DNA from: Azospirillum lipoferum 4B
GTDB taxonomy: Bacteria > Pseudomonadota > Alphaproteobacteria > Azospirillales > Azospirillaceae
Reading direction: 5' to 3'
NCBI RefSeq assembly: GCF_000283655.1
Contig: NC_016623.1
Coordinates: forward strand, 248,001-312,000
Length of the DNA stretch: 64,000 nucleotides
In this document: positions 1 through 64,000 of the stretch, piece by piece
Layout of the letters: each line of letters starts with the position of its first letter
Numbering within the stretch: the stretch's first letter is position 1
Position numbers and translations under genes: made by a program
The notes under the pieces: model-generated
The model's database searches: none
What the model was told of the DNA's origin: nothing
Seen by the model: only the letters and a program-made list of their open reading frames with translations

Positions 1-1019
1 TGGCCGACATTGCGGACCAGCAGCAGGCTGCGGCCATGCAGGGTGACGCTCCCGGTCGGCGTGGTGTAGGTGCGATCCGGGTTCAGCTTGCGGACGACGG
101 TCTTGTCGCCCTTGGGGAAGCTGGCCTCCAGCGTGCCCTTCATCAGGCCCAGCCAGTTGCGGTAGGCGACGACCTTGTCCTCCGCATCCACGGCGGCAAC
201 CGAATCCTCGCAGTCCTGGATGGTCGACAGGGCGGCTTCCAGCACGACGTCGGCGACACCGGCCGGGTCGTCCTTGCCGATCACGCTGTTGCGGTCGATG
301 CGGATTTCGATGTGGGTGCCGTTCTGGACCAGCAGCACGGCCGACGGGGCCGAAGCCTCGCCCTGCCAGCCGACGAAGGCGGCCTTGTCCTTCAGCCCGG
401 TCTTGCCGCCGCTCTTCAGCGTCACCGCCAGCGCGTCGCCCTCGACCGTGTAGGCCGTGGCGTCGGCATGGCTGCCCTCGGCCAGCGGAACGCTGTCGTC
501 CAGGAACTTGCGCGCCCAGGCGATCACCTGCGCGCCGCGGGCGGCATCATAGCCGCCGGCCGCCGGGGTGCCGGGGATGGCGTCGGTGCCGTACAGCGCA
601 TCGTACAGGCTGCCCCAGCGCGCATTGGCGGCGTTCAGGGCATAGCGGGCGTTGGTGATCGGCACCACCAGCTGCGGGCCGGCGAGATAGGCGATCTCCG
701 GATCGACGTTGCCGGTGCCGACGGTGAAGTCGCCACCCTCCGGCACCAGATAGCCGATCTCGCGCAGGAAGGACTCGTATTCGGCCTGATCGAAGATCTT
801 GCCGCGGCGTGCGGCATGCCACGCATCGATCTGAGCCTGCAGGCTGTCGCGCTTGGCCAACAGGGCCTTGTTGCGCGGCGCCAGCTCGTGCAGGAGCTGG
901 TCGAGGCCCGTCCAGAGACGGTCGGCGTCGACACCGGTCCCCGGCAGCGCCTCGTCATTGATGAAGTCGTACAGCGGTCGGGCGATTTCGAGGCCGCCGC
1001 GGCGGATCCAGTTGCTCAT
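1..1019 (-). CDS. glcB: Malate synthase G, N-terminal part (cut by window edge)
   Basis: The minus-strand frame from the ATG at 1017-1019 stays open to the window edge and gives about 339 residues of a family that is normally about 720 long. The N-terminus ([20 protein letters not shown]) and the segments [20 protein letters not shown] and [20 protein letters not shown] are typical of isoform G. The enzyme condenses glyoxylate with acetyl-CoA to malate in the glyoxylate shunt and glycolate use, in the cytoplasm. The catalytic TIM-barrel half lies mostly outside the window, so active-site residues cannot be checked. The next gene in the window lies upstream on the same strand, separated by about 160 bp in which I see no clear terminator. 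Confidence 0.9.
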
Positions 1020-1177
1020 CTCGTTGCGTGTCCCATTCTCTTGCGCTCGGTTCGCAGACTCCTCTCCGGGAGTCTTGATCCCCGGTTATCGCGTCTTCCG
1101 CGCAAGCCGGTCAACACAATGTCGCACCGCAGCGTATGGAGAAATGGTAGCAGGCGGCCGATGCCCGGCGAGGCCGG

Positions 1178-2323
1178 TCAGGCCAGCAGATCGAGAACCT
1201 CGGCCGGCTGGGCAGCGGAGGCGACCGACGACGACACGCCTGGGATCTCAGCCGCGTCGGCTTCACCGCCCAGCAGCCCGGCCGCGCCGAGCGCCTCGCT
1301 GGAGCCGAAAGCGGCGGCGCGCAGGGCGTTCACCTCCTTCTGGGCGGCCTCCACCATCTTGTCGTCGGCCTTGAAGCCCTCGCGGCGCTCCCGCCGCCGT
1401 TTCTCCGACTCGTCCAGCATGTTGGCGGCCTTGGCCTCCCCGATGATGCGCTTGGAGGTGGCGAGCACGCCCTCCACCCGCTGGCCGAAGGCATCGGCCT
1501 CGCGATAGCGCGACATCTTCATCGCGTTGTCGGCCATCAGCTGCTGGATCATCGGACCGCGGCCGCCGGAGGCTCCACCGGACGCTCCGCCGTTACCGGT
1601 CAACCCGGCGGCACCCAGCCCGGACAGCACCTCCTCGACCAGCCGGGCAATGTCGTCGGGCAGTGCGCCATCCTGCGGAACCGCCATCCCGGACTCGGCG
1701 TCGGCCGCGGCACCGGCGGCCAACACGTCGGCAGTGGTCTCGGCCGCGGCTTGGGCGGCGCTTTGGGCCGGAACCCCCTCCCCCGTCGAAAATCCGATGG
1801 TCAGCGTCAGTTCGGTCTGCTGCAGGGTCAGGCTGGTGCTGCTGCGGGTGATCGTGGTCTCGCTGGACAGAACCGTTCCGCCGGCGGCGGCAGTGCTGTC
1901 GCCGGGCAGCCCCATCTCCGCCGCGGCCTTGATGCTGGCGCCGTACTCCTTGGCGGCGCGTCCGGCCTCGCGCGCCAGCAATGCCGCCTCCCGCGCCAGG
2001 GAGGCCAGCTTCTGCGGGTCCCCCTGGGCGAAGCGCATCGCCATCTTCAGTTCTTCGATCCTGCGTTCGACCTGCTCCAGCCGGGCCGCCGCCGCAGCCT
2101 TCGATCCGCCGACCTTACGCGCCTCCTCAAGCGCGGCCCTGGCGGCGGAGCTGTCGCTCTGCCATTTGGCCGAGGGCTGGGTCAGGGCCTGCGCACGCTC
2201 CGCCTTCTGGGCGAGCTGGCCCTGGGCATCCTTCGCCTCGAGCTCCTTCTCCCAGGGCTTCTTCGCCTGCTGCAGGCGGAAAAGACCGGACTGGCCGTCC
2301 GCCACCACGCTGAAGACGCTCAT
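1178..2323 (-). CDS. Hypothetical alanine-rich coiled-coil protein
   Basis: This 381-residue protein matches no family I recognise. I chose the ATG at 2321-2323 because a GGGGGTGA ribosome-binding stretch precedes it; the frame stays open further upstream but with atypical composition. Residues about 20-150 are rich in charged and alanine heptads (KKPWEKELEAKDAQGQLAQKA; ARLEQVERRIEELKMAMRFA), which predicts a long coiled coil. A Gly/Ala-rich low-complexity middle follows, then a second helical block containing KRRRERREGFKADDK. There is no signal peptide or membrane span. It is divergent from the membrane-protein cluster at 2529. The composition suggests a cytoplasmic structural or scaffold protein, but no function can be assigned. 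Confidence 0.7.
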   Translation of the reverse strand: MSVFSVVADGQSGLFRLQQAKKPWEKELEAKDAQGQLAQKAERAQALTQPSAKWQSDSSAARAALEEARKVGGSKAAAAARLEQVERRIEELKMAMRFAQGDPQKLASLAREAALLAREAGRAAKEYGASIKAAAEMGLPGDSTAAAGGTVLSSETTITRSSTSLTLQQTELTLTIGFSTGEGVPAQSAAQAAAETTADVLAAGAAADAESGMAVPQDGALPDDIARLVEEVLSGLGAAGLTGNGGASGGASGGRGPMIQQLMADNAMKMSRYREADAFGQRVEGVLATSKRIIGEAKAANMLDESEKRRRERREGFKADDKMVEAAQKEVNALRAAAFGSSEALGAAGLLGGEADAAEIPGVSSSVASAAQPAEVLDLLA

Positions 2324-2528
2324 GCCGTCACCCCCGGGCCCGGCCGAACCGAGTTGTTCGCGGCAAAGTTTAGCACAATCGCCGCGACTGTCCATTTCGC
2401 GCGGGCTCCGCGTGGAACCCCAAGGCTTGGCTGGTGTTTCACCTTCCGACACCCGATTCCGCAACGGGCGGTTCGAAACCGCAGGCGCGGAGCCGCAGAA
2501 TACCGGATTCCCGAGGAGGAAAGACACG

Positions 2529-3566
2529 ATGCCGAACCGCGACACGACCGGCACCGGCGGAACGACCCCGACCGGCTCCACCACTGGACAGTCGACCGCC
2601 GGCAGCAGCTCCACCACCGCCAACACCCCGCCGGGCGGGCGCGGCAGCGTCGATGACATCAAGAAGTCCGTCAACCACGCCGCCGACGATGCCATGGAGA
2701 CCGGCCACGAAACGCTGGGCCAGGCACAGGGGCGCATCCGTTCCCTGCTGGAACAGCAGACCGGCCGCGCCGCCGATCAGCTGGGCGGCGTCGCCAACGC
2801 CCTGCACAAGGCTGCCGAGCAGCTGAATCAGGAGAATGGCGGCGTGGTCGCCGATTACGCCGTGCAGGCGGCCGACCGTGTGGAGCGCGTCGCCGACATG
2901 CTGCGCGATGCCACGGTCGACGACATCGTCGGCGAGGTGGAAGGCTTCGCCCGCCGCCAGCCGGAGGTGTTCATCGGTGCCGCCTTCGCCGTCGGCTTCC
3001 TGGCCGCGCGCTTCATCAAGAGCTCCGGTGAGCGCCAGATGCACCGTGCCTCCACCTCGCTGCGTGGCAACACCCACCCGTCGCAGTCCGTGCGGAGCAC
3101 CCGGAGCAGCGCGTATGACGTCGGCCGCGACCGCAGCAGCGACATGAACCGCGACTCCGACCGCAAGCCCAGCCGCGGCATGGCCGGCGGCATCGCCGAG
3201 TCCGTCAGCCGCGGCACCCCGTCCCACAGCGCGGACACGCCCACCACCGGCTCCTCCACCGTCAACACCGGCAACCTCGCCGGCCGCATGGAGTCGGAGC
3301 GCGGGGCGGAGCGCCTGGGTGAGCCGAAGCCGGCCGCCGGCCGCATCGGCATGCCGCTGTCCACCGCGCCGGCCTCCGTCACCGGCCGCGGCGCGTCGCC
3401 GTCGGCCGATACGGCGCTGGGCACCAGCACGGTCGGCACGCCCGCCGGAGTATCGGGCACCACCGGCAGCACCGCGAATGCCGGCACCACCGGAACCGCC
3501 GGGACCCAGGGCGGGGCCGCCGGCACCACCTCCTCCACCTCCAAGCCGCAGGGACAGCGTCCATGA
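2529..3566 (+). CDS. Amphipathic-helix membrane protein, YqjD/nutrient-deprivation-induced type
   Basis: A 345-residue protein starting at an ATG preceded by GAGGAAAGA. The first 38 residues are Gly/Thr/Ser-rich. Residues about 40-140 form long amphipathic helices (AQGRIRSLLEQQTGRAADQL; AADRVERVADMLRDATVDDI), and a single hydrophobic span lies at about 146-163 (VFIGAAFAVGFLAARFI). The last half is Ser/Thr/Gly-rich and probably disordered. Helices followed by one C-terminal-type anchor resemble the ElaB/YqjD/DUF883 ribosome-tethering proteins and alphaproteobacterial nutrient-deprivation-induced proteins. The stop overlaps the start of the next gene (ATGA), so translation is coupled with the YqjE-like gene, as in the E. 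coli yqjDE arrangement. The family link rests on architecture, not a clear sequence match. Confidence 0.65.
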   Translation: MPNRDTTGTGGTTPTGSTTGQSTAGSSSTTANTPPGGRGSVDDIKKSVNHAADDAMETGHETLGQAQGRIRSLLEQQTGRAADQLGGVANALHKAAEQLNQENGGVVADYAVQAADRVERVADMLRDATVDDIVGEVEGFARRQPEVFIGAAFAVGFLAARFIKSSGERQMHRASTSLRGNTHPSQSVRSTRSSAYDVGRDRSSDMNRDSDRKPSRGMAGGIAESVSRGTPSHSADTPTTGSSTVNTGNLAGRMESERGAERLGEPKPAAGRIGMPLSTAPASVTGRGASPSADTALGTSTVGTPAGVSGTTGSTANAGTTGTAGTQGGAAGTTSSTSKPQGQRP

Positions 3567-3988
3567 GCGCCGCCGAGAACCGCTATGACGAGCCGCGGGA
3601 TCCGCGGCAGGACCGGCCGCTCGCCGGCCTGTTCGCCGATCTCGCCCGCGAATCCGCCAACCTCGCCCGATCCGAGATCGCGTTGGCGAAGGCCGAGCTG
3701 ACCGACAAGGCCAGCGAGGCCGCCGGCGGCGTGGCCTTCATCGCCGTCGGCGGACTGGTCGCCTTCGCCGGCGTCCTGGTCCTGCTTGCCGCTGCGGTTC
3801 TCGGCCTGTCCAACGTCCTGGCCCCCTGGCTGTCCGCGCTGATCGTCGGCGTGGTGGTTCTGGCGGTGGGCGGCATCCTGGCCTATGTCGGCAAGAACCG
3901 GCTGAGCCCCGCCAACCTCCGCCCCCGCCGCACCATGAACACGCTGGACGAGGACAAGCGCTGGGCCAAATCCCAGCTTGCCCGCTAG
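3563..3988 (+). CDS. YqjE-like phage-holin-family membrane protein (DUF1469)
   Basis: A 141-residue protein whose ATG overlaps the preceding stop by 4 bp. After a polar N-terminus with LFADLARESANLARSEIALAKAEL, a typical DUF1469 amphipathic segment, come two adjacent membrane spans (about residues 54-78 and 84-110) and a basic tail ending KRWAKSQLAR. The family sits in the inner membrane and is usually encoded beside YqjD-like and DUF3618 proteins, exactly as here. The molecular role is unknown; association with the envelope and stationary-phase stress is the family expectation. Confidence 0.8.
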   Translation: MSAAENRYDEPRDPRQDRPLAGLFADLARESANLARSEIALAKAELTDKASEAAGGVAFIAVGGLVAFAGVLVLLAAAVLGLSNVLAPWLSALIVGVVVLAVGGILAYVGKNRLSPANLRPRRTMNTLDEDKRWAKSQLAR

Positions 3989-3999
3989 GGGCCCGGCCG

Positions 4000-5070
4000 A
4001 TGGCGGACGACAAACGCACTCTCGCGGCCGGGCAGTCAGCCGCACCGCAGGATCTCGACGCCCTGGAGGGCGACATCCGCGCCAGCCGCGCGCGCATCGG
4101 CGGCACCGTCAACGCGCTGCGCGACCGCACCTCACGTCTGCGCGACAGTCTGGCGCGGTGGTCGCCCCAATCCCTGATGGAGAACACCATGAAGCACACC
4201 TACACGCCGGCGACGCCGGATACCCCGTCCCAGCACTCCCACCAGCACCAGTCCGACCGTTACGAGAGCGGCCAGACCGTCCATTACAAGGGGTCGCGGT
4301 CGCAGTCCTCCACCGGCGGCTCGATGCTGAGCAGCATGACCGGCAACCCGATCCCGCTCGCCCTGGTCGGCATCGGGCTGGGCTGGCTCGCCCTGTCCAG
4401 CACCGGCTACGACCGCCGCATCGCCCGGTCCGGCACGGTCCGCTCGGCCCGCCACCGCATGGGCGACGCCGTCGGCTATGCCCGCGAGTCGCTGAACAGC
4501 GCCACCGACAGCGTGCGCAGCGCCGCCAGTTCCGCCTATGGCAGCGCGTCGGGCGCGGTCGGTTCGGCCTACGGCAGCGCCTCGGGCACCGTCAGCGGGA
4601 TGATGGGCGGTTCGGATGACGATCATGCGCCGGGCCGGGATCATGCGTCGGGCCGGGACGACATCCATGGCCAGCGGCAATCCCAGGGCTACGCCAGCCG
4701 CGGCATGTCGCGCCTGTCCTCCATGGCACCGTCGACCGATCATCTGCGCCACCGTGCCCACAACGTGACGACCGGCTTCTGGGATCTGGTGGAGGACCAC
4801 CCGATCGTCGCCGGCGTCATGGGCGTCGCGCTGGGCGCGGCCATCGGCGCCGCCCTGCCGGGCACCCGCTATGAGAAGCAGTGGGTCGGCGACTATGCGG
4901 ACGAAGCGACCGAGCGCGCCAAGACGATCGCAAAGGACGCATTCGACCGCGGCACCCGCGCCGCCCAGGCCGCGGCCCAGACCGCGGTCGAGTCGGCCAA
5001 GGAGGACGTCCGCGAGGTCGTTTCGCAAGCCACCGACGCCGCCCGCGAGGAAGTCAAGAAGCCGGGCTGA
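4000..5070 (+). CDS. DUF3618-domain membrane protein (third gene of YqjDE-like cluster)
   Basis: A 356-residue protein 11 bp downstream of the YqjE-like gene. Residues 20-50 (DALEGDIRASRARIGGTVNA followed by LRDRTSRLRDSL) match the DUF3618 pattern. A hydrophobic span at about 112-132 (NPIPLALVGIGLGWLALSST) and a second glycine-rich one at about 266-288 (IVAGVMGVALGAAIGAALPG) flank Ser/Ala/Gly low-complexity sequence. The C-terminal helix (RAAQAAAQTAVESAKEDVRE) resembles LEA-like amphipathic repeats. Together the three genes form one transcription unit closed by the terminator just downstream. A role in envelope protection or starvation is inferred from the families only. Confidence 0.75.
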   Translation: MADDKRTLAAGQSAAPQDLDALEGDIRASRARIGGTVNALRDRTSRLRDSLARWSPQSLMENTMKHTYTPATPDTPSQHSHQHQSDRYESGQTVHYKGSRSQSSTGGSMLSSMTGNPIPLALVGIGLGWLALSSTGYDRRIARSGTVRSARHRMGDAVGYARESLNSATDSVRSAASSAYGSASGAVGSAYGSASGTVSGMMGGSDDDHAPGRDHASGRDDIHGQRQSQGYASRGMSRLSSMAPSTDHLRHRAHNVTTGFWDLVEDHPIVAGVMGVALGAAIGAALPGTRYEKQWVGDYADEATERAKTIAKDAFDRGTRAAQAAAQTAVESAKEDVREVVSQATDAAREEVKKPG

Positions 5071-5098
5071 TCCCCGCTTCCCGGCTGAATCGGACCGA

Positions 5099-5125
5099 CC
5101 CCGCGCCCATCCGGCGCGGGGTTTT
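5099..5125 (+). terminator. Rho-independent terminator of the YqjDE-like cluster
   Basis: A 9-bp perfect stem (CCCCGCGCC 5099-5107, GGCGCGGGG 5113-5121) with a 5-nt loop is followed by TTTTCC. It lies 29 bp after the DUF3618 gene. Confidence 0.85.
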
Positions 5126-5373
5126 CCGTTTTCGCCTCCAGGCGCGGCAAACGGTCGCACCTTCGCCTTTCAGCACCACCTTGGCGGTAGCGTGATGGTT
5201 GGAGCAACGCTATAACCAAGCAGGATCGATGGGTATTCCCGGCGCGTCAGCCATGCACAGGCGCCAAAGCCGCGGAAACCCTGCATTTTAATCGACAAAC
5301 GCCCCTTGCCCCCCGGATCAATCAGGACTAAATTGGTCCTGTATTGGAAACCGGGGTGAAACGGGGTGCGGTC
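5126..5373. promoter_or_regulatory. Upstream region of the suf operon
   Basis: About 250 bp without a credible gene between the terminator and rrf2. It holds the palindrome at 5325-5339 described separately; the rest shows no clear gene or repeat. Confidence 0.4.
5325..5339. promoter_or_regulatory. Candidate IscR/Rrf2 operator
   Basis: GGACTAAATTGGTCC is an imperfect 15-bp palindrome (GGAC and GTCC arms, AT centre) 34 bp before the rrf2 start. It sits where a promoter would be and resembles the dyads proposed for IscR-type regulators in alphaproteobacteria. Autoregulation of the suf operon is inferred. Confidence 0.45.
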
Positions 5374-5844
5374 ATGATCCGGCTGAGCAAGCTGACCGAC
5401 TATGCCATCGTCGTGTTGAGCGAGATGGCGCGGCAGGTGGGTGCGGTCCATACCGTCGCCCATCTTGCCGACCGCACCGGCGTACCTGCCCCGACCGTCG
5501 CCAAGCTGATGAAGGCGATGACCCCGGCGGGGCTCACCACCTCGCAACGCGGCGCCGCCGGCGGTTATGCGCTGAGCCGCCCGGCCGATGCAATCTCCAT
5601 CGCGGAAATCATCACGGCGCTCGACGGTCCCATCGCGCTGACCGCCTGCGTCGACGGCGCCGACAGCCAATGCGGGGTGGAGCAACTTTGCCCCATGCGC
5701 GGCGGTTGGGAAAAGGTGAACCGCGCCATTCGCGGCGCGCTGGAGGAGGTGACGCTGGCCGACATGATGGCCCCCATCGCCTTCCCGGCCCCGGCAGCCG
5801 CAGCGAACTCCACAGCCGCCCAGCCGGCCCGCCCTGCGCACTGA
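5374..5844 (+). CDS. Rrf2-family Fe-S responsive regulator (IscR-like)
   Basis: A 156-residue winged-helix protein (MIRLSKLTDYAIVVLSEMAR; recognition helix around APTVAKLMKAMTPAGL; wing RGAAGGYALSRP). Three cysteines in TACVDGADSQCGVEQLCPM are the presumed 2Fe-2S ligands. Their spacing is C-x7-C-x5-C rather than the C-x5-C-x5-C of E. coli IscR, and the usual fourth-ligand His two residues after the last Cys is absent. It leads the suf operon and lies 45 bp before sufB, so it most likely senses Fe-S status and controls the operon, including itself. I used the ATG at 5374 because the family starts MxLSK; the upstream codons of the frame are not conserved. Confidence 0.9.
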   Translation: MIRLSKLTDYAIVVLSEMARQVGAVHTVAHLADRTGVPAPTVAKLMKAMTPAGLTTSQRGAAGGYALSRPADAISIAEIITALDGPIALTACVDGADSQCGVEQLCPMRGGWEKVNRAIRGALEEVTLADMMAPIAFPAPAAAANSTAAQPARPAH

Positions 5845-5889
5845 ACGGCGCGCATCGAACAGCATTCTTGAGAAGGACGAGGCAAAGCC

Positions 5890-7374
<1,485 letters not shown>

Positions 7375-7396
7375 TCAAACAGCACTCTTTGGTGCC

Positions 7397-7478
7397 GTCA
7401 TCCCCGCGAAGGCGGGGATCCAGGCATCCACCTTAGGGGACACGACAAAACCTGGATCCCCGCTTTCGCGGAGATGAC
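7397..7478. repeat. REP-like inverted pair, left of GIY-YIG gene
   Basis: A 28-bp element at 7397-7424 (GTCATCCCCGCGAAGGCGGG...) is followed, 26 bp on, by a near-perfect inverted copy at 7451-7478. Each unit is itself a small hairpin (CCCCGC/GCGGGG). Together they could fold into a large cruciform or act as a transcript-stabilising or terminating structure after sufB. The same pair occurs at 7821-7903. Confidence 0.85.
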
Positions 7479-7505
7479 GGGTAGCGGAGAGAAGGGATTG
7501 TCGGG

Positions 7506-7799
7506 ATGGAGGAGCGGTTCTTCGTCTACATCCTGGCAAGCCGAAGAAACGGAACCTTGTATGTCGGTATCACGTCGAACCTCGGACGCCGGATGATGGA
7601 ACACCGGGATGGCATCATTCCGGGCTTTACGGATCGCTACGGTGTCAAGCGCTTGGTCCATGTGGAGCCTTATGCCACCGCCGAAGAAGCCATCAACCGC
7701 GAGAAGAGGCTGAAGAAGTGGAACCGGGATTGGAAGATCCGTCTGATTGAGGAACACAACCCCGACTGGGCGGATCTTTACGAGAGATTGAATGCATAG
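7506..7799 (+). CDS. Small GIY-YIG superfamily nuclease-like protein
   Basis: A 97-residue single-domain protein. The GIY-YIG core reads FVYILASRRNGTLYVGITSN (residues 6-25), followed by the conserved Arg in NLGRRMMEH and the metal-binding Glu in AINREKRLKKW near residue 61. The catalytic set therefore looks intact, as in the stand-alone YhbQ/UPF0213-like subfamily. It lies in the same direction as suf but is bracketed on both sides by the same inverted-repeat pair, so it looks inserted as a cassette. The function of these small proteins is not known. A role in handling the flanking repeats, by analogy with REP-associated tyrosine transposases, is speculation. Confidence 0.9.
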   Translation: MEERFFVYILASRRNGTLYVGITSNLGRRMMEHRDGIIPGFTDRYGVKRLVHVEPYATAEEAINREKRLKKWNRDWKIRLIEEHNPDWADLYERLNA

Positions 7800-7820
7800 G
7801 CGAGTTCCCCCAACCGGCTC

Positions 7821-7903
7821 GTCATCCCCGCGAAGGCGGGGATCCAGACTTGGGCCAGGGGCACTCCTCGGGACGCCTGGATCCCCGCCTTCGCGGGGAT
7901 GAC
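7821..7903. repeat. REP-like inverted pair, right of GIY-YIG gene
   Basis: A copy at 7821-7847 and an inverted copy at 7876-7903 of the same 28-bp element seen at 7397-7478, 22 bp after the GIY-YIG stop and 88 bp before sufC. The duplicated flanks make the region between about 7397 and 7903 look like a mobile or once-mobile unit within the suf operon. Confidence 0.85.
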
Positions 7904-7991
7904 GGCCAACCAAGTAACGGTGTGGATTTAGGAAGAGAACGCTCGGAACCGGACGTGCCGGAAGCCTGAAGAAGACAACGAGGCCAAGACG

Positions 7992-8744
7992 ATGATCGAA
8001 ATCAAGAACCTGCACGCCACCGTGGACGGCAAGGAAATCCTCAAGGGCGTCGACCTGACCATCCGCCCGGGCGAGGTCCATGCCATCATGGGGCCGAACG
8101 GCGCCGGCAAGAGCACCATGTCCTATGTGCTGGCCGGCCGCGACGGCTATGAGGTCACGGAGGGTTCGGTCACCTATTACGGCAAGGACCTGCTGGCGAT
8201 GGAGCCGGAAGAGCGGGCGGCCGAGGGCGTCTTCCTGGCCTTCCAGTATCCGGTGGAAATCCCCGGCGTCGGCAACACCACCTTCCTGAAGACCGCGATC
8301 AACGCCATCCGCAAGCATCGCGGCGAGAAGGAACTGGACGCTATGCAGTTCCTGAAGCTGATCCGCGAGAAGACCAAGGCTCTCGGCATGAGCGACGAGA
8401 TGCTGAAGCGCGCGGTCAATGTCGGCTTCTCCGGCGGTGAGAAGAAGCGGAACGAGACGCTGCAGATGGCGGTGCTGGAGCCGAAATTCGCCATCCTCGA
8501 CGAGACGGACAGCGGGCTGGACATCGACGCGCTGAAGATCGTGGCGGAGGGCGTCAACGCCCTGCGGTCGCCGGAGCGGTCGATGCTGGTCATCACCCAT
8601 TACCAGCGCCTGCTCGACTACATCATTCCCGACTATGTCCATGTTCTGGCCGCCGGCCGCATCGTGAAGTCGGGCGGCAAGGAACTGGCGCTGGAGCTGG
8701 AAAAGAACGGCTACCGCGACTTCGGCGCGAGCGAGGCGGCGTGA
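7992..8744 (+). CDS. sufC: Fe-S assembly ATPase SufC
   Basis: A 250-residue ABC-type ATPase with Walker [10 protein letters not shown] (residues about 35-43), signature FSGGEKKR, Walker [11 protein letters not shown] and the H-loop ITHYQRLL. It powers the SufBCD scaffold in the cytoplasm. The start is preceded by ACGAGGCC. It overlaps sufD at TGATG, so the two are translationally coupled. After the repeat-bracketed GIY-YIG gene it may depend on read-through or on a separate promoter in 7904-7991, where I see no convincing one. Confidence 0.97.
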
Positions 8745-10114
8745 TGACGGCGCAACATCCCTCCCCCCTTCACCCCATGACCTACTCGACGCGGGGCGCC
8801 GATCCGGCGACGGCGCCGGCCTTGCTGGCTCCGCTCGACCAGATGGGGGCCGGGCTTCCCGGCAGCGGCCTGTCCTGGCTGAACGAGCTGCGCGCGGCGG
8901 GCCGCGAGCGCTTCGCCGCCGTCGGCCTGCCGACGATCAGGAACGAGAGCTGGCGCTACACCAACCTGCGCGACCTCGCCAAGGTCAGCTTCCAGCCGGC
9001 CGCCCCGGCGGCGGCCACCATCGACCTGTTGCCGACGGTGCGGGCCGAGGGGCAGGACGGCCCGCGTCTGGTCTTCGTCGACGGCCGTTTCCGCGCCGAC
9101 CTGTCCTCCGTCGACGGGCTGCCGCCGGGCGTCGAGTTGCTGAGCCTCGCCGCCGCGCTGACCACCCATTCCGACCTGCTGGCCGACCATATCGGCCGCC
9201 TCGCCGCGGCGGATGACCGTCCCCTGGTGGCGCTCAACAGCGCCTACCTCGCCGACGGCGCGGTCCTGCATGTGCCGGCCGGCGTTCAGGTCGAACGCCC
9301 CATCGAGCTGGTCTTCGTCTCCGTCGGGACCGAGGCGCAGGCGACCTCCTGCCATCCGCGCAGCCTGCTGATCGCAGAGGCCGGGTCGAAGGCGGTGGTG
9401 GTCGAGCACCATGTCGGCCGTGGTGCCGGCACCACGCTGTCGAACCATGTCACCGAGGTCTTCGTCGGCGAAGGCGCCACCCTGCACCATTACAAGTCGC
9501 AGCGCGAAGGCGGCGGCGCCATCCACCTGTCGCACATCGCGGCGACGGTGGCGACCGGCGGCTGCTATGACAACTTCATCCTGACGACCGGTGCCAAGCT
9601 GTCGCGCAACGAGGTGGTCAGCCGCCTGGACGGGACCGAGGCGCGGACGCATGTCAGCGGCGGCTATCTGGTCCGCGGCAGCCAGCATGCCGACACCACC
9701 ACGGTGATCGTTCACGCCCAGCCGAACGGCACCAGCCGCGAGGTCTACAAGGGCGTCATCGACGACACGGCGCGCGCGGTGTTCCAGGGCAAGATCACCG
9801 TCTGCCCGGATGCGCAGAAGACCGACGGCTACCAGTTGAACCGCGCCCTGCTGCTGTCCGACGGGGCCGAGATCGATAGCAAGCCGGAGCTGGAAATCCA
9901 CGCCGACGACGTGAAGTGCAGCCACGGCTGCACCGCGGGCGAGCTGGACGACGACGCGCTGTTCTACCTGCGCGCCCGCGGCATCGACCGTGACACCGCC
10001 CAGGGCCTGCTGATCGGCGCCTTCCTGTCCGAATCGCTGGAGGAAATCGCCGAGGAATCGATCCGCGACGCCTTCCAGGGGATCATCGCCGGCTGGCTGG
10101 AGGAGCAGAAGTAA
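8744..10114 (+). CDS. sufD: Fe-S assembly protein SufD
   Basis: About 456 residues. The C-terminal half carries the SufB/SufD core (SKPELEIHADDVKCSHGCTA; GELDDDALFYLRARGIDRDT). SufD pairs with SufB in the scaffold complex and helps iron entry. The stop of sufC overlaps at TGATG. GTG at 8741, ATG at 8744 and ATG at 8777 are all possible starts; I chose 8744. It lies 2 bp before sufS. Confidence 0.95.
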   Translation: MTAQHPSPLHPMTYSTRGADPATAPALLAPLDQMGAGLPGSGLSWLNELRAAGRERFAAVGLPTIRNESWRYTNLRDLAKVSFQPAAPAAATIDLLPTVRAEGQDGPRLVFVDGRFRADLSSVDGLPPGVELLSLAAALTTHSDLLADHIGRLAAADDRPLVALNSAYLADGAVLHVPAGVQVERPIELVFVSVGTEAQATSCHPRSLLIAEAGSKAVVVEHHVGRGAGTTLSNHVTEVFVGEGATLHHYKSQREGGGAIHLSHIAATVATGGCYDNFILTTGAKLSRNEVVSRLDGTEARTHVSGGYLVRGSQHADTTTVIVHAQPNGTSREVYKGVIDDTARAVFQGKITVCPDAQKTDGYQLNRALLLSDGAEIDSKPELEIHADDVKCSHGCTAGELDDDALFYLRARGIDRDTAQGLLIGAFLSESLEEIAEESIRDAFQGIIAGWLEEQK

Positions 10115-10116
10115 CC

Positions 10117-11379
10117 ATGTCCGATGCCATCCTGAACCAAGCCTACGACGTGCAGCGGGTGCGGGAGGATTTCCCCATCCTCGCCCGCAGCGTCCACGCC
10201 AGGAAGGGAAAGCCCGGCAAGCCGCTGGTCTATCTGGACAGCGGGGCGTCCGCCCAGAAGCCGCGTCAGGTCATCCAGGCCATGACCCGCTTCCTGGAGG
10301 AGGATTACTCCAACATCCACCGCGGCGTTCATTTCCTGTCGCAGACCGCGACCGACCAGTTCGAGGCGGTGCGGACCAAGGTCGCGCGCTTCCTGAACGC
10401 GCCGAACGACCGCTGCATCGTCTTCACCCGCAGCTCGACCGAGGCGATCAACCTCGTCGCCTCCAGCTATGGCCGGACCTTCCTGAACGAAGGCGACGAG
10501 GTCATCCTGTCGATCATGGAGCATCACGCGAACATCGTTCCGTGGCAGCTGCTCCAGGCCGAGAAGAAGATCGTCATCAAGGTCGTGCCCTGCGACGAGT
10601 TCGGCGTCCTCGACATGGATGCTTACAGGGATCTGCTGTCCGACCGCACCAAGCTGGTTGCGATCACCCACTGCTCCAACGTTCTCGGCACCGTCACCCC
10701 GGCCAAGACCATCGCCCGGCTGGCGCATGAACGCGGCGTGCCCGTGCTGTTCGACGGCAGCCAGGCGGTGGTGCACGGCACGGTCGACGTGCAGGACATC
10801 GACGCCGACTTCTACGTCTTCACCGCGCACAAGCTCTATGGCCCGACCGGTCTCGGCGTGCTGTACGGCAAGTACGATCTCTTGAAGAAGATGCCCCCCT
10901 ATCAAGGCGGCGGCGACATGATCGAGAGCGTCAGCTTCGAAGGCACCACCTTCAAGGCCCCGCCCTCGCGCTTCGAGGCCGGCACCCCGCCGATCACCGA
11001 GGTCATCGGGCTGGGTGCCGCCATCGATTATGTCGAGGCTCTCGGCCGCGATGCCATCGCCGCGCACGAGCACGACCTGCTGCAATACGCGACGCAGCAG
11101 CTGTCGCAGATCGACGGCCTGCGTATCATCGGCACCGCGCCGGGCAAGGGGCCGATCATCTCCTTCGCGCTGGAGGGCGTGCACCCGCACGACGTCGGCA
11201 CCATCGTCGACCAGTATGGCGTCGCCGTGCGCGTCGGCCGCCATTGCGCCGAGCCGCTGGCCGAGCGCTTCGACGTCGGACCGACCGTCCGCGCGTCTTT
11301 CGGCCTGTACAACACCCGGGAGGAGGCCGACGCCCTCGTCCAGTCCCTCCAGGCGGTCAAGGAGTTCTTCGGAGCATGA
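10117..11379 (+). CDS. sufS: Cysteine desulfurase SufS
   Basis: A 420-residue class II cysteine desulfurase. The PLP lysine is in FVFTAHKLYGPTGLGVLYGK, and the catalytic cysteine is in VRVGRHCAEPLAERFDV near residue 377. RSSTEAINLVASSYG and EHHANIVPWQ are family motifs. It takes sulfur from cysteine and hands persulfide to SufU, encoded next with a 4-bp overlap. The adjacency supports a SufS-SufU pair rather than SufS-SufE, since no sufE is present here. Confidence 0.97.
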   Translation: MSDAILNQAYDVQRVREDFPILARSVHARKGKPGKPLVYLDSGASAQKPRQVIQAMTRFLEEDYSNIHRGVHFLSQTATDQFEAVRTKVARFLNAPNDRCIVFTRSSTEAINLVASSYGRTFLNEGDEVILSIMEHHANIVPWQLLQAEKKIVIKVVPCDEFGVLDMDAYRDLLSDRTKLVAITHCSNVLGTVTPAKTIARLAHERGVPVLFDGSQAVVHGTVDVQDIDADFYVFTAHKLYGPTGLGVLYGKYDLLKKMPPYQGGGDMIESVSFEGTTFKAPPSRFEAGTPPITEVIGLGAAIDYVEALGRDAIAAHEHDLLQYATQQLSQIDGLRIIGTAPGKGPIISFALEGVHPHDVGTIVDQYGVAVRVGRHCAEPLAERFDVGPTVRASFGLYNTREEADALVQSLQAVKEFFGA

Positions 11380-11843
11380 TGGACGATCTGCGCGAGCTGT
11401 ATCAGGAAGTGATCCTGGATCACGGCAAGAATCCCCGCAACTTCCGCCATCCCGACGACGCCAACCGCGAGGCGAAGGGCGAGAATCCGATGTGCGGCGA
11501 CCGCTTCATGGTCTATCTGACCCTGAAGGACGGGGTGGTCGACGACGTGGCCTTCCAGGGCCGCGGCTGCGCCATCTCCACCGCCAGCGCCTCGATGATG
11601 ACGGAGCTGGTGCGCGGCAAGACGGCGGCGGAGGCTGAAAAGCTGTTCCACGCCTTCCACGAGCTGTGCACCCAGGACGAACCCGACATCCCCAAGGGTG
11701 TCGATGACGAGACGATGGAAAAGCTGATGGTGATGTCCGGCGTGCGCCAGTTCCCGGTGCGGGTGAAGTGCGCGACGCTGGCCTGGCACGCGATGAACGC
11801 GGCGCTCCACGGCGAGGCTGCGGCCTCCAGCGACCAGTTTTGA
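11376..11843 (+). CDS. sufU: SufU-type sulfur acceptor/scaffold (IscU-like)
   Basis: A 155-residue NifU-N/IscU fold protein: LRELYQEVILDHGKNPRNF at the N-terminus, with conserved cysteines in NPMCGD, GRGCAIS and VRVKCATLAW. The longer insert between the second and third cysteine (CTQDEPDIPKGVDDETMEKL) is the SufU hallmark. In characterised systems SufU is a zinc-dependent sulfur acceptor for SufS. The start is ATGATG overlapping the sufS stop; either ATG (11376 or 11379) could serve. Confidence 0.93.
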   Translation: MMDDLRELYQEVILDHGKNPRNFRHPDDANREAKGENPMCGDRFMVYLTLKDGVVDDVAFQGRGCAISTASASMMTELVRGKTAAEAEKLFHAFHELCTQDEPDIPKGVDDETMEKLMVMSGVRQFPVRVKCATLAWHAMNAALHGEAAASSDQF

Positions 11844-11858
11844 CGGAGGGGGATCGAA

Positions 11859-12311
11859 ATGCCCGATGAAGCCCTGACGCACCGCCCGATGGCCCCCAAT
11901 CCGGCCGAAGCCGAGGCACAGTTGAACGCGCAGGCCGCCGCGGATGCTGGCGCCGACTCCAAGGAGTTCGCCCCGATGCCCAAGCCGCCCGAGGGATACG
12001 ACCCGCGGGAGGAGATCATGGATCGCGTCGTGGCGGCCATCAAGACCTGCTACGACCCCGAAATCCCGGTCGATATCTGGGAACTCGGCCTGATCTACCG
12101 TGTGGACATGGATGGGCAGCGGAATGTCGAGATTGATATGACGCTGACCAGTCCCATGTGTCCGGTGGCCGGCGAACTGCCCGAACAGGTCCGTCAGGCC
12201 GTGCTGGGCGTCGAGGATGTCAACGAGGTCAAGATCGAGCTGGTGTGGGAGCCCCCCTGGCACCAGGGCATGATGTCCGAGGAAGCCCGCCTGCAACTGG
12301 ATATGTTTTGA
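11859..12311 (+). CDS. sufT: SufT-like Fe-S maturation protein (DUF59/MIP18 family)
   Basis: A 150-residue protein. After a variable 45-residue N-terminus, the DUF59 domain is clear: AIKTCYDPEIPVDIWELGLI, then TLTSPMCPVAGELPEQVRQA with the conserved Cys, and IELVWEPPWHQGMMSEEAR. In other bacteria SufT helps mature Fe-S proteins. It follows sufU by 15 bp with a GGAGGGGG ribosome-binding site. PaaD shares the fold but occurs in phenylacetate operons, so SufT is the better name here. Confidence 0.92.
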   Translation: MPDEALTHRPMAPNPAEAEAQLNAQAAADAGADSKEFAPMPKPPEGYDPREEIMDRVVAAIKTCYDPEIPVDIWELGLIYRVDMDGQRNVEIDMTLTSPMCPVAGELPEQVRQAVLGVEDVNEVKIELVWEPPWHQGMMSEEARLQLDMF

Positions 12312-12334
12312 GCCGTATTTAGGAGACCGTCACC

Positions 12335-12679
12335 ATGGCCCGTTCCCTGCCCAAGGCGATCACGATCACCGACGCCGCCGCGGAGCGCGTCAAGGCGCTG
12401 ATGTCCAAGGCCACCGACGACATGGTCGGCCTGCGCATCGGCGTGAAGGCGCGCGGCTGCTCCGGCCTCAGCTATGACGTTCAGTATGCCAAGGAAAAGA
12501 TGAAGTTCGACGAGGTGGTGGAGGACAAGGGCGTCACCATCCTGATCGACCCGGCCGCCGTCATGTTCCTGATCGGCAGCGAGATGGACTATGTCGACGA
12601 CAAGTTCCAGACCGGCTTCGTCTTCAAGAACCCGAACGAGAAGGGCCGCTGCGGCTGCGGCGAGAGCTTCCACGTCTGA
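12335..12679 (+). CDS. sufA: A-type Fe-S carrier (SufA/IscA/ErpA family)
   Basis: A 114-residue A-type carrier with the three cluster cysteines in place: VKARGCSGLSY (about residue 47) and GRCGCGESF at the C-terminus. It delivers clusters to apo-proteins and is the last gene of the operon, 23 bp after sufT with AGGAGA upstream. The exact subtype (SufA, IscA or ErpA) cannot be settled from sequence alone. Confidence 0.92.
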   Translation: MARSLPKAITITDAAAERVKALMSKATDDMVGLRIGVKARGCSGLSYDVQYAKEKMKFDEVVEDKGVTILIDPAAVMFLIGSEMDYVDDKFQTGFVFKNPNEKGRCGCGESFHV

Positions 12680-12687
12680 ACGGTTGC

Positions 12688-12720
12688 TGCACAGGGGGCT
12701 ACTCCGATGCCCCCTGTGCA
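12688..12720. terminator. Hairpin terminating the suf operon
   Basis: An 11-bp perfect stem (TGCACAGGGGG 12688-12698, CCCCCTGTGCA 12710-12720) with an 11-nt loop, 8 bp after sufA. No T-tract follows, so it may stall or stabilise transcripts rather than act as a classical intrinsic terminator. Confidence 0.6.
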
Positions 12721-12738
12721 GCCGGCTCTCGACTCAGT

Positions 12739-12807
12739 TAGAGATTCCAGTGTGATGTACGCCTAAATCTCTATAGCGCTGTGCGTTTAATATGAAACGC
12801 ATAGCGC
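12739..12807. repeat. Two inverted repeats between suf and IS630
   Basis: TAGAGATT (12739-12746) pairs with AATCTCTA (12766-12773). Directly next, GCGCTGTGCGTTT (12776-12788) pairs with AAACGCATAGCGC (12795-12807) with one mismatch and a 6-nt loop. The tract is AT-richer than the suf genes and has no gene. It may be a relic of another mobile element or a transcript-end structure. Confidence 0.5.
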
Positions 12808-12877
12808 CACGGCCTTATGTTTGACGATCAGATTCACGCTTCGAGGCGATCCCAATTCTACGTAATGCGATCTAATA

Positions 12878-14040
12878 CCAGCGGCTTTAGACATTGACCG
12901 CTGCCCACGAGCGTGAGGCGATTGAGCGAATGATTTCGGGTGCCTGGGCGAGAGCGTTCCACGCCTCGCAGCAGGCCTCGACGATGGCGGCATAGGAATC
13001 GAAGACGCGATGGCTGAGGTGGTTCTGTCGCAGGAACTGCCAGATGTTTTCGACCGGATTGAGTTCCGGGCAATAGGGCGGCAGATGCAGAAGGCTGATG
13101 TTTTCGGGCACGACCAGCTTGTCGCCCGGCTGGTGCCAGCCTGCGCCGTCGAGGATGAGCACCGCATGGTGGCCGTCGCTCACTTGGCCGCTGATCTCGG
13201 CCAGGTGCAGGGTCATTGCCGCGGCGTTGGCCTTGGGCAGGACCAAGGCCGCGGCGGCGCCACGGCTCGGGCAGACGGCGCCGAACAGGTAGGCCCAGCT
13301 ATGGCGCTGGTCGCGGGGCGCGCGTGGCCGGCTGCCCTTGGCGGCCCACACCCGGGTCAGGGTCCCTTGCTGGCCGACCCGGGCTTCGTCCTGCCACCAG
13401 AGCTCCAGCGGCTTGCCGCGGGCGGTGTCGGGGAGGGCGCCGGCAACCAGAGCGGCAAAGTTTTTTTGTGAGCCTCGAGCGCCTCGCCATCCTGCTGAGG
13501 ATGCTGGGGGCGCACCGACAGGCGACGGAACCCCAGACGGCGCAACAGCCCGCCAACGCTGCGCTCGGCCAGCACCACGCCGAACCGGCGCTCGATCTTG
13601 CGGGCCAGATCGCACCGCCGCCACCGAACCACGCCATCCTCGGCGAGGTCCGGACCGGAGCGGACCCAGGACGCCACCTCCGCTTCCTGCTCCGCCGACA
13701 GCTTCGGCTTGGCTCCCGGTGCCTTACGATCCCGCAGCCCCGCCACGCCTTGGGCGTTGTAGCGGTGAACCCAATCCCGCAACGTTTGCCGATCCATCCC
13801 GCAAGACCGCGCGGCGTCCTCGCGAGATCGCCCCTCCAAAACCAGAGCTAGGGCGAGAAGGCGCCGCGCTACATCCGGATCGCCAAAACGCACCGCCCGC
13901 TGGCGCAACTCCGCTGAACTCAGCTCCAGCCGCGTGATCGCAATCGCCGCCATACCCGCCTCCTTCCGAGAGCTGGCAGCGAATCACAGGGCGGACCAAA
14001 AGGGAATCCACCGTGACGAGTCACACTTCAAAGCCGCTGG
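12878..14040 (-). mobile_element. IS630-family insertion sequence
   Basis: A 1,163-bp element with perfect 11-bp terminal inverted repeats (CCAGCGGCTTT at 12878-12888; AAAGCCGCTGG at 14030-14040), flanked by TA on both sides (12876-12877, 14041-14042). TA duplication is the hallmark of IS630/Tc1-mariner insertion. It encodes one transposase on the minus strand in two overlapping frames. Intact ends and coding frames suggest a recent or still active insertion. It sits at the edge of the AT-rich island. Confidence 0.93.
12887..13953 (-). CDS. IS630-family transposase, made by frameshift
   Basis: The first frame starts at the ATG at 13951-13953 and encodes the helix-turn-helix part (RLLALALVLEGRSREDAARS; ERRFGVVLAERSVGGLLRRL). 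The second encodes the DDE catalytic domain (LELWWQDEARVGQQGTLTRV; AVLILDGAGWH; PPYCPELNPVENIWQFLRQN), with Asp, Asp and Glu visible. The frames join at a run of seven A residues on the coding strand (13461-13467 as T on the plus strand). A -1 shift there reads HKKNFAALVAG, restoring a continuous protein of about 355 residues. This is the usual programmed-slippage arrangement of the family, so I treat it as functional rather than broken. Confidence 0.9.
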
Positions 14041-14060
14041 TATAAGGCCATATTTTTCTT

Positions 14061-14975
14061 CTATCTTCCGTGACGCTCTCTGAGCGCTTCCTCAAGCTTG
14101 GCTCTGTCAATGTGGTGTTTGACGATAAATTCCAGATAATGTTCAGGAACCGTCTCCTTCACGAAAGCCATGATATTCAGATAGCGGTCAGTCATATGAG
14201 GGAAAGACGAGAAGAATCGCGCGACAGAAGCAAAAAAGCTACCGTTTACAATACGAGACTGGAAAATAAAGGTATCGCTGGAGACTTTCCCATATAGAGT
14301 TTTGCCAATCAGCAGTTTGCTCATTCCTGTAATAGCCGCTTCCACCTCACCACAAAGCGCTAGGCCAATTCTGTCGCCAGAATAGACAATGCAACGCTCA
14401 TAAGGCAAAATAAACAAATTGAGAAACGGGATTTTCTTGACAGCTTCCATTATTTCAAAGACGATCGGAAAGTAGTGATCCTTTTTTACTTTCATGTATC
14501 CAACGAATCTTGCGATTGCCCATTCTATGTCACGGTAATCTTTGGCAGAGTCGCAAGATTCAACGAAGGATGAATGTATCACGATAAATTTTGTCGAAAA
14601 AAACCTGTGGAGTATCATGTTCACAGCTCCACTCTCAACGATATATATCTCCACGTCCTTATGATATCCAATCTTTTCTTTTACAGACTCCAAAATACTT
14701 GCTATTTCCGGGAAATTATCGCGACCAACTTTCACGGCATTTCCGATAAGCAACGCTTTCGTCAACTCCATGCCAAGCCAAATTGCCACAAATATCAGTA
14801 CTGCATATATGCCTACAAATATAAAGAATGTTTTGTTATTAAAACTCATGTAAGCAATCCATAAAATCATCGGCAACACCGCTATCACTGCAAGCGCAAA
14901 TCTTGAATTTGTCATTGGGTGAAGGTATTGCTTTACATCGAATGTTGAGCTGCTATTTAAGGCATAAGAGGTCAT
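14061..14975 (-). CDS. Membrane-anchored M48-like pseudo-peptidase
   Basis: A 304-residue protein encoded by markedly AT-rich DNA. I chose the ATG at 14975 because GGGAG stands 7 nt before it; an ATG at 15017 in the same frame has no such site and overlaps the likely promoter. Two membrane spans lie at about 27-42 and 49-67. The remainder follows the M48 (HtpX/Ste24-like) layout: ESGAVNMILHRFFSTKFIVI, IEWAIARFVGYMKVKKDHYF, PYERCIVYSGDRIGLALCGE. Where M48 enzymes have HExxH there is RFVGY (156-160), and the third zinc ligand Glu before YSxD is Val197. All catalytic residues appear lost while the scaffold is kept. This suggests a non-proteolytic or adaptor role. It lies next to IS630 and may be horizontally acquired. 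Confidence 0.6.
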   Translation of the reverse strand: MTSYALNSSSTFDVKQYLHPMTNSRFALAVIAVLPMILWIAYMSFNNKTFFIFVGIYAVLIFVAIWLGMELTKALLIGNAVKVGRDNFPEIASILESVKEKIGYHKDVEIYIVESGAVNMILHRFFSTKFIVIHSSFVESCDSAKDYRDIEWAIARFVGYMKVKKDHYFPIVFEIMEAVKKIPFLNLFILPYERCIVYSGDRIGLALCGEVEAAITGMSKLLIGKTLYGKVSSDTFIFQSRIVNGSFFASVARFFSSFPHMTDRYLNIMAFVKETVPEHYLEFIVKHHIDRAKLEEALRERHGR

Positions 14976-15450
14976 CCCAAATCTCCCATAGGTTGTTTCA
15001 ATTCGCACGTCACCCATTTAAAATTATACACGGTGTTCTTATGCAATCCATGAGGCGATAAGCAAAAATCTTTCTTTTTCTCCGATATTAATACAAATGT
15101 AGGACGATGGCAGGGGCACATTCCATGAGTTTGCAAGCCTTTGTGCTGCTGTTGTGTTGCAAAGAGCATTCTCTAAAAAGACTAGATTGTCGTTCATCTA
15201 CCTGTGCAAGGCGCAGGACAGTTAACAAAACAGGGTATAAATGGAGAACAGCAAAATAATAAATCCACCAAATTTCGACATATTACACTCAGGGGCTGAA
15301 ACCTTCGTCCCACTGGATTTCTCAAACTCAATTTGACAGACGATTCCAGCAGCCCAATCTGTTGGCAGCGACTGGTCCTCCATAAGGCACTCCACTTTTT
15401 CTTCCTAATTTCAGGAATGCCCACAGTAATTTTAGTGCTTTGCTATCCAA
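14976..15450. other. AT-rich intergenic stretch with no convincing gene
   Basis: About 475 bp of low-GC sequence between the pseudo-peptidase start and the end of the pirin gene. It carries the likely promoter of the former. Short open frames exist here (for example on the minus strand at 15194-15424) but lack ribosome-binding sites and recognisable sequence. I see no other feature. Confidence 0.5.
15023..15028 (-). promoter_or_regulatory. Candidate -10 element for the pseudo-peptidase gene
   Basis: On the minus strand the sequence reads TATAAT, a perfect -10 hexamer, 47 bp upstream of the chosen start. No good -35 hexamer is at the right distance, so this is tentative. Confidence 0.35.
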
Positions 15451-16341
15451 TCACGACATCGGATTGACCGGCTTTGGCATCTCCGGCAGCGGGATGAACT
15501 CGCCGTCGTCGAGGTCCGGCAGCTTCATCCGGCCGGCGCGCCAGTCGGCCTTGGCCTGCTCGATCCGCTCCTTCGACGAGGAGACGAAGTTCCAGTCGAT
15601 GAAGCGCCGACCGACCGGTTCGCCGCCGACGGCGATGACGATCGATTGCGTGGACGCGGTCAGCACCGCAGGATGGCCGGGACCGAACACGGCCATCCGG
15701 CCCGCCTCGAAAACCTGCCCCTCGACCTCCACCGTTCCAGTCACCACATAGGCCGCCCGTTCCCATCCCCCCGCCGGCAGTTCCACGCGAGCGCCGGGGG
15801 CGAGATCCCAGTGGATGTAGAACAGGGGCGAGTGGGTCTTCACCCCCGCCTTGGCCCCGAACGCCTCGCCCGCCACCAGCCGGCCGCGAACTCCATCCTC
15901 CTCGAAGACCGGCAGGTCGCCGGTGCCGTAATGGGTGAAGGCCGGGTCGGTTTCCTCATCCGCTTCGGGCAGGGCGACCCAGGCCTGGATGCCGTGCATC
16001 CGCCCGCCTTCCATCCGCGCGCGCTCGAAGCGTTCGGAATGTGTGATGCCGCGCCCGGCGGTCATCCAGTTCACTTCGCCCGGCCGGATCGCCTGTTCCG
16101 AGCCCACGCTGTCGCGGTGCATGATCTCGCCCTCGAACAGGTAGGTGATGGTGGACAGTCCGATATGCGGATGGGGGCGGACATCGACGTCGCGCGGCAG
16201 GCCCGGCTGGAAATCGACCGGCCCCATATGGTCGAAGAAGACGAAGGGGCCGACCATCCGCCGCTGAACGAAGGGCAGGACCCGCCCCACCTCGAATCCG
16301 CCGAGGCTCTTCCGGCGCTGCTCGATGACCAGTTCCAGCAT
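15451..16341 (-). CDS. Pirin-family protein (bicupin)
   Basis: A 296-residue pirin. The N-terminal cupin has VRPHPHIGLSTITYLFEGEI and HRDSVGSEQAIRPGEVNWMT with AGRGITHSER, containing the metal-binding His/His/His/Glu set. The C-terminal cupin has FYIHWDLAPGARVELPAGGW. Pirins bind iron, and some show quercetin 2,3-dioxygenase activity or act as redox-dependent regulators. It lies 42 bp downstream of the heme-monooxygenase-like gene on the same strand, so the two are probably co-transcribed, hinting at an iron or oxidative-stress context. Confidence 0.93.
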   Translation of the reverse strand: MLELVIEQRRKSLGGFEVGRVLPFVQRRMVGPFVFFDHMGPVDFQPGLPRDVDVRPHPHIGLSTITYLFEGEIMHRDSVGSEQAIRPGEVNWMTAGRGITHSERFERARMEGGRMHGIQAWVALPEADEETDPAFTHYGTGDLPVFEEDGVRGRLVAGEAFGAKAGVKTHSPLFYIHWDLAPGARVELPAGGWERAAYVVTGTVEVEGQVFEAGRMAVFGPGHPAVLTASTQSIVIAVGGEPVGRRFIDWNFVSSSKERIEQAKADWRAGRMKLPDLDDGEFIPLPEMPKPVNPMS

Positions 16342-16383
16342 TGGTTCTCCTCCCGGCGGATGTTGCGGCGGCCCGATTCGCGT

Positions 16384-16710
16384 TCAGGCGTCCGGATTGC
16401 GCGGCACGGTCTGGATGACTTCGAACCCCTCGAACTCCGGCGGCCCGACATACAGGGGCTTGCTGGTGCCGGCTTTGCCGTGGGCGGCGCGGAAGGCCTC
16501 CGACCGAGTCCAGTCCTGGAACGCGGCTTCAGAATCCCAGACGGTGTGGGAGGAGTAGAGCCGGTATTCCTCCCGGTCGGGTCCGCGCAGCATGTGGAAT
16601 TCCACGAATCCCGGAACCTTGTGCAGATGGACCTCGCGGTTCAGCCAGACCTCTTCGAAATCCTGCTCCGCCCCGTGGCGGACCTTGAAGCGGTTCATCG
16701 CAATGAACAT
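16384..16710 (-). CDS. IsdG/HmuQ-like heme-degrading monooxygenase (ABM fold)
   Basis: A 108-residue single ferredoxin-like domain. I chose the ATG at 16708-16710, which has GGGAAGGAAAG upstream. Asn6, Trp67 and His77 stand exactly where the IsdG/IsdI family carries its catalytic Asn, Trp and His, in MFIAMNRFKVRHG, FQDWTRS and FRAAHGKAG. That argues for heme degradation to release iron rather than a generic antibiotic-biosynthesis monooxygenase, though the short family is easily misnamed. Co-transcription with pirin fits an iron-handling pair. No heme transporter lies in the window. Confidence 0.75.
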   Translation of the reverse strand: MFIAMNRFKVRHGAEQDFEEVWLNREVHLHKVPGFVEFHMLRGPDREEYRLYSSHTVWDSEAAFQDWTRSEAFRAAHGKAGTSKPLYVGPPEFEGFEVIQTVPRNPDA

Positions 16711-16927
16711 GCGTCTTTCCTTCCCGGCGTTATCGGCAAGCACGACCTTGGCCCCGACCGTGACAAGCATAGAGGTTGGGACCGCCGACCGGCAATCAAC
16801 CCGGCCTGACGCCGACAGTCTTCCCGATTGCTTACGATCCGTTAATGTAAAGAAGCTCTAATATGAGAAAAGAGCGATAATGGCTGCCGGCCGGATCGGC
16901 CGAGCACGCATCCCCCGGGGGAACGGC

Positions 16928-19900
16928 ATGACCGGAACAAGCGTAGCGCAGACGGCGGCGGACAGGATCCGCTGCAAGCCGCCCGGCACCATTGCGACCA
17001 TTCTCACCCTGGCCGCTCCCTTCCTGCTGGTCCTCGAAGCGACGTGGCTGACCGGCCCGGTCGATCTTGCCCATTATCTGCCTCTTCACACCTTCTTCGA
17101 GATCTTCGCCATCGCCGTGGCTGCCCTGGTCTTTGCGATCGGCTGGCATTCCCACACGGACGAAACGCCGCCGGCCCTGCTGGCCCTGTCCACCGGCTTT
17201 CTCGGGGTGGCGCTGCTCGATTTCGGGCATCTGATGTCCTATGCGGGCATGCCCGATTTCGTCACCCCGTCGGGGCCGGAGAAGGCCATCGCCTTCTGGC
17301 TCGCCGCCCGTGGGATGGCGGCGGCTGCACTCCTGCTCGCCGCCGTCCTGCCCTGGCGCCCCGGATCGGCGGCTCTGCGCTATCCGCTGATCGGTGCGGT
17401 GCTTGCGATCACCGCTGCCGTCTTCTGGGTCGTGCTGTGGCATCCCGGACTGCTGCCGCGCACCTTCATCGCCGGCGAAGGGCTGACGCCGTTCAAGGTC
17501 GCGGTCGAATACGGACTGGTCCTGCTCTATGCCGGCGCCGCCCTGATCTTCCACAGGCGGCGGCGCGAGGCGCGCACGCTGGACATCCACCGCATGGTGA
17601 TCGCCGCCATCGCCATCGCAATGAGCGAACTCTGCTTCACGCTCTACTTCAGCGTCTACGACCTCGCCAACTTGGCCGGTCACATCTACAAGGTCATCGG
17701 CTATTGGTGCCTGTACCGGGCCGTGTTCGTCACCGCGGTCCATCACCCCTACGAGGCACTGCACCAGTCCGAGCGCGACCTGTGGCGGGAGAAGGAGCGG
17801 GCGCGAGTCACCCTGCTGTCGATCGGCGACGGGCTGATCGCGACGGACACCGCCGGCCGCGTGACCCTGATGAACCCGGTGGCCGAGCGGCTGACCGGTT
17901 GGAGCAGCGGCGAGGCGGTCGGTCGTCCGGTGACCGACGTCTTCGACATCGAGAATGCCCAAACCGGGGAACGGGTTCCGGTGCCGGTCCAGCAGGTGTT
18001 GGAGATCGGCCAACTGGTCGGGCTCGCCAACCATACGGTGCTGGTGGCGCGCGGCGGAGGCCGCAGCCACATCGCCGACATGGCCTCGCCGATCCGCGAC
18101 CGCGACGGGACGCTGCACGGCGTGGTCATGGTCTTCCAGGACGTGACCGAAACCTATGCCAGCCGGGAGGCGCTGAAAGACAGCCTGTCGCTCAACACCG
18201 GCATTCTGGAAAGCGCCGCCTGCGGCATCATCGCCACCACGCTGGACGGCATCATCCGCGTCTTCAACCGCGAAGCGGAGCGGATCTTCGGCTATCCGGC
18301 CGACGAGATGGTCGGCACGGCGTCCCTGCCGCGTCTTTACGATGGGGAGGAGCTTCGCGCCCATGCCGACCGGATTGCCGCGGAGTTGGGGTGCGCGGCG
18401 CCTGCAGGCTTCGAGGCGCTGGTCGCCCGCACCCGTGACGGCGACCTGCCCGATTCCGGCGAATGGACCGGACTGCGGAAGGACGGCGCCCGCATCGCCC
18501 TTTCCGCCGCCACCAGCGTTCTGCGTGACAGCGGTGGGGCGGTGCGGGGCTATCTGACCGTGGTGATGGACGTCACCGAGAGGAAGCGGGCGGAACGGCA
18601 GATCGAAAGCCTCGCCTATTACGACCCGCTGACCAACCTGCCGAATCGCCGCCTGCTGCTGGAACAGCTGGACGGCCAGCTGCGCACGGCACGGCAGAAC
18701 GGACGGTGCGGCGCCTTGATGTTCCTCGACCTCGACGACTTCAAGGGGCTGAACGATGCCCGCGGCCATGTCGCCGGAGATACGCTGCTGCGCGAACTGG
18801 CGGCCCGGCTGAACGCCACCCTGCGCCGGGACGATCTGGTCAGCCGCCTGAGCGGAGACGAGTTCGTCATCCTGCTGCCGGACCTGGGCGAGAGGACGGA
18901 GGAAGCCTCGGAGATTGCGTGGCGGGTGGCGGAGAAGCTGCGGCTGGCCGTCGCGCAGCCCTTCCGCCTGGACCGCTATGAACACAGCATCTTCGCCAGC
19001 ATCGGCCTGACCGTCTTCCCCAAGTCGGCGGAGGAAACGGTGGAGGACCTGCTGAAACAGGCCGACACCGCCATGTATGCCGCCAAGGACGGCGGACGGA
19101 ACACCATCCGCGACTATGATCCGGCAATGCTGGTGGACGCCCGGGCTCGCCTGGCGCTGCAGCAGGATCTGCGCAAGGCGGTGGACGCCGGGGAGTTCAC
19201 GTTGTTCCTGCAGCCGCAGACCAGCGCCGACGGCACCCTGGTCGCGGCCGAGGCGCTGATCCGCTGGCAGCATCCGCAGCGCGGCTTCGTGGCGCCCGGT
19301 GCTTTCATCGCGGTGGCCGAGGAATCGGGCTTGATCCTGCCGCTGGGCGACTGGATCCTGATGGAGGCCTGTCATGTCCTGCGCCGTCTGGCCGATGCCG
19401 GCAGCGACTGCCACCTGTCCGTCAACATCAGCCCGCGCCAGTTCCGCCAGCAGAATTTCTGTGCCGGCGTGATCGCCGCGGTCCGCGCCAGCCACATCGA
19501 CCCGCGCCTGCTGACGCTGGAGATCACCGAGGGGATCGCCATCGGCGACTGCGCCGACACGGTCGCCAAGATGTCGGAGCTGGCGGCAGTCGGGATATCC
19601 TTCTCGCTGGACGATTTCGGCACCGGCTTCTCGTCGCTGTCCTACCTGAAACAGCTGCCGGTGGGAGAGCTGAAGATCGACCGTTCCTTCGTCCAGGATG
19701 TGGACCGCAACAGCCACAACGCCGTGCTGGTGGAAACCATGCTGTCGATCGCCAGCCGGCTTGGATTGAAGGCGGTGGCGGAGGGGGTGGAAACCGCGGC
19801 GGAGCGGGATTTCCTGCGCGACCACGGCTGCGCGATCTTCCAGGGCTACTACTTCGACCGGCCGATGCCCGTCGACGACTTCATGCGCAAATACGTGGTC

Positions 19901-19942
19901 CCGGCAGAGCAGGCCGCCATCGAGGAGCCGGCGCTCGCCTGA
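16928..19942 (+). CDS. MASE3-PAS-PAS-GGDEF-EAL cyclic-di-GMP sensor enzyme
   Basis: A 1,004-residue membrane protein. I used the ATG at 16928, 6 nt after GGGGGA; an ATG at 16880 in frame is less well placed. Residues about 20-270 form a multi-span MASE3 sensor (LHTFFEIFAIAVAALVFAIG; LLDFGHLMSYAGMP). Two PAS domains follow (about 300-420 and 425-560). The cyclase motif is SGDEF at 642-646 instead of GGDEF. The EAL domain is complete by eye: EALIRW at 775, and DDFGTGFSSLSYLKQLP near 895. It could therefore make and break c-di-GMP, with phosphodiesterase activity more certain. It likely tunes motility versus attachment. It stands alone and ends convergently with the binding-protein gene. Confidence 0.92.
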   Translation: MTGTSVAQTAADRIRCKPPGTIATILTLAAPFLLVLEATWLTGPVDLAHYLPLHTFFEIFAIAVAALVFAIGWHSHTDETPPALLALSTGFLGVALLDFGHLMSYAGMPDFVTPSGPEKAIAFWLAARGMAAAALLLAAVLPWRPGSAALRYPLIGAVLAITAAVFWVVLWHPGLLPRTFIAGEGLTPFKVAVEYGLVLLYAGAALIFHRRRREARTLDIHRMVIAAIAIAMSELCFTLYFSVYDLANLAGHIYKVIGYWCLYRAVFVTAVHHPYEALHQSERDLWREKERARVTLLSIGDGLIATDTAGRVTLMNPVAERLTGWSSGEAVGRPVTDVFDIENAQTGERVPVPVQQVLEIGQLVGLANHTVLVARGGGRSHIADMASPIRDRDGTLHGVVMVFQDVTETYASREALKDSLSLNTGILESAACGIIATTLDGIIRVFNREAERIFGYPADEMVGTASLPRLYDGEELRAHADRIAAELGCAAPAGFEALVARTRDGDLPDSGEWTGLRKDGARIALSAATSVLRDSGGAVRGYLTVVMDVTERKRAERQIESLAYYDPLTNLPNRRLLLEQLDGQLRTARQNGRCGALMFLDLDDFKGLNDARGHVAGDTLLRELAARLNATLRRDDLVSRLSGDEFVILLPDLGERTEEASEIAWRVAEKLRLAVAQPFRLDRYEHSIFASIGLTVFPKSAEETVEDLLKQADTAMYAAKDGGRNTIRDYDPAMLVDARARLALQQDLRKAVDAGEFTLFLQPQTSADGTLVAAEALIRWQHPQRGFVAPGAFIAVAEESGLILPLGDWILMEACHVLRRLADAGSDCHLSVNISPRQFRQQNFCAGVIAAVRASHIDPRLLTLEITEGIAIGDCADTVAKMSELAAVGISFSLDDFGTGFSSLSYLKQLPVGELKIDRSFVQDVDRNSHNAVLVETMLSIASRLGLKAVAEGVETAAERDFLRDHGCAIFQGYYFDRPMPVDDFMRKYVVPAEQAAIEEPALA

Positions 19943-19963
19943 ACCCATGACGCGTGAACCGGC

Positions 19964-19990
19964 GGGGGGAGGCCGCTTGAACCTCCCCCC
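19964..19990. terminator. Hairpin between convergent genes
   Basis: GGGGGGAGG (19964-19972) pairs with CCTCCCCCC (19982-19990) around a 9-nt loop, midway between two convergent stop codons. There is no T-tract; it probably serves both directions. Confidence 0.55.
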
Positions 19991-20007
19991 CCGAACCGGC
20001 ACGCCGG

Positions 20008-21117
20008 TTACTTCTGCGCGACCATCTTGGGCTGGCCGTTGTTCCAGACATACATCACGTAGTTGGGCTTGGTGATGTCGCCCTTCTTGTCGAACTCCAC
20101 CGCGCCGACGACGGTGTCGTAGCTGCCGGAATGCAGCGCGGTCGACAGCTTCTTCCCGTCGGTGCTGCCGGCCTTCTGCAGGCCCTGGGCGATCACCTGA
20201 ACCGCGGCGTAGCTGTAGAAGGCGAAGTTGCCCGGTTCCGGCAGGCCGGCCGCCTTGAAGGAGCCGATCAGTTCCTGCGCCTTGGGATCGCTGGCGGCCG
20301 ACGGGCTGTCGGTGTACAGCGTGCCCTCGCCAGCCGGGCCGGTGATCGCCCAGTATTCCTGGTTGTTCAGGCCGTCGCCGGCGATGAACTGCGGCTTCAG
20401 CCCCTGTTCCTGCGCCTGACGGACGATCAGCCCCAGTTCGGGGTGATAGCCGCCGTAATAGACGGCATCGATCTTCTTGTCCTTCAGGGCGGTGATCAGC
20501 GCCGAGAAATCGCGCTCCCCGGCGGTGACGGAACCGCGGTAGGCGACCTTGCCGCCGGACTTCTCCAGCGTCTCGACCACGACGTCGGCCAGCCCCTTGC
20601 CGTAGGCCTGCTTGTCGTCGAGCACCGCGATATTCTTGTCCTTGAAGGTCTCGGCCAGATACTTGCCGGCAACCAGGCCCTGCTGGTCGTCGCGACCGCA
20701 GACGCGGAAGATGTTCGGGTGGCCCTTGGCGGTCAGCAGCGGGTTGGTGGCGGTCGGGGTGACCATCACCACGCCTTCCTCCTGGTAGACGTCGGCCGCC
20801 GGGATGCTGGCGCCGGAGCACAGATGGCCGACCACCGCCGCGACCTGATCGCGGACGAACTGGTTGGCGACCGCCACCGCCTGCCGCGGGTCGCAGGCGT
20901 CGTCACCGACCTTCAGCACCAGCTTCTGGCCCAGCACGCCGCCCTTGGCGTTGATGTCCGCAATCGCCTGTTTGGCGCCGTACACCGACTGCTCGCCCAG
21001 CGCCGCCACCGGACCGGTGGTCGCCGTGCCGAGTCCGATGACGATGTCCGCCTGCGCCGTGCCGAAGCCGGCGAGCAGTGCCGTCGCGCTGACGAAGGAA
21101 AGGACGGTGAGACGCAT
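20008..21117 (-). CDS. Branched-chain amino-acid-type ABC transporter binding protein
   Basis: A 369-residue periplasmic protein of the LivK/LivJ type. It starts at the ATG at 21115-21117 with AGGAGAAATATT before it. A signal peptide (MRLTVLSFVSATALLAGFGT, cleaved near AQA-D) precedes DIVIGLGTATTGPVAALGEQ and the family segments GGVLGQKLVLKVGDDACDPR and VVGHLCSGASIPAADVYQEE. It captures a substrate (a branched-chain or other amino acid, or a related carboxylate) for an ABC importer. No permease or ATPase gene lies nearby, so it must share a transporter encoded elsewhere. It is divergent from the iclR-type gene with a 212-bp spacer. Confidence 0.93.
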   Translation of the reverse strand: MRLTVLSFVSATALLAGFGTAQADIVIGLGTATTGPVAALGEQSVYGAKQAIADINAKGGVLGQKLVLKVGDDACDPRQAVAVANQFVRDQVAAVVGHLCSGASIPAADVYQEEGVVMVTPTATNPLLTAKGHPNIFRVCGRDDQQGLVAGKYLAETFKDKNIAVLDDKQAYGKGLADVVVETLEKSGGKVAYRGSVTAGERDFSALITALKDKKIDAVYYGGYHPELGLIVRQAQEQGLKPQFIAGDGLNNQEYWAITGPAGEGTLYTDSPSAASDPKAQELIGSFKAAGLPEPGNFAFYSYAAVQVIAQGLQKAGSTDGKKLSTALHSGSYDTVVGAVEFDKKGDITKPNYVMYVWNNGQPKMVAQK

Positions 21118-21277
21118 AATATTTCTCCTGGGATGACCATTTTGCGCCGGTCCACGTCCAACGGCCCAGGCGCATTCCCATTTCTGACCCAAGCGACAGG
21201 ATTTTGAAAGCGCGATCATGGATGTCGCAGCGCTCTCATCTCCCCCGCGACCGTTCGTCGCCACCCCAAAATGTCTC

Positions 21278-21305
21278 ACTATTTGGTATCACATAAAACT
21301 ATTTG
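21278..21305. promoter_or_regulatory. Direct repeats upstream of the IclR regulator
   Basis: ACTATTTG occurs at 21278-21285 and again at 21298-21305, exactly 20 bp (two helical turns) apart, in an AT-rich patch just before the regulator start and in the divergent promoter region. Same-face spacing suits a multimeric regulator such as the IclR protein. Function is inferred. Confidence 0.4.
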
Positions 21306-21329
21306 ACACACCTTGGAGCATGCGCGAGC

Positions 21330-22172
21330 ATGCAAAAAACAAAGGCAGCCAAACAAATCATGGGCGGAATCATCCAAGCGACCGAGCAGGAGTCGGAGGC
21401 CGGCAAGCCACAGGGCACCGGAACCCAAACCCTGCTGCGCGGACTGGCATTGCTGGAATGCGTGGCCGCCGGCATCGGCGACGTGAAGGGGATCGCGGCG
21501 CGGCTGGGCACCCCGCGCAGCACCACCCACCGCATGCTCGTCAGCCTCGTGGCGGAGGGGTATCTCCATCACATCCCCTACAAGGGCTATCTGCTGGGTC
21601 CGAAGCTGATCCAGCTGGGGATGAAGGCACTGGAACAGCGCCCCCTGGTCGCCGTCGCCCGCCCGCATATCGAGGCGCTGGCACAGGCGACCGGCGACAC
21701 CGTCCATCTCGGCGTCGAGGACAACGGCGAGGTCTTCTATCTCGACAAGATCCCCGGCACCCGGGGGCTGGAGATGCGGTCCCGCACCGGACAGCGCATG
21801 CCCATCGCCTCCACCGGGCTGGGCAAGGCGCTGATGCTGGGCATGGCGCCCGCGCGCTGGACGACGCTGCATGCGCTGCTCTGCTCCCCCGACGCGCCGC
21901 CCGACCGGCCGCGTCCCGCGGACTGGCCGCAGTTCGAAAAGCAAATGAACGGGTATGTCGCCCAGGGTTGGGCGAAGGATTTGGAAGAGAATGAACTCGG
22001 CATCCGTTGCGTTTCCGCACCGGTACGCGACGGCCGGAATCTGGTGGTGGCGGCGATCAGCGTCGCCAGCGCCGTCCCCTACATGCCCGACGACCGCATG
22101 GACACTCTGGGACCGCTGGTCCGTGCCACGGCGGACGCGATATCCAAGGATCTGGGATGGATCGCAACCTGA
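21330..22172 (+). CDS. IclR-family regulator of the dgo/tct operon
   Basis: About 280 residues. The N-terminal winged helix is seen at GIAARLGTPRSTTHRMLVSL and the effector domain at DTVHLGVEDNGEVFYLDKIP and MPIASTGLGKALMLGMAP. The start is uncertain: TTG 21303, ATG 21330 or ATG 21360; 21330 is the first ATG and has GGAG upstream. The 3' end overlaps dgoK by 16 bp, so it is the first gene of the sugar-acid operon. IclR proteins usually repress until a pathway intermediate, here probably a 2-keto-3-deoxy sugar acid, binds. Confidence 0.92.
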   Translation: MQKTKAAKQIMGGIIQATEQESEAGKPQGTGTQTLLRGLALLECVAAGIGDVKGIAARLGTPRSTTHRMLVSLVAEGYLHHIPYKGYLLGPKLIQLGMKALEQRPLVAVARPHIEALAQATGDTVHLGVEDNGEVFYLDKIPGTRGLEMRSRTGQRMPIASTGLGKALMLGMAPARWTTLHALLCSPDAPPDRPRPADWPQFEKQMNGYVAQGWAKDLEENELGIRCVSAPVRDGRNLVVAAISVASAVPYMPDDRMDTLGPLVRATADAISKDLGWIAT

Positions 22173-23170
22173 ACTCTTCCACCGAACCGGCGCTGATCGC
22201 GCTGGACTGGGGGACGTCGAGCCTGCGCGGCTTCCTGATGGACGGCGGCGCGCGCGTGCTTGCCGAACGGGCGTCCGCCCACGGCATCCAGAACCTGCCG
22301 CAGCCCGGCCCCGCCGGATTCGACGCCGCATTGGCCGCCCTCTGCGGGGACTGGCTGGACGCGCATCCCGGCTTGCCGGTGGTGGCCGGCGGCATGGTCG
22401 GCAGTGCCCAGGGATGGGTCGAGGCGCCCTATGTCACCACCCCGGCCGATGCGACGACCCTGGCCGACCGGGCGGCGCGGGTGGAGACGGCGTCCGGCCG
22501 CCGCATCCTGATCGCCCCCGGCGTTCTGCACGACCCGGCCGGCGCGCCGCCCGACGTGATGCGTGGGGAGGAGATCCAGATCGCCGGGGCGCTGGCCGAG
22601 AATGCCGATTGGGCGCGGAACGCCTGCATCGCCATGCCCGGCACCCATTCCAAATGGGTCCGCGTCACCGACGGTCGCATCACCGCCTTCTCCTCCTACA
22701 TGACTGGCGAGCTGTTCGCGGTCCTGAAAACCCATTCGCTGCTCGGCCGCCTGATGCCCGCCGACCGCGAGGCATCGCCCGAGGATGAGGCGGCGGCCTT
22801 CGCCGTCGGCATCCGCGCCGCGCAGTCCGCCGGTCCCGGCGACCTGCCCCACCAGCTGTTCGCGACCCGCACGCTGGGCCTGACCCGGCGCATGCCGGCC
22901 GAGGCGCTGGCCCATTACCTGTCGGGCCTGCTGATCGGGCACGAGCTGCGCTCCGGCCTTGCGCTGCTGGCGGGAATGCAGGCGGGCACGCCGCTGCTGT
23001 TGATCGGCGCCCCGGCTCTCTGCAGCCGCTACGGCCGCGGGCTCGCGGCCTTCGGCGTCACGCCCGCGGCACAGCTGGGGAATACCGCCCCGCGCGGCCT
23101 GTTCCAGTTCGCCGCCGCGGCCGGGCTGCTTGCCACCGGCACCACCCCCAGCACGATGAGCGCGCCATGA
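22157..23170 (+). CDS. dgoK: 2-dehydro-3-deoxygalactonokinase
   Basis: A 337-residue kinase with the family N-terminus LIALDWGTSSLRGFLMDGGA, then VVAGGMVGSAQGWVEAPYV, PGTHSKWVRV and FSSYMTGELFAVLKTHSLLG. It phosphorylates 2-dehydro-3-deoxy-D-galactonate at C6 in the DeLey-Doudoroff pathway, in the cytoplasm. The ATG at 22157 overlaps iclR; dgoA follows with a 4-bp overlap, so the three genes are coupled. Confidence 0.93.
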   Translation: MDRNLNSSTEPALIALDWGTSSLRGFLMDGGARVLAERASAHGIQNLPQPGPAGFDAALAALCGDWLDAHPGLPVVAGGMVGSAQGWVEAPYVTTPADATTLADRAARVETASGRRILIAPGVLHDPAGAPPDVMRGEEIQIAGALAENADWARNACIAMPGTHSKWVRVTDGRITAFSSYMTGELFAVLKTHSLLGRLMPADREASPEDEAAAFAVGIRAAQSAGPGDLPHQLFATRTLGLTRRMPAEALAHYLSGLLIGHELRSGLALLAGMQAGTPLLLIGAPALCSRYGRGLAAFGVTPAAQLGNTAPRGLFQFAAAAGLLATGTTPSTMSAP

Positions 23171-23820
23171 CCGAGCTTTCGCTTTCCGCCCGCTTCGATG
23201 CCGCCTTCTCCGCCCTGCCGCTGGTCGCGATCCTGCGCGGCCTGACCCCGGCCGAGGCGGAGCCGGTGGCCGCGGCACTCTACGAGGCGGGTTTCCGGCT
23301 GGTCGAGGTGCCGCTGAACTCGCCCGATCCCTTCGACAGCATCGCCGCCATCCGCGGCAGCCTGCCCTCCGACGCGCTGGTCGGTGCCGGCACGGTGCTG
23401 ACGCTGGACGCCGTGGACCGGCTGTCCGGCATCGGTGCCGATCTGGTGGTGATGCCGCATGCCGACACCGCGATCATCCGTGCCGCCAAATCGCACTCGA
23501 TGGCCTGCACCCCCGGCGTCGCCACCGCAACGGAGGCCTTCGCGGCGCTCGCCGCCGGGGCCGACGCTCTGAAGCTGTTCCCGGCCGAACAGATCGCCCC
23601 GCCCGTGGTGAAGGCCCTGCGCGCGGTGATCCCGCACAGCGTGCGGCTGCTGCCGGTCGGCGGCATCACGCCCGACACGATGCAGCCCTTCCGCACCGCC
23701 GGCGCCTCCGGCTTCGGGCTGGGTTCGGCGCTCTACAGCCCCGGCCTGCCGGTGGCGGAGGTCGCGGCCCGCGCCAAGCGCTTCGCCCAGGCCTGGGCAG
23801 AGGGATCGTCCGGCCGCTGA
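23167..23820 (+). CDS. dgoA: 2-dehydro-3-deoxy-6-phosphogalactonate aldolase
   Basis: A 217-residue class I aldolase of the KDPG/KDPGal family. LPLVAILRGLTPAEAEPVAA starts the barrel; RLVEVPLNSPDPFDSI holds the catalytic Glu; the Schiff-base Lys is in ADALKLFPAEQIAPP. The NSPDP segment fits the galacto branch better than the gluco (Eda) branch. It splits the product of DgoK into pyruvate and glyceraldehyde 3-phosphate. Confidence 0.93.
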   Translation: MTELSLSARFDAAFSALPLVAILRGLTPAEAEPVAAALYEAGFRLVEVPLNSPDPFDSIAAIRGSLPSDALVGAGTVLTLDAVDRLSGIGADLVVMPHADTAIIRAAKSHSMACTPGVATATEAFAALAAGADALKLFPAEQIAPPVVKALRAVIPHSVRLLPVGGITPDTMQPFRTAGASGFGLGSALYSPGLPVAEVAARAKRFAQAWAEGSSGR

Positions 23821-23890
23821 TCACCATCCTTTTCTTGATCGTCACCTTTCAACGACCGGCGCACAAGCCGGCACACCCAGAGGGAATGCC

Positions 23891-24880
23891 ATGAAGGTTT
23901 CTACCCGCCTGACCCGTACCGTTCTGACGGCCGGCCTGTCCGCCGCCATGCTGTTCGCCGGAGCCGCGACCATCTCCGGCGCCGCCCTGGCCGCCGACTA
24001 TCCGGCGAAGCCGGTCGAGCTGATCGTGCCCTATGCCGCCGGCGGCGGCACCGACCTCGTCGCCCGCGCCTTCGCCGATGCGGCCAAGAAGCAGCTGCCG
24101 CAGTCGATGGGCGTGGTGAACAAGACCGGCGGCGGCGGTGCCGTCGGCCTGACCGAGATCATGGCCGCCCGTCCCGACGGCTACAAGATCGGCATGGGCA
24201 CGGTGGAGATCACCCTGCTGCCGCATATGGGCGTCGCCCGCTTCACGGTGGAGGATTTCACCCCGATCGCCCGCCTGAACGCGGAGCCGAGCGCCATCAC
24301 CGTCAAGGCCGACGCGCCGTGGAAGACGGTCGAAGAATTCCTTGAGCATGCCAAGGCCAACCCCGGCAAGGTCCGCATCGGCAACTCCGGCACCGGCGCC
24401 ATCTGGCACCTCGCGGCCGAAGCGCTGGAGGAAAAGACCGGCACGACCTTCAACCATGTGCCGTTCGACGGCGCCAACCCGGCCGTGACCTCGCTGCTGG
24501 GCGGCCATATCGAAGCGGTGTCGGTCAGCCCGGCCGAGGTGTCGAGCCAGCTCGCCGCCGGCCAGCTGCGCATGCTCGCCGTCATGGCCGAACAGCGCAG
24601 CAAGACCTTCCCGGACGTGCCGACGCTGAAGGAAAAGGGCATCGACCTGTCCGTCGCCACCTGGCGCGGCATCGTGGTGCCGAAGAAGACGCCGGCCGCC
24701 GTGGTCGACACCCTGCGCACCGCCAGCAAGGCCGCGGCGGAAGACCAGGCCTTCCGTGACCAGCTGGCCAAGATGAACCTGACCTGGGCCTATGCCGACG
24801 GTCCCGAGTTCGCTCAGGTCATGCAGAAGGACAATGCCTTCTTCAAGGACCTGATGACCAAGCTGGGCATGGCGAAGTAA
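23891..24880 (+). CDS. tctC: Tripartite tricarboxylate transporter binding protein TctC
   Basis: A 329-residue periplasmic binding protein with a signal peptide (first ~34 residues, ending AALAADYP) and the Bug/TctC start YPAKPVELIVPYAAGGGTDL. It captures an organic or sugar acid for TctAB. It follows dgoA by 70 bp with AGAGGGAA upstream. Its place between the dgoKA enzymes and the permease subunits suggests the ligand is the sugar acid fed into the pathway, possibly galactonate or its keto-deoxy form. Confidence 0.93.
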   Translation: MKVSTRLTRTVLTAGLSAAMLFAGAATISGAALAADYPAKPVELIVPYAAGGGTDLVARAFADAAKKQLPQSMGVVNKTGGGGAVGLTEIMAARPDGYKIGMGTVEITLLPHMGVARFTVEDFTPIARLNAEPSAITVKADAPWKTVEEFLEHAKANPGKVRIGNSGTGAIWHLAAEALEEKTGTTFNHVPFDGANPAVTSLLGGHIEAVSVSPAEVSSQLAAGQLRMLAVMAEQRSKTFPDVPTLKEKGIDLSVATWRGIVVPKKTPAAVVDTLRTASKAAAEDQAFRDQLAKMNLTWAYADGPEFAQVMQKDNAFFKDLMTKLGMAK

Positions 24881-24895
24881 CGCCGGACCGACTCC

Positions 24896-24923
24896 GCACC
24901 CCGGCGGTCCACCGCCGGGGTGC
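24896..24923 (+). promoter_or_regulatory. Intercistronic hairpin after tctC
   Basis: A perfect 13-bp stem (24896-24908 with 24911-24923) lies 15 bp after tctC and has no T-tract. Such hairpins usually protect the upstream message so that the binding protein is made in excess over the permease. Confidence 0.65.
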
Positions 24924-24950
24924 GCCTTCATCGGTTGAGGAGACCGGACC

Positions 24951-25487
24951 ATGAGCAACCCGCCTGCCGGGAGCGAACGCCCCGGCTCCAGCGACGATTC
25001 CGGCAACGCCATGCCGATGACGACGAAGATCGCCAACCTCGTGATCTCCGTCGTGCTGATCGCCATCGCGGCCTCGGCCATCGCAGCGACCGGCGATTTC
25101 CCGAAGAGCATGCTGGCGGCCGATGTCGGCGCCGCCCGCTTCCCGATCATCCATGCGGGCACGCTTATCCTTCTTTGCCTGATCCTGATCGCCAACACTC
25201 TGCGTGCGCCCACCGCCCCGACTGCCACCGGAAAGGCGCCGGTCGGGATCGCCGGCTATGCCGGGGTCGCCCTGGGCATGCTGGCGACCGCAGCCTGCAT
25301 CGCCGCGATGGAACATGTCGGCTATGGCATCGCCACCGCCGTCTATATGGCCGTGATCATGGCGCTGATGGGGCAGCGCAGCCCGCTTTGGAATCCGGTG
25401 CTGGCGGTCGGCGTGACGGCGCTGGTCTACGGCGTCTTCCACTATGCGCTTCAGGTGCCGTTGCCGGTGGGGAGCCTGTTCGAATGA
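24951..25487 (+). CDS. tctB: Tripartite tricarboxylate transporter small subunit TctB
   Basis: A 178-residue four-span membrane protein: hydrophobic segments at about 28-45, 62-82, 101-120 and 134-170, the usual TctB layout. It is weakly conserved, so the call rests on size, topology and position between tctC and tctA. GAGGAGACC precedes the start. Confidence 0.88.
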   Translation: MSNPPAGSERPGSSDDSGNAMPMTTKIANLVISVVLIAIAASAIAATGDFPKSMLAADVGAARFPIIHAGTLILLCLILIANTLRAPTAPTATGKAPVGIAGYAGVALGMLATAACIAAMEHVGYGIATAVYMAVIMALMGQRSPLWNPVLAVGVTALVYGVFHYALQVPLPVGSLFE

Positions 25488-25538
25488 CCAGCCCCGCCCT
25501 TTTCATGGCCGCACCGTATGTCGTGGAGGACCGCCGCC

Positions 25539-27065
25539 ATGCATGAACTCGATCTTCTGATGAACGGTTTCGCCGCGCTGGCGTCGAACCCGCTGGCGCT
25601 GCTTCTGGCGCTGGTCGGGGTCGCGCTCGGCATTTTCATCGGCGCCCTGCCCGGTCTGACGGCGACCATGGGCGTCGCCATCCTGCTGCCCTTCACCTTC
25701 GGCATGGATCCGGTATCCGGCCTGCTGATGATCTCCGGCGTCTTCTTCGGCGGCGTCTATGGCGGGTCGGTGACGGCGATCCTGCTGCGCATTCCCGGCA
25801 CCCCGGCCGCCGCCGCCACCGCGATGGACGGATTCGAGCTGACCAGGAAGGGCATGGCCGGCGTGGCACTGGGCACCGCGACCCTGTCCTCCTTCCTCGG
25901 CGGCACGGCCAGCATCATCGTCCTGATCTTCCTCGCCCCGGTCCTGGCCGGCTTCGCGCTCAAGTTCAGCGCGTCGGAGAGCTTCGCGCTCGCCGTCTTC
26001 GGGCTGAGCATCATCGCCAGCATTTCCGGCCGTTCGGTGATCAAGGGGTTGATCGCCGGCTTCCTGGGACTGCTGATCGCAACGGTCGGCATGGACCCGA
26101 TGGACGGGTTCCCCCGCTTCACCGGCGGCTATACCGAGCTGTTCAACGTCCCCTTCATTCCGGTGATGATCGGCCTGTTCGCCGCCGCCGAAGCCTTCAA
26201 GTCGCTGGAGGACCCGAAGGTCCGCCTGGGCATGGCCGCGGCGCTGGGCCGCATCATTCCCGAATGGGCGACCTTCCGCCGCCTTCTGGGCACGGTGGCA
26301 CGCTCCACCGGCCTTGGCGTGGCGATCGGCATCATCCCCGGTGCCGGCGCCGACATCGCCGCCTATGTCGCCTACAACGAGGCCAAGCGCTTCAGCAAGA
26401 CGCCGGAGAATTTCGGCAAGGGCGAGTTGGCCGGTGTCGCCGCCTGCGAATCCGGCGCCAACGGCTGCACCGGCGGCGCGCTTCTGACCATGCTGACTCT
26501 GGGCATTCCCGGCGACGCCGTCACCGCGGTGATGCTGGGCGCCCTGACGCTGCAGGGGCTGCAACCCGGACCGCTGCTGTTCAAGGAACATGCGGAGCTG
26601 GTGTTCACCCTGTTCGCGGGCATGCTGTTCTGCTACGTCGCCATGCTGGTGATCGGGCTGGGGTCGCTGCGCTTCATGGGCCGCGTCCTGCAGATGCCGA
26701 AATCGGTGCTGACGCCGGTTATTCTGCTTCTGTGCATCGTCGGCACCTACGCCATCAACAACAGCCTGTTCGACATCGGCATCATGCTGGCCGCCGGCGT
26801 CGCCGGATACTTCATGCAGAAGTGGGACTTCCCGGCTTCGCCGGTGGTGCTGGCGCTGATCATGGGCCCGATGGCGGAGGCCAACTTCCGCCGCGCCCTG
26901 TCGCTGTCGGGCGGAAGCTATGACTTCCTCTACACCCGGCCGATCACCGTCGTGCTGCTGACCATTGCCATCCTGACCCTGTTCCTGCCGCTGGTGACGC
27001 GTTGGCGCAGCCATCGGGCGGAGACGCGGCAAGCCGGTGCAGCCCGCCGCCTGAACAAAGCCTGA
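25539..27065 (+). CDS. tctA: Tripartite tricarboxylate transporter large subunit TctA
   Basis: A 508-residue inner-membrane permease with about 11-12 spans. Family signatures are GIFIGALPGLTATMGVAILL, GGVYGGSVTAILLRIPGTPA, GIIPGAGADIAAYVAYNEAK and GALTLQGLQPGPLLF. I chose the ATG at 25539 with GGAGG 9 nt upstream rather than an upstream GTG at 25518. With TctB and TctC it imports an organic or sugar acid using the ion gradient. Confidence 0.94.
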   Translation: MHELDLLMNGFAALASNPLALLLALVGVALGIFIGALPGLTATMGVAILLPFTFGMDPVSGLLMISGVFFGGVYGGSVTAILLRIPGTPAAAATAMDGFELTRKGMAGVALGTATLSSFLGGTASIIVLIFLAPVLAGFALKFSASESFALAVFGLSIIASISGRSVIKGLIAGFLGLLIATVGMDPMDGFPRFTGGYTELFNVPFIPVMIGLFAAAEAFKSLEDPKVRLGMAAALGRIIPEWATFRRLLGTVARSTGLGVAIGIIPGAGADIAAYVAYNEAKRFSKTPENFGKGELAGVAACESGANGCTGGALLTMLTLGIPGDAVTAVMLGALTLQGLQPGPLLFKEHAELVFTLFAGMLFCYVAMLVIGLGSLRFMGRVLQMPKSVLTPVILLLCIVGTYAINNSLFDIGIMLAAGVAGYFMQKWDFPASPVVLALIMGPMAEANFRRALSLSGGSYDFLYTRPITVVLLTIAILTLFLPLVTRWRSHRAETRQAGAARRLNKA

Positions 27066-27101
27066 TTTTCAAAGCAAGCCTGACCATAAGGAAAGACAGC
27101 C

Positions 27102-27878
27102 ATGTTCGACGATCTGAAGGGCCGCCGTGTCCTGATCACCGGTTCGACCCAGGGGATCGGTCTGGCCGCGGCGCAGGCCTTCGCCCGCCACGGCGCCAAG
27201 ATCGGCATCAACGGCCGCAAGGCGCCGGCCGATCTCGACGCGACCCTCCAGGCGATGGAGTCCGCGGGTGGCGAGGCGGCCTTCTTCGCCGGGGATCTGT
27301 GCAGCAGCGCCGCCTGCAAGGCCGTGGTGGACGCCTTCGTCGAGCGGTTCGGCGGCATCGACGTGCTGATCAACAATGCCGGCGGGCTGGTCGGCCGCAA
27401 GCCGCTGGAGGAGATCGACGACGAGTTCTTCGACGCGGTGACCGACCTGAACGCCCGCTCCGCCCTGATGACCACCAAGCATGCCCTGCCCCATCTGCGC
27501 CAATCGGCCAAGGACAGCGGGCAGACGGCGTCGGTGATCCTGGTCGGGTCGGTCGCCGGCTACACCGGCGGCGGGCCGGGCGCCGGGCTGTATGGCGCTG
27601 CCAAGGCGTGGCTGCACAACATCCAGAAGAACTGGGTCGCCTTCCACACCAAGGAGGGCATCCGCTTCAACACCGTGTCGCCCGGCACCTTCGACACCGC
27701 CTTCCATGCCGACAAGGACGAGGCCGCCAAGGCCCGCGTGTCGACCGGCATCCCGATGGGCCGCTTCGGCAAGCCTGAGGAATGCGCCCCGACCTTCCTG
27801 TTCTTCGCCTCCCATGGCTGCTCGGGCTACATCACCGGGCAGGTCCTGGACGTGAACGGCGGCCAGTTCATGCCGTAA
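27102..27878 (+). CDS. Short-chain dehydrogenase/reductase
   Basis: A 258-residue classical SDR: TGSTQGIGLAAAQAF binds the cofactor, NNAGG follows, and the catalytic Ser and Tyr-x3-Lys are in LVGSVAGYTG and GLYGAAKAWL. It is the last intact gene of the dgo/tct operon, 36 bp after tctA. A sugar or sugar-acid dehydrogenase that feeds the pathway is likely, but the substrate cannot be read from the sequence. Confidence 0.92.
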   Translation: MFDDLKGRRVLITGSTQGIGLAAAQAFARHGAKIGINGRKAPADLDATLQAMESAGGEAAFFAGDLCSSAACKAVVDAFVERFGGIDVLINNAGGLVGRKPLEEIDDEFFDAVTDLNARSALMTTKHALPHLRQSAKDSGQTASVILVGSVAGYTGGGPGAGLYGAAKAWLHNIQKNWVAFHTKEGIRFNTVSPGTFDTAFHADKDEAAKARVSTGIPMGRFGKPEECAPTFLFFASHGCSGYITGQVLDVNGGQFMP

Positions 27879-27951
27879 GGACCCTACCGGCAGGGGGCTG
27901 CAGGACAAGCGCCGTTTCCCGCTGTTGTCGAAAGACACGGGTAGGAGATGG

Positions 27952-28930
27952 ATGACCATGGCCTCGCAGATTCCCCTGTCGGAAGACAGCAGCGCGATCG
28001 ATCCGGCGCTCGACGCGCTGCGCAGCGACCATACGCACGAGATCGCGCCCGACCTCGCCTATCGACGGCTCGGCATCGTCAATGTCGTGTTCTGGGGTCC
28101 GCCGGGCGCCGGCGACCGCGAATGGGTGCTGATCGATGCCGGGCTGATGGGCACCAAGGGCTTCATCCGAAGCGCGGCGGCGGAGCGGTTCGGCCGCGAC
28201 TCCCGCCCCGCCGCCATCGTCATGACCCACGGCCATTTCGACCATGTCGGCGTGTTGGAGGATCTGGCGGAGGAATGGGACGCCCCGGTCTACGCCCACC
28301 CGCTGGAACATCCCTATCTGAACGGTCAGGCCGCCTACCCGCCCGGTGATCCATCCGTCGGCGGCGGAGCGATGGCGGCGCTGGCGCGCCTCTACCCGCG
28401 AAAGCCGGTGGATGTCGGATCACGCCTGCGCGCGTTGCCGGAGGACGGGTCGCTGCCGGTGATGCCGGGCTGGCGCTGGATCCACACGCCGGGGCACAGC
28501 GTCGGCCATGTCTCCTTCTGGCGGGAGCGTGACCGCTCGATGATCGTCGGCGATGCCTTCGTCACCACGGGGCAGGAATCGGCCTACGCCGTCGCCGTGC
28601 AGCGGGCGGGTCGGCGATGCCTTCGTCACCACGGGGCAGGAATCGGCCTACGCCGTCGCCGTGCAGCGGGCGGAAATGCACGGCCCACCGATGTATTTCA
28701 CCGTTGAATGGGACAAGGCGCGGGAGTCCGTCGCCCGGCTGGCCGCGCTGGAACCGGAACTGGTCATCACCGGCCATGGCGAGCCGATGCGAGGGGCCGA
28801 GATGCGCGCCGCCCTGCACCGGTTGGCGGACGAGTTCGACAGCATCGCGATTCCACGCAAGGGCATCTATCTGGAAAAGCCGGCACGGGCGGAGGACCGC
28901 AGCGCTTACTGTGCGCCGGGAGGTGACTGA
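27952..28930 (+). pseudogene. MBL-fold hydrolase broken by a 64-bp tandem duplication
   Basis: The metallo-beta-lactamase motifs are all present but in two frames: MTHGHFDHVG, HTPGHSVGHVSFW and VGDAF in the first, ELVITGHGEPMRG in the second. A 64-bp segment at 28546-28609 is repeated perfectly and directly at 28610-28673. Since 64 is not a multiple of 3, everything after it is shifted. Removing one copy restores a single frame of about 305 residues ending at 28930. As written, the product loses its C-terminal 85 or so residues. It follows the SDR by about 70 bp and may have served the same pathway, for instance as a lactonase. Start at 27952 or 27958; AGGAG precedes both. Confidence 0.9.
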
Positions 28931-28962
28931 GAGCTATCCGCGCTGTGAAAGGGTGATCGGCG

Positions 28963-29250
28963 TCAAGCTGCGCGGGGATGGACGTCGCGTTCGATCTCCG
29001 CGCCATGCGCACTGGCGGCGACCGACAGGTCATGGTCCGATTGCAGGTTCAGCCAGAACTGTGGCGTGGTGCCGAAGTAACGGGCGAGGCGCAATGCGGT
29101 ATCGGCACTGATGCCCCGACGTTCATTGACGATCTCGCCGATCCGGGTGGCGGGAACCCGCAAGGCGATGGACAGCGCATTGGCCGTCAGCCCCAGCGGC
29201 TCCATGAACTCCTCCCGCAGCACTTCGCCGGGATGTGTCTTGATGCGCAT
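28963..29250 (-). CDS. higA: HigA-type antitoxin
   Basis: A 95-residue XRE helix-turn-helix protein with the HigA pattern: MRIKTHPGEVLREEFMEPLG, LTANALSIALRVPATRIGEI and YFGTTPQFWLNLQSDHDL. The ATG at 29250 has GGGAG 6 nt upstream. It binds and neutralises HigB and represses the shared promoter. It is second in the pair, the usual higB-higA order. Confidence 0.94.
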   Translation of the reverse strand: MRIKTHPGEVLREEFMEPLGLTANALSIALRVPATRIGEIVNERRGISADTALRLARYFGTTPQFWLNLQSDHDLSVAASAHGAEIERDVHPRAA

Positions 29251-29266
29251 CACCCACTCCCTTTTC

Positions 29267-29545
29267 CTAATGGTAGTCGACGATCTCTACATCGTGGGCG
29301 CCATCCTCGCGCCAGACGAAGCAGAGACGCCATTGGTCGTTGATCCGTATACTGTGCTGCCCGGCTCGATCTCCTTTGAGCGCTTCCAGTCGATTCCCCG
29401 GGGGCGAACGCAGATCCTCCAACACCGCTGCGGCGTTCAGCATGTCCAGTTTCCGCGCAGCGACCTTGGAGACGGTAGTGAATTGCCGGACGGTCTCGCC
29501 CTCATACAGCGCCTTGGTCTGCCGGTCACGGAAGCTGCGTATCAT
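29267..29545 (-). CDS. higB: HigB/RelE-type toxin
   Basis: A 92-residue RelE-superfamily mRNA interferase: MIRSFRDRQTKALYEGE, LRSPPGNRLEALKGDRAGQH and SIRINDQWRLCFVWREDGAH are HigB hallmarks. It cleaves ribosome-bound mRNA when free of HigA, whose gene starts 16 bp downstream. The pair sits in a gap between the broken MBL gene and acnB and looks complete. Confidence 0.94.
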   Translation of the reverse strand: MIRSFRDRQTKALYEGETVRQFTTVSKVAARKLDMLNAAAVLEDLRSPPGNRLEALKGDRAGQHSIRINDQWRLCFVWREDGAHDVEIVDYH

Positions 29546-29604
29546 TCCAACACCATATAACGGCCGACGTTAAACGGGAAGCGTCTAATTGGGAAAGGCA
29601 ATAT

Positions 29605-29635
29605 AAAAACCCCCGCCGGATCGCTCCGGCGGGGG
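29605..29635 (-). terminator. Rho-independent terminator of acnB
   Basis: Perfect 11-bp stem (29610-29620 with 29625-29635) and a 4-nt loop, followed on the minus strand by TTTTT (29609-29605). It lies 30 bp after the acnB stop. Confidence 0.92.
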
Positions 29636-29664
29636 CTTTCGTTACCGACCGCTATGTCCGGCTA

Positions 29665-32271
29665 TCAGGCCGGGACGGCGACCTTTTCCGCGACTTCCTG
29701 GAAAGCCGGGATCTGGTCGAAGTTCATGTAGCGGTAGACGTCGGCAGCGGCCTTGTTCACCACGCCGACCTGGGCCAGATACTCCTCGTTGGTCGGGATC
29801 TTGCCCAGCAGCGCCGCGACGGCGGCCAGTTCGGCCGACGACAGGTAGACGCGGGTGTCGATGCCCAGACGGTTCGGGAAGTTGCGGGTCGAGGTCGAGA
29901 TGGCGGTCGAGCCCTTGCGGATCTGCGCCTGGTTGCCCATGCACAGCGAGCAGCCCGGCATCTCCATGCGGGCGCCGGCCTTGCCGAGGGTGGCGTAATA
30001 GCCTTCCTCGGTCAGCATCATCGCGTCCATCTTCGTCGGCGGGGCGATCCACAGGCGGGTCGGGATGTCCGACTTGCCATTCAGGATCTTACCCGCAGCG
30101 CGGAAGTGGCCGATGTTGGTCATGCAGGAGCCGATGAACACCTCGTCGATCTTGTCGCCGGCGACCTCGGACAGCGTCTTCACGTCGTCCGGATCGTTCG
30201 GGCAGGCCAGGATCGGCTCCTTGATGTCGGCCAGATCGATCTCGATCACGGCGGCATACTCGGCGTCGGCATCGGGCTTCAGCAGCTGCGGATCGGCGAT
30301 CCACGCCTCCATCGCCTTGATGCGGCGCTCCAGGGTGCGCGCGTCGGCGTACCCGTTGGCGATCATCCACTTCATCAGCGTGATGTTGGAGGTCATGTAT
30401 TCGATGATCGGCTCCTTGTTCAGGAGCACGGTGCAGCCTGCCGCCGACCGCTCGGCCGAGGCATCGGTCAGCTCGAACGCCTGCTCGACCTTCAGATCCG
30501 GCAGACCTTCGATCTCCAGCACGCGGCCGGAGAAGATGTTCTTCTTGCCCTTCTTCTCGACGGTCAGCAGGCCGGCCTTGATCGCGTAGAGCGGGATGGC
30601 GTTGACGAGGTCACGCAGGGTGACGCCCGGCTGCATTTCGCCCTTGAAGCGGACCAGGACCGATTCCGGCATGTCCAGCGGCATGACGCCGGTGGCGGCG
30701 GCGAAGGCGACCAGACCGGAACCGGCCGGGAAGCTGATGCCGATCGGGAAGCGGGTGTGGCTGTCGCCGCCGGTGCCGACGGTGTCCGGCAGCAGCAGGC
30801 GGTTCAGCCAGGAGTGGATGACGCCGTCGCCCGGACGCAGCGCGACGCCGCCGCGGGTGGAGATGAAGTCCGGCAGCTCGTGGTGCATCTTCACGTCCAC
30901 CAGCTTCGGATAAGCGGCGGTGTGGCAGAAGGACTGCATCACGAGATCGGCCGAGAAGCCCAGGCAGGCCAGGTCCTTCAGCTCGTCACGGGTCATCGGG
31001 CCGGTGGTGTCCTGCGACCCGACCGTGGTCATCTTCGGCTCGCAATAGGTGCCCGGACGGACGCCCTTGCCTTCCGGCAGACCGCAGGCGCGGCCGACCA
31101 TCTTCTGGGCCAGCGTGAAGCCCTTGCCGGTGTCGGCCGGGGATGCCGACTGGCGGAACAGGGTCGACGGGGCCAGCCCCAGAGCCTCGCGGGCACGGGC
31201 GGTCAGGCCGCGGCCGATGATCAGCGGGATGCGGCCGCCGGCACGCACCTCGTCGAAGATCACCTCGGACTTCACGGTGAACTCGGCGATGACCTCGCCG
31301 TTCTTCAGGGCCTTGCCCTCATAGGGGCGCAGTTCGATGACGTCGCCCATCTCCATCTTGTTGACGTCCAACTCGATGGGCAGGGCGCCGGCGTCTTCCA
31401 TGGTGTTGTAGAAGATCGGGGCGATCTTGGTGCCGAGGCAGACGCCGCCGAAGCGCTTGTTCGGGACGAACGGAATATCCTCGCCGGTGAACCACAGCAC
31501 AGAATTGGTGGCGGACTTGCGCGAGGAACCGGTGCCGACCACGTCGCCGACATAGGCGATCAGGTTGCCCTTCTTCTTCAGCTCTTCCAGCTGCTTGGTC
31601 GGGCCGCGCTGGCCCGGCTCGTCGGCCTCGATGCCCGGACGCGGGTTCTTCAGCATGGCGAGCGCGTGCAGCGGGATGTCCGGGCGGCTCCAGGCGTCGG
31701 GGGCCGGCGACAGGTCGTCGGTGTTGGTCTCGCCCGACACCTTGAAGACCGTCAGCGTCATCGACGCCGGGACTTCCGGACGCGAGGTGAACCACTCCGC
31801 ATCGGCCCAGGACTGCAGCACCGCCTTGGCGTTGGCGTTGCCCTTGTCGGCCAGTTCCTTGACGTCGTGGAAGAAGTCGAAGACCAGCAGGGTCTTCTTC
31901 AGGCCTTCCGCGGCGGCGGCGCCGCATTCGGCGTCCGACAGCAGGTCGATCAGCGGCTGGACGTTGAAGCCGCCGAGCATGGTGCCCAGCAGTTCGGTGG
32001 CCTTGACCTTCGAGATCAGCGGCGAGCTGTCGACGCCCTTGGCGACGGCGGCCAGGAAGCCGGCCTTGACGCGGGCGGCATCGTCGACGCCGGCCGGAAT
32101 GCGGTTGGTGATGAGGTCGAGGAGAAACGCTTCCTCGCCCGCCGGCGGGGCCTTCAGCAGGTCGATCAGCTCGGACGTCTGCTTCGCGGTGAGGGGCAGG
32201 GCCGGGATTCCGAGGGCGGCGCGTTCGGCCGCGTGCTGGCGGTAGGCTTCGAGCACGGCAGGGTTCCTCAT
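29665..32271 (-). CDS. acnB: Aconitate hydratase B
   Basis: An 868-residue AcnB (family length about 860-930). [20 protein letters not shown] is the typical start. The 4Fe-4S ligands lie in SCMTNIGH and CSLCMGNQ, and [20 protein letters not shown] belongs to the family core. It interconverts citrate and isocitrate in the TCA and glyoxylate cycles. B-type enzymes can also bind mRNA when they lose the cluster. It is monocistronic, with its own terminator. Having a labile Fe-S enzyme like this links the nearby suf operon to central metabolism. Confidence 0.97.
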
Positions 32272-32458
32272 AAATGAAAGGCCGGCCCTTGGATGGGAAC
32301 CGTGAGACGGCCCGCTTGAACTCAGGTCGGGTTTATATGCCCGCTTAAGTGAAAGTGCAAGGGGGCGCCCCGCTTACGTGAAGCGGACAGGACAAAATGG
32401 CCTCCGTTTTTGCACTGGTATTACCGGTGCTTGGTATGACCACTTCGTTGCCCCGGCT

Positions 32459-32965
32459 TTATTTCAGCGCGGCGGCCTGCTCCCGCGTAAGGACGACGAT
32501 GCCGTCCTCGTCGGCGAACAGGATATCGCCCGGCTGGATGAGCGCGCCCGGCAGTTCCACGGCCACGTCGACCAGTCCCTGGTCGCGCCGGGTCGAGGCG
32601 CGCGGGATCGACGCCAGCGCCTTGATGCCCAGCGGCAGTGTCGCCAGTTCGGCCACGTCGCGGACGCAGCCCCAGATCACCACGCCGGCCCAGCCGTTCT
32701 TGACCGCGGAGGCAGCGATCATGTCGCCCATCAGGGCGCAGCGCAGGCTGCCGGCGCCGTCCACCACCAGGACCCGGCCGGTACCGGGGGTCGCCAGCAG
32801 TTCCTTGACGCGGGAATTGTCCTCCAGGCACTTGACGGTGACGACCTCGCCGCTGAAGCGGGTGACGGCGCCGAAATCGCGGAAGCCCGGCAGGACATAG
32901 CGGGCGGCGTCCTTGAAGCGGTCGAACAGGTCGCAGGTGGGGACGAAAGTCTGGCCGGTGGACAT
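32459..32965 (-). CDS. RraA-like protein (RNase E inhibitor or HMG/oxaloacetate aldolase)
   Basis: A 168-residue protein with the RraA fold: [60 protein letters not shown] and [21 protein letters not shown]. coli RraA inhibits RNase E. Close relatives are 4-hydroxy-4-methyl-2-oxoglutarate/oxaloacetate aldolases, and the GCVRD motif with Arg and Asp is shared by both. The sequence cannot separate the two. I chose the ATG at 32963-32965. It lies upstream of acnB on the same strand with a 187-bp gap. Confidence 0.88.
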
Positions 32966-33168
32966 GGCTTGAGGCTCCGCAGCGTCGACGTTGCAGGGAT
33001 TTCTCCCCCACCTCTTGCGCCAAAGGCGAGCGGGAGGCAAGGCCCGCAATCGGCTGCTGCCAATGGCCGGCGATCATGCCGCAGGAGGCTTGCCGAACGT
33101 GCAGTCGCCGGGACCGGGATGCGAACCCATATTCGAGCGGGTGCATAAAGAAAGAACGGTGCCCCCTC

Positions 33169-33543
33169 ATGAAATCGCCGGAGATTCCTGCCGCCGCGGC
33201 GGCCAGCGCACTGACCCTTCTGCTCGCCGCCTGCGGATCCATCGCTCCGCCGCCGGTCGCCACGCCGGACCCCGCCGTGCTGGCCGCACTGGAGCGCAAC
33301 GCCGCCAACAGCTGCAACCCGTCGGTGGCATCCGTGCTGACCGGGGCCCGCATCCCGGCCTCGGACATCCGCGGCTTCAGCTATGGCATCTACCGCGATG
33401 AGTATCGCGACGTCATCGTCCGCTGGGATGCCTGGGTGTACCTGAACAGCCAGCCGGGCGCGGTGGTGGTTACGGTCGACGAGGACTGCCGGCCGATCCA
33501 GATCTATGCCCGTGAGGGGGCGACGCTGCCGGGAGGGCGCTGA
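33169..33543 (+). CDS. Small predicted lipoprotein, I78-inhibitor-like
   Basis: A 124-residue exported protein with a lipobox LAAC (Cys22) after a hydrophobic stretch (ALTLLLAAC), so it is probably anchored in the inner or outer membrane. The mature part has two Cys (NSCNPS and DEDCRPI), perhaps a disulfide. The ending VDEDCRPIQIYAREG loosely resembles peptidase-inhibitor I78 proteins; that match is weak. The ribosome-binding site is poor (AAGAAAG). Confidence 0.7.
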   Translation: MKSPEIPAAAAASALTLLLAACGSIAPPPVATPDPAVLAALERNAANSCNPSVASVLTGARIPASDIRGFSYGIYRDEYRDVIVRWDAWVYLNSQPGAVVVTVDEDCRPIQIYAREGATLPGGR

Positions 33544-34011
33544 AATCCCGTCCAATGGCCCCATTGCGTTGCCGCCTCGCCCACCGGTGGGTGGCTCCAC
33601 GGGAATGACTTCGGTCTGCATATCGTCGCCGGCGAATCTCTGACCTGTCTTAACTTTGGCACGCCGAGAATTTGCGGCTCTGGATGTTACAAGCCCCGCC
33701 TCATCGCTTCGATCTCTAAGCTTTAACTGAGATAGTTCTTCATACGATCATATGTTTTACTTCAGATGTTCATATTTTACCTTGACGCATGGATTCGATG
33801 TGAGCTAACCACAATCCCATGATCTGTTTGTGGTCATGCTGACCACCTCCGCCTGTGCTCTGCTTTGCCTCGATCCGTTCGTCAGCCGATCTTCGTGGAT
33901 GGCCACCGGCCTCGCGCGATGACTGCTTGCGCTCCGGTGCCGCGATGCAGCCGTCGCCTGCGGCGGAACGGGAACGGCCACGCGGAGGATGGAGCCACGT
34001 CAGGGGGAAAC
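33544..34011. promoter_or_regulatory. Upstream region of the EamA/radical SAM/ureohydrolase operon
   Basis: About 470 bp without a credible gene and, from about 33690 to 33830, clearly AT-richer than its surroundings. It holds the two dyads reported at 33808-33845. A CCACCGGTGG palindrome lies near 33581-33590. The frame open from 33865 is only an upstream extension of the transporter gene. Confidence 0.5.
33808..33845. promoter_or_regulatory. Two overlapping operator-like dyads
   Basis: ACCACAA (33808-33814) and TTGTGGT (33828-33834) form an inverted repeat with a 13-bp spacer. Overlapping its right arm is a perfect palindrome TGGTCATGCTGACCA (33831-33845). They lie about 170 bp before the transporter start. 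No regulator gene is adjacent, so the binder is unknown. Confidence 0.45.
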
Positions 34012-34971
34012 ATGACTGAGCGGGGATCGATGCGCGCGGTCGGCATGGCCGCGATCTTCGTGGCTGCCATCCTGTTCGGTGCCGCGGGAGCGGCGGCGAA
34101 GGTGCTGTTCGTCTCCGACGTGTCGCCGCTGGACCTGACGGCGATCCGCAGCTTCGTGGCCTGCGCCGTCCTGGGGCCGATCATGGTCCTCCTGCCGGGC
34201 CGGCCGTTCCACGTTCCACCTGCTGCCAGACCGATGACGGTGGCCGCGGGCGTCATGTTCGTCGTGGTGAACGCCACCTTCTATCTGGCGATCGACATGA
34301 TGAACGTCGCGGCGGCCATCACGCTGGAATACACATCGCCCTTCTTTGTGCTGGTGCTCGGGGTGCTTCTCGGCACCCGGCGCATCGGCCTGCGCGACTG
34401 CGCGATCGTCACGCTTAGCCTTGTCGGCTGCTTCCTCCTGACGGGGGGCGGCGGCGAGTGGGTCAGGCTTTCCGCCGGTCTGGCCATCGGGCTTGCCTGC
34501 GGGTTCGCCTTCGCCGTCTTCAACATGATCGGCAACGCCTGCAAATCGCGGGGCATCGGCGCCACGGCGCTGACCTTCTGGAATTTCGCCATTTCTTCGC
34601 TGATCTGGGTCGCCGCCCTGCCCTTCCTCGGGGTGCACAGGCTGGAACCGACGGCGGAGATGATGGCCTATATCGGGTTCATCGCGGTGGTCGCCACCAT
34701 CCTGCCCTATTGGCTGCTTCTGTTCGGCCTGCGCCATGTCGATGCGCTGCCGGCGACCGTGATCGGGCTGCTCGACCCGCTGGCGGCCGGTCTCATGGCT
34801 TATGTCCTGCTGGGAGAAACGCTGACCGCCGCCAACATGGCGGGCATCGCGCTCGTCTCCCTTTCCGTCATCCTCGTGACGCTTTCGGAACGGCAGACGA
34901 GCCGTGCGCCGGCCAAGCCGCCCCGCAGCCCCGCCGAAGGCGTCCCCCAGCTGGAGGCAAACAATGGTTGA
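34012..34971 (+). CDS. EamA-family (DMT) transporter
   Basis: A 319-residue inner-membrane protein with ten hydrophobic spans in two EamA repeats (GMAAIFVAAILFGAAGAAAK; LTFWNFAISSLIWVAALPFL; GLLDPLAAGLMAYVLLGETL, a typical motif). I used the ATG at 34012 after GGGGGAAA. Members export amino acids, metabolites or toxic intermediates. It overlaps the radical SAM gene by 8 bp, so it probably moves the substrate or product of the two enzymes encoded after it. Confidence 0.9.
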   Translation: MTERGSMRAVGMAAIFVAAILFGAAGAAAKVLFVSDVSPLDLTAIRSFVACAVLGPIMVLLPGRPFHVPPAARPMTVAAGVMFVVVNATFYLAIDMMNVAAAITLEYTSPFFVLVLGVLLGTRRIGLRDCAIVTLSLVGCFLLTGGGGEWVRLSAGLAIGLACGFAFAVFNMIGNACKSRGIGATALTFWNFAISSLIWVAALPFLGVHRLEPTAEMMAYIGFIAVVATILPYWLLLFGLRHVDALPATVIGLLDPLAAGLMAYVLLGETLTAANMAGIALVSLSVILVTLSERQTSRAPAKPPRSPAEGVPQLEANNG

Positions 34972-36196
34972 TACCCCGGCGCCCGCGGCCTCGCCGCTCG
35001 ATCATCTCCGCATCGAACCGGACCTGGATCGGCGCTCCCTCCCCCATATCCAGGCGGCGGGAAAGCGGCTGGAGGATCTGTGGGCGAAAGGAACAGATCA
35101 CTGCCCGAGCCTGATCGGCGCCGCGGCGGCAAGCGGGCAGATGATCCATCTGGATCTGGACCTCACCGGCGACTGCGCCCTGAAATGCTTCTACTGCGAC
35201 CGCACGCCCGACCGCTACAACGGCGTCCCCAACCGGCAGGAACTGACCACCGAGGAGCGCAAGGACATCATCCGGCAGGCACGGGCGCTCGGAGCCACGA
35301 CGGTGGAGTTCCCCGGTGCCGGCGAGCCGATGCTGGATCCCGGATTCTGGGAGATCGTCGAGTTCATCAATGAGCTGGGCATGACCAGCGTCGTCTTCAC
35401 CAGCGGCTATCACCTGGACGAGGCGGCGGCTGACCGGCTGTACGATCTGGATGCGACCATCTTCCTGAAATACAACAACATCGACACGATCGTGCAGGAC
35501 CGCATGGTCGGTCTCCGCGGCTATGGCGAGAAGGCGCACGAGGCGATGCGCATCCTGCTCGCCCGCGGGTTCAACCGGACCATTCCCACCCGGCTGGCGA
35601 TCGATGTCGTCGTCACGCCGAAATACCACGATCTGGACGGCGTCGCCGACCTGTTCCGCTGGTGCCGGGACAACAATGTCCACAGCTACATCGTCACCCT
35701 CATTCCCGAAGGCATGGCCGACCACAAGTCGATCCTTCTTGAACGCAACAGGGCCGACGAGCTGATCGACCTGATGCGGACCATCGACGAGAAGGAATAC
35801 GGCATCGTCTATGAACCCAGCCGGCCCATGGGCGGTGGATACCGCTGCCGTCAGGTGAATTGCGGGCTGTTCGTCAATCTTTTCGGCGAGGTCTACGACT
35901 GCAACGGGCTTTCCCGCCTGATCGGCCATGCGCGGACGGATTCGCTTGAGGCGATCTGGAATTCCGCCTATGCGCGCCATGTGCGGCAACCGGACCAGGA
36001 TGGCTTTTGTCTGGTGCGCGAACGCCAGTGGGAGGGACGGGACCTGTCGGCGATGGATCGCAAGCTGGAGGATTATCACCGTTGGCAGGCGGTCAACGCA
36101 CCGGACGACATCGTCGAACGTGCGAAGGAGATGGTGGGAGTCGGCCGCATCGAACTCGCCCGGACCGGTGCGGTTCCGGTCGGTGCGGACAGCTGA
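34964..36196 (+). CDS. Radical SAM protein with SPASM-like C-terminal cysteines
   Basis: A 410-residue enzyme. The SAM-binding 4Fe-4S motif is CALKCFYC with Cys71, 75 and 78, then FPGAGEPMLDP in place of the glycine-rich GGEP. A second cysteine set (Cys295, 300, 313 and 349; YRCRQVNCGLFVNLFGEVYD) resembles a SPASM or twitch auxiliary cluster, typical of peptide or small-molecule modifying enzymes. GAGGCAAAC precedes the ATG at 34964. The neighbours are a metabolite exporter and a ureohydrolase, so a guanidine-containing substrate is a reasonable guess. I do not recognise the subfamily. Confidence 0.85.
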   Translation: MVDTPAPAASPLDHLRIEPDLDRRSLPHIQAAGKRLEDLWAKGTDHCPSLIGAAAASGQMIHLDLDLTGDCALKCFYCDRTPDRYNGVPNRQELTTEERKDIIRQARALGATTVEFPGAGEPMLDPGFWEIVEFINELGMTSVVFTSGYHLDEAAADRLYDLDATIFLKYNNIDTIVQDRMVGLRGYGEKAHEAMRILLARGFNRTIPTRLAIDVVVTPKYHDLDGVADLFRWCRDNNVHSYIVTLIPEGMADHKSILLERNRADELIDLMRTIDEKEYGIVYEPSRPMGGGYRCRQVNCGLFVNLFGEVYDCNGLSRLIGHARTDSLEAIWNSAYARHVRQPDQDGFCLVRERQWEGRDLSAMDRKLEDYHRWQAVNAPDDIVERAKEMVGVGRIELARTGAVPVGADS

Positions 36197-36199
36197 TCG

Positions 36200-37165
36200 A
36201 TGGCGGCCGGCATGAACACGCGAGTCGTCGAGGATTCCACCGTCCGCTGGATTGGCGGAGCGTGGGAAAATCCGGAAAACAACCTGGAAGGCAATCGGCC
36301 CGCGACCGACCCCGGCACCGAACTCCTGTTCCTGGAGATCCCGTTCGACCATGCGGTCAGCCACCGGCCGGGCACGCGGTTCGGCCCGGCTGCGATCCTG
36401 CGGGCACTGGACGGTTTCAGCCTCTACTGCACGGACAAGCGGGTCGACCTGGCTCCGTTGCGGCTTCGCCGCTTCGGGGAGGTCGATGTCTCCAACGACA
36501 TCCACGCGACCTACCGGCACATCGCGGATACCGTGGCCGGCCTGCCTTCCGACGACACCCCGGTCTTCCTGGGCGGCGACCATTCCATCACCGATCCGAT
36601 CCTGCGTGGCCTGCTGCGACGCCATCCGGACCGCAAGCTTGGGCTGATCGTCTTCGACGCCCATTTCGATTCGCGCGTTCCGGTGCCGGGGAAGGAGCAT
36701 TCCGGACATTGGATGCATACGGTGGCCGAGGTGTTCGACCATCGCCACAGCGTCCAGCTCGGGGTCGATGCGCCGATCTACTCCCACACTTACATGGAGC
36801 GGGCGGAGGCGGCCGGGATCATGGTCCGCACCCCCTGGGACATCCGCCGCGCCGGGTTGGCCGGGACCGTCGAGGAGGCGATCCGCCACGCGGTGGAACC
36901 GACCGACGAAGTCCATATCTCCATCGACATCGACTGCCTGTCGGCGGGCTTCGCACCGGGAACCAGCGTTCCGAACGCTGCCGGGTTGATGCTGTGGGAC
37001 GTCGCAGATGCGGTGTTCGAGATCGCGCGCAGCGCCGACCATGCCAGCCTGGACATCGTCGAGGTCAGCCCTCCGCTGGACGCCGGCGGGATCACCGCCC
37101 AATCCGCAGCCCATCTTGTGATGAATTTCCTGGCCGGAAGGGCGGCCCGCCTCCGGCAAGGCTGA
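36200..37165 (+). CDS. Ureohydrolase (agmatinase/arginase family)
   Basis: A 321-residue ureohydrolase with both metal-binding motifs of the family: GGDHSI, DAHFDS and SIDIDCLSAGFAPGTSVP. The usual LDP after the third motif is LSA here, so one conserved second-shell residue differs. Members hydrolyse arginine, agmatine, guanidinobutyrate, formiminoglutamate and related compounds to urea or formamide. It begins 3 bp after the radical SAM stop, so the operon is tight. The actual substrate is not readable; the partner enzyme suggests a modified guanidino compound rather than plain agmatine. Confidence 0.88.
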   Translation: MAAGMNTRVVEDSTVRWIGGAWENPENNLEGNRPATDPGTELLFLEIPFDHAVSHRPGTRFGPAAILRALDGFSLYCTDKRVDLAPLRLRRFGEVDVSNDIHATYRHIADTVAGLPSDDTPVFLGGDHSITDPILRGLLRRHPDRKLGLIVFDAHFDSRVPVPGKEHSGHWMHTVAEVFDHRHSVQLGVDAPIYSHTYMERAEAAGIMVRTPWDIRRAGLAGTVEEAIRHAVEPTDEVHISIDIDCLSAGFAPGTSVPNAAGLMLWDVADAVFEIARSADHASLDIVEVSPPLDAGGITAQSAAHLVMNFLAGRAARLRQG

Positions 37166-37174
37166 TCCGGTCGC

Positions 37175-38059
37175 CTATCGCTCAGCCGCCTTTTCCGACA
37201 CATGGGCATCCACGGCGCGGTCGTGGCGCTTCAGGCGCTCCTGCAGGGTGTCGCCCATGCGAAGCGCCACGGCGATGGACAGGATGTCGCCCAGCACCAG
37301 ATGCGCGATGCGGACGGTCATGGGGGAGTGGATGTCGAAATCGTCGGCGATGTCGGCCACGAGGCTGACCGTCGCCATTTCCGCCAGCGGCGTGCCGGAG
37401 CGGGTCAGGGCGATCACGTCGGCGCCGGCCTTGCGGGCGTTCTGGACGGCGTCGAGGATGTCACGGGTCCGGCCGGTGCTGGACACCGCCACCACCGCGT
37501 CGCCCTTCGTCAGGGTCAGGGCGGACGCGAAATAGATGTGTGAATCGGTGTAGGCGACGGTGGGAATGCCCAGCCGGAAGAACTTGCGCTGGATGTCCTC
37601 CGCCACCGTGCCCGAATTGCCGGAACCGTAGAACTCGATCCGGCGCGAGGCGGCCAGCACGTCGGCGGCACGGTCCACCGCGTCGGCCGGCAGGTTGTTG
37701 CGCACCTGCATCAGCGTGGCGATGGTGCGGTCGAACAGCTTGCCGGCCAGCACCGCCCCCGGCACTCCCCCTGGAACCTTGCCATCGGCATCCAATTCCC
37801 CGCCCACCGACAGGTCCTGGTGCAGGAATGGCATGCCGCCGGCGATGTCCTGCGCCAGCTTGATCTTGAATTCCCGGAAGCCGCGGCAGCCGAGCGCCGA
37901 GCAGAAGCGCGCCACCGTCGGCTCGCTCACCCCGACGCGGTCGGCCAATTCGGCCATGGACAGGTTGATGACATCGCCCGGATGGGCCATCGCATAGTCC
38001 GCCAGCTTGCGTTCCGAAGGCCGGATCTGGTCGCGGACGGCGGCGATTCTCGCCAGCAT
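37175..38059 (-). CDS. hexR: HexR/RpiR-family regulator (HTH plus SIS domain)
   Basis: A 294-residue regulator. The HTH is SMAELADRVGVSEPTVARFC followed by SALGCRGFREFKIKL; the sugar-isomerase domain is IEFYGSGNSGTVAEDIQRKF and AVSSTGRTRDILDAV. HexR proteins respond to 2-keto-3-deoxy-6-phosphogluconate and control central carbon genes. Two sites of the HexR type (TGTAG...CTACA) lie upstream, at 38101-38115 and 38249-38263, the nearer one 41 bp before its own start. It is divergent from pflB. The name rests on family plus operator match; other RpiR types are possible. Confidence 0.82.
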   Translation of the reverse strand: MLARIAAVRDQIRPSERKLADYAMAHPGDVINLSMAELADRVGVSEPTVARFCSALGCRGFREFKIKLAQDIAGGMPFLHQDLSVGGELDADGKVPGGVPGAVLAGKLFDRTIATLMQVRNNLPADAVDRAADVLAASRRIEFYGSGNSGTVAEDIQRKFFRLGIPTVAYTDSHIYFASALTLTKGDAVVAVSSTGRTRDILDAVQNARKAGADVIALTRSGTPLAEMATVSLVADIADDFDIHSPMTVRIAHLVLGDILSIAVALRMGDTLQERLKRHDRAVDAHVSEKAAER

Positions 38060-38100
38060 GTGGGGGTCGCTCCCTTCTGAATGTGGGTCAGCCTAGCACA

Positions 38101-38115
38101 TGTAGCAAAGCTACA
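38101..38115. promoter_or_regulatory. HexR-like operator 1
   Basis: TGTAGCAAAGCTACA: perfect 6-bp arms around AAA (with A/T outside extending to 17 bp). It lies 41 bp upstream of hexR, a position suited to autoregulation. Confidence 0.7.
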
Positions 38116-38248
38116 TATACAGCGCTGCGAACGACCGATTCCGTCGCGGTGCCGATGCGCGCTTTCCATGCGTTTCCAACTTGCTGCGCCTTGCCCTGCG
38201 ACAAAATGTCGAGCCTGTTCGCCTTGTCCGGAAGACCGTCCGGGAGTA

Positions 38249-38263
38249 TGTAGTAAAACTACA
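38249..38263. promoter_or_regulatory. HexR-like operator 2
   Basis: TGTAGTAAAACTACA: same architecture as operator 1 (TGTAGN-AAA-NCTACA), 180 bp upstream of pflB and 148 bp from the other site. The shared centre and arms make a common binder, most simply HexR, likely. Confidence 0.7.
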
Positions 38264-38311
38264 GAGCGGGCGCAAACACGGCAATCGCCGAGCCCCGCCC
38301 GGTCTGAAGAT

Positions 38312-38325
38312 ATGACGTGTATCAA
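38312..38325. promoter_or_regulatory. Candidate FNR/FixK-type box upstream of pflB
   Basis: ATGACGTGTATCAA matches TTGAT-N4-ATCAA perfectly in the right half and 3 of 5 in the left. It is 118 bp before pflB. Weak on its own, but pflB is a standard FNR-type target. Confidence 0.35.
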
Positions 38326-38442
38326 CGATTTTGGCGCCGATCGCGCCTATGCTTCCAATCGTCCCGCGCGGTTCGCGGGCACCACGAGACCGCCGACACG
38401 GCATTCGACCCGCGCCGACGGCTAAATCTCTGAGGAGTCATC

Positions 38443-40728
38443 ATGGACACCCTGCTGATGGACGGACTTGCCCAGGCCACGGAGCAGCAGTCCGCCGCCG
38501 ACCCCTGGCGCGGCTTCGCCCCGGGCGTCTGGCGCCGCTCGGTCGACGTCCGCGATTTCATCCAGCGCAACCTGTGCCCCTATGAAGGCGATGCAGGCTT
38601 CGTCGCCGGCCCCACCGCCCGCACCACCGCGCTGTTCGCCAAGGTCACCGACCTGCTGAAGCAGGAACGCGCCGCCACGGGCGGCGTGCTGGATGCCGAC
38701 ACCGAAATCTTCGCCTCGATCACCTCGCACGCGGCCGGCTACATCGACCGCGAGCTGGAGGTCATCGTCGGCCTGCAGACCGACAAGCCGCTGAAGCGCG
38801 CGATCATGCCGTTCGGCGGCTGGCGCATGGTCAAGACCGGCCTGGAAGCCTACGGCTTCACCCCGTCGCCGAAGCTGGAGGAGGTGTTCCCCAGCCTGCG
38901 CAAGACGCACAATGACGGCGTGTTCGACGTTTACACGCCCGAGATGCTGCGCTGCCGCAAGTCCGGCGTCATCACCGGCCTGCCCGACGCCTATGGCCGC
39001 GGCCGCATCATCGGCGACTATCGCCGGCTGGCGCTGTACGGCGCCGATTTCCTGATCAAGGACAAGAAGGCCCAGCTGGCCTCGCTGGAAGTCAGCCGCA
39101 TCGACGAGGATGTGCTGCGCCTGCGCGAGGAGATCTCCGAGCAGATCCGCGCGCTGAAGGAACTGGTCCAGATGGCCGCCTCCTACGGCTTCGACGTCAA
39201 GCGTCCGGCCGCGACGGCGCGCGAGGCGGTGCAGTGGACCTATCTGGCCTATCTGGCGGCGGTCAAGGAAGCCAACGGCGCCGCAATGTCGCTGGGCCGC
39301 GTGTCCAGCTTCCTCGACATCTACATCGATCGCGACCTGCGCGACGGCGTCATCACCGAGGCCGAGGCCCAGGAGATGATCGACCACTTCGTCATGAAGC
39401 TGCGTCTGGTCCGCTTCCTGCGCACGCCGGAATACGACCAGCTGTTCTCGGGCGACCCGACCTGGGTCACCGAATGCCTGGGCGGCATGGGGCTGGACGG
39501 CCGGACGCTGGTCACCAAGACCAACTTCCGCATGCTGCAGACCCTGCACAATCTGGGCCCGGCGCCGGAGCCGAACCTGACGGTCCTGTGGTCGGAGAAG
39601 CTGCCGGAAGGCTTCAAGCGCTTCTGCGCCGACACCTCGATCAAGACCTGCTCGGTCCAGTACGAGAACGACGACCTGATGCGCGGCTATTGGGGCGACG
39701 ATTACGGCATCGCCTGCTGCGTGTCCGCCATGCGCATCGGCAAGCAGATGCAGTTCTTCGGCGCCCGCGCCAACCTGGCCAAGACGCTGATGTACGCCAT
39801 CAACGGCGGCAAGGACGAGGTTTCCGGCGAGCAGGTCGGCCCGGCCTTCGCCCCGATCACCGGCGACGTGCTGGACTATGACGAGGTCATGGCCCGCTTC
39901 GAGCCGATGATGGAGTGGCTGGCCAAGGTCTACATGAACGCGCTGAACGCCATCCACTACATGCACGACAAGTACATGTACGAGCGGATGGAGATGGCCC
40001 TGCACGACCGCGACATCCTGCGCACGATGGCCTGCGGCATCGCCGGCCTCAGCGTGGTGGCGGACAGCCTGTCGGCGATCAAACATGCCAAGGTGAAGGT
40101 CATCCGCGACGAGAACGGCCTCGCCACCGATTTCGAGATCGAGGGCGACTATCCGGCCTTCGGCAACAACGACGCCCGGGTGGACGACATCGCGGTGTGG
40201 GCGGTCGAGCGCTTCATGACGGCGCTGCGCAAGCAGAAGCCCTACCGGAACGCGCTGCCGACCCAGTCGGTGCTGACGATCACGTCGAACGTGGTCTACG
40301 GCAAGAAGACCGGCAACACGCCGGACGGCCGCAAGGCCGGCCAGCCCTTCGCGCCGGGTGCCAACCCGATGCACGGGCGGGACAAGAAGGGTGCCGTCGC
40401 GTCGATGGCCAGTGTCGCCAAGCTGCCCTACGCCCATGCGCAGGACGGCATCAGCTACACCTTCACCATCGTCCCCGGCGCTCTCGGCCGGACCGAAGAC
40501 GAGCGGGTGAGCAATCTGGTCGGCATGCTGGACGGCTATGCCGCCCAGGGCGGTCACCACATCAACGTCAACGTCTTCGACCGCGAGACGCTGCTGCACG
40601 CCATGGACCATCCGGAGCTGTATCCGCAACTGACCATCCGGGTGTCCGGCTATGCGGTGAACTTCATCAAGCTGACGCGCGAACAGCAGCTCGACGTCAT
40701 CAGCCGCACGTTCCACGACAAGCACTGA
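38443..40728 (+). CDS. pflB: Pyruvate formate-lyase (formate C-acetyltransferase)
   Basis: A full-length 761-residue PFL. The active-site cysteine pair is in [17 protein letters not shown], and the glycyl-radical loop is [20 protein letters not shown] near the C-terminus. It cleaves pyruvate with CoA to acetyl-CoA and formate under anaerobic conditions and dies in oxygen. GAGGAGTCATC precedes the ATG. The activase gene follows 126 bp downstream. The HexR-like and FNR-like sites upstream suggest control by both sugar catabolism and oxygen. Confidence 0.97.
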
Positions 40729-40776
40729 AAACCGTCCGGACAGTTCGTCCAACGGCCAGGAACTCCGATCCGTCAT

Positions 40777-40795
40777 CCCCGCCATACCGGCGGGG
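40777..40795. repeat. Intercistronic hairpin pflB-pflA
   Basis: CCCCGCC (40777-40783) pairs with GGCGGGG (40789-40795). The surrounding CGTCATCCCCGC sequence is like the REP unit found at 7397 and 7821, so this is probably a single degenerate copy of that repeat. Confidence 0.55.
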
Positions 40796-40854
40796 GTGGT
40801 GGAATCGGAATGCGGTCCCATGTGGACGACAGATATTCAGACGGACATTCCGCA

Positions 40855-41628
40855 ATGACGAACGCCTACCCCCCGCCCCGCCCCCCCACCGGCGTGGGGC
40901 CGGTTTCCGGCTGGATCCATTCCGTCGAAACCGGCGGCACCGTGGACGGGCCGGGAATCCGCTATGTCCTGTTCATGTCGGGTTGCCCGCTGCGCTGCCT
41001 CTACTGCCACAATCCCGACACCCAGCACATGCATGACGGGACGCGGACGACCTCCACCGAGGTGCTCGCTGACATCGCGCTCTATGCCGAATTCCTGAAG
41101 CGCGCCCATGGCGGGCTGACCTTGAGCGGCGGCGAGCCGCTGGTTCAGCCGGAATTCACCGCCGCCATCCTGCGCGGGGCCAAGGCGCTGGGCATGCACA
41201 CCGCGCTCGACACCTCCGGCTTCCTCGGCAACCACGCCGACGACCATCTGCTTGAGGACGTCGATCTCGTCCTTCTCGACATCAAGGCCTTTTCGGAAAA
41301 GACCTATCGCCACCTGACCGGCGTGCCGTTGCGCCCGACGCTGGAATTCGCCGAACGGCTGGCGGGGCTGAACAAGCGCATCTGGCTGCGCTATGTGCTG
41401 GTCCCGAACCTGACCGACGATGCGGCCGAGATCGACGGGCTTGCCGAATTCGTGGCCGGCCTCGGCGTCGTCGACCGGGTCGACGTTCTGCCCTTCCACA
41501 AGATGGGCGAACACAAATGGAAGGCGCTGGGCCGCAAATACATGCTGACCGATACCGAGCCGCCGTCACGCGAGCTGGTGGAGCGGGTGCGCGGGCAGTT
41601 CCGGGCACGGGGGCTGCGGGCGGACTGA
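40855..41628 (+). CDS. pflA: Pyruvate formate-lyase activating enzyme
   Basis: A 257-residue radical SAM activase. The cluster motif is CPLRCLYC near residue 42, preceded by SVETGGTVDGPGIRYVLFMS; TLSGGEPLVQPEF is the SAM-binding GGEP motif. It installs the glycyl radical on PflB. I used the ATG at 40855, consistent with the family start, rather than an in-frame one at 40810. Confidence 0.95.
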   Translation: MTNAYPPPRPPTGVGPVSGWIHSVETGGTVDGPGIRYVLFMSGCPLRCLYCHNPDTQHMHDGTRTTSTEVLADIALYAEFLKRAHGGLTLSGGEPLVQPEFTAAILRGAKALGMHTALDTSGFLGNHADDHLLEDVDLVLLDIKAFSEKTYRHLTGVPLRPTLEFAERLAGLNKRIWLRYVLVPNLTDDAAEIDGLAEFVAGLGVVDRVDVLPFHKMGEHKWKALGRKYMLTDTEPPSRELVERVRGQFRARGLRAD

Positions 41629-41648
41629 TCGCGAGCCTTTATCGAAAC

Positions 41649-41685
41649 GTCATCGAAGCGTCACGGCAACAACATGACGCCGTCA
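41649..41685 (+). promoter_or_regulatory. Candidate PHO box (PhoB-binding direct repeats)
   Basis: GTCA occurs at 41649, 41660 and 41682, that is, at 11, then 22 bp: exactly the 11-bp phase of PhoB direct repeats. A TAATAG stretch at 41698-41703 follows at the distance of a -10 element, as in PhoB-dependent promoters. It is 62 bp before a phytase-like gene. The full 7-bp consensus matches only partly. Confidence 0.5.
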
Positions 41686-41746
41686 CGCACCCACGCCTAA
41701 TAGCCCCTTTGGAATTCGTTCGGGTTTCAATTGGGGGGACCGTTCA

Positions 41747-43300
41747 ATGGGGACGACACACCGCGAGGGACAGCTGAGGACGGCGCTGCTGTCCGCCATC
41801 GGCCTCACCTCCCTCAGCCTGTCCATCTTCGGGGTCGCGATGGGGGTCGCCTCCGCCCAGACCGCGGACAGTATGACCGTCGGAGGCTCCAGCTTCATCA
41901 ACCAGGGCCTGGTCGGCGTCGGCCGGATCGGGGCCGACATTCGCGACAAGCATAGCGAGACCTTCGGCTCGATGTCGGGGCTGACCTTCGACGCGAAGTC
42001 CTGGCGGCGCAACGGCGACAGCTACAACGGCATCATGTTCGCCCTGCCCGACCGCGGCTACAACGTCACCGGCACGACCGACTACCGGCCCCGCCTGAAC
42101 ACGCTGGCCCTGACGCTGACGCCCTATTACGGCAGTGCCGCACTGGCCGCCGGCGCCGGGCAGCAGTCGCAGATCACGATGAACCTGATCGACACCACCC
42201 TGCTGACGGACGCGGACGGTGCCGTCACCACCGGCCTGGATCCGCAGCCGGGCAGCGGCGTGCGGGCTGCGGCCAAGGGCCTGCCGCCGCTGCCGCAGGC
42301 TTACAACGGCAAGATCGGCCTCGACACCGAGGGCATCGCCCGGCTGGCCGACGGCAGCTTCTACATCAGCGACGAATACGGCCCCTACATCTACCATTTC
42401 TCCGCAACCGGCCGGATGATCTCGGCGGTGCAGCCGCCCGCGGCCCTGCTGCCGGTGCGCAACGGCGGGCTCGATTTCTCCTCCAACAACCCGGCCGCCG
42501 GCCAGCCGGCGCCGACCCCGGCCAACCCGGTCAGCGGACGGCAGAACAACCAGGGGCTGGAAGGCCTGTCGCTGACGCCGGACAAGACCAAGCTGGCCGC
42601 CCTGCTGCAGAGCGCCACCCGCCAGGACGGTGGTACCGGCGGCGGCAGCGCCACCCGGCGCAACACCCGTCTGCTGATCTACGATGTGTCCCGCAACCCG
42701 GACAGCCCGACGCTGATCGGCCATTACGTCGTGCCGCTCCCCACCTTCCAGTCGGGAAACAAGACGCTGGTGGCGGCGCAGAGCGAGATGCTGGCGCTGA
42801 CCGACAAGCAGTTCCTCGTCCTGTCGCGCGACAGCAACAACGGCCAGGGGATGGACGGCACGGACTCGCTCTACCGCAGCATCGACATCGTCGACGTGTC
42901 GAACGCCACAAATCTGGTCGGCACCGTCTATGAGGACACCACCCCTGTCGCCCCCGGCGGCAATCTGGCGGCGTCAGTGACGCCCGCGTCCTACACCCCG
43001 TTCCTGAGCCTCAACGACAACGGCCAGTTGGCGAAGTTCGGGCTGCACAATGGCGGCGCCCAGGATTCCAACCTACTGTCGGAGAAATGGGAGGCGATTG
43101 GGCTGCTGCCGGCGCTCGACGCCGACCGGCCCAACGATTTCTTCCTTTTCGTCGGCAACGACAACGATTTCCTGACCCGCAACGGCTATCAAGCCGGCGC
43201 CCCTTATGATGCCGGGGCCGATGTCGACACCATGCTGCTGGTCTACCGGCTGACGCTGCCGACCTACGTCGATCCGCTGGCCATCCAGCCGCCGCGCTGA
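41747..43300 (+). CDS. Secreted esterase-like/phytase-like protein
   Basis: A 517-residue protein with a signal peptide ending near VASAQ. The body reads like the Phytase-like (esterase-like activity of phytase) family: FGSMSGLTFDAKSWRRNGDS, YNGKIGLDTEGIARLADGSF, YISDEYGPYIYHFSATGRMI, GLEGLSLTPDKTKLAALLQS and EMLALTDKQFLVLSRDSNNG. It is a periplasmic or secreted beta-propeller presumably acting on phosphate esters. The possible PHO box upstream supports a phosphate-scavenging role. Substrate specificity is unknown. Confidence 0.87.
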   Translation: MGTTHREGQLRTALLSAIGLTSLSLSIFGVAMGVASAQTADSMTVGGSSFINQGLVGVGRIGADIRDKHSETFGSMSGLTFDAKSWRRNGDSYNGIMFALPDRGYNVTGTTDYRPRLNTLALTLTPYYGSAALAAGAGQQSQITMNLIDTTLLTDADGAVTTGLDPQPGSGVRAAAKGLPPLPQAYNGKIGLDTEGIARLADGSFYISDEYGPYIYHFSATGRMISAVQPPAALLPVRNGGLDFSSNNPAAGQPAPTPANPVSGRQNNQGLEGLSLTPDKTKLAALLQSATRQDGGTGGGSATRRNTRLLIYDVSRNPDSPTLIGHYVVPLPTFQSGNKTLVAAQSEMLALTDKQFLVLSRDSNNGQGMDGTDSLYRSIDIVDVSNATNLVGTVYEDTTPVAPGGNLAASVTPASYTPFLSLNDNGQLAKFGLHNGGAQDSNLLSEKWEAIGLLPALDADRPNDFFLFVGNDNDFLTRNGYQAGAPYDAGADVDTMLLVYRLTLPTYVDPLAIQPPR

Positions 43301-43374
43301 ACAGGATTTCCGATCCCCGCCCACAAACCGGCGGGCTCGGAACTCCCGCGAAATCATTGGGCTATCAGGGTTGT

Positions 43375-43404
43375 CCGGATCGGACCGTTCGTGGTCCGAT
43401 CCGG
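43375..43404. terminator. Hairpin between convergent genes
   Basis: A perfect 12-bp stem (43375-43386 with 43393-43404) and a 6-nt loop, between the phytase-like gene and the oxidase gene, which converge. No strong T-tract on either side. Confidence 0.6.
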
Positions 43405-43477
43405 GCAAACCTGCAGATACCGGCGCTCATCGATGATGGCCGCCGGTATCCGGGCCGGATGCCGCGACCGCCGGGCG

Positions 43478-45001
43478 TCAGGCCGGGCGGATCGCCTGCG
43501 CGAAGGTGAAGAGCATCGCCGGATCGACCGCCTTCTTCACCTCCGCCAGCTTCGCAAGATTCTCGCCGTAATAGGCGCGCTGCCAATCGGCCAGCGACGG
43601 GTCGGGGAAGTTCTGGAACGCCCCCTGCGCCTTGGTCCGGCGGTTCACGTCGTCGTAGAAGCGCTGCTGCCACTCCAGCGCCTGCTCGATCAGCAGGGCC
43701 GAATCCGTCGGCCGCCACCAGTTGGCCTCGACCGAGAACAGCCAATCATAGCCGCGGTGGACATAGGCGGTCTCGGTCGGGCCGACCCGGTTGATGGCGC
43801 CGCCGACCTGGAAGAACTTGAAGGCCACCGGCATCGAGGTGGCGGGCATTTTTGCCGCCCAGTCGAACATCGCGGCGATGGCCTCGTCGCCGATGTCCGC
43901 CGCCTTCATGTAGCTGGACTTTTCCTGATAATAGTAAGGGAAGGTCGTCTCGACCAGGAAGTCCTGTGCCGCCCAATAGGGCACGTCCTCCATCACCTTC
44001 GACTTGGACCAGTCGATCCATTCCCAGGTGGATTTGAAGATTTCCTTCAGCGTCATCTTCGACTTGTGGAGCTGGCCGAGGATGGAGACGCTGACCGGCA
44101 CCTTGTCGCACTGCTCCTGCCGGCTGGGAATGGTGACGTTGATCTTGCTGCCGAAATCGTCGGGCGCAGTCGCCAGTTCGATCAGCAGAAGCTTCAGCAC
44201 CTTCGGCAGCTTGTCGGTCCAGGTCAGGTTGAAGACCGTCACCGCCTCCGCCGGCCGGGTTTCCAAGGTGAAGGAGGTGTTGATGCCGAAATTGCCGCCG
44301 CCACCGCCACGGCAGGCCCAATAAAGGGCGGAGTCGGTGCCGGCATCGGCCTTGACGTGGCTGCCGTCGGCCGTCACCAGTTCGGTCGCATTCAGCAGGT
44401 CGGAGGCCATGCCGTACTTGCGCATGTTGAAGCCGATGCCGCCGCCCAGCAGGAAACCGGCGGCACCGACCGAATCGCAGCGCCCATGGGTGATGGTGCG
44501 GCCCAGCCGTTCCATCTGCTTGTAGACGGCGGAGTTGAGCGTGCCGCCCAGGACCTTGACCAGCCCGTCCTTGCCCGGAAGCAGTTCCGCTCCCGCCATC
44601 CTGGTCATGTCGATCAGCAGGCCGGGCGTGGTGGAGAAGCCGGCGTAGCTATGGCCGCCGGAGCGCACGGCAAAGGGCATGGCCTGCTGCTTCACCCACT
44701 GGATGCAGGCCTGGACATCCGCGGCGCTTGCGCAGCGGGCGATGCCGGCCGGCAATGTGGCGCCGTAGCGCAGGTTGTTGGGACGGCAGACATCGGCGAA
44801 GAACGGATCCTCCGGCCGCAGCACCCCGCCCTTCACCGCCTTCGCCAGATCGGACCATGCCGAGGGCGGCGGGCAGTACGCCCCACCCGCTTCCGCCGCG
44901 AAGGCGGAACCCGGCATCAGTCGCACCGCGGCGGCCGCCCCCGCAAAACGGCCGGCGCCGACAAGGAAGTTGCGACGTGATGAATGCAGTCCGAGCGCCA
45001 T
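43478..45001 (-). CDS. Tat-exported berberine-bridge-type FAD oxidase
   Basis: About 507 residues. The N-terminus carries a Tat signal (SSRRNFLVGAG; twin Arg at 9-10) and a cleavage region around AFAAEAGG. The FAD domain has both covalent-attachment residues of the bicovalent type: His in RSGGHSYAGFS and Cys in HGRCDSVGAAGFLLGGG. The C-terminal BBE motif is YYGENLAKLAEVKKAVDPAM. Such enzymes oxidise sugars, alcohols or plant-derived compounds with oxygen in the periplasm. An in-frame ATG at 45013 is an alternative start. Convergent with the phytase-like gene; the substrate is unknown. Confidence 0.9.
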   Translation of the reverse strand: MALGLHSSRRNFLVGAGRFAGAAAAVRLMPGSAFAAEAGGAYCPPPSAWSDLAKAVKGGVLRPEDPFFADVCRPNNLRYGATLPAGIARCASAADVQACIQWVKQQAMPFAVRSGGHSYAGFSTTPGLLIDMTRMAGAELLPGKDGLVKVLGGTLNSAVYKQMERLGRTITHGRCDSVGAAGFLLGGGIGFNMRKYGMASDLLNATELVTADGSHVKADAGTDSALYWACRGGGGGNFGINTSFTLETRPAEAVTVFNLTWTDKLPKVLKLLLIELATAPDDFGSKINVTIPSRQEQCDKVPVSVSILGQLHKSKMTLKEIFKSTWEWIDWSKSKVMEDVPYWAAQDFLVETTFPYYYQEKSSYMKAADIGDEAIAAMFDWAAKMPATSMPVAFKFFQVGGAINRVGPTETAYVHRGYDWLFSVEANWWRPTDSALLIEQALEWQQRFYDDVNRRTKAQGAFQNFPDPSLADWQRAYYGENLAKLAEVKKAVDPAMLFTFAQAIRPA

Positions 45002-45140
45002 GAGCCAGTCCATCCTGCTTTGCGGGTTGTGTTTTATGTTGCTTATTATCCTAATGATAACAAACAGCGTCAACCGCACGCGCAGGAGCATATGGAAAAT
45101 GCTCTTTCGCCCTCTTCAAAGACGGAGATTTCCCGGTCCC

Positions 45141-46205
45141 TTACCGCTTCCCCACCGGCCGGGTGCTGCCGCGGATCACCAGTTCGCAGTCGAGATTGTG
45201 GTGCTGGGGCGCGATGCGGGCACCATCCAATGCCGCGAGAATCTGCGTCGCGCTGAGGCGGCCGATCTCGCGCTGGGGCGGACGGACGGTCGTCAGCGGC
45301 GGCGGGCAGGAGTTGCTGAAGGGAAGATCGCCGAAGCCGACCACCGCCAGATCCTCCGGCACCCGCAGGTCGCGGCGGGTCACCTCGAACAGAACGCCCA
45401 GCGCCAGCGCATCGTTGGAGCAGACCACGCCGTCGATGTCGGGGTGGCGCGTCAGGATCTCGTCGATCAGCCAGCGGCCGACCTCCGTCGTGGCGGCGTC
45501 GGGCACGGTGAAGTCGATGGGCTCGTGCAGGCCGCGCCGCAGAACCTCCGCATCATAACCGTCGGTGCGGCTTCGCACGCGCAGGTCCTGATGGGCGGCG
45601 GCGCCGATATAGGCGACCTTGCGGCTGCCCTGGTCATAGAGGTGGCTGGTCTGCATGCGGCCGACCTCGAAATGCGAGAAGCCGACGCTGATGCCGACCG
45701 CCTCACCCGGATGGGACGGCATGTCCCACATCTCCACCACCGGCACCCCGCAGGACGCCAGCATGGCTCGCGTCCGCTCGGTGTGGTGGAAGCCGGTCAC
45801 CACCATCGCCGCGGGCGACCAGGCGAGGAAGGCGCGGATCAGGCTTTCCTCCTCCTCCGGGCTGAACTCGCTGACGCCCAGCAGGGTCTGGTAATGCGCC
45901 GCCTGGAACATGCCCTGCAGCGTGTTGTAGGTCTCGGCAAAGAAGGAGTTCAGGATGGAGGGCAGGATGACGCCGACGGTGCGACTGCGCGCCGCGGCAA
46001 GGCTGCCGGCCACCAGATTGGGCACATAGCCCATCTCGTCGATGACGCGGGCGATCCGCTCGGCGAGATGGCGGGATACCGCCCCCGGGCGGCGGAGATA
46101 GAGCGACACGGTGCTGGGCGACACGTCGGCGGCGTTCGCCACGTCGGTCATGGTCACCCGTTGGGTGCCGCGGCGTGTCCGCTTCCTCGTTTCGGTCGTC
46201 TGCAT
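45141..46205 (-). CDS. LacI-family regulator
   Basis: A 354-residue regulator. The headpiece is VTMTDVANAADVSPSTVSLY followed by LRRPGAVSRHLAERIARVI, and the periplasmic-binding-like core has VGVILPSILNSFFAETYNTL and DGVVCSNDALALGVLFEVTR. It is the last gene of uxaB-small ORF-lacI on one strand, so it probably controls hexuronate use, with a pathway intermediate as ligand. Whether it binds the AT-only operators at uxaB and exuT is open, since typical LacI sites have a CG centre. Confidence 0.9.
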   Translation of the reverse strand: MQTTETRKRTRRGTQRVTMTDVANAADVSPSTVSLYLRRPGAVSRHLAERIARVIDEMGYVPNLVAGSLAAARSRTVGVILPSILNSFFAETYNTLQGMFQAAHYQTLLGVSEFSPEEEESLIRAFLAWSPAAMVVTGFHHTERTRAMLASCGVPVVEMWDMPSHPGEAVGISVGFSHFEVGRMQTSHLYDQGSRKVAYIGAAAHQDLRVRSRTDGYDAEVLRRGLHEPIDFTVPDAATTEVGRWLIDEILTRHPDIDGVVCSNDALALGVLFEVTRRDLRVPEDLAVVGFGDLPFSNSCPPPLTTVRPPQREIGRLSATQILAALDGARIAPQHHNLDCELVIRGSTRPVGKR

Positions 46206-46241
46206 CGTCGGTCTTCCTCACGCGTCGTAAATCGCTGCCCG

Positions 46242-46544
46242 TCAGTGGCGGGTCGGCAGGTCTGCGAGAGCCAGCTCGGACAGGGATTGGATCGCGTCAT
46301 GGACGAGCTGATAGGCCGCTTCGATCCGGCTGAGCGCCTGATCGCATTCGGTCTCGTCGCCACTGTCGCGGGTTTCCTGCCGGACGGCCCGGAACAGGGT
46401 CAACGCCTGTCGCCCGATCGTCCTGTGGCTCGCCCACAGGCCGCAATCTTCCTGCAGAGCCAGGGGGATATGCAACAGGCGATGGCGAAGCACCGCCGCG
46501 TCGAGCTCCAATTCTGCGATGCGAAGGGTCAATGTCGGTGTCAT
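46242..46544 (-). CDS. Possible small protein between uxaB and lacI
   Basis: A 100-residue frame in the operon direction, 65 bp after uxaB and 36 bp before the LacI-type gene. The product (MTPTLTLRIAELELDAAVLR ... LADLPTRH) is helical with no membrane span or known motif. The start has a weak AAGG site 10 nt upstream. Position and frame suggest it is real, but no homology can be stated. Confidence 0.4.
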   Translation of the reverse strand: MTPTLTLRIAELELDAAVLRHRLLHIPLALQEDCGLWASHRTIGRQALTLFRAVRQETRDSGDETECDQALSRIEAAYQLVHDAIQSLSELALADLPTRH

Positions 46545-46609
46545 CGAAGTCGTGCCTTGCGGGACGCGTCCAAACGGTCACGCCCCGCTCTGCAATCACG
46601 CGAGCCGGA

Positions 46610-48130
46610 TCAGCCGGCAACCAATTCCGCGCCAACCAGATCGGCCATGGCGGCCTTCATGCCCTTCGCCTCGATGGCGGCAAGGCTGTCGGCGACGCGG
46701 GCGGCCAGGCCGGGGATGGCGGTCAGGTCTTCCTTCCACAGCCGGACGTCCGACAGGATCGCCGCCACCAGCGCCGGCAGATCGCCGGCATTGGCAGCCC
46801 AGGCGGCGCTCATGGCGGCGATCACCTCGGCATTGTCGCTGATCGGGTAGGATCCCGCGTCGCGCTCGCCGGTGCAGGCGCCGTTGGCGAGCGTGCCGCG
46901 GTAAAAGCGCAGCAGCGCCGCCAGCGAGAAGGACAGGCCGGCCGGAGCCTGCCCGTTGCGGGCCACAGCATCCTTCAGGCTGGGCAGCACGCGCACCTGC
47001 CACTTCGACACCGAGTTGAGCGTGATGGAGATCAGCTCGTGCCGGATATAGGGGTTACCGAAGCGCTCCATGATGGTGCGGGCATAGTCCTGCCGCTCCG
47101 CCTCGGGCAGCGGCACATAGGGGACGATCTCCTCGAACATCACCGTGTTCAGATAGGCCGACACGGTGGGGTCGTCCATCATCGACTTGACGGTGTCGAG
47201 CCCGGCGCAATAGGCGGCCAGTGCGCTGGCGGTGTGGGCGCCGTTGAGGATGCGGACCTTGCGGGTGCGGTAGGGCTGCAGGTCGTCGGTCCAGACCACG
47301 TTCAGGCCGGCCTTGTGCAGCGGCAGTTCCTCGGCCAGATGGGCCGGCCCCTCGATCACCCAGACATGGAAGGGCTCGGCGGCGACGGCCAGCCGGTCCT
47401 CATAGCCCCATTTGGCGCTGAGCGCGGCGGCCTCGTCCTTCGGATAGCCGGGGACGATGCGGTCGACCAGCGTGTTCAGGAAATGGTTGTGCACCTCCAC
47501 CCAGTCAGCGAAGCCCGCCTCCAGGCCCCAACGCTTGGCATGGGCCAGCACGATGCGCTTCAGGTTGGCGCCGTTGGCCTCGATCAGCTCGCAGGGCAGG
47601 AAGACGAGACCGCTGTCGGCACTGCCGCCCAGCTCCTTGTAGCGGGCATGCAGCAGGGCCGCGACCTTGGCCGGGAAGCTGTCCTGGCAGGTGCCGGGGG
47701 TGTAGGGCTCCTCACGGTCGGCGATGCCGGCCTCCGTCGTGTTGGAAACGAAGAAGCGCAGAGCCGGCGAGCAGGCCAGCTCCACCATCCGCGCCCAGTC
47801 GGCATAAGGGTTCAGCGCCTCGGACACGCAGGAGACGGCGCGGCGGGATTCGACCTCTCGCCCGCCTTCGATGCCGCGCAGCAGCACCGTATAGAGGTTG
47901 TCCTGCGCTTTCAGCAGGTTGGCGATGCCCTGGTCGAGCGGCTGGGCGATGGCGACACCGGCCTTGCAGAGGCCCTGGCCGTTGGCGACATCGACCATCC
48001 AATCGACGAAACCGCGCAGGAAATTGCCATCGCCGACCTGAAGGATGGTCACGGGCAGGGTCGGCGCACCGCCGGTATGGGCGACGTCGAACGCGCCACC
48101 GGCAAGCTGGTCACGGGTCAGGGAACGCAT
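46610..48130 (-). CDS. uxaB: Tagaturonate reductase (mannitol-dehydrogenase family)
   Basis: A 506-residue NAD-dependent dehydrogenase. The family features are ILQVGDGNFLRGFVDWMVDV, FVSNTTEAGI, NTLVDRIVPGYPKDEA, RKVRILNGAHTASALAAYCA and GNPYIRHELISITLNSVSKW. Spacing and wording match E. coli UxaB (altronate oxidoreductase) better than UxuB or mannitol dehydrogenase. It reduces tagaturonate to altronate in galacturonate breakdown. A promoter with an AT-only operator lies about 70 bp upstream. Confidence 0.88.
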   Translation of the reverse strand: MRSLTRDQLAGGAFDVAHTGGAPTLPVTILQVGDGNFLRGFVDWMVDVANGQGLCKAGVAIAQPLDQGIANLLKAQDNLYTVLLRGIEGGREVESRRAVSCVSEALNPYADWARMVELACSPALRFFVSNTTEAGIADREEPYTPGTCQDSFPAKVAALLHARYKELGGSADSGLVFLPCELIEANGANLKRIVLAHAKRWGLEAGFADWVEVHNHFLNTLVDRIVPGYPKDEAAALSAKWGYEDRLAVAAEPFHVWVIEGPAHLAEELPLHKAGLNVVWTDDLQPYRTRKVRILNGAHTASALAAYCAGLDTVKSMMDDPTVSAYLNTVMFEEIVPYVPLPEAERQDYARTIMERFGNPYIRHELISITLNSVSKWQVRVLPSLKDAVARNGQAPAGLSFSLAALLRFYRGTLANGACTGERDAGSYPISDNAEVIAAMSAAWAANAGDLPALVAAILSDVRLWKEDLTAIPGLAARVADSLAAIEAKGMKAAMADLVGAELVAG

Positions 48131-48198
48131 GACTGGGCATCCTTACAGGAGCAGAAAGGCTGGGCCGGCGCCATCGGAACAGGCACGGGCGATGAAAA

Positions 48199-48228
48199 AA
48201 TATACTAATATATTAATCTTGGGCGCAA
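48199..48228 (-). promoter_or_regulatory. uxaB promoter with operator A
   Basis: On the minus strand TTGCGC (48228-48223) and TATATT (48204-48199) are 18 bp apart. Between and over them lies operator A, ACTAATATATTAATCT on the plus strand (48204-48219), nearly identical to operators B and C. Binding there would block RNA polymerase. Confidence 0.55.
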
Positions 48229-48271
48229 GGGGAAAAGGGTGCGGCAATGTGGTTGGGGGGTGCTGCGGGAC

Positions 48272-48422
48272 TGCCCCCTCCCCATCCCTCCCCCGCTCTC
48301 GGCCGGCCGAAGGCCGGTCCGATCCGCGGGAGAGGGGGTAGGACGCTTGTCAGGGTGCAGCGGTTGCCAAGGCGACAACAGTCCCCTCTCCCGCAAAGCG
48401 GGGGAGGGTTAGGGAGGGGGCA
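48272..48422. repeat. Large inverted-repeat element between uxaB and nifJ
   Basis: A 29-bp left arm (48272-48300, TGCCCCCTCCCCATCCCTCC...) and a right arm (48397-48422) are inverted near-copies; inside, GGGAGAGGGGG and CCCCTCTCCCGC add smaller palindromes. No coding potential is visible. It resembles small dispersed palindromic elements of GC-rich bacteria and ends 10 bp from the nifJ stop, where it could also end transcription. Confidence 0.6.
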
Positions 48423-48432
48423 TCCGCCGCAA

Positions 48433-51400
48433 CTACTCCTTGAACCCCGCCATATGTTCGAACAGGTGGCGCTTGCGGCGAATCTCCGCCTCGGCCTCGT
48501 CCAGCAGGGCGTGGTAGCGCTCGGGGTTGCTGCGCTCCACCGCGCTGAAACGCGACTCGCCGGCCATGAACGCCGCAAGGCCAGCGGAGGGGGCGCCGCT
48601 GTCCAACTGCAGGGCGGTCTTGCCGTCGGCGAGCCGGCGCGGGTCGCGGCGGTAGAGCGACCAGTGGCCGCTGTCCACCGCCAGCTTCTGATGTTCCAGC
48701 CCGTGCGACAGCTCGAAGCCATGGGCGACGCAATGGCTGTAGGCGAGGACCAGGGACGGACCGCGGTAGGCCTCCGCCTCCATCAGGGCGTTCAGCGTGT
48801 GGCTGTCGCGGGCACCGAAGGCGGTGCGGGCGACATAGACATGGTCGTAGGCCATTGCCATCAGGCCCAAATCCTTCTTGGCCGCCGACCGGCCGGCGGT
48901 GGCGAACTTGGCGGAGGCGCCGATCGGCGTCGCCTTCGACTGCTGGCCGCCGGTGTTGGAATAGACCTCCGTATCCATCACCAGGATGTTGACGTCGCGC
49001 CCCGACGCCAGCGCATGGTCGAGCCCGCCATAGCCGATGTCGTAGGCCCAGCCGTCGCCGCCGACGATCCACACCGTTTTGCGGACCAGATAGTCGGCCA
49101 ACTGCTCCAGCCGGCGGGCCAACGGGTCCTTCACCGCGGCGAGCTGCCCCATCAGGGCGGCGACACGGCCGCGCTGGGCGGCGATGCCGGCCGGGTCGGT
49201 CTGTTCGGCCTGCAGCAGCTCCGTCACCAAACCGGGTTCCAGCTGTGCGGACAGAAGCGCCAGCGTGTCGCGCGCCTGTTCGGCCATCTGGTCGATGGCG
49301 ACGCGCAGGCCGAGCCCGAACTCCGCATTGTCCTCGAACAGCGAGTTGGCCCAGGCCGGGCCGTGGCCGCTGGCATCGGTGGTGTAGGGCGTGGTCGGCA
49401 GGTTGCCGCCATAGATCGACGAGCAGCCGGTGGCATTCGCCATCACCATGCGGTCGCCGAACAGCTGGGTCAGCATCTTGATGTAGGGCGTCTCGCCACA
49501 GCCGGCACAGGCGCCGGAGAATTCGAACAGCGGCTCCAGCAGCTGGGTATGCTTGACGGTGGCCGGCACCGACTCGCGCGGGATGGCCGGCAGGCTGCGG
49601 AAGAAGTCGAAGGCCTCCTGCTCGCCGGCCAACGCCTGGATCGGACGCATTTCCAGCGCCTTGCGGCCGGAACCGCCCTTCTCATATGCGGGACAGACGG
49701 CGACGCAGAGGGTGCAGCCGGTACAGTCGGCCGGCGAGGCCTGCAGGCGATAGCGCCCGCCGGGGAACTCGCGGCCCTTGTAGGGGATGGTCTCGAAGCC
49801 GGCCGGCGCGTCGGCCAGGGCCGACTCCGGCACCACCGTGGCGCGGATGGCCGCGTGCGGGCAGACCAGCACGCATTTGTTGCATTCGATGCAGAGGTCC
49901 GCGTTCCAGCCCGGCGCCTCCGCCGCGATGCTGCGATGCTCATACTTGGAGGTGCCGGTCGGCCAGGTGCCGTCCACCGGGAAGGCGGAGACGGGCAGCC
50001 GGTCGCCATGGCCGGCGATCATCATGGCGGTGACGCGCTTGACGAAGTCGGGCGCCGTCTCCGGCACCGGGGCCGGGCGGTCGTGGTCGGCGGTGACGTG
50101 ATCGGGCACCGGCACGGCCCGGAGATGGGCGAGCGCCTGATCGACGGCGGCGATGTTGCGCTTAACCACCTCCTCGCCGCGGCGGGAGTAGGTCTTGACG
50201 ATGGCGGCCTTGATGTCGGCGATTGCGTCCTCGACCGGCATCACGCCCGACAGGGCGAAGAAGCAGGTCTGCATGATGGTGTTGACGCGGCGGCCGAGCC
50301 CGACCTCGCGCGCCACAGTGCCGGCGTCGATGGCATGGAGCGACAGCTTGCGTTCGATGCAGATGCGCTGCACCTCCGCCGGCAGGGCGTCCCACACCTG
50401 TTGCGGCGTGCCGGGGGCGTTCAGCAGCACGGTGGCGCCGGGGGCGGCCATCTCCACCACCTCCACCCGCTCCATCAGCGGCAGATGGTGGCAGGCGACG
50501 AATTGCGCTTGGCCGATCAGGTAGGGCGCGCGGATCGGATCCTTGGAAAAGCGCAGGTGCGACACGGTGGTGGAGCCGGATTTCCGGCTGTCATAGACGA
50601 AATAGGCCTGGGCGTGACTTCCGCTGTGCGCCTGGATGATCTTGATCGAGTTCTTGTTGGCGCCCACCGTGCCGTCGGCGCCGAGCCCGAAGAAGACCGC
50701 GCGGGAAACGCCCGGTTCCTCCATGCCCCAGGCCGGATCCCAGGGGATCGAGTGGTGGGTGACATCGTCGGTGATGCCGACGGTGAAACGGCGCTTCGGA
50801 CGGTCCCGCTTCAGCTCATCGAACACCGCCTTCGCCATCGCCGGGGTGAAATCCTTCGACGACAGGCCGTAGCGGCCGGCGATCACCATCGGCTCGGCAA
50901 GCGCCGGATCGGCGGCGCGGGATTCCGCCAGCGCGGCGACCACGTCGAGATAGAGCGGGTCGGCGACGGCGCCCGGTTCCTTGGTGCGGTCGAGCACGGC
51001 GATCCGCCGGACGCTTGGCGGCAGGGCCGAGACGAAGTCGGCGATGGCGAAGGGGCGGAACAGGCGGACGGTCAGGCAGCCGACCCGCTCCCCCTCCGCC
51101 ACCAGTCGGCTGACCGTTCCGGCGCAGGTCTCGGCACCGGAGCCCATGACCACCACCACCCGCTCCGCCTGCGGATGGCCGGCATAGTCGAACAGGCGAT
51201 AGGCGCGGCCGGTGCGCGTGGCCAGTTGGTCCATCATCTCCTGCACGATGGCCGGGCAGGCGTCGTAATAGGGGTTGGCAGCCTCGCGGGCCTGGAAGAA
51301 GACGTCCGGATTCTGCGCGGTGCCGCGGACCACCGGATGGTCCGGCGTCAGGCCGCGGCGGCGGTGGGCATCGACGCAGGCGTCGTCGATCAGCGCGCGC

Positions 51401-52038
51401 AGATCCTCGTCCGTCAGGGTCTCGACGCAATTGAACTCGTGCGAGGTGCGGAAGCCGTCGAAGAAATGCAGGAACGGCACCCGCGCCCGCAGGGTGGCGG
51501 CATGGGCGACCAGCGCCATGTCGTGCGCTTCCTGCACATCCGCCGAGGCCAGCATGGCGAAGCCGGTCTGCCGGCAGGCCATCACGTCGGAATGGTCGCC
51601 GAAGATCGACAGCGCGTGCGTTGCCAGCGTGCGGGCCGCCACATGCATGCAAAAGGGCGTCAGTTCCCCGGCGATCTTGTACATGTTGGGGATCATCAGC
51701 AGCAGGCCCTGCGACGCCGTGAAGGTCGTCGCCAGCGCGCCGGCCTGCAACGCGCCATGGACGGCGCCGGCCGCACCACCCTCCGACTGCATCTCCACCA
51801 CGTCGGGGACGCTTCCCCACAGGTTGGGACGGCGCGCCGCCGACCATTCGTCGGCGAACTCCCCCATCGGCGAGGACGGCGTGATGGGATAGATCGCGAT
51901 CACGTCGCTGGCGCGGTAGGCCACCGATGCCGCCGCCTCGTTGCCGTCCATGATCCGGGCGGAAGACGGGGCGGAGCGCGATGCGGCCTGGGTGGAAGCG
52001 GCCTCTGTGGAAGCGGTCGATGTCGGGGCCTGGGTCAT
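48433..52038 (-). CDS. nifJ: Pyruvate:ferredoxin/flavodoxin oxidoreductase
   Basis: A 1,201-residue single-chain PFOR. In order: the pyruvate-binding domain (AIYPITPSSPMGEFADEWSA), the CoA/gamma domain (GITDDVTHHSIPWDP), two 4Fe-4S sets (CIECNKCVLVCPHAAI; CTGCTLCVAVCP), and the TPP domain with ACAGCGETPY and VGGDGWAYDIGYGGLDHALA. It converts pyruvate and CoA to acetyl-CoA and CO2 while reducing ferredoxin or flavodoxin, the donor for nitrogenase in diazotrophs. I used the ATG at 52036-52038 with AAGGA upstream. A weak AT-only operator and an FNR-like box lie further upstream. Confidence 0.96.
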   Translation of the reverse strand: MTQAPTSTASTEAASTQAASRSAPSSARIMDGNEAAASVAYRASDVIAIYPITPSSPMGEFADEWSAARRPNLWGSVPDVVEMQSEGGAAGAVHGALQAGALATTFTASQGLLLMIPNMYKIAGELTPFCMHVAARTLATHALSIFGDHSDVMACRQTGFAMLASADVQEAHDMALVAHAATLRARVPFLHFFDGFRTSHEFNCVETLTDEDLRALIDDACVDAHRRRGLTPDHPVVRGTAQNPDVFFQAREAANPYYDACPAIVQEMMDQLATRTGRAYRLFDYAGHPQAERVVVVMGSGAETCAGTVSRLVAEGERVGCLTVRLFRPFAIADFVSALPPSVRRIAVLDRTKEPGAVADPLYLDVVAALAESRAADPALAEPMVIAGRYGLSSKDFTPAMAKAVFDELKRDRPKRRFTVGITDDVTHHSIPWDPAWGMEEPGVSRAVFFGLGADGTVGANKNSIKIIQAHSGSHAQAYFVYDSRKSGSTTVSHLRFSKDPIRAPYLIGQAQFVACHHLPLMERVEVVEMAAPGATVLLNAPGTPQQVWDALPAEVQRICIERKLSLHAIDAGTVAREVGLGRRVNTIMQTCFFALSGVMPVEDAIADIKAAIVKTYSRRGEEVVKRNIAAVDQALAHLRAVPVPDHVTADHDRPAPVPETAPDFVKRVTAMMIAGHGDRLPVSAFPVDGTWPTGTSKYEHRSIAAEAPGWNADLCIECNKCVLVCPHAAIRATVVPESALADAPAGFETIPYKGREFPGGRYRLQASPADCTGCTLCVAVCPAYEKGGSGRKALEMRPIQALAGEQEAFDFFRSLPAIPRESVPATVKHTQLLEPLFEFSGACAGCGETPYIKMLTQLFGDRMVMANATGCSSIYGGNLPTTPYTTDASGHGPAWANSLFEDNAEFGLGLRVAIDQMAEQARDTLALLSAQLEPGLVTELLQAEQTDPAGIAAQRGRVAALMGQLAAVKDPLARRLEQLADYLVRKTVWIVGGDGWAYDIGYGGLDHALASGRDVNILVMDTEVYSNTGGQQSKATPIGASAKFATAGRSAAKKDLGLMAMAYDHVYVARTAFGARDSHTLNALMEAEAYRGPSLVLAYSHCVAHGFELSHGLEHQKLAVDSGHWSLYRRDPRRLADGKTALQLDSGAPSAGLAAFMAGESRFSAVERSNPERYHALLDEAEAEIRRKRHLFEHMAGFKE

Positions 52039-52244
52039 GCCGGAAAAGTCCTTCTGCGTGGCGACGGTCGTCTCCGTGAGGCGTCTTTGATGCACTGGGC
52101 CGGCGGTGGCGGCAGCCGGCGGAAAACGCTGCAGGAAACGGCGGTCGACCTGGGAAAGGGTCTGCTGCCCGATGGAACGACGCAATGACGCGTGTCAGTC
52201 CGTCACGGATTTTCCGCCCGCCGCCGCTCTGCGCTGCACAACGG

Positions 52245-52260
52245 TCTGATATATTACTTT
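52245..52260. promoter_or_regulatory. Operator D, weak copy of the AT-only motif
   Basis: TCTGATATATTACTTT matches the consensus ACTAATATATTAATAT at 12 of 16 positions. It overlaps a possible minus-strand -10 (TAATAT, 52256-52251) with TTGAGA 15 bp upstream, which could drive nifJ. Tentative. Confidence 0.35.
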
Positions 52261-52383
52261 TGCAAGGAAGGTCTCAATTTGTCGCACCGCAACATGCGCC
52301 GCCGTCCAGGGGTGCTATGGGAAATCTCCGGTGCGGGCCCCCGAAGCCTGCAGTCCGCGCGGGCGCCAAGCGCGCACAGCCCA

Positions 52384-52397
52384 TTGATCTAGATCAT
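52384..52397. promoter_or_regulatory. FNR/FixK-type box
   Basis: TTGATCTAGATCAT differs from the TTGAT-N4-ATCAA consensus only at the last base. It lies between nifJ (about 350 bp away) and exuT, and more likely serves nifJ, an anaerobic gene. Confidence 0.55.
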
Positions 52398-52631
52398 TTA
52401 TCACCGCCGGCCGCCATGGCCATCCTACATGCGGATGAGGAAGACCGACGGTCCTTTCTCGGAAATCCGAACAGAAAGACCAGCCTTTCAACCCCTGGAA
52501 AAGTTGCATCGCAGCAAAGCAAAGGCCGTCGGCACCGGCCCCGATTATGCTGCAATTGCGAAGAAATCAGCGCACCGCACCATCAGCCTGCGACATTTTC
52601 GCTGAGGCCGCAGGCGGTCCGGGAAAACCAC

Positions 52632-52661
52632 TTGATGCCTTCACTGATATATTAATATAAC
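52632..52661 (+). promoter_or_regulatory. exuT promoter with operator B
   Basis: TTGATG (52632-52637) and TATAAC (52656-52661) are 18 bp apart. Operator B, ACTGATATATTAATAT (52643-52658), fills the spacer and overlaps the -10; its core TATATTAATATA is a perfect palindrome. Confidence 0.55.
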
Positions 52662-52817
52662 GCCTTCAACGCTGCTCCCGCCCTCTTGAAATCAAGCGGA
52701 AGCGTACCCGTCGCCCGGCACCGAACACCCGCTGGCAAGGCATCCCGGCCAAGGAAAGCCGTCCAGGGCCTGTACGTTGCGCACCGGCGCCTGCCGAAGC
52801 AGGCTTGTGAGGAAAAA

Positions 52818-54104
52818 ATGAAGAAGATCCGTGGTTTGCGGTGGCAAATCCTTGCCCTGATGATGCTCGGCACCGTGGTCAACTACATCGACCGCAACAC
52901 GCTGGGCATCCTGGCGCCGACGCTCAAGGAACAGCTCCATTTCACCACCGAGCAGTATTCCTTCATCGTCAGCGCCTTCCAGCTCTGCTACAGCCTGATG
53001 CAGCCGATTGCGGGTTACATCACCGACCTGATCGGCCTGAAGCTCGGCTACGCCATGTTCGCCTTCGTCTGGGGCACCGCGGCCGCCATGCATGCGCTGG
53101 CCGGCGGCTGGCAGTCGATGGCCTTCTTCCGCGGCCTGCTGGGCATCAGCGAGGCGGCCGCCATGCCGTCGGGCGTGAAGACTTCCACCCTGTGGTTCCC
53201 GGCCAAGGAACGTTCGATCGCCACCGGCTGGTTCAACACCGGCAGTTCGATCGGCGCGATGGTCGCCCCGCCCTTCGTCATCTGGCTGTCGCTGACCTAT
53301 GGCTGGCAGGAAGCCTTCCTCGTCACCGGCCTGCTCGGCATCGGCATGTCGGCCCTGTGGTTCATGCTGTACCGCAACCCCGAGAACCATCCGCGCCTGA
53401 CGAAGGAAGAGCACGCCTACATCCTGGAAGGCCAGGAGCATGTCGATCTGCCGAAGCCGTCGGTGAAGCGCGTGCTGGGCAAGGGCAAGTTCTGGAGCAT
53501 CGCCGCCGCCCGTTTCCTGACCGAGCCGGCGTGGCAGACCTTCAGCTTCTGGATCCCGCTGTACATGGTCACCACGCGTGGCATGGACATCAAGCAGTTC
53601 GCCCTGTTCGCCTGGCTGCCCTTCCTGTTCGGCGATCTCGGCTGCATCCTCAGCGGCTACCTGTCGCCCTTCTTCGTGAAGCGCTTCAGGATGTCCCTGG
53701 TCAACTCCCGCATCGCCGGCGTCGGCATCGGCGCGGTGTGCATGGTCGGCCCGGCCCTGATCGGCTTCTCCGCCAGCCCGATCACTGCCATCTTCCTGTT
53801 CTCGCTGGGCGCCTTCGCCCATCAGATGCTGTCGAGCCTGCTCTACGCCCTGGTCACGGACACCTTCGAAAAGCAGGACGTCGCCACGGCGACCGGCTTC
53901 GGCGGCATGGCCGGCTACATGGGCGGCATGATCTTCTCGCTGATCATCGGCCAGCTCGCCACCACCATCGGGTACGAGCCGCTGTTCGCCTGCCTGACCG
54001 TGTTCGACCTGACCGCCTTCGTGATCGTCGCCCTGGTCCTGGGCGAGCGCGGCAAGAACGCCGCCCCATCGGTCCCGAGCCCCGCCACCGGCACGGCGGA
54101 CTGA
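52818..54104 (+). CDS. exuT: MFS hexuronate transporter (ExuT type)
   Basis: A 428-residue 12-span MFS protein. The anion:cation symporter signatures are TVVNYIDRNTLGILAPTLKE, LGISEAAAMPSGVKTSTLWF and PAKERSIATGWFNTGSSIGA. The ExuT/GudP group imports galacturonate, glucuronate or aldarates with protons. GAGGA stands 5 nt before the ATG. It shares an operator with uxaB, which fits galacturonate or tagaturonate as substrate. The terminator at 54131-54158 closes the unit. Confidence 0.9.
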   Translation: MKKIRGLRWQILALMMLGTVVNYIDRNTLGILAPTLKEQLHFTTEQYSFIVSAFQLCYSLMQPIAGYITDLIGLKLGYAMFAFVWGTAAAMHALAGGWQSMAFFRGLLGISEAAAMPSGVKTSTLWFPAKERSIATGWFNTGSSIGAMVAPPFVIWLSLTYGWQEAFLVTGLLGIGMSALWFMLYRNPENHPRLTKEEHAYILEGQEHVDLPKPSVKRVLGKGKFWSIAAARFLTEPAWQTFSFWIPLYMVTTRGMDIKQFALFAWLPFLFGDLGCILSGYLSPFFVKRFRMSLVNSRIAGVGIGAVCMVGPALIGFSASPITAIFLFSLGAFAHQMLSSLLYALVTDTFEKQDVATATGFGGMAGYMGGMIFSLIIGQLATTIGYEPLFACLTVFDLTAFVIVALVLGERGKNAAPSVPSPATGTAD

Positions 54105-54130
54105 GCATCCGGCGGTTCCGCGATCCGAAA

Positions 54131-54164
54131 CGCCCTCCGGCCCGGAAGCCGGGGGGCGCTTTTC
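54131..54164 (+). terminator. Rho-independent terminator of exuT
   Basis: An 11-bp stem (54131-54141 with 54148-54158, one G-T pair) is followed by CTTTTCG, 26 bp after exuT. Confidence 0.85.
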
Positions 54165-54221
54165 GTTTGCGCCCCGGTCGAGCGGCAGCTGCACAAAAAA
54201 CCAACCGGTTGCCGAACATGC

Positions 54222-54253
54222 TTGCCAAGCGAATGAGATATTAATATATTAGT
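54222..54253 (+). promoter_or_regulatory. Orphan promoter with operator C
   Basis: TTGCCA (54222-54227) and TATATT (54245-54250) are separated by exactly 17 bp. Operator C, ATATTAATATATTAGT (54238-54253), overlaps the -10. The reverse complement of C differs from operators A and B at just one position each. No protein-coding gene follows. Confidence 0.6.
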
Positions 54254-54256
54254 CTT

Positions 54257-54352
54257 CGTACCGCTGGATGCGCCGTGGTCTGATCGCGGCACAACTTGTT
54301 GGACGTTCCTCTCGGACTTCAGAGCCGCCGGTTTCCCGACGGCTCTTTTTTT
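54257..54352 (+). ncRNA. Candidate regulatory small RNA (about 96 nt)
   Basis: The predicted start lies just after operator C, and the unit ends in a strong terminator (7-bp outer stem AGAGCCG/CGGCTCT, inner 3-bp stem, T7). No frame with a ribosome-binding site lies inside; the only in-frame ATG (54268) lacks a Shine-Dalgarno site and reads through the terminator stem. exuT has its own terminator upstream, so this is a separate unit. It would be switched together with uxaB and exuT. Its targets are unknown. Confidence 0.5.
54321..54352 (+). terminator. Rho-independent terminator of the candidate small RNA
   Basis: AGAGCCG (54321-54327) pairs with CGGCTCT (54340-54346), with an inner CGG/CCG stem and a 4-nt loop, followed by seven T. 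Oriented rightward. Confidence 0.88.
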
Positions 54353-54395
54353 GCCCGCTCTACGGCGGGAGAAGCGACATTCGGACGGCGGTGGC

Positions 54396-55082
54396 TCAGC
54401 GACGCCCGCCGACCTCGTCCAGATGCGTCAGCATGTCGGCCGGATCCTCGTAGACGCGCAGGGCGCCGGATCGTTCCAGCTCCTCCCGGCCATAGCCGCC
54501 CGACAGCAGGCCGATGCCGAGCGCACGCGCACGCTTGGCCGCGATCATGTCCCATATGCTGTCGCCGACGACGAAGGCGCTCGCGATGTCCACGCCGATT
54601 CGGGCGGCGGCGGCCAGGAACAGGTCCGGATCCGGCTTGGCATATTGGACCTCGTCACGGGTCACCACCGCGGCGCGGCCGGGATCGACACCCAGCTTTT
54701 CCAGCGCGGGCCTCGCGGTCTCCATCCGTCCGCTGGTGGCGATCGCCCAGGGGATGCCCATGCCGGTCAGCGCGTCCAGCAGGTCCCGCGCGCCGGGAAG
54801 CGGCACGACTCCGGCGGCCAGCCGTTTGTAAGCGTCCGCATGGCGCCGCCGCAGCCGGTCGAGAAGATCCTGGTCGATGGCAAGCCCGGTCTCGCGCAGC
54901 AGCATGTTGGTGAACAGCCCGCCGCTCATGCCGATCTTGCGGTGGATGCGCCACACCGACAGCGCGATGCCCTCCTCGTCCAGGGCCTCCCTCCAGGCCA
55001 GCACATGCTGATACACGGTGTCCGTCAGCGTCCCGTCCAGGTCGAACAGGAAGGCGTTGGTCATGTGGGGAAAACTGGTCAT
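54396..55082 (-). CDS. HAD-superfamily phosphatase (phosphoglycolate/beta-phosphoglucomutase-like)
   Basis: About 228 residues. The HAD motifs are FLFDLDGTLTDT (I), IPWAIATSGRM (II), KPDPDLFLAAAARI (III) and FVVGDSIWDMIAAKRA (IV), with a helical cap carrying HVLAWREALDEEG. It is a cytoplasmic sugar-phosphate or phosphoglycolate-type phosphatase. Starts at 55097, 55082 and 55064 are possible; 55082 has AGAGGG close by. It is convergent with exuT and the candidate small RNA. The substrate is not readable. Confidence 0.9.
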   Translation of the reverse strand: MTSFPHMTNAFLFDLDGTLTDTVYQHVLAWREALDEEGIALSVWRIHRKIGMSGGLFTNMLLRETGLAIDQDLLDRLRRRHADAYKRLAAGVVPLPGARDLLDALTGMGIPWAIATSGRMETARPALEKLGVDPGRAAVVTRDEVQYAKPDPDLFLAAAARIGVDIASAFVVGDSIWDMIAAKRARALGIGLLSGGYGREELERSGALRVYEDPADMLTHLDEVGGRR

Positions 55083-55351
55083 GTCCCTCTGGTCCATCGG
55101 TTGGCTGGGCAAGATCGCCGAAGCCGGCATGCCCGACAGGAACAGACGTGGGGGCGACAGCCACGCTTCGCCAAAGAATTGCGACCGGTCGCAATGGATT
55201 TTCCTCACAGATAATCCGGGCGAACTTCACCACCCCTTGCACTACGCCTGCGCGAATACGGCCGCTTCCGCTGGCGGGTTGACTCCGATACAGTCCCCGG
55301 CAAAGCTCGCGACCGGCCGATTCGGCGTGGTGCTGGAAGTGGGAGACGTGC

Positions 55352-55831
55352 GTGTTGGAAACGCCACGGGGCGACGGGTGGACTGCCGACGATGATCTGG
55401 TCACTCTGCTGGATCATGTCAGCAGGCTTGTCTATGGCATCGGTTTCGCCGACGGGCTTTTCCCGGCGCAGTGGGTGGCGTTGCGCTATTTCCACGACTC
55501 GCCGGAACCGGCACGGACCCTGACGGCGCTGGCCCGGTTCCAGCGGATCCACCTCGCCCCGGTTTCGCGCACCGTCTCCACCCTGGTGGACAAGGGGCTG
55601 CTCGCCCGCCGACCGCATCCGGGTTTCAAGCGCGGCTGGCTGTTCGACCTGACCGAGGAGGGCCGGGCGCTGCTCGACCGCGACCCGCTGCGCCACTCGC
55701 TGGGTCCGCCCATCGCCGGACTGGCGGAGGACGAGCGGGCGATGCTGGGCCGCCTGATGAAGCGGATCATCGCCCACATGCAGGCAGAGCCCGAGGCGGA
55801 AGGCAGGGCGGAGCGCCCGCCGGTCGCCTGA
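55352..55831 (+). CDS. MarR-family regulator
   Basis: A 159-residue winged-helix protein starting at GTG after GGGAG. LVYGIGFADGLFPAQWVALR, LAPVSRTVSTLVDKGLLARR and FDLTEEGRALL give the MarR layout: N-terminal helix, recognition helix and wing. Unlike common MarR proteins it keeps an unusual HPGFKRGWLF wing. It ends 43 bp from the convergent giant adhesin gene. Likely target: its own promoter or a nearby transporter; none is evident. Confidence 0.82.
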   Translation: MLETPRGDGWTADDDLVTLLDHVSRLVYGIGFADGLFPAQWVALRYFHDSPEPARTLTALARFQRIHLAPVSRTVSTLVDKGLLARRPHPGFKRGWLFDLTEEGRALLDRDPLRHSLGPPIAGLAEDERAMLGRLMKRIIAHMQAEPEAEGRAERPPVA

Positions 55832-55874
55832 GGCGACGGACGCGCCGACCGTCCGCACCCGCCGCACCGCTGCT

Positions 55875-58800
55875 TCAGTAGGTCAGCCTTTCGATGTTCT
55901 GCAGAACCAGCTGGTGATGGTTCTGGTCCTCCAGCGTGACCGTCGTGTCGGTGTTGAAGGTCAGCCCATGGCCCGAGGGGTCGACGGTGTAGGCAATCCC
56001 TTGGGCGTCGAGCTGCTGCAGCCAGTTGCCGCCGACATTGGCGACGAAGGCGCCGACCTCGACCACATCGGTCCAGCCAACGCCGACGCCGCCGTCGATG
56101 GTCAGATCGCCGTTGCGCGGCGCGAAGATGAACAGGTCGTCGCCATCGCCGCCCGACATGCCGGTCGTGGCGCTGCCGGCATGGAGGATGTCGGCGCCCG
56201 CGCTTCCGGTCATCGTAGTATCGCCCGAAACCAGCACCTCCAGCGCCATCGGGTCGCTGGACAGCCCCTGGCCGTCGCTGACCGTCACCTCCAGCGTCCG
56301 CGCGCCGGTGCCGCCGGGTGTCAGGGCGAGATGGCGGAGGATGTCGGTGTAGGTGGCGGTCGAGGCGTTTCCGGCCAGTGACAGCTGGTGGGTGGCGTCG
56401 TTCCAGCTGACCTCGATTCCCGTGCCGGACAGGGTCCTGTGGCCGGTGGCCGGATCGGTGTCGATGGTCAGGCCGGCCAGATCGAGCGTGTCGCCGGTCT
56501 GCGAGCCGGCCGCGATGCGGATCGACATGCCGGACATGACGCTGTTGTCCACGTCGGCGACCGTCGCATCGGCGGCCACCGCCGGATGACTGGCGGCATC
56601 GGCGGCGATGACGGTGGTGGCGTGGCCGGCGGTCAGGGTCGGCTTGTCGTTCACCGGATCGACCGTCACCGTCACGGTCCGCGTCACCGCGGCACTGTCG
56701 GCCCCGTCCCGGGCGGTCGCCGTGACCGACAGGGTGACCGGTCCGGCCGCGTCGGTCGGCGGGGTGTAGGTCAGGCCCGCCAACTGCGCGGTGGTGAGGG
56801 TCCAGCTGCCGTCGGCATTGTGGGTGCCGTGGTTCAGGCTGGCGCCCGCGGGCATGCCGGCGATCCGCACGCCAACCGTCTCCGACCCGTCGGTGTCGGT
56901 GGAGGCTGCGGTGATCGTCAATGCAATCGCCGTATCCTCATGCCCATTGACAGCCGAGACCACGGTCAGGTCGGGGGTGTCGGCCATCGGGGTCACCGTC
57001 ACCGCCAGCGTGCCGGAGGTGGTCGCCGCCGCCGCGCTGCCGTCCGTCGACATGGCGGTGACGGACAGGGTGAAGCTGGTGCCGCTGTCGGGCGCCGGCC
57101 TGATCGCCAGCCCGGCCAGCTGGTCCGGCGTCAGCGTGATCGACCCGTTGGACGGGGTCAGCGTGTCCCCGGCCGTGTTGGTCAGGGTGGCTCCGGCCGG
57201 GATGTCCTTGACGGTGACGGTGAGCGTCTCCGAAAGGTCGGTCAGCGCCGGAGCGATGGACAGCGGGATCGTCCCGTCCTCCACCCCCGTGGCGGGCAGC
57301 AGAGCCAGGGTCGGCGCATCGGAGACGGCGGTCACCGTGACCGGCAGTTGCGCCACGATGGAGGCCGGCGCGGCGCTGCCATCCGTGGAAGTGGCGGTTA
57401 CGGTCAGGGTGAAGTCGCCGTCGTCGTTCGGCGGCGGCTTGATCGCCAGACCGGAGAGCTGCGCCGCGGTCAGGGTGACGCTGCCGTTGACGACCGTCAG
57501 CGTGCCGTTGGCGGTGTTGGTCAGCTGCGCACCGGCGGGGATGCCGCTGACGGTGATGCTCAGCGTTTCCGAACCGTCGGTCAGGGCGGCGTCGATGGTC
57601 AGCGGGATCGCCGCATCCTCGTTGCCCGAGGCGGCGGCCACGGTCAGGGTCGGCGTGTCGGACAGCGGGTCGACCGTTACGGACAGCGTCTTGCTCACCT
57701 GAACCGCAGTGGCGCCGCCATCCTTGGCGGTGGCCTTGACGGTCAGGGTGAAGTCGCTGTCGCTGTTCGACGGCGGCTTGATCGCCAGACCGGCAAGCTG
57801 TCCCGGATTGAGCGTGATGCTGCCGCCACCGATGGTCAGAGTGTCGCCGGCGGTGTTGGTCAGGCTTGCACCGCTGGGGATGCCACTGATGGTGATCGTC
57901 AGCGTTTCCGACCCGTCGGTGTCGCCCAGCAGTGCGCTGATCGACATCGGGATCCGGGCATCCTCGTCCCCGGTCGCGGGCAGAACATCCAGGGTCGGGG
58001 TGTCGGTCACCGGCGCGACGGTGACCGGCAGCTGCGCGCTGGTGCTGACCGGAGTTGCGGTTCCATCGGCGGCGGTGGCAGTGACGGTCAGGGTGAAATC
58101 ATCGTCCTTGTCGGGGGGCGGGGTGATCGCCAGACCGGCAAGCTGGCCGGGGTTCAGGGTGATGCTGCCGCCGGTGATGGTCAGAGCCTCTCCCGCGCTG
58201 TTGGTCAGGGTGGCGCCGCCGGGAATGCCGCTGATGGTGATGCTCAGCGTCTCCGATCCGTCGGTGTCGGTCAGCGCCGGGTTGATCGTCAGCGCAATCG
58301 CCGAGTCCTCGTTTCCGCTGGCGGCGGTGACGGTCAGGGTCGGGGTATCGGACGCCGCGTTCAGCGTGATCGGCACGGCCACCACCTTCGTCGCGGTGCT
58401 GCCGTTGGATTCGATGCTGACGGCGGTGACGGTCAGCGTGAAGTCCACGTCGCTGTTGGCCGGCGGGGTCAGCGACAGGCCGTTCAACTGGGCCGGCGTC
58501 AGGGTCCAGCTGCCGTCGCCGTTGCGGGTGCCGGCCGACAGCAGCGCGCCGGCCGGCACGCCGGCGATGGTCACCAGCCCCAGGCGCTCCGATCCGTCGA
58601 TATCGGATAGGGCGACCGACAGGTTCAGCGGCAGGACGGTGTCCTCCGTCCCGGTCAATGCGCCCGCGGTGACGATGGGCTGGTCGGCGGCCGGATCGAC
58701 GCTGACGCGGAACAGCTGGCTGGTGGTGGCGGTGACGCCGGTCGACTGCTCCTTCGTCGTCGCGGTCAGGGTCAGGTTGAAGTCGGTGCCGCTGTCGGCG

Positions 58801-61800
58801 GGCGGCAGCAGCTTCAGCCCGCTCAGCTGCGCCGCGGTCAGGTCGACCGCGCCGGCGGTGGGCGTCAGCCTGTTGCCGTTCGCATCGATCAGCACCGCGC
58901 CGGCGGGGAGGCCGGACAGGACGATGGCCATCGTCTCCGACCCGTCGGTATCGACCAGGGACGCCCTCAGGTTCAGCACGATTTCCGTGTCCTCGTCGCC
59001 CGAGGCATTGGCGACGATGACGGTGGGCGCGTCGGTCACCGCCGTGACGTCGACATGAATGGTGGCGGTGGTGGTGGCGGTGCTCTTGTTGGAGCTTTCC
59101 AGGCTGGTGGCGGTCAGAGTCAGGTCCATGCCGCCGGAATAGTTGCGCGGCGGCGTGACGGTCAGGCCGGACAGTTCCGACGGCTTCAGCGTCCAGGACC
59201 CGTCGCCGTTGTTGGAGCCCTTGTTCAGCACCGCGCCATCGGGCAAGCCGGACAGGATGACCGCCATCGTCTCCGACCCGTCGGTATCCATGAGGTTGGC
59301 CGACAGGTTCAGGGCAATGGCGGTGTCCTCCGCCCCCGTCGTGTTCTGGACGGTGACGTTCGGCGCGTCGGCGACGGCGGTGTAGGTCACGTTGAGGGTC
59401 TTGGACGACCAGGCCTCCGCCGCCGCGCCGTCCTTGGCGGCAGCATCGACGGTCAGCGTCACCGTGCCGGCGAAGTTGGCCGGCGGCGTCAGGGTCAGGG
59501 CGGAACGCTGCGCCGGTGTCAGGCCGGACAGGTCGTAGACGCCGTTGCCGAGCGACGTGCCCGCCGAAAGGGTGAAGCCGGCCGGAACCGTCACCCTGAG
59601 CGCGGTGATCGCCTCGCCGCCGCCGACCAGATCGGTGACCGCGGCGGAGATCGACAGGCTGGCGGCGTGGTCCTCCTGCACTGTGACCGAACTCGCGGAG
59701 ATGGACGGGGCGTCGCTGACCGGCGCCACATCGACGGTCAGGGTCCTGGTCGCAGTCGCACGGTCGGCGTTGCTCGTTTCCCGCGCGACGGCGGTCACGC
59801 TCAGCTGGTAGGTGCCGCTCGCGTCGGCCGGCGGGGTGAATTTCAGCCCGGCAAGCTGGTTGGGTGTCAGCACCCAGCGTCCGGTGGTGGAATCCAGATA
59901 TCCGGCCGACAGCGTGGCGCCGGCCGGCAGCCCTTCGATGACGACGCTGGCCAGGATTTCCGAGCCGTCGGTGTCGTCCAGCGCAGCGGCGATGTTCAGC
60001 GCGATGGCCGTGTCCTCGTTGCCGGTGGCCGGCTGCACGGTCAACAGCGGGCTGTCGGCGACGGCGGTGACGGTCACGTCCTGCGTCAGCGTGGTGTGGG
60101 CGTTGCTGCTGCCCGACGTCACATCGAGGGTGATCCTGAAATCGGCATCGCTGTTGGCTGGCGGCTTCAACGTCAGGCCGGCCAGCTGCGCCTTGGTCAG
60201 CGTGATGGAGCCGCCGGTGATGGTCAGCGTGTCACCGGCCGTATTGGTCAGGCTGGCCCCTGCCGGGATGCCGGACAGGGTGACGGCGGTCACAGTCTGC
60301 CAGTTTGCCAGACCGGCCTCGATGCCCAGGGCGACCGCCGAATCCTCGGCGGTGGTCACGGCGGCCGGCCGGTCGCTGCCGACGCTGGGGTCCAGTGGTG
60401 GCGGGGGCGGGGGCGGCGGGGGCGGCGGAGGGCTGGTGCCGCCGCCGTTGTTCCCGCCGTTCGAACCGCCCGGATCGGTCGAGCCGCCGCCGTTGGAACC
60501 GGTCGAGGTGGTCCAGCTCAGCACGAAGCTGTCGGACACGCTGGTGTTGCGGTCGCCCTCGCTTTCGATGCTGTAGGGTTTGACCGTCAGCGTCACGCTG
60601 GCCGTGTCGATGTTGGTGCCGGAATCGACGCTGTGGGCGATGCCGGCGGCATTGACATCCTTGACGGTCAGCTTCAATCCGCCTTCGGCCAGCGCCGCGG
60701 CATAATCGTCCGCGGTCAGCGTCCAGGTGCCGTTGCCGTTGTCGAGGCCGCGTGACAGCACCGTGCCCTTCGGAACGCCGGAGATGGTGACCGCCAGCTT
60801 TTCCGACCCGTCCGTATCCTGTAGGAAGGCGTTCAGGTTCAGCACGAGATCGGTCGGCACGGCCCCCGTCACCGTATGGTCGTCGACATGGTAGGGCACC
60901 GCCGATCCGTCGGCCGCATGCGACACCGGCGCGTCGGCCACCGCTGTGACGACGACCTTCGGGGCGTAGGTCCTGGTCAGGCTGTCGGTGCCGTCGACCA
61001 CCGTCACCGTCACGGTGATGGTGAAGTCGTCGGCAGTGTTGGCCGGCACGATCAGCCGCAGGTTGCCGAGCTTGGCCGGATCGACGGTCCAGCTGCCGTC
61101 GGCATTGGCGGTCAGCGCGCCGGCATCCGTGCTGGTCAGCGTCGCCCAGGCCGGCAAGCCGGAGATGACGATGGCGGAGATATGCTCCGAATTGTCCACG
61201 TCGCTGGTGAGCGCCGAGATGCTCAGGGGAATGCCGCCGACGGCGTCCTCCTGCGCGCTGGCGCCGATGGAGACCCGCGGCTCGTCCGCCTTGGGATCGA
61301 CGGTGACGATCAGGTCGCGGGTGTCCTTCAACACCCCGCCGGAGGTCACGCCATTCACCGTGACGATCGGCGCGCCGTTGCTGTCGGTGGTGATGACATC
61401 CACCTTCAGCGACACGGTGCCGGCGAAGTCCTTCTTCGTGGTCAGGGTCAGCTCGTCGCGATAGGCGACATCCACCGACCAGCGGCCGTTGCCGAGATAG
61501 ACCAGCCCGCTCTCGTGCCCAGCCGCCAGCGACAGCCAGGAATCCGCCGGCAGGTTGCTGACGACCAGCGACAGCCGCTCCGACCCGTCATCGTCCAGCA
61601 TCACCAGATCGCCGAGGCGCAGGTTGATCGCCGTGTCCTCGCTGCCGCGGGCGCTGAGCGCGCCGTTCGGCGTGACGGCGTCGGCGACGCCCTGCACCTC
61701 GACATGGACGGTCACCGCGGCGGCATCGGCGACGCTGCTGTTCGAGGATTCCGTCGCCCGGGCGGTGAAGGTCAGGTTGAAGCCGGTGTTGGAATTGGCC

Positions 61801-64000
61801 GGCGGGGTGATGGTCAGGCCGGTCAGGTCGGCCTGGGTCAGCACCCATTTGTCCAGGGCGGCATCGTAGCGGCCATGGTTCAGCGTGGCGCCGGCCGGCA
61901 CGCCACCGACCAGGATGCTGAGGGTCTCCGACCCGTCGCGGTCGGTCAGGGCGGCGACCACCGACAGCGGAATCGCGGTATCCTCGCGCCCGACCGCGTC
62001 GGAGGCCGACAGAACCGGCGTATCGGCGACCGCGGCGACGGTCACCACCAGGGAAACCGGCGTCGAGGTGGCCGTGGTCGCGCCCTCCACCGAGGTGGCG
62101 GCGATTTTCAGCGTCACCGCGCCGGACCAGTTGGACGGCGGCGTGAAGGTCAGGTTGCTCAGCTGGGCCGGCGTCAGCGTCCAGCTGCCGTCGGCGTTGT
62201 GGATGCCGGCGGACAGCGTCGCCCCTTCCGGGACGCCGGTGATGGTGATGCGGTCCAGCGTCTCCCCCGTCAGGTCGGACAGCCGGGCATCGATGGCCAG
62301 CGCGATGGCGCTGTCCTCGGTCCCCGAAGCGGCCTGCGGGGTGACTATGGGGGCGTCGGCCACGCCGGTGACGGTGACCGTCAGGTTCGCCTGGGCCGAA
62401 TTGGCGGTGGAGCCGTTCTCCCGCTCGCTGGAGGTGGCGACGACGCCCAGCGTGATGGTGCCGGAGAAGTCGCGCGGCGGAGTCAGGCGGAGGCCCGCCA
62501 GCTGCGCCGGGGTCAGCGTCCAGGTGGTGCTGCCGTCCGGCTGGGTGTTCGCCACCGTGCCGGCGCTGAGGCTCACCCCTGCCGGCACACCGCTGATGGT
62601 GATCAGGCTGATGGACTCGGAGCCGTCGGTATCGGTCAGGGCCGGCGTGATGGTCAGGAGGACCGAACTGTCCTCGTCCGTCGCCGCAGCGGCGGCCGTG
62701 ACCGTGGGAGCATCGGCGACGGCGTCCACAGTGATGGTGCCGGTCGCCGTCTGCTCGCGGCGGCTCGCAGTGGCGCCGCTGCCGTCAATCGTCCCGACCT
62801 TCAGCGTATATTCGAGGTCGGCATCGGAATGGGGATCGGTGACGATCTTCAGGCCCCGGATTGTCCAGACCCCGGCGGTGGTACCGTCGGCCTGCAATGC
62901 CGAGGTCGGGATCGTCCAGCTGTAATTGCCGCCGGTGGGGCCGCTGCGCGTCAGAAGCACGCCGTCGAGGTAGAGCTTGGCGCCGCCGGCATCAAGTTGG
63001 GACGACGGGATCAGCAGGGTGATGCTTTCCACCGTCTCTGGGCTGGCGGCATCGACGTCGCTCACCGTGATGGTGGGGGCGAGCGCGATGCCGCCCGCCG
63101 CATCCTCGTTGCCGCGCGCGTTGAGCGTGGTGATCTGGAACGGGTCGGCGACCGGGGCGACCGTGATCGTCTGCACGGCGGTAGATGTGCCGCCGAAGGC
63201 GTCCGTCACCGTGAAGGTGAAGGTCTCCGTTCCGCTGAAATCGGCGTCCGGGGTGTAGGAGAAGTTGCCGTCGGCATTCACCACCAGGGTGCCGTGCGAC
63301 AGGCGCACCGGTTGTCCGTTATCGCCGGGCCCCTTGTAGGTCAGCGTGTCGTCGGTGCGGCCGTTGACCGTGTCCTGGTCGGTCGCCCGCAGGGTGCCGG
63401 TGACGGCGTTGTCCTCGTTCGTCGAGGTGATGGCCGCCGTGGCGGACGGGGCATGGTTCAGCGCGGTGCGGACGCTGACCGGCTGGCCATCGACGTAAAG
63501 CTCCAGCTTCTCGAAATCCGCCACCTTGATGCCGAGGGCCGACAGGATGTCTGTGCTGGCGACATTCGTGTCGGTGGTCGCCGCCGTCGGGCTGGCCGCC
63601 GCCGTCTCGATCCGGTCGCGCAGGGTGCGCAAATCGGCCAGGATCGACGGATCGGACAGCTGGCTGGCGGTCAGCATCACCCGGAAGGTATCGATGCCGG
63701 TGTCGCCGTCCTGAAGGTCGGGCTTGGACGAGGTGCCGCCGTCTGTGCCCACGGTGAAGATCGACAGATCGTCGCCCGCCCCGCCCCGCACGGTGTCGGC
63801 GCCAGCCCCGCCGGTGATGGTATCGTTGCCGGCGCCGCCGATCAGGCTGTTGGCGACGCTGTTTCCGGTGATCGCATCGTCGAAGGCCGAGCCGGTGACG
63901 TTCTCCAGCTTGCGAAGAACGTCGGTGCCGTCGCCGGTGCCGACACCGGTCGCCAGATTGGCAGTCACCGGACCGGCGGAGGAGGCATAGGTCACCGTAT
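55875..64000 (-). CDS. Giant repeat adhesin, type I secreted (C-terminal part)
   Basis: The frame is open through the right edge; 2,708 residues of the C-terminal part are visible. From the N side: RTX calcium repeats (GGAGNDTITGGAGADTVRGG), a VCBS/cadherin-like domain (DGNFSYTPDADFSGTETFTF), then about 17 tandem domains of about 95-120 residues built on (A/S)GxEDxxIxLxIxxxLxDTDGSE and GLxxxPPxxxxFxLTV. A Gly/Asn linker with 12 consecutive prolines splits them after the seventh. A Ca-binding GGDGDDLFIF region and a hydrophobic end (LVLQNIERLTY) form the type I secretion tail. It should act at the cell surface in attachment and biofilm formation, which links it to the c-di-GMP enzyme. Confidence 0.92.
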   Translation of the reverse strand, partial: TVTYASSAGPVTANLATGVGTGDGTDVLRKLENVTGSAFDDAITGNSVANSLIGGAGNDTITGGAGADTVRGGAGDDLSIFTVGTDGGTSSKPDLQDGDTGIDTFRVMLTASQLSDPSILADLRTLRDRIETAAASPTAATTDTNVASTDILSALGIKVADFEKLELYVDGQPVSVRTALNHAPSATAAITSTNEDNAVTGTLRATDQDTVNGRTDDTLTYKGPGDNGQPVRLSHGTLVVNADGNFSYTPDADFSGTETFTFTVTDAFGGTSTAVQTITVAPVADPFQITTLNARGNEDAAGGIALAPTITVSDVDAASPETVESITLLIPSSQLDAGGAKLYLDGVLLTRSGPTGGNYSWTIPTSALQADGTTAGVWTIRGLKIVTDPHSDADLEYTLKVGTIDGSGATASRREQTATGTITVDAVADAPTVTAAAAATDEDSSVLLTITPALTDTDGSESISLITISGVPAGVSLSAGTVANTQPDGSTTWTLTPAQLAGLRLTPPRDFSGTITLGVVATSSERENGSTANSAQANLTVTVTGVADAPIVTPQAASGTEDSAIALAIDARLSDLTGETLDRITITGVPEGATLSAGIHNADGSWTLTPAQLSNLTFTPPSNWSGAVTLKIAATSVEGATTATSTPVSLVVTVAAVADTPVLSASDAVGREDTAIPLSVVAALTDRDGSETLSILVGGVPAGATLNHGRYDAALDKWVLTQADLTGLTITPPANSNTGFNLTFTARATESSNSSVADAAAVTVHVEVQGVADAVTPNGALSARGSEDTAINLRLGDLVMLDDDGSERLSLVVSNLPADSWLSLAAGHESGLVYLGNGRWSVDVAYRDELTLTTKKDFAGTVSLKVDVITTDSNGAPIVTVNGVTSGGVLKDTRDLIVTVDPKADEPRVSIGASAQEDAVGGIPLSISALTSDVDNSEHISAIVISGLPAWATLTSTDAGALTANADGSWTVDPAKLGNLRLIVPANTADDFTITVTVTVVDGTDSLTRTYAPKVVVTAVADAPVSHAADGSAVPYHVDDHTVTGAVPTDLVLNLNAFLQDTDGSEKLAVTISGVPKGTVLSRGLDNGNGTWTLTADDYAAALAEGGLKLTVKDVNAAGIAHSVDSGTNIDTASVTLTVKPYSIESEGDRNTSVSDSFVLSWTTSTGSNGGGSTDPGGSNGGNNGGGTSPPPPPPPPPPPPLDPSVGSDRPAAVTTAEDSAVALGIEAGLANWQTVTAVTLSGIPAGASLTNTAGDTLTITGGSITLTKAQLAGLTLKPPANSDADFRITLDVTSGSSNAHTTLTQDVTVTAVADSPLLTVQPATGNEDTAIALNIAAALDDTDGSEILASVVIEGLPAGATLSAGYLDSTTGRWVLTPNQLAGLKFTPPADASGTYQLSVTAVARETSNADRATATRTLTVDVAPVSDAPSISASSVTVQEDHAASLSISAAVTDLVGGGEAITALRVTVPAGFTLSAGTSLGNGVYDLSGLTPAQRSALTLTPPANFAGTVTLTVDAAAKDGAAAEAWSSKTLNVTYTAVADAPNVTVQNTTGAEDTAIALNLSANLMDTDGSETMAVILSGLPDGAVLNKGSNNGDGSWTLKPSELSGLTVTPPRNYSGGMDLTLTATSLESSNKSTATTTATIHVDVTAVTDAPTVIVANASGDEDTEIVLNLRASLVDTDGSETMAIVLSGLPAGAVLIDANGNRLTPTAGAVDLTAAQLSGLKLLPPADSGTDFNLTLTATTKEQSTGVTATTSQLFRVSVDPAADQPIVTAGALTGTEDTVLPLNLSVALSDIDGSERLGLVTIAGVPAGALLSAGTRNGDGSWTLTPAQLNGLSLTPPANSDVDFTLTVTAVSIESNGSTATKVVAVPITLNAASDTPTLTVTAASGNEDSAIALTINPALTDTDGSETLSITISGIPGGATLTNSAGEALTITGGSITLNPGQLAGLAITPPPDKDDDFTLTVTATAADGTATPVSTSAQLPVTVAPVTDTPTLDVLPATGDEDARIPMSISALLGDTDGSETLTITISGIPSGASLTNTAGDTLTIGGGSITLNPGQLAGLAIKPPSNSDSDFTLTVKATAKDGGATAVQVSKTLSVTVDPLSDTPTLTVAAASGNEDAAIPLTIDAALTDGSETLSITVSGIPAGAQLTNTANGTLTVVNGSVTLTAAQLSGLAIKPPPNDDGDFTLTVTATSTDGSAAPASIVAQLPVTVTAVSDAPTLALLPATGVEDGTIPLSIAPALTDLSETLTVTVKDIPAGATLTNTAGDTLTPSNGSITLTPDQLAGLAIRPAPDSGTSFTLSVTAMSTDGSAAAATTSGTLAVTVTPMADTPDLTVVSAVNGHEDTAIALTITAASTDTDGSETVGVRIAGMPAGASLNHGTHNADGSWTLTTAQLAGLTYTPPTDAAGPVTLSVTATARDGADSAAVTRTVTVTVDPVNDKPTLTAGHATTVIAADAASHPAVAADATVADVDNSVMSGMSIRIAAGSQTGDTLDLAGLTIDTDPATGHRTLSGTGIEVSWNDATHQLSLAGNASTATYTDILRHLALTPGGTGARTLEVTVSDGQGLSSDPMALEVLVSGDTTMTGSAGADILHAGSATTGMSGGDGDDLFIFAPRNGDLTIDGGVGVGWTDVVEVGAFVANVGGNWLQQLDAQGIAYTVDPSGHGLTFNTDTTVTLEDQNHHQLVLQNIERLTY
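60391..60430 (-). repeat. Polyproline-coding tract in the giant adhesin
   Basis: A GGC/GGG run on the plus strand encodes 12 consecutive prolines on the minus strand, preceded by a Gly/Asn/Ser linker. It is a likely slippage site and forms a stiff spacer between the two blocks of repeat domains. Confidence 0.85.

Follow-up and report, generated by a model that had tools for sequence, protein, structure and literature searches.

Behind the hexuronate transporter gene exuT of Azospirillum lipoferum 4B, a promoter, an operator, and a terminator lie together at 54222-54352 of the window (the whole stretch of DNA analyzed here, 64,000 nucleotides). Do they make up a gene of their own, and if so, what would control it and what would it act on? 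Our reading, drawn from sequence comparisons, is that 54222-54352 is probably a small RNA gene in its own right within the hexuronate regulon, controlled by a GntR/FCD protein and with an alphaR8-like mode of pairing. The features that this reading involves are as follows.

46610-48130, minus strand: uxaB, tagaturonate reductase (603 bits, cut-off 359)
48201-48220, no strand assigned: two overlapping operator copies 5' of uxaB (operator scan)
52644-52659, no strand assigned: exuT operator, upstream of exuT (operator scan)
52818-54104, plus strand: exuT, hexuronate transporter-like MFS protein (48.7% identity to annotated E. coli ExuT)
54222-54227, plus strand: -35 hexamer TTGCCA (promoter scan and alignment)
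54237-54252, no strand assigned: AT-only operator GATATTAATATATTAG, overlapping the spacer and the -10 hexamer
54245-54250, plus strand: -10 hexamer TATATT, inside the operator, with a 17-nt spacer to the -35 hexamer
54257-54352, plus strand: predicted small RNA of ~96 nt (the -10 box gives its inferred start, the T run its end)
54257-54305, plus strand: long imperfect 5' hairpin of the RNA, predicted in 17 of 17 sequences
54304-54319, plus strand: linker CGTTCCTCTCGGACTT, anti-Shine-Dalgarno-like, aligning with the linker of alphaR8 RNAs, invariant in 17 sequences save one C/T change in the divergent copy of genome G056
54321-54352, plus strand: intrinsic terminator, a G+C-rich stem at 54321-54346 and then T7 at 54346-54352

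The original prediction described a promoter with 17-bp spacing, an AT-only operator common to uxaB and exuT, a terminator with T7 about 96 bp downstream, and a separate terminator for exuT at 54131. Each of these elements was recovered. TTGCCA, 17 nt, and TATATT are present, though the promoter match on its own is no more than chance (one promoter-like site in 50000-57500, the one at 54222, versus 0.8 ± 1.0 expected). The operator has four matches in the window at up to three mismatches versus none in 100 shuffles. The terminator consists of the stem at 54321-54346 and the T7 at 54346-54352; one C·A mismatch in the stem is probably why a simple terminator scan omits it. exuT has its own terminator at 54131-54158. 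What lifts the unit above chance is its conservation.

Two further observations concern the flanks. The operator copies at uxaB overlap in opposite orientation; overlapping copies at uxaB are also found in G001 and G025, and overlapping copies occur in G012 as well. On the far side of the unit, 55875-63995 of the minus strand is taken up by an open frame of great length, made of repeats and counting 2706 codons inside the window, and the gene at this position is annotated as an Ig-like domain protein in three relatives.

Conservation and fold of the predicted RNA

Of the 41 genomes searched by blastn with 54100-54400, 11 had a match, each of them one of the 25 in that set that belong to the same genus, and the block common to the matches spans ~54220-54357. 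R1, a covariance model of the transcript, recovered the RNA from 15 of the 45 Azospirillum genomes (best E ≤ 6e-15), twice in G056 and once in each of the others. The same model found it in none of the 37 genomes taken from 12 further genera of the family. Weak R1 matches in G043 and G053 (E of 0.004 to 0.009) were judged from their sequence to be canonical alphaR8 RNAs. Carriers include Azospirillum sp. B21, A. melinis, A. picis, two A. oryzae strains, A. lipoferum Sp59b, Azospirillum sp. TSH64, A. endophyticum, A. ramasamyi, another A. oryzae, and Azospirillum sp. B510; in A. ramasamyi, one A. oryzae, and sp. B510, the RNA lies on plasmid records of 0.67 to 0.69 Mb. The second G056 copy (L136, C3:575078-575178) is divergent and lies ~2.4 kb 3' of a second exuT copy; its palindromic promoter box, GGATACTAGTATCC, is a different one, and its 5' hairpin is stronger.

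Identity to the window was 0.94 to 1.00 in the RNA body (14 genomes), 0.80 to 0.93 at third codon positions of exuT, 0.53 to 0.88 in the promoter/operator region, 0.51 to 0.80 between exuT and the promoter, and 0.33 to 0.68 after the terminator. GCTTGC at 54220-54225 was invariant in an alignment of 12 sequences, and 20 of the 21 positions of TTGGACGTTCCTCTYGGACTT were invariant in 17.

The fold predicted for 54257-54352 has an energy of -37.6 kcal/mol (z of -2.5; 4 of 200 shuffles were equally good). All 17 sequences are predicted to form a long imperfect 5' hairpin, a linker with a mini-hairpin of at most 3 to 4 bp, and a terminator whose stem is followed by a T-rich tail, the T run being interrupted in several. 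Covariation support is thin because the sequence hardly varies: two-sided changes were found at 3 of 29 pairs overall, and two pairs of the terminator stem show such changes. As far as sequence can tell, the predicted RNA has the traits of a trans-acting small RNA, namely, a promoter and a terminator of its own, a noncoding body, and a conserved, nearly single-stranded seed.

Resemblance to alphaR8 RNAs

The best Rfam match of the window RNA was suhB/mmgR (RF00519), at 26.9 bits, below the gathering cut-off of 41. The orthologue in G001 scored 30.9 bits (E of 5.4e-4 genome-wide), also below the cut-off, and was seventh of the 38 RF00519 matches listed there, five of which pass. Weak Rfam matches to BjrC1505, ncS54, and PrrF were taken as generic. 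In the reverse search, R1 matched 17 of 19 over-threshold alphaR8 loci at 15.7 to 30.8 bits, and of the other two, one reached 10.9 bits and one had no match; 15 of these loci (L022-L036), being the best copies of genomes related to one another, are not independent. Elsewhere in the 156,830 bases searched, the best chance match was 19.9 bits, at a terminator-like site in L046, and the remaining matches were at most 13.9 bits, leaving aside two suhB-like loci below the threshold, with 14.0 and 14.3 bits. Because a terminator-like site reached 19.9 bits, the resemblance to alphaR8 may partly be that of the terminator. RNAs of the alphaR8/suhB type are themselves widespread in the genus: all 45 Azospirillum genomes had at least one over the cut-off, with 4 to 16 matches each at E ≤ 0.001 (loci L022-L036 and L040-L043).

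The alphaR8 RNAs, SisA-D of Caulobacter crescentus and MmgR of Sinorhizobium meliloti, share with the predicted RNA a 5' hairpin, an anti-Shine-Dalgarno C/U linker, and a terminator, and in both the linker is followed by RACUUCAGRGCCGC and then by the intrinsic terminator. As published, the traits of alphaR8 RNAs are a terminator and, below a hairpin, the sequence UUUCCUCCCU in single-stranded form (PMC12559287). The hairpin upstream of the linker and the Rho-independent terminator were found in every one of the 17 sequences, and the 10-mer UUUCCUCCCU in none; the linker core is GUUCCUCUCGG in 16 of them and GUUCCUCUUGG in one. We therefore describe the predicted RNA as alphaR8-like and do not file it as a family member, since a defining feature was looked for and was absent. 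Further differences from alphaR8 are the sub-threshold Rfam score, a longer 5' hairpin, and the uronate operator. By analogy, it most likely works like alphaR8 RNAs.

It is possible, if rather doubtful, that the RNA is after all a functional, low-scoring alphaR8 RNA that shares its targets with the other alphaR8 RNAs of the genome and differs from them only in its promoter. The scaffold is the same, the family is the best Rfam match, the two sets of sequences find each other weakly, and in the duplex screen described below, the canonical alphaR8 linker ranks the formate-dehydrogenase (fdh) operon second. According to PMC12559287, alphaR8 RNAs also occur in several copies per genome, and the Caulobacter siblings have unrelated promoters; MmgR itself is described as NtrC induced and AniA repressed (PMC7143759). 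However, the score misses the gathering threshold and the altered core is frozen in 17 sequences, which suggests a target set of its own. We therefore retain the reading of an alphaR8-like RNA with a changed seed.

Other known systems resemble the predicted RNA in part. AbcR (alpha-r15) has partial suhB similarity and an anti-Shine-Dalgarno motif in common with it; AbcR1 and AbcR2, at 120 and 114 nt, have two CU-rich motifs and three stem-loops (PMC7143759), in contrast to the single CU-rich motif and ~96 nt here. The small RNAs from the 3' end of E. coli uxuR are likewise linked to a hexuronate regulator gene but are intragenic and independent of the carbon source, a comparison made by description only (PMC10016265). 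Neither suhB nor galacturonate came up in a term search of an A. brasilense survey (PMC7685610). More broadly, the literature searched on Azospirillum small RNAs and suhB, galacturonate, and hexuronate small RNAs, with partial coverage especially of subscription journals, yielded no description of the RNA. A KdgR-controlled rsmB RNA of Pectobacterium was reportedly described by Hyytiainen in 2001. It is a noncoding RNA in a circuit whose repressor, KdgR, is of the IclR type and responds to pectin/uronate breakdown. RsmB binds the protein RsmA (PMC5442451), whereas the RNA here has a GntR-type operator and presumably pairs with mRNA.

The operator, its regulator, and exuT

At up to two mismatches, the operator pattern had 307 matches in 45 genomes (0 to 16 each, median of 7) versus 14 for a reversed control pattern. 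In the three genomes where sites were examined, they lay at uxaC with its divergent gntR, other gntR genes, uxaB, exuT, the RNA, a TRAP binding protein gene, pta, and galM, the last followed by a gene read as pyk from its N terminus. Being common to hexuronate and regulator genes, the predicted operator marks a hexuronate (GntR) regulon of uxaC, uxaB, exuT, TRAP binding protein, pta, and galM.

Homologs of the uxaC-linked GntR/FCD protein were counted in ten of the 45 genomes, overlapping duplicate sites being dropped (three in G001 and one in G012). Among the matches listed, 32 of 95 operators were within 1.2 kb of such a homolog, where stretches this close make up 0.18% of the sequence, and 32 of 42 homologs had an operator. 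The five genomes without an operator have zero to one distant GntR homolog each. Since operators track GntR/FCD genes and the central CG of LacI sites is absent, a GntR protein is the likely repressor; the probable regulator of the predicted operator is a GntR/FCD protein encoded elsewhere, not the adjoining LacI. As to which GntR paralog and which ligand take part, we infer both.

The neighboring LacI protein (45141-46205) resembles a gluconate-type regulator (320 bits, below the cut-off of 400). That this protein, and not GntR, controls the operator and the RNA is quite improbable. It lies in the same cluster and is kept together with the RNA in A. ramasamyi, but a central CG is found in 1173 of 1251 LacI factors with even palindromes (PMC4052901) and is absent from operators of the GATATTAATATATTAG type. 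Furthermore, operators adjoin GntR/FCD genes far above expectation and are missing from genomes with few GntR homologs.

The operator was also seen near genes whose ends read as those of pyk, gap, and acetate kinase; the pta product has a MaoC domain (the loci by pta, galM, and the central-metabolism genes are L106, L093, L098, L114, L115, and L103). Because of these positions, the predicted uronate regulon may reach central pyruvate/acetate metabolism.

The relation of the RNA to exuT was followed through 30 exuT loci in 27 of 45 genomes, found with a query two bases out of frame whose matches fall on exuT, so that the sensitivity is that of the shadow frame. An upstream operator (at most one mismatch) was present at 29 of the 30. 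A downstream operator, 130 to 195 bp behind exuT, was present at all 14 loci with an adjacent RNA and at none of the 16 without, the latter including the second exuT of G056, the RNA of which lies ~2.4 kb 3', beyond the flank examined. At one A. ramasamyi locus (NZ_CP029831.1, L037), exuT and uxaB are gone, and the RNA and operator are kept, together with pflB, pflA, the oxidoreductase, LacI, nifJ, and HAD genes; A. ramasamyi was absent among the eight Azospirillum plasmid records with an ExuT match. The whole genome of G015 had no exuT match at E ≤ 1e-100 with this shadow-frame query. G004, which by its position is A. thermophilum, has an exuT 90% identical and lacks the RNA; in G060 and G054 the RNA is missing and exuT found no match.

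The original prediction had tied the small RNA to conservation of the segment in relatives, independent of exuT. The outcome is mixed and mainly in favor of a small RNA: in the clade to which the window belongs, segment and operator are conserved together, including at one locus that has no exuT, and more distant Azospirillum have the exuT operator without the RNA (16 of the 30 exuT loci). For the latter reason, the RNA appears to be a clade-specific addition.

Alternatively, the operator might be an auxiliary or decoy operator of exuT, acting by loop formation, and the terminator a leftover. Its position 130 to 195 bp behind exuT at 14 loci would fit such a role. We consider it very improbable nonetheless, because the transcribed body is more conserved than the promoter/operator region, the A. 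ramasamyi cassette survives without exuT, and exuT loci without an adjacent RNA have no downstream operator. That 54222-54352 encodes a small protein or leader peptide (61 codons from an ATG at 54268, kept in 16 of 17 aligned sequences) is hardly credible, as had been foreseen, since 10 of 17 sequences lack 1 nt in the apical loop, which puts the invariant linker 3' of it into another frame, and the terminator loops differ in length, so that no long reading frame is common to all.

The co-regulation with hexuronate genes proposed originally is supported, on present sequence comparisons, by the conserved body, the downstream operator counts, and the retention in A. ramasamyi. The predicted RNA gene is very probably real, restricted to a clade, part of the hexuronate regulon, and alphaR8-like with a changed seed. 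Two amendments to the earlier reading are likely to be needed: a GntR/FCD regulator and an alphaR8-like scaffold.

Candidate targets and biological meaning

When the linker was scored for duplex energy with 23 start regions of the cluster and regulon, no signal emerged (z of -0.56 to 1.37); 4 of the 23 are void, since the position used was no true start codon (exuT, where it was off by two bases; HAD; L115; and a kdgF-like gene). The targets suggested earlier, pflB and nifJ, thus drew no support from these energies. The exact complement CCGAGAGGAAC occurred at 55 sites in the 15 carrier genomes, 15 of them the RNA itself; among the 40 others, all read, one site at a GTG start recurs in G010, G051, and G052, and another recurs in G005, G008, G017, G051, G052, and G055 and is taken, judging by low GC3, as lying inside an opposite-strand gene. 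A search for CGAGAGGA-N(3-10)-ATG in five genomes gave 112 sites, of which 30 were fetched, with ppdK, fdxB, flgG, and znuA as candidates (names read from translations). The same strings occur in RNA-less G060 (all four) and G054 (three of four) and are absent among the matches listed in five other RNA-less genomes (for G004, 24 of 29); because they track the clade, these candidates were rejected. A complement in the gntR leader was also set aside, being found only in G012, G015, and, with one mismatch, G001 among the 15 carriers. These simple seed searches found no site that separates carriers from noncarriers.

A duplex screen covered two syntenic 0.8-Mb pieces (~11 to 13% of each genome), with 260 of 318 ortholog pairs scored and mononucleotide shuffles of the 31-nt linker as decoys. 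The fdh operon came first of 50 operons (Stouffer z of -4.83; next, -1.50), a score equaled by 1 of 240 shuffled linkers. The best single-gene score, also in the fdh operon (z of -4.07), was reached by 28 of 240 decoys. In a first run with 60 shuffles, the top three genes by z all belonged to the fdh operon; with 240 shuffles this no longer applied to all three, and the operon was still first. We treat the result as a lead only, because the operon-level statistic was picked after the first run had been seen.

The predicted sites lie at the starts of the TorD-type chaperone gene, fdhA, and fdhC. All three are present in G001, G005, and G015, the G001 torD having been left out of one scoring; carrier G025 has the chaperone and fdhA sites and a different fdhC start, RNA-less G060 has all three, and the A. 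brasilense fdh operon examined (65% identical) lacks the fdhA site. The operon with its TorD-type chaperone gene spans C1:510930-516737 in G015. The A. ramasamyi plasmid NZ_CP029833.1 carries a second fdh operon, ~64% identical, in which a small gene with a twin-arginine signal is annotated before the alpha subunit gene. The fdh operon is a weakly supported best candidate target; it would fit, as pyruvate-formate-lyase genes are in the RNA's own cluster.

Taken together, the mechanism would run as follows. A GntR/FCD repressor, encoded by a gene beside uxaC or by paralogs, would bind the AT-only operator over the promoter and leave it once a hexuronate intermediate is present. RNA polymerase would then make the ~96-nt transcript, predicted from conserved structure to fold into the 5' hairpin, the nearly unpaired C/U-rich linker GUUCCUCUCGGACUU, and the terminator. 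As the alphaR8-like anatomy suggests, the linker would pair with Shine-Dalgarno regions of mRNAs, probably with Hfq, and lower their translation, making the RNA a uronate-responsive functional sibling of alphaR8 RNAs. An unlikely extension of this scheme is that such a uronate-inducible, re-seeded sibling under a catabolic repressor silences the fdh operon and thereby ties pectin-sugar sensing to formate metabolism. In this extension, silencing would act at the ribosome-binding sites of the TorD-type chaperone, the alpha subunit, and, in most species, the gamma subunit.

Azospirillum lives on plant roots, and pectin-derived uronates signal a plant surface. If the reading holds, a small RNA in the uronate regulon would connect the sugars of plant cell walls directly with post-transcriptional control, and Azospirillum, with suhB-type matches in each genome, would offer a testable case of a small RNA family that has diversified through new seeds and promoters.
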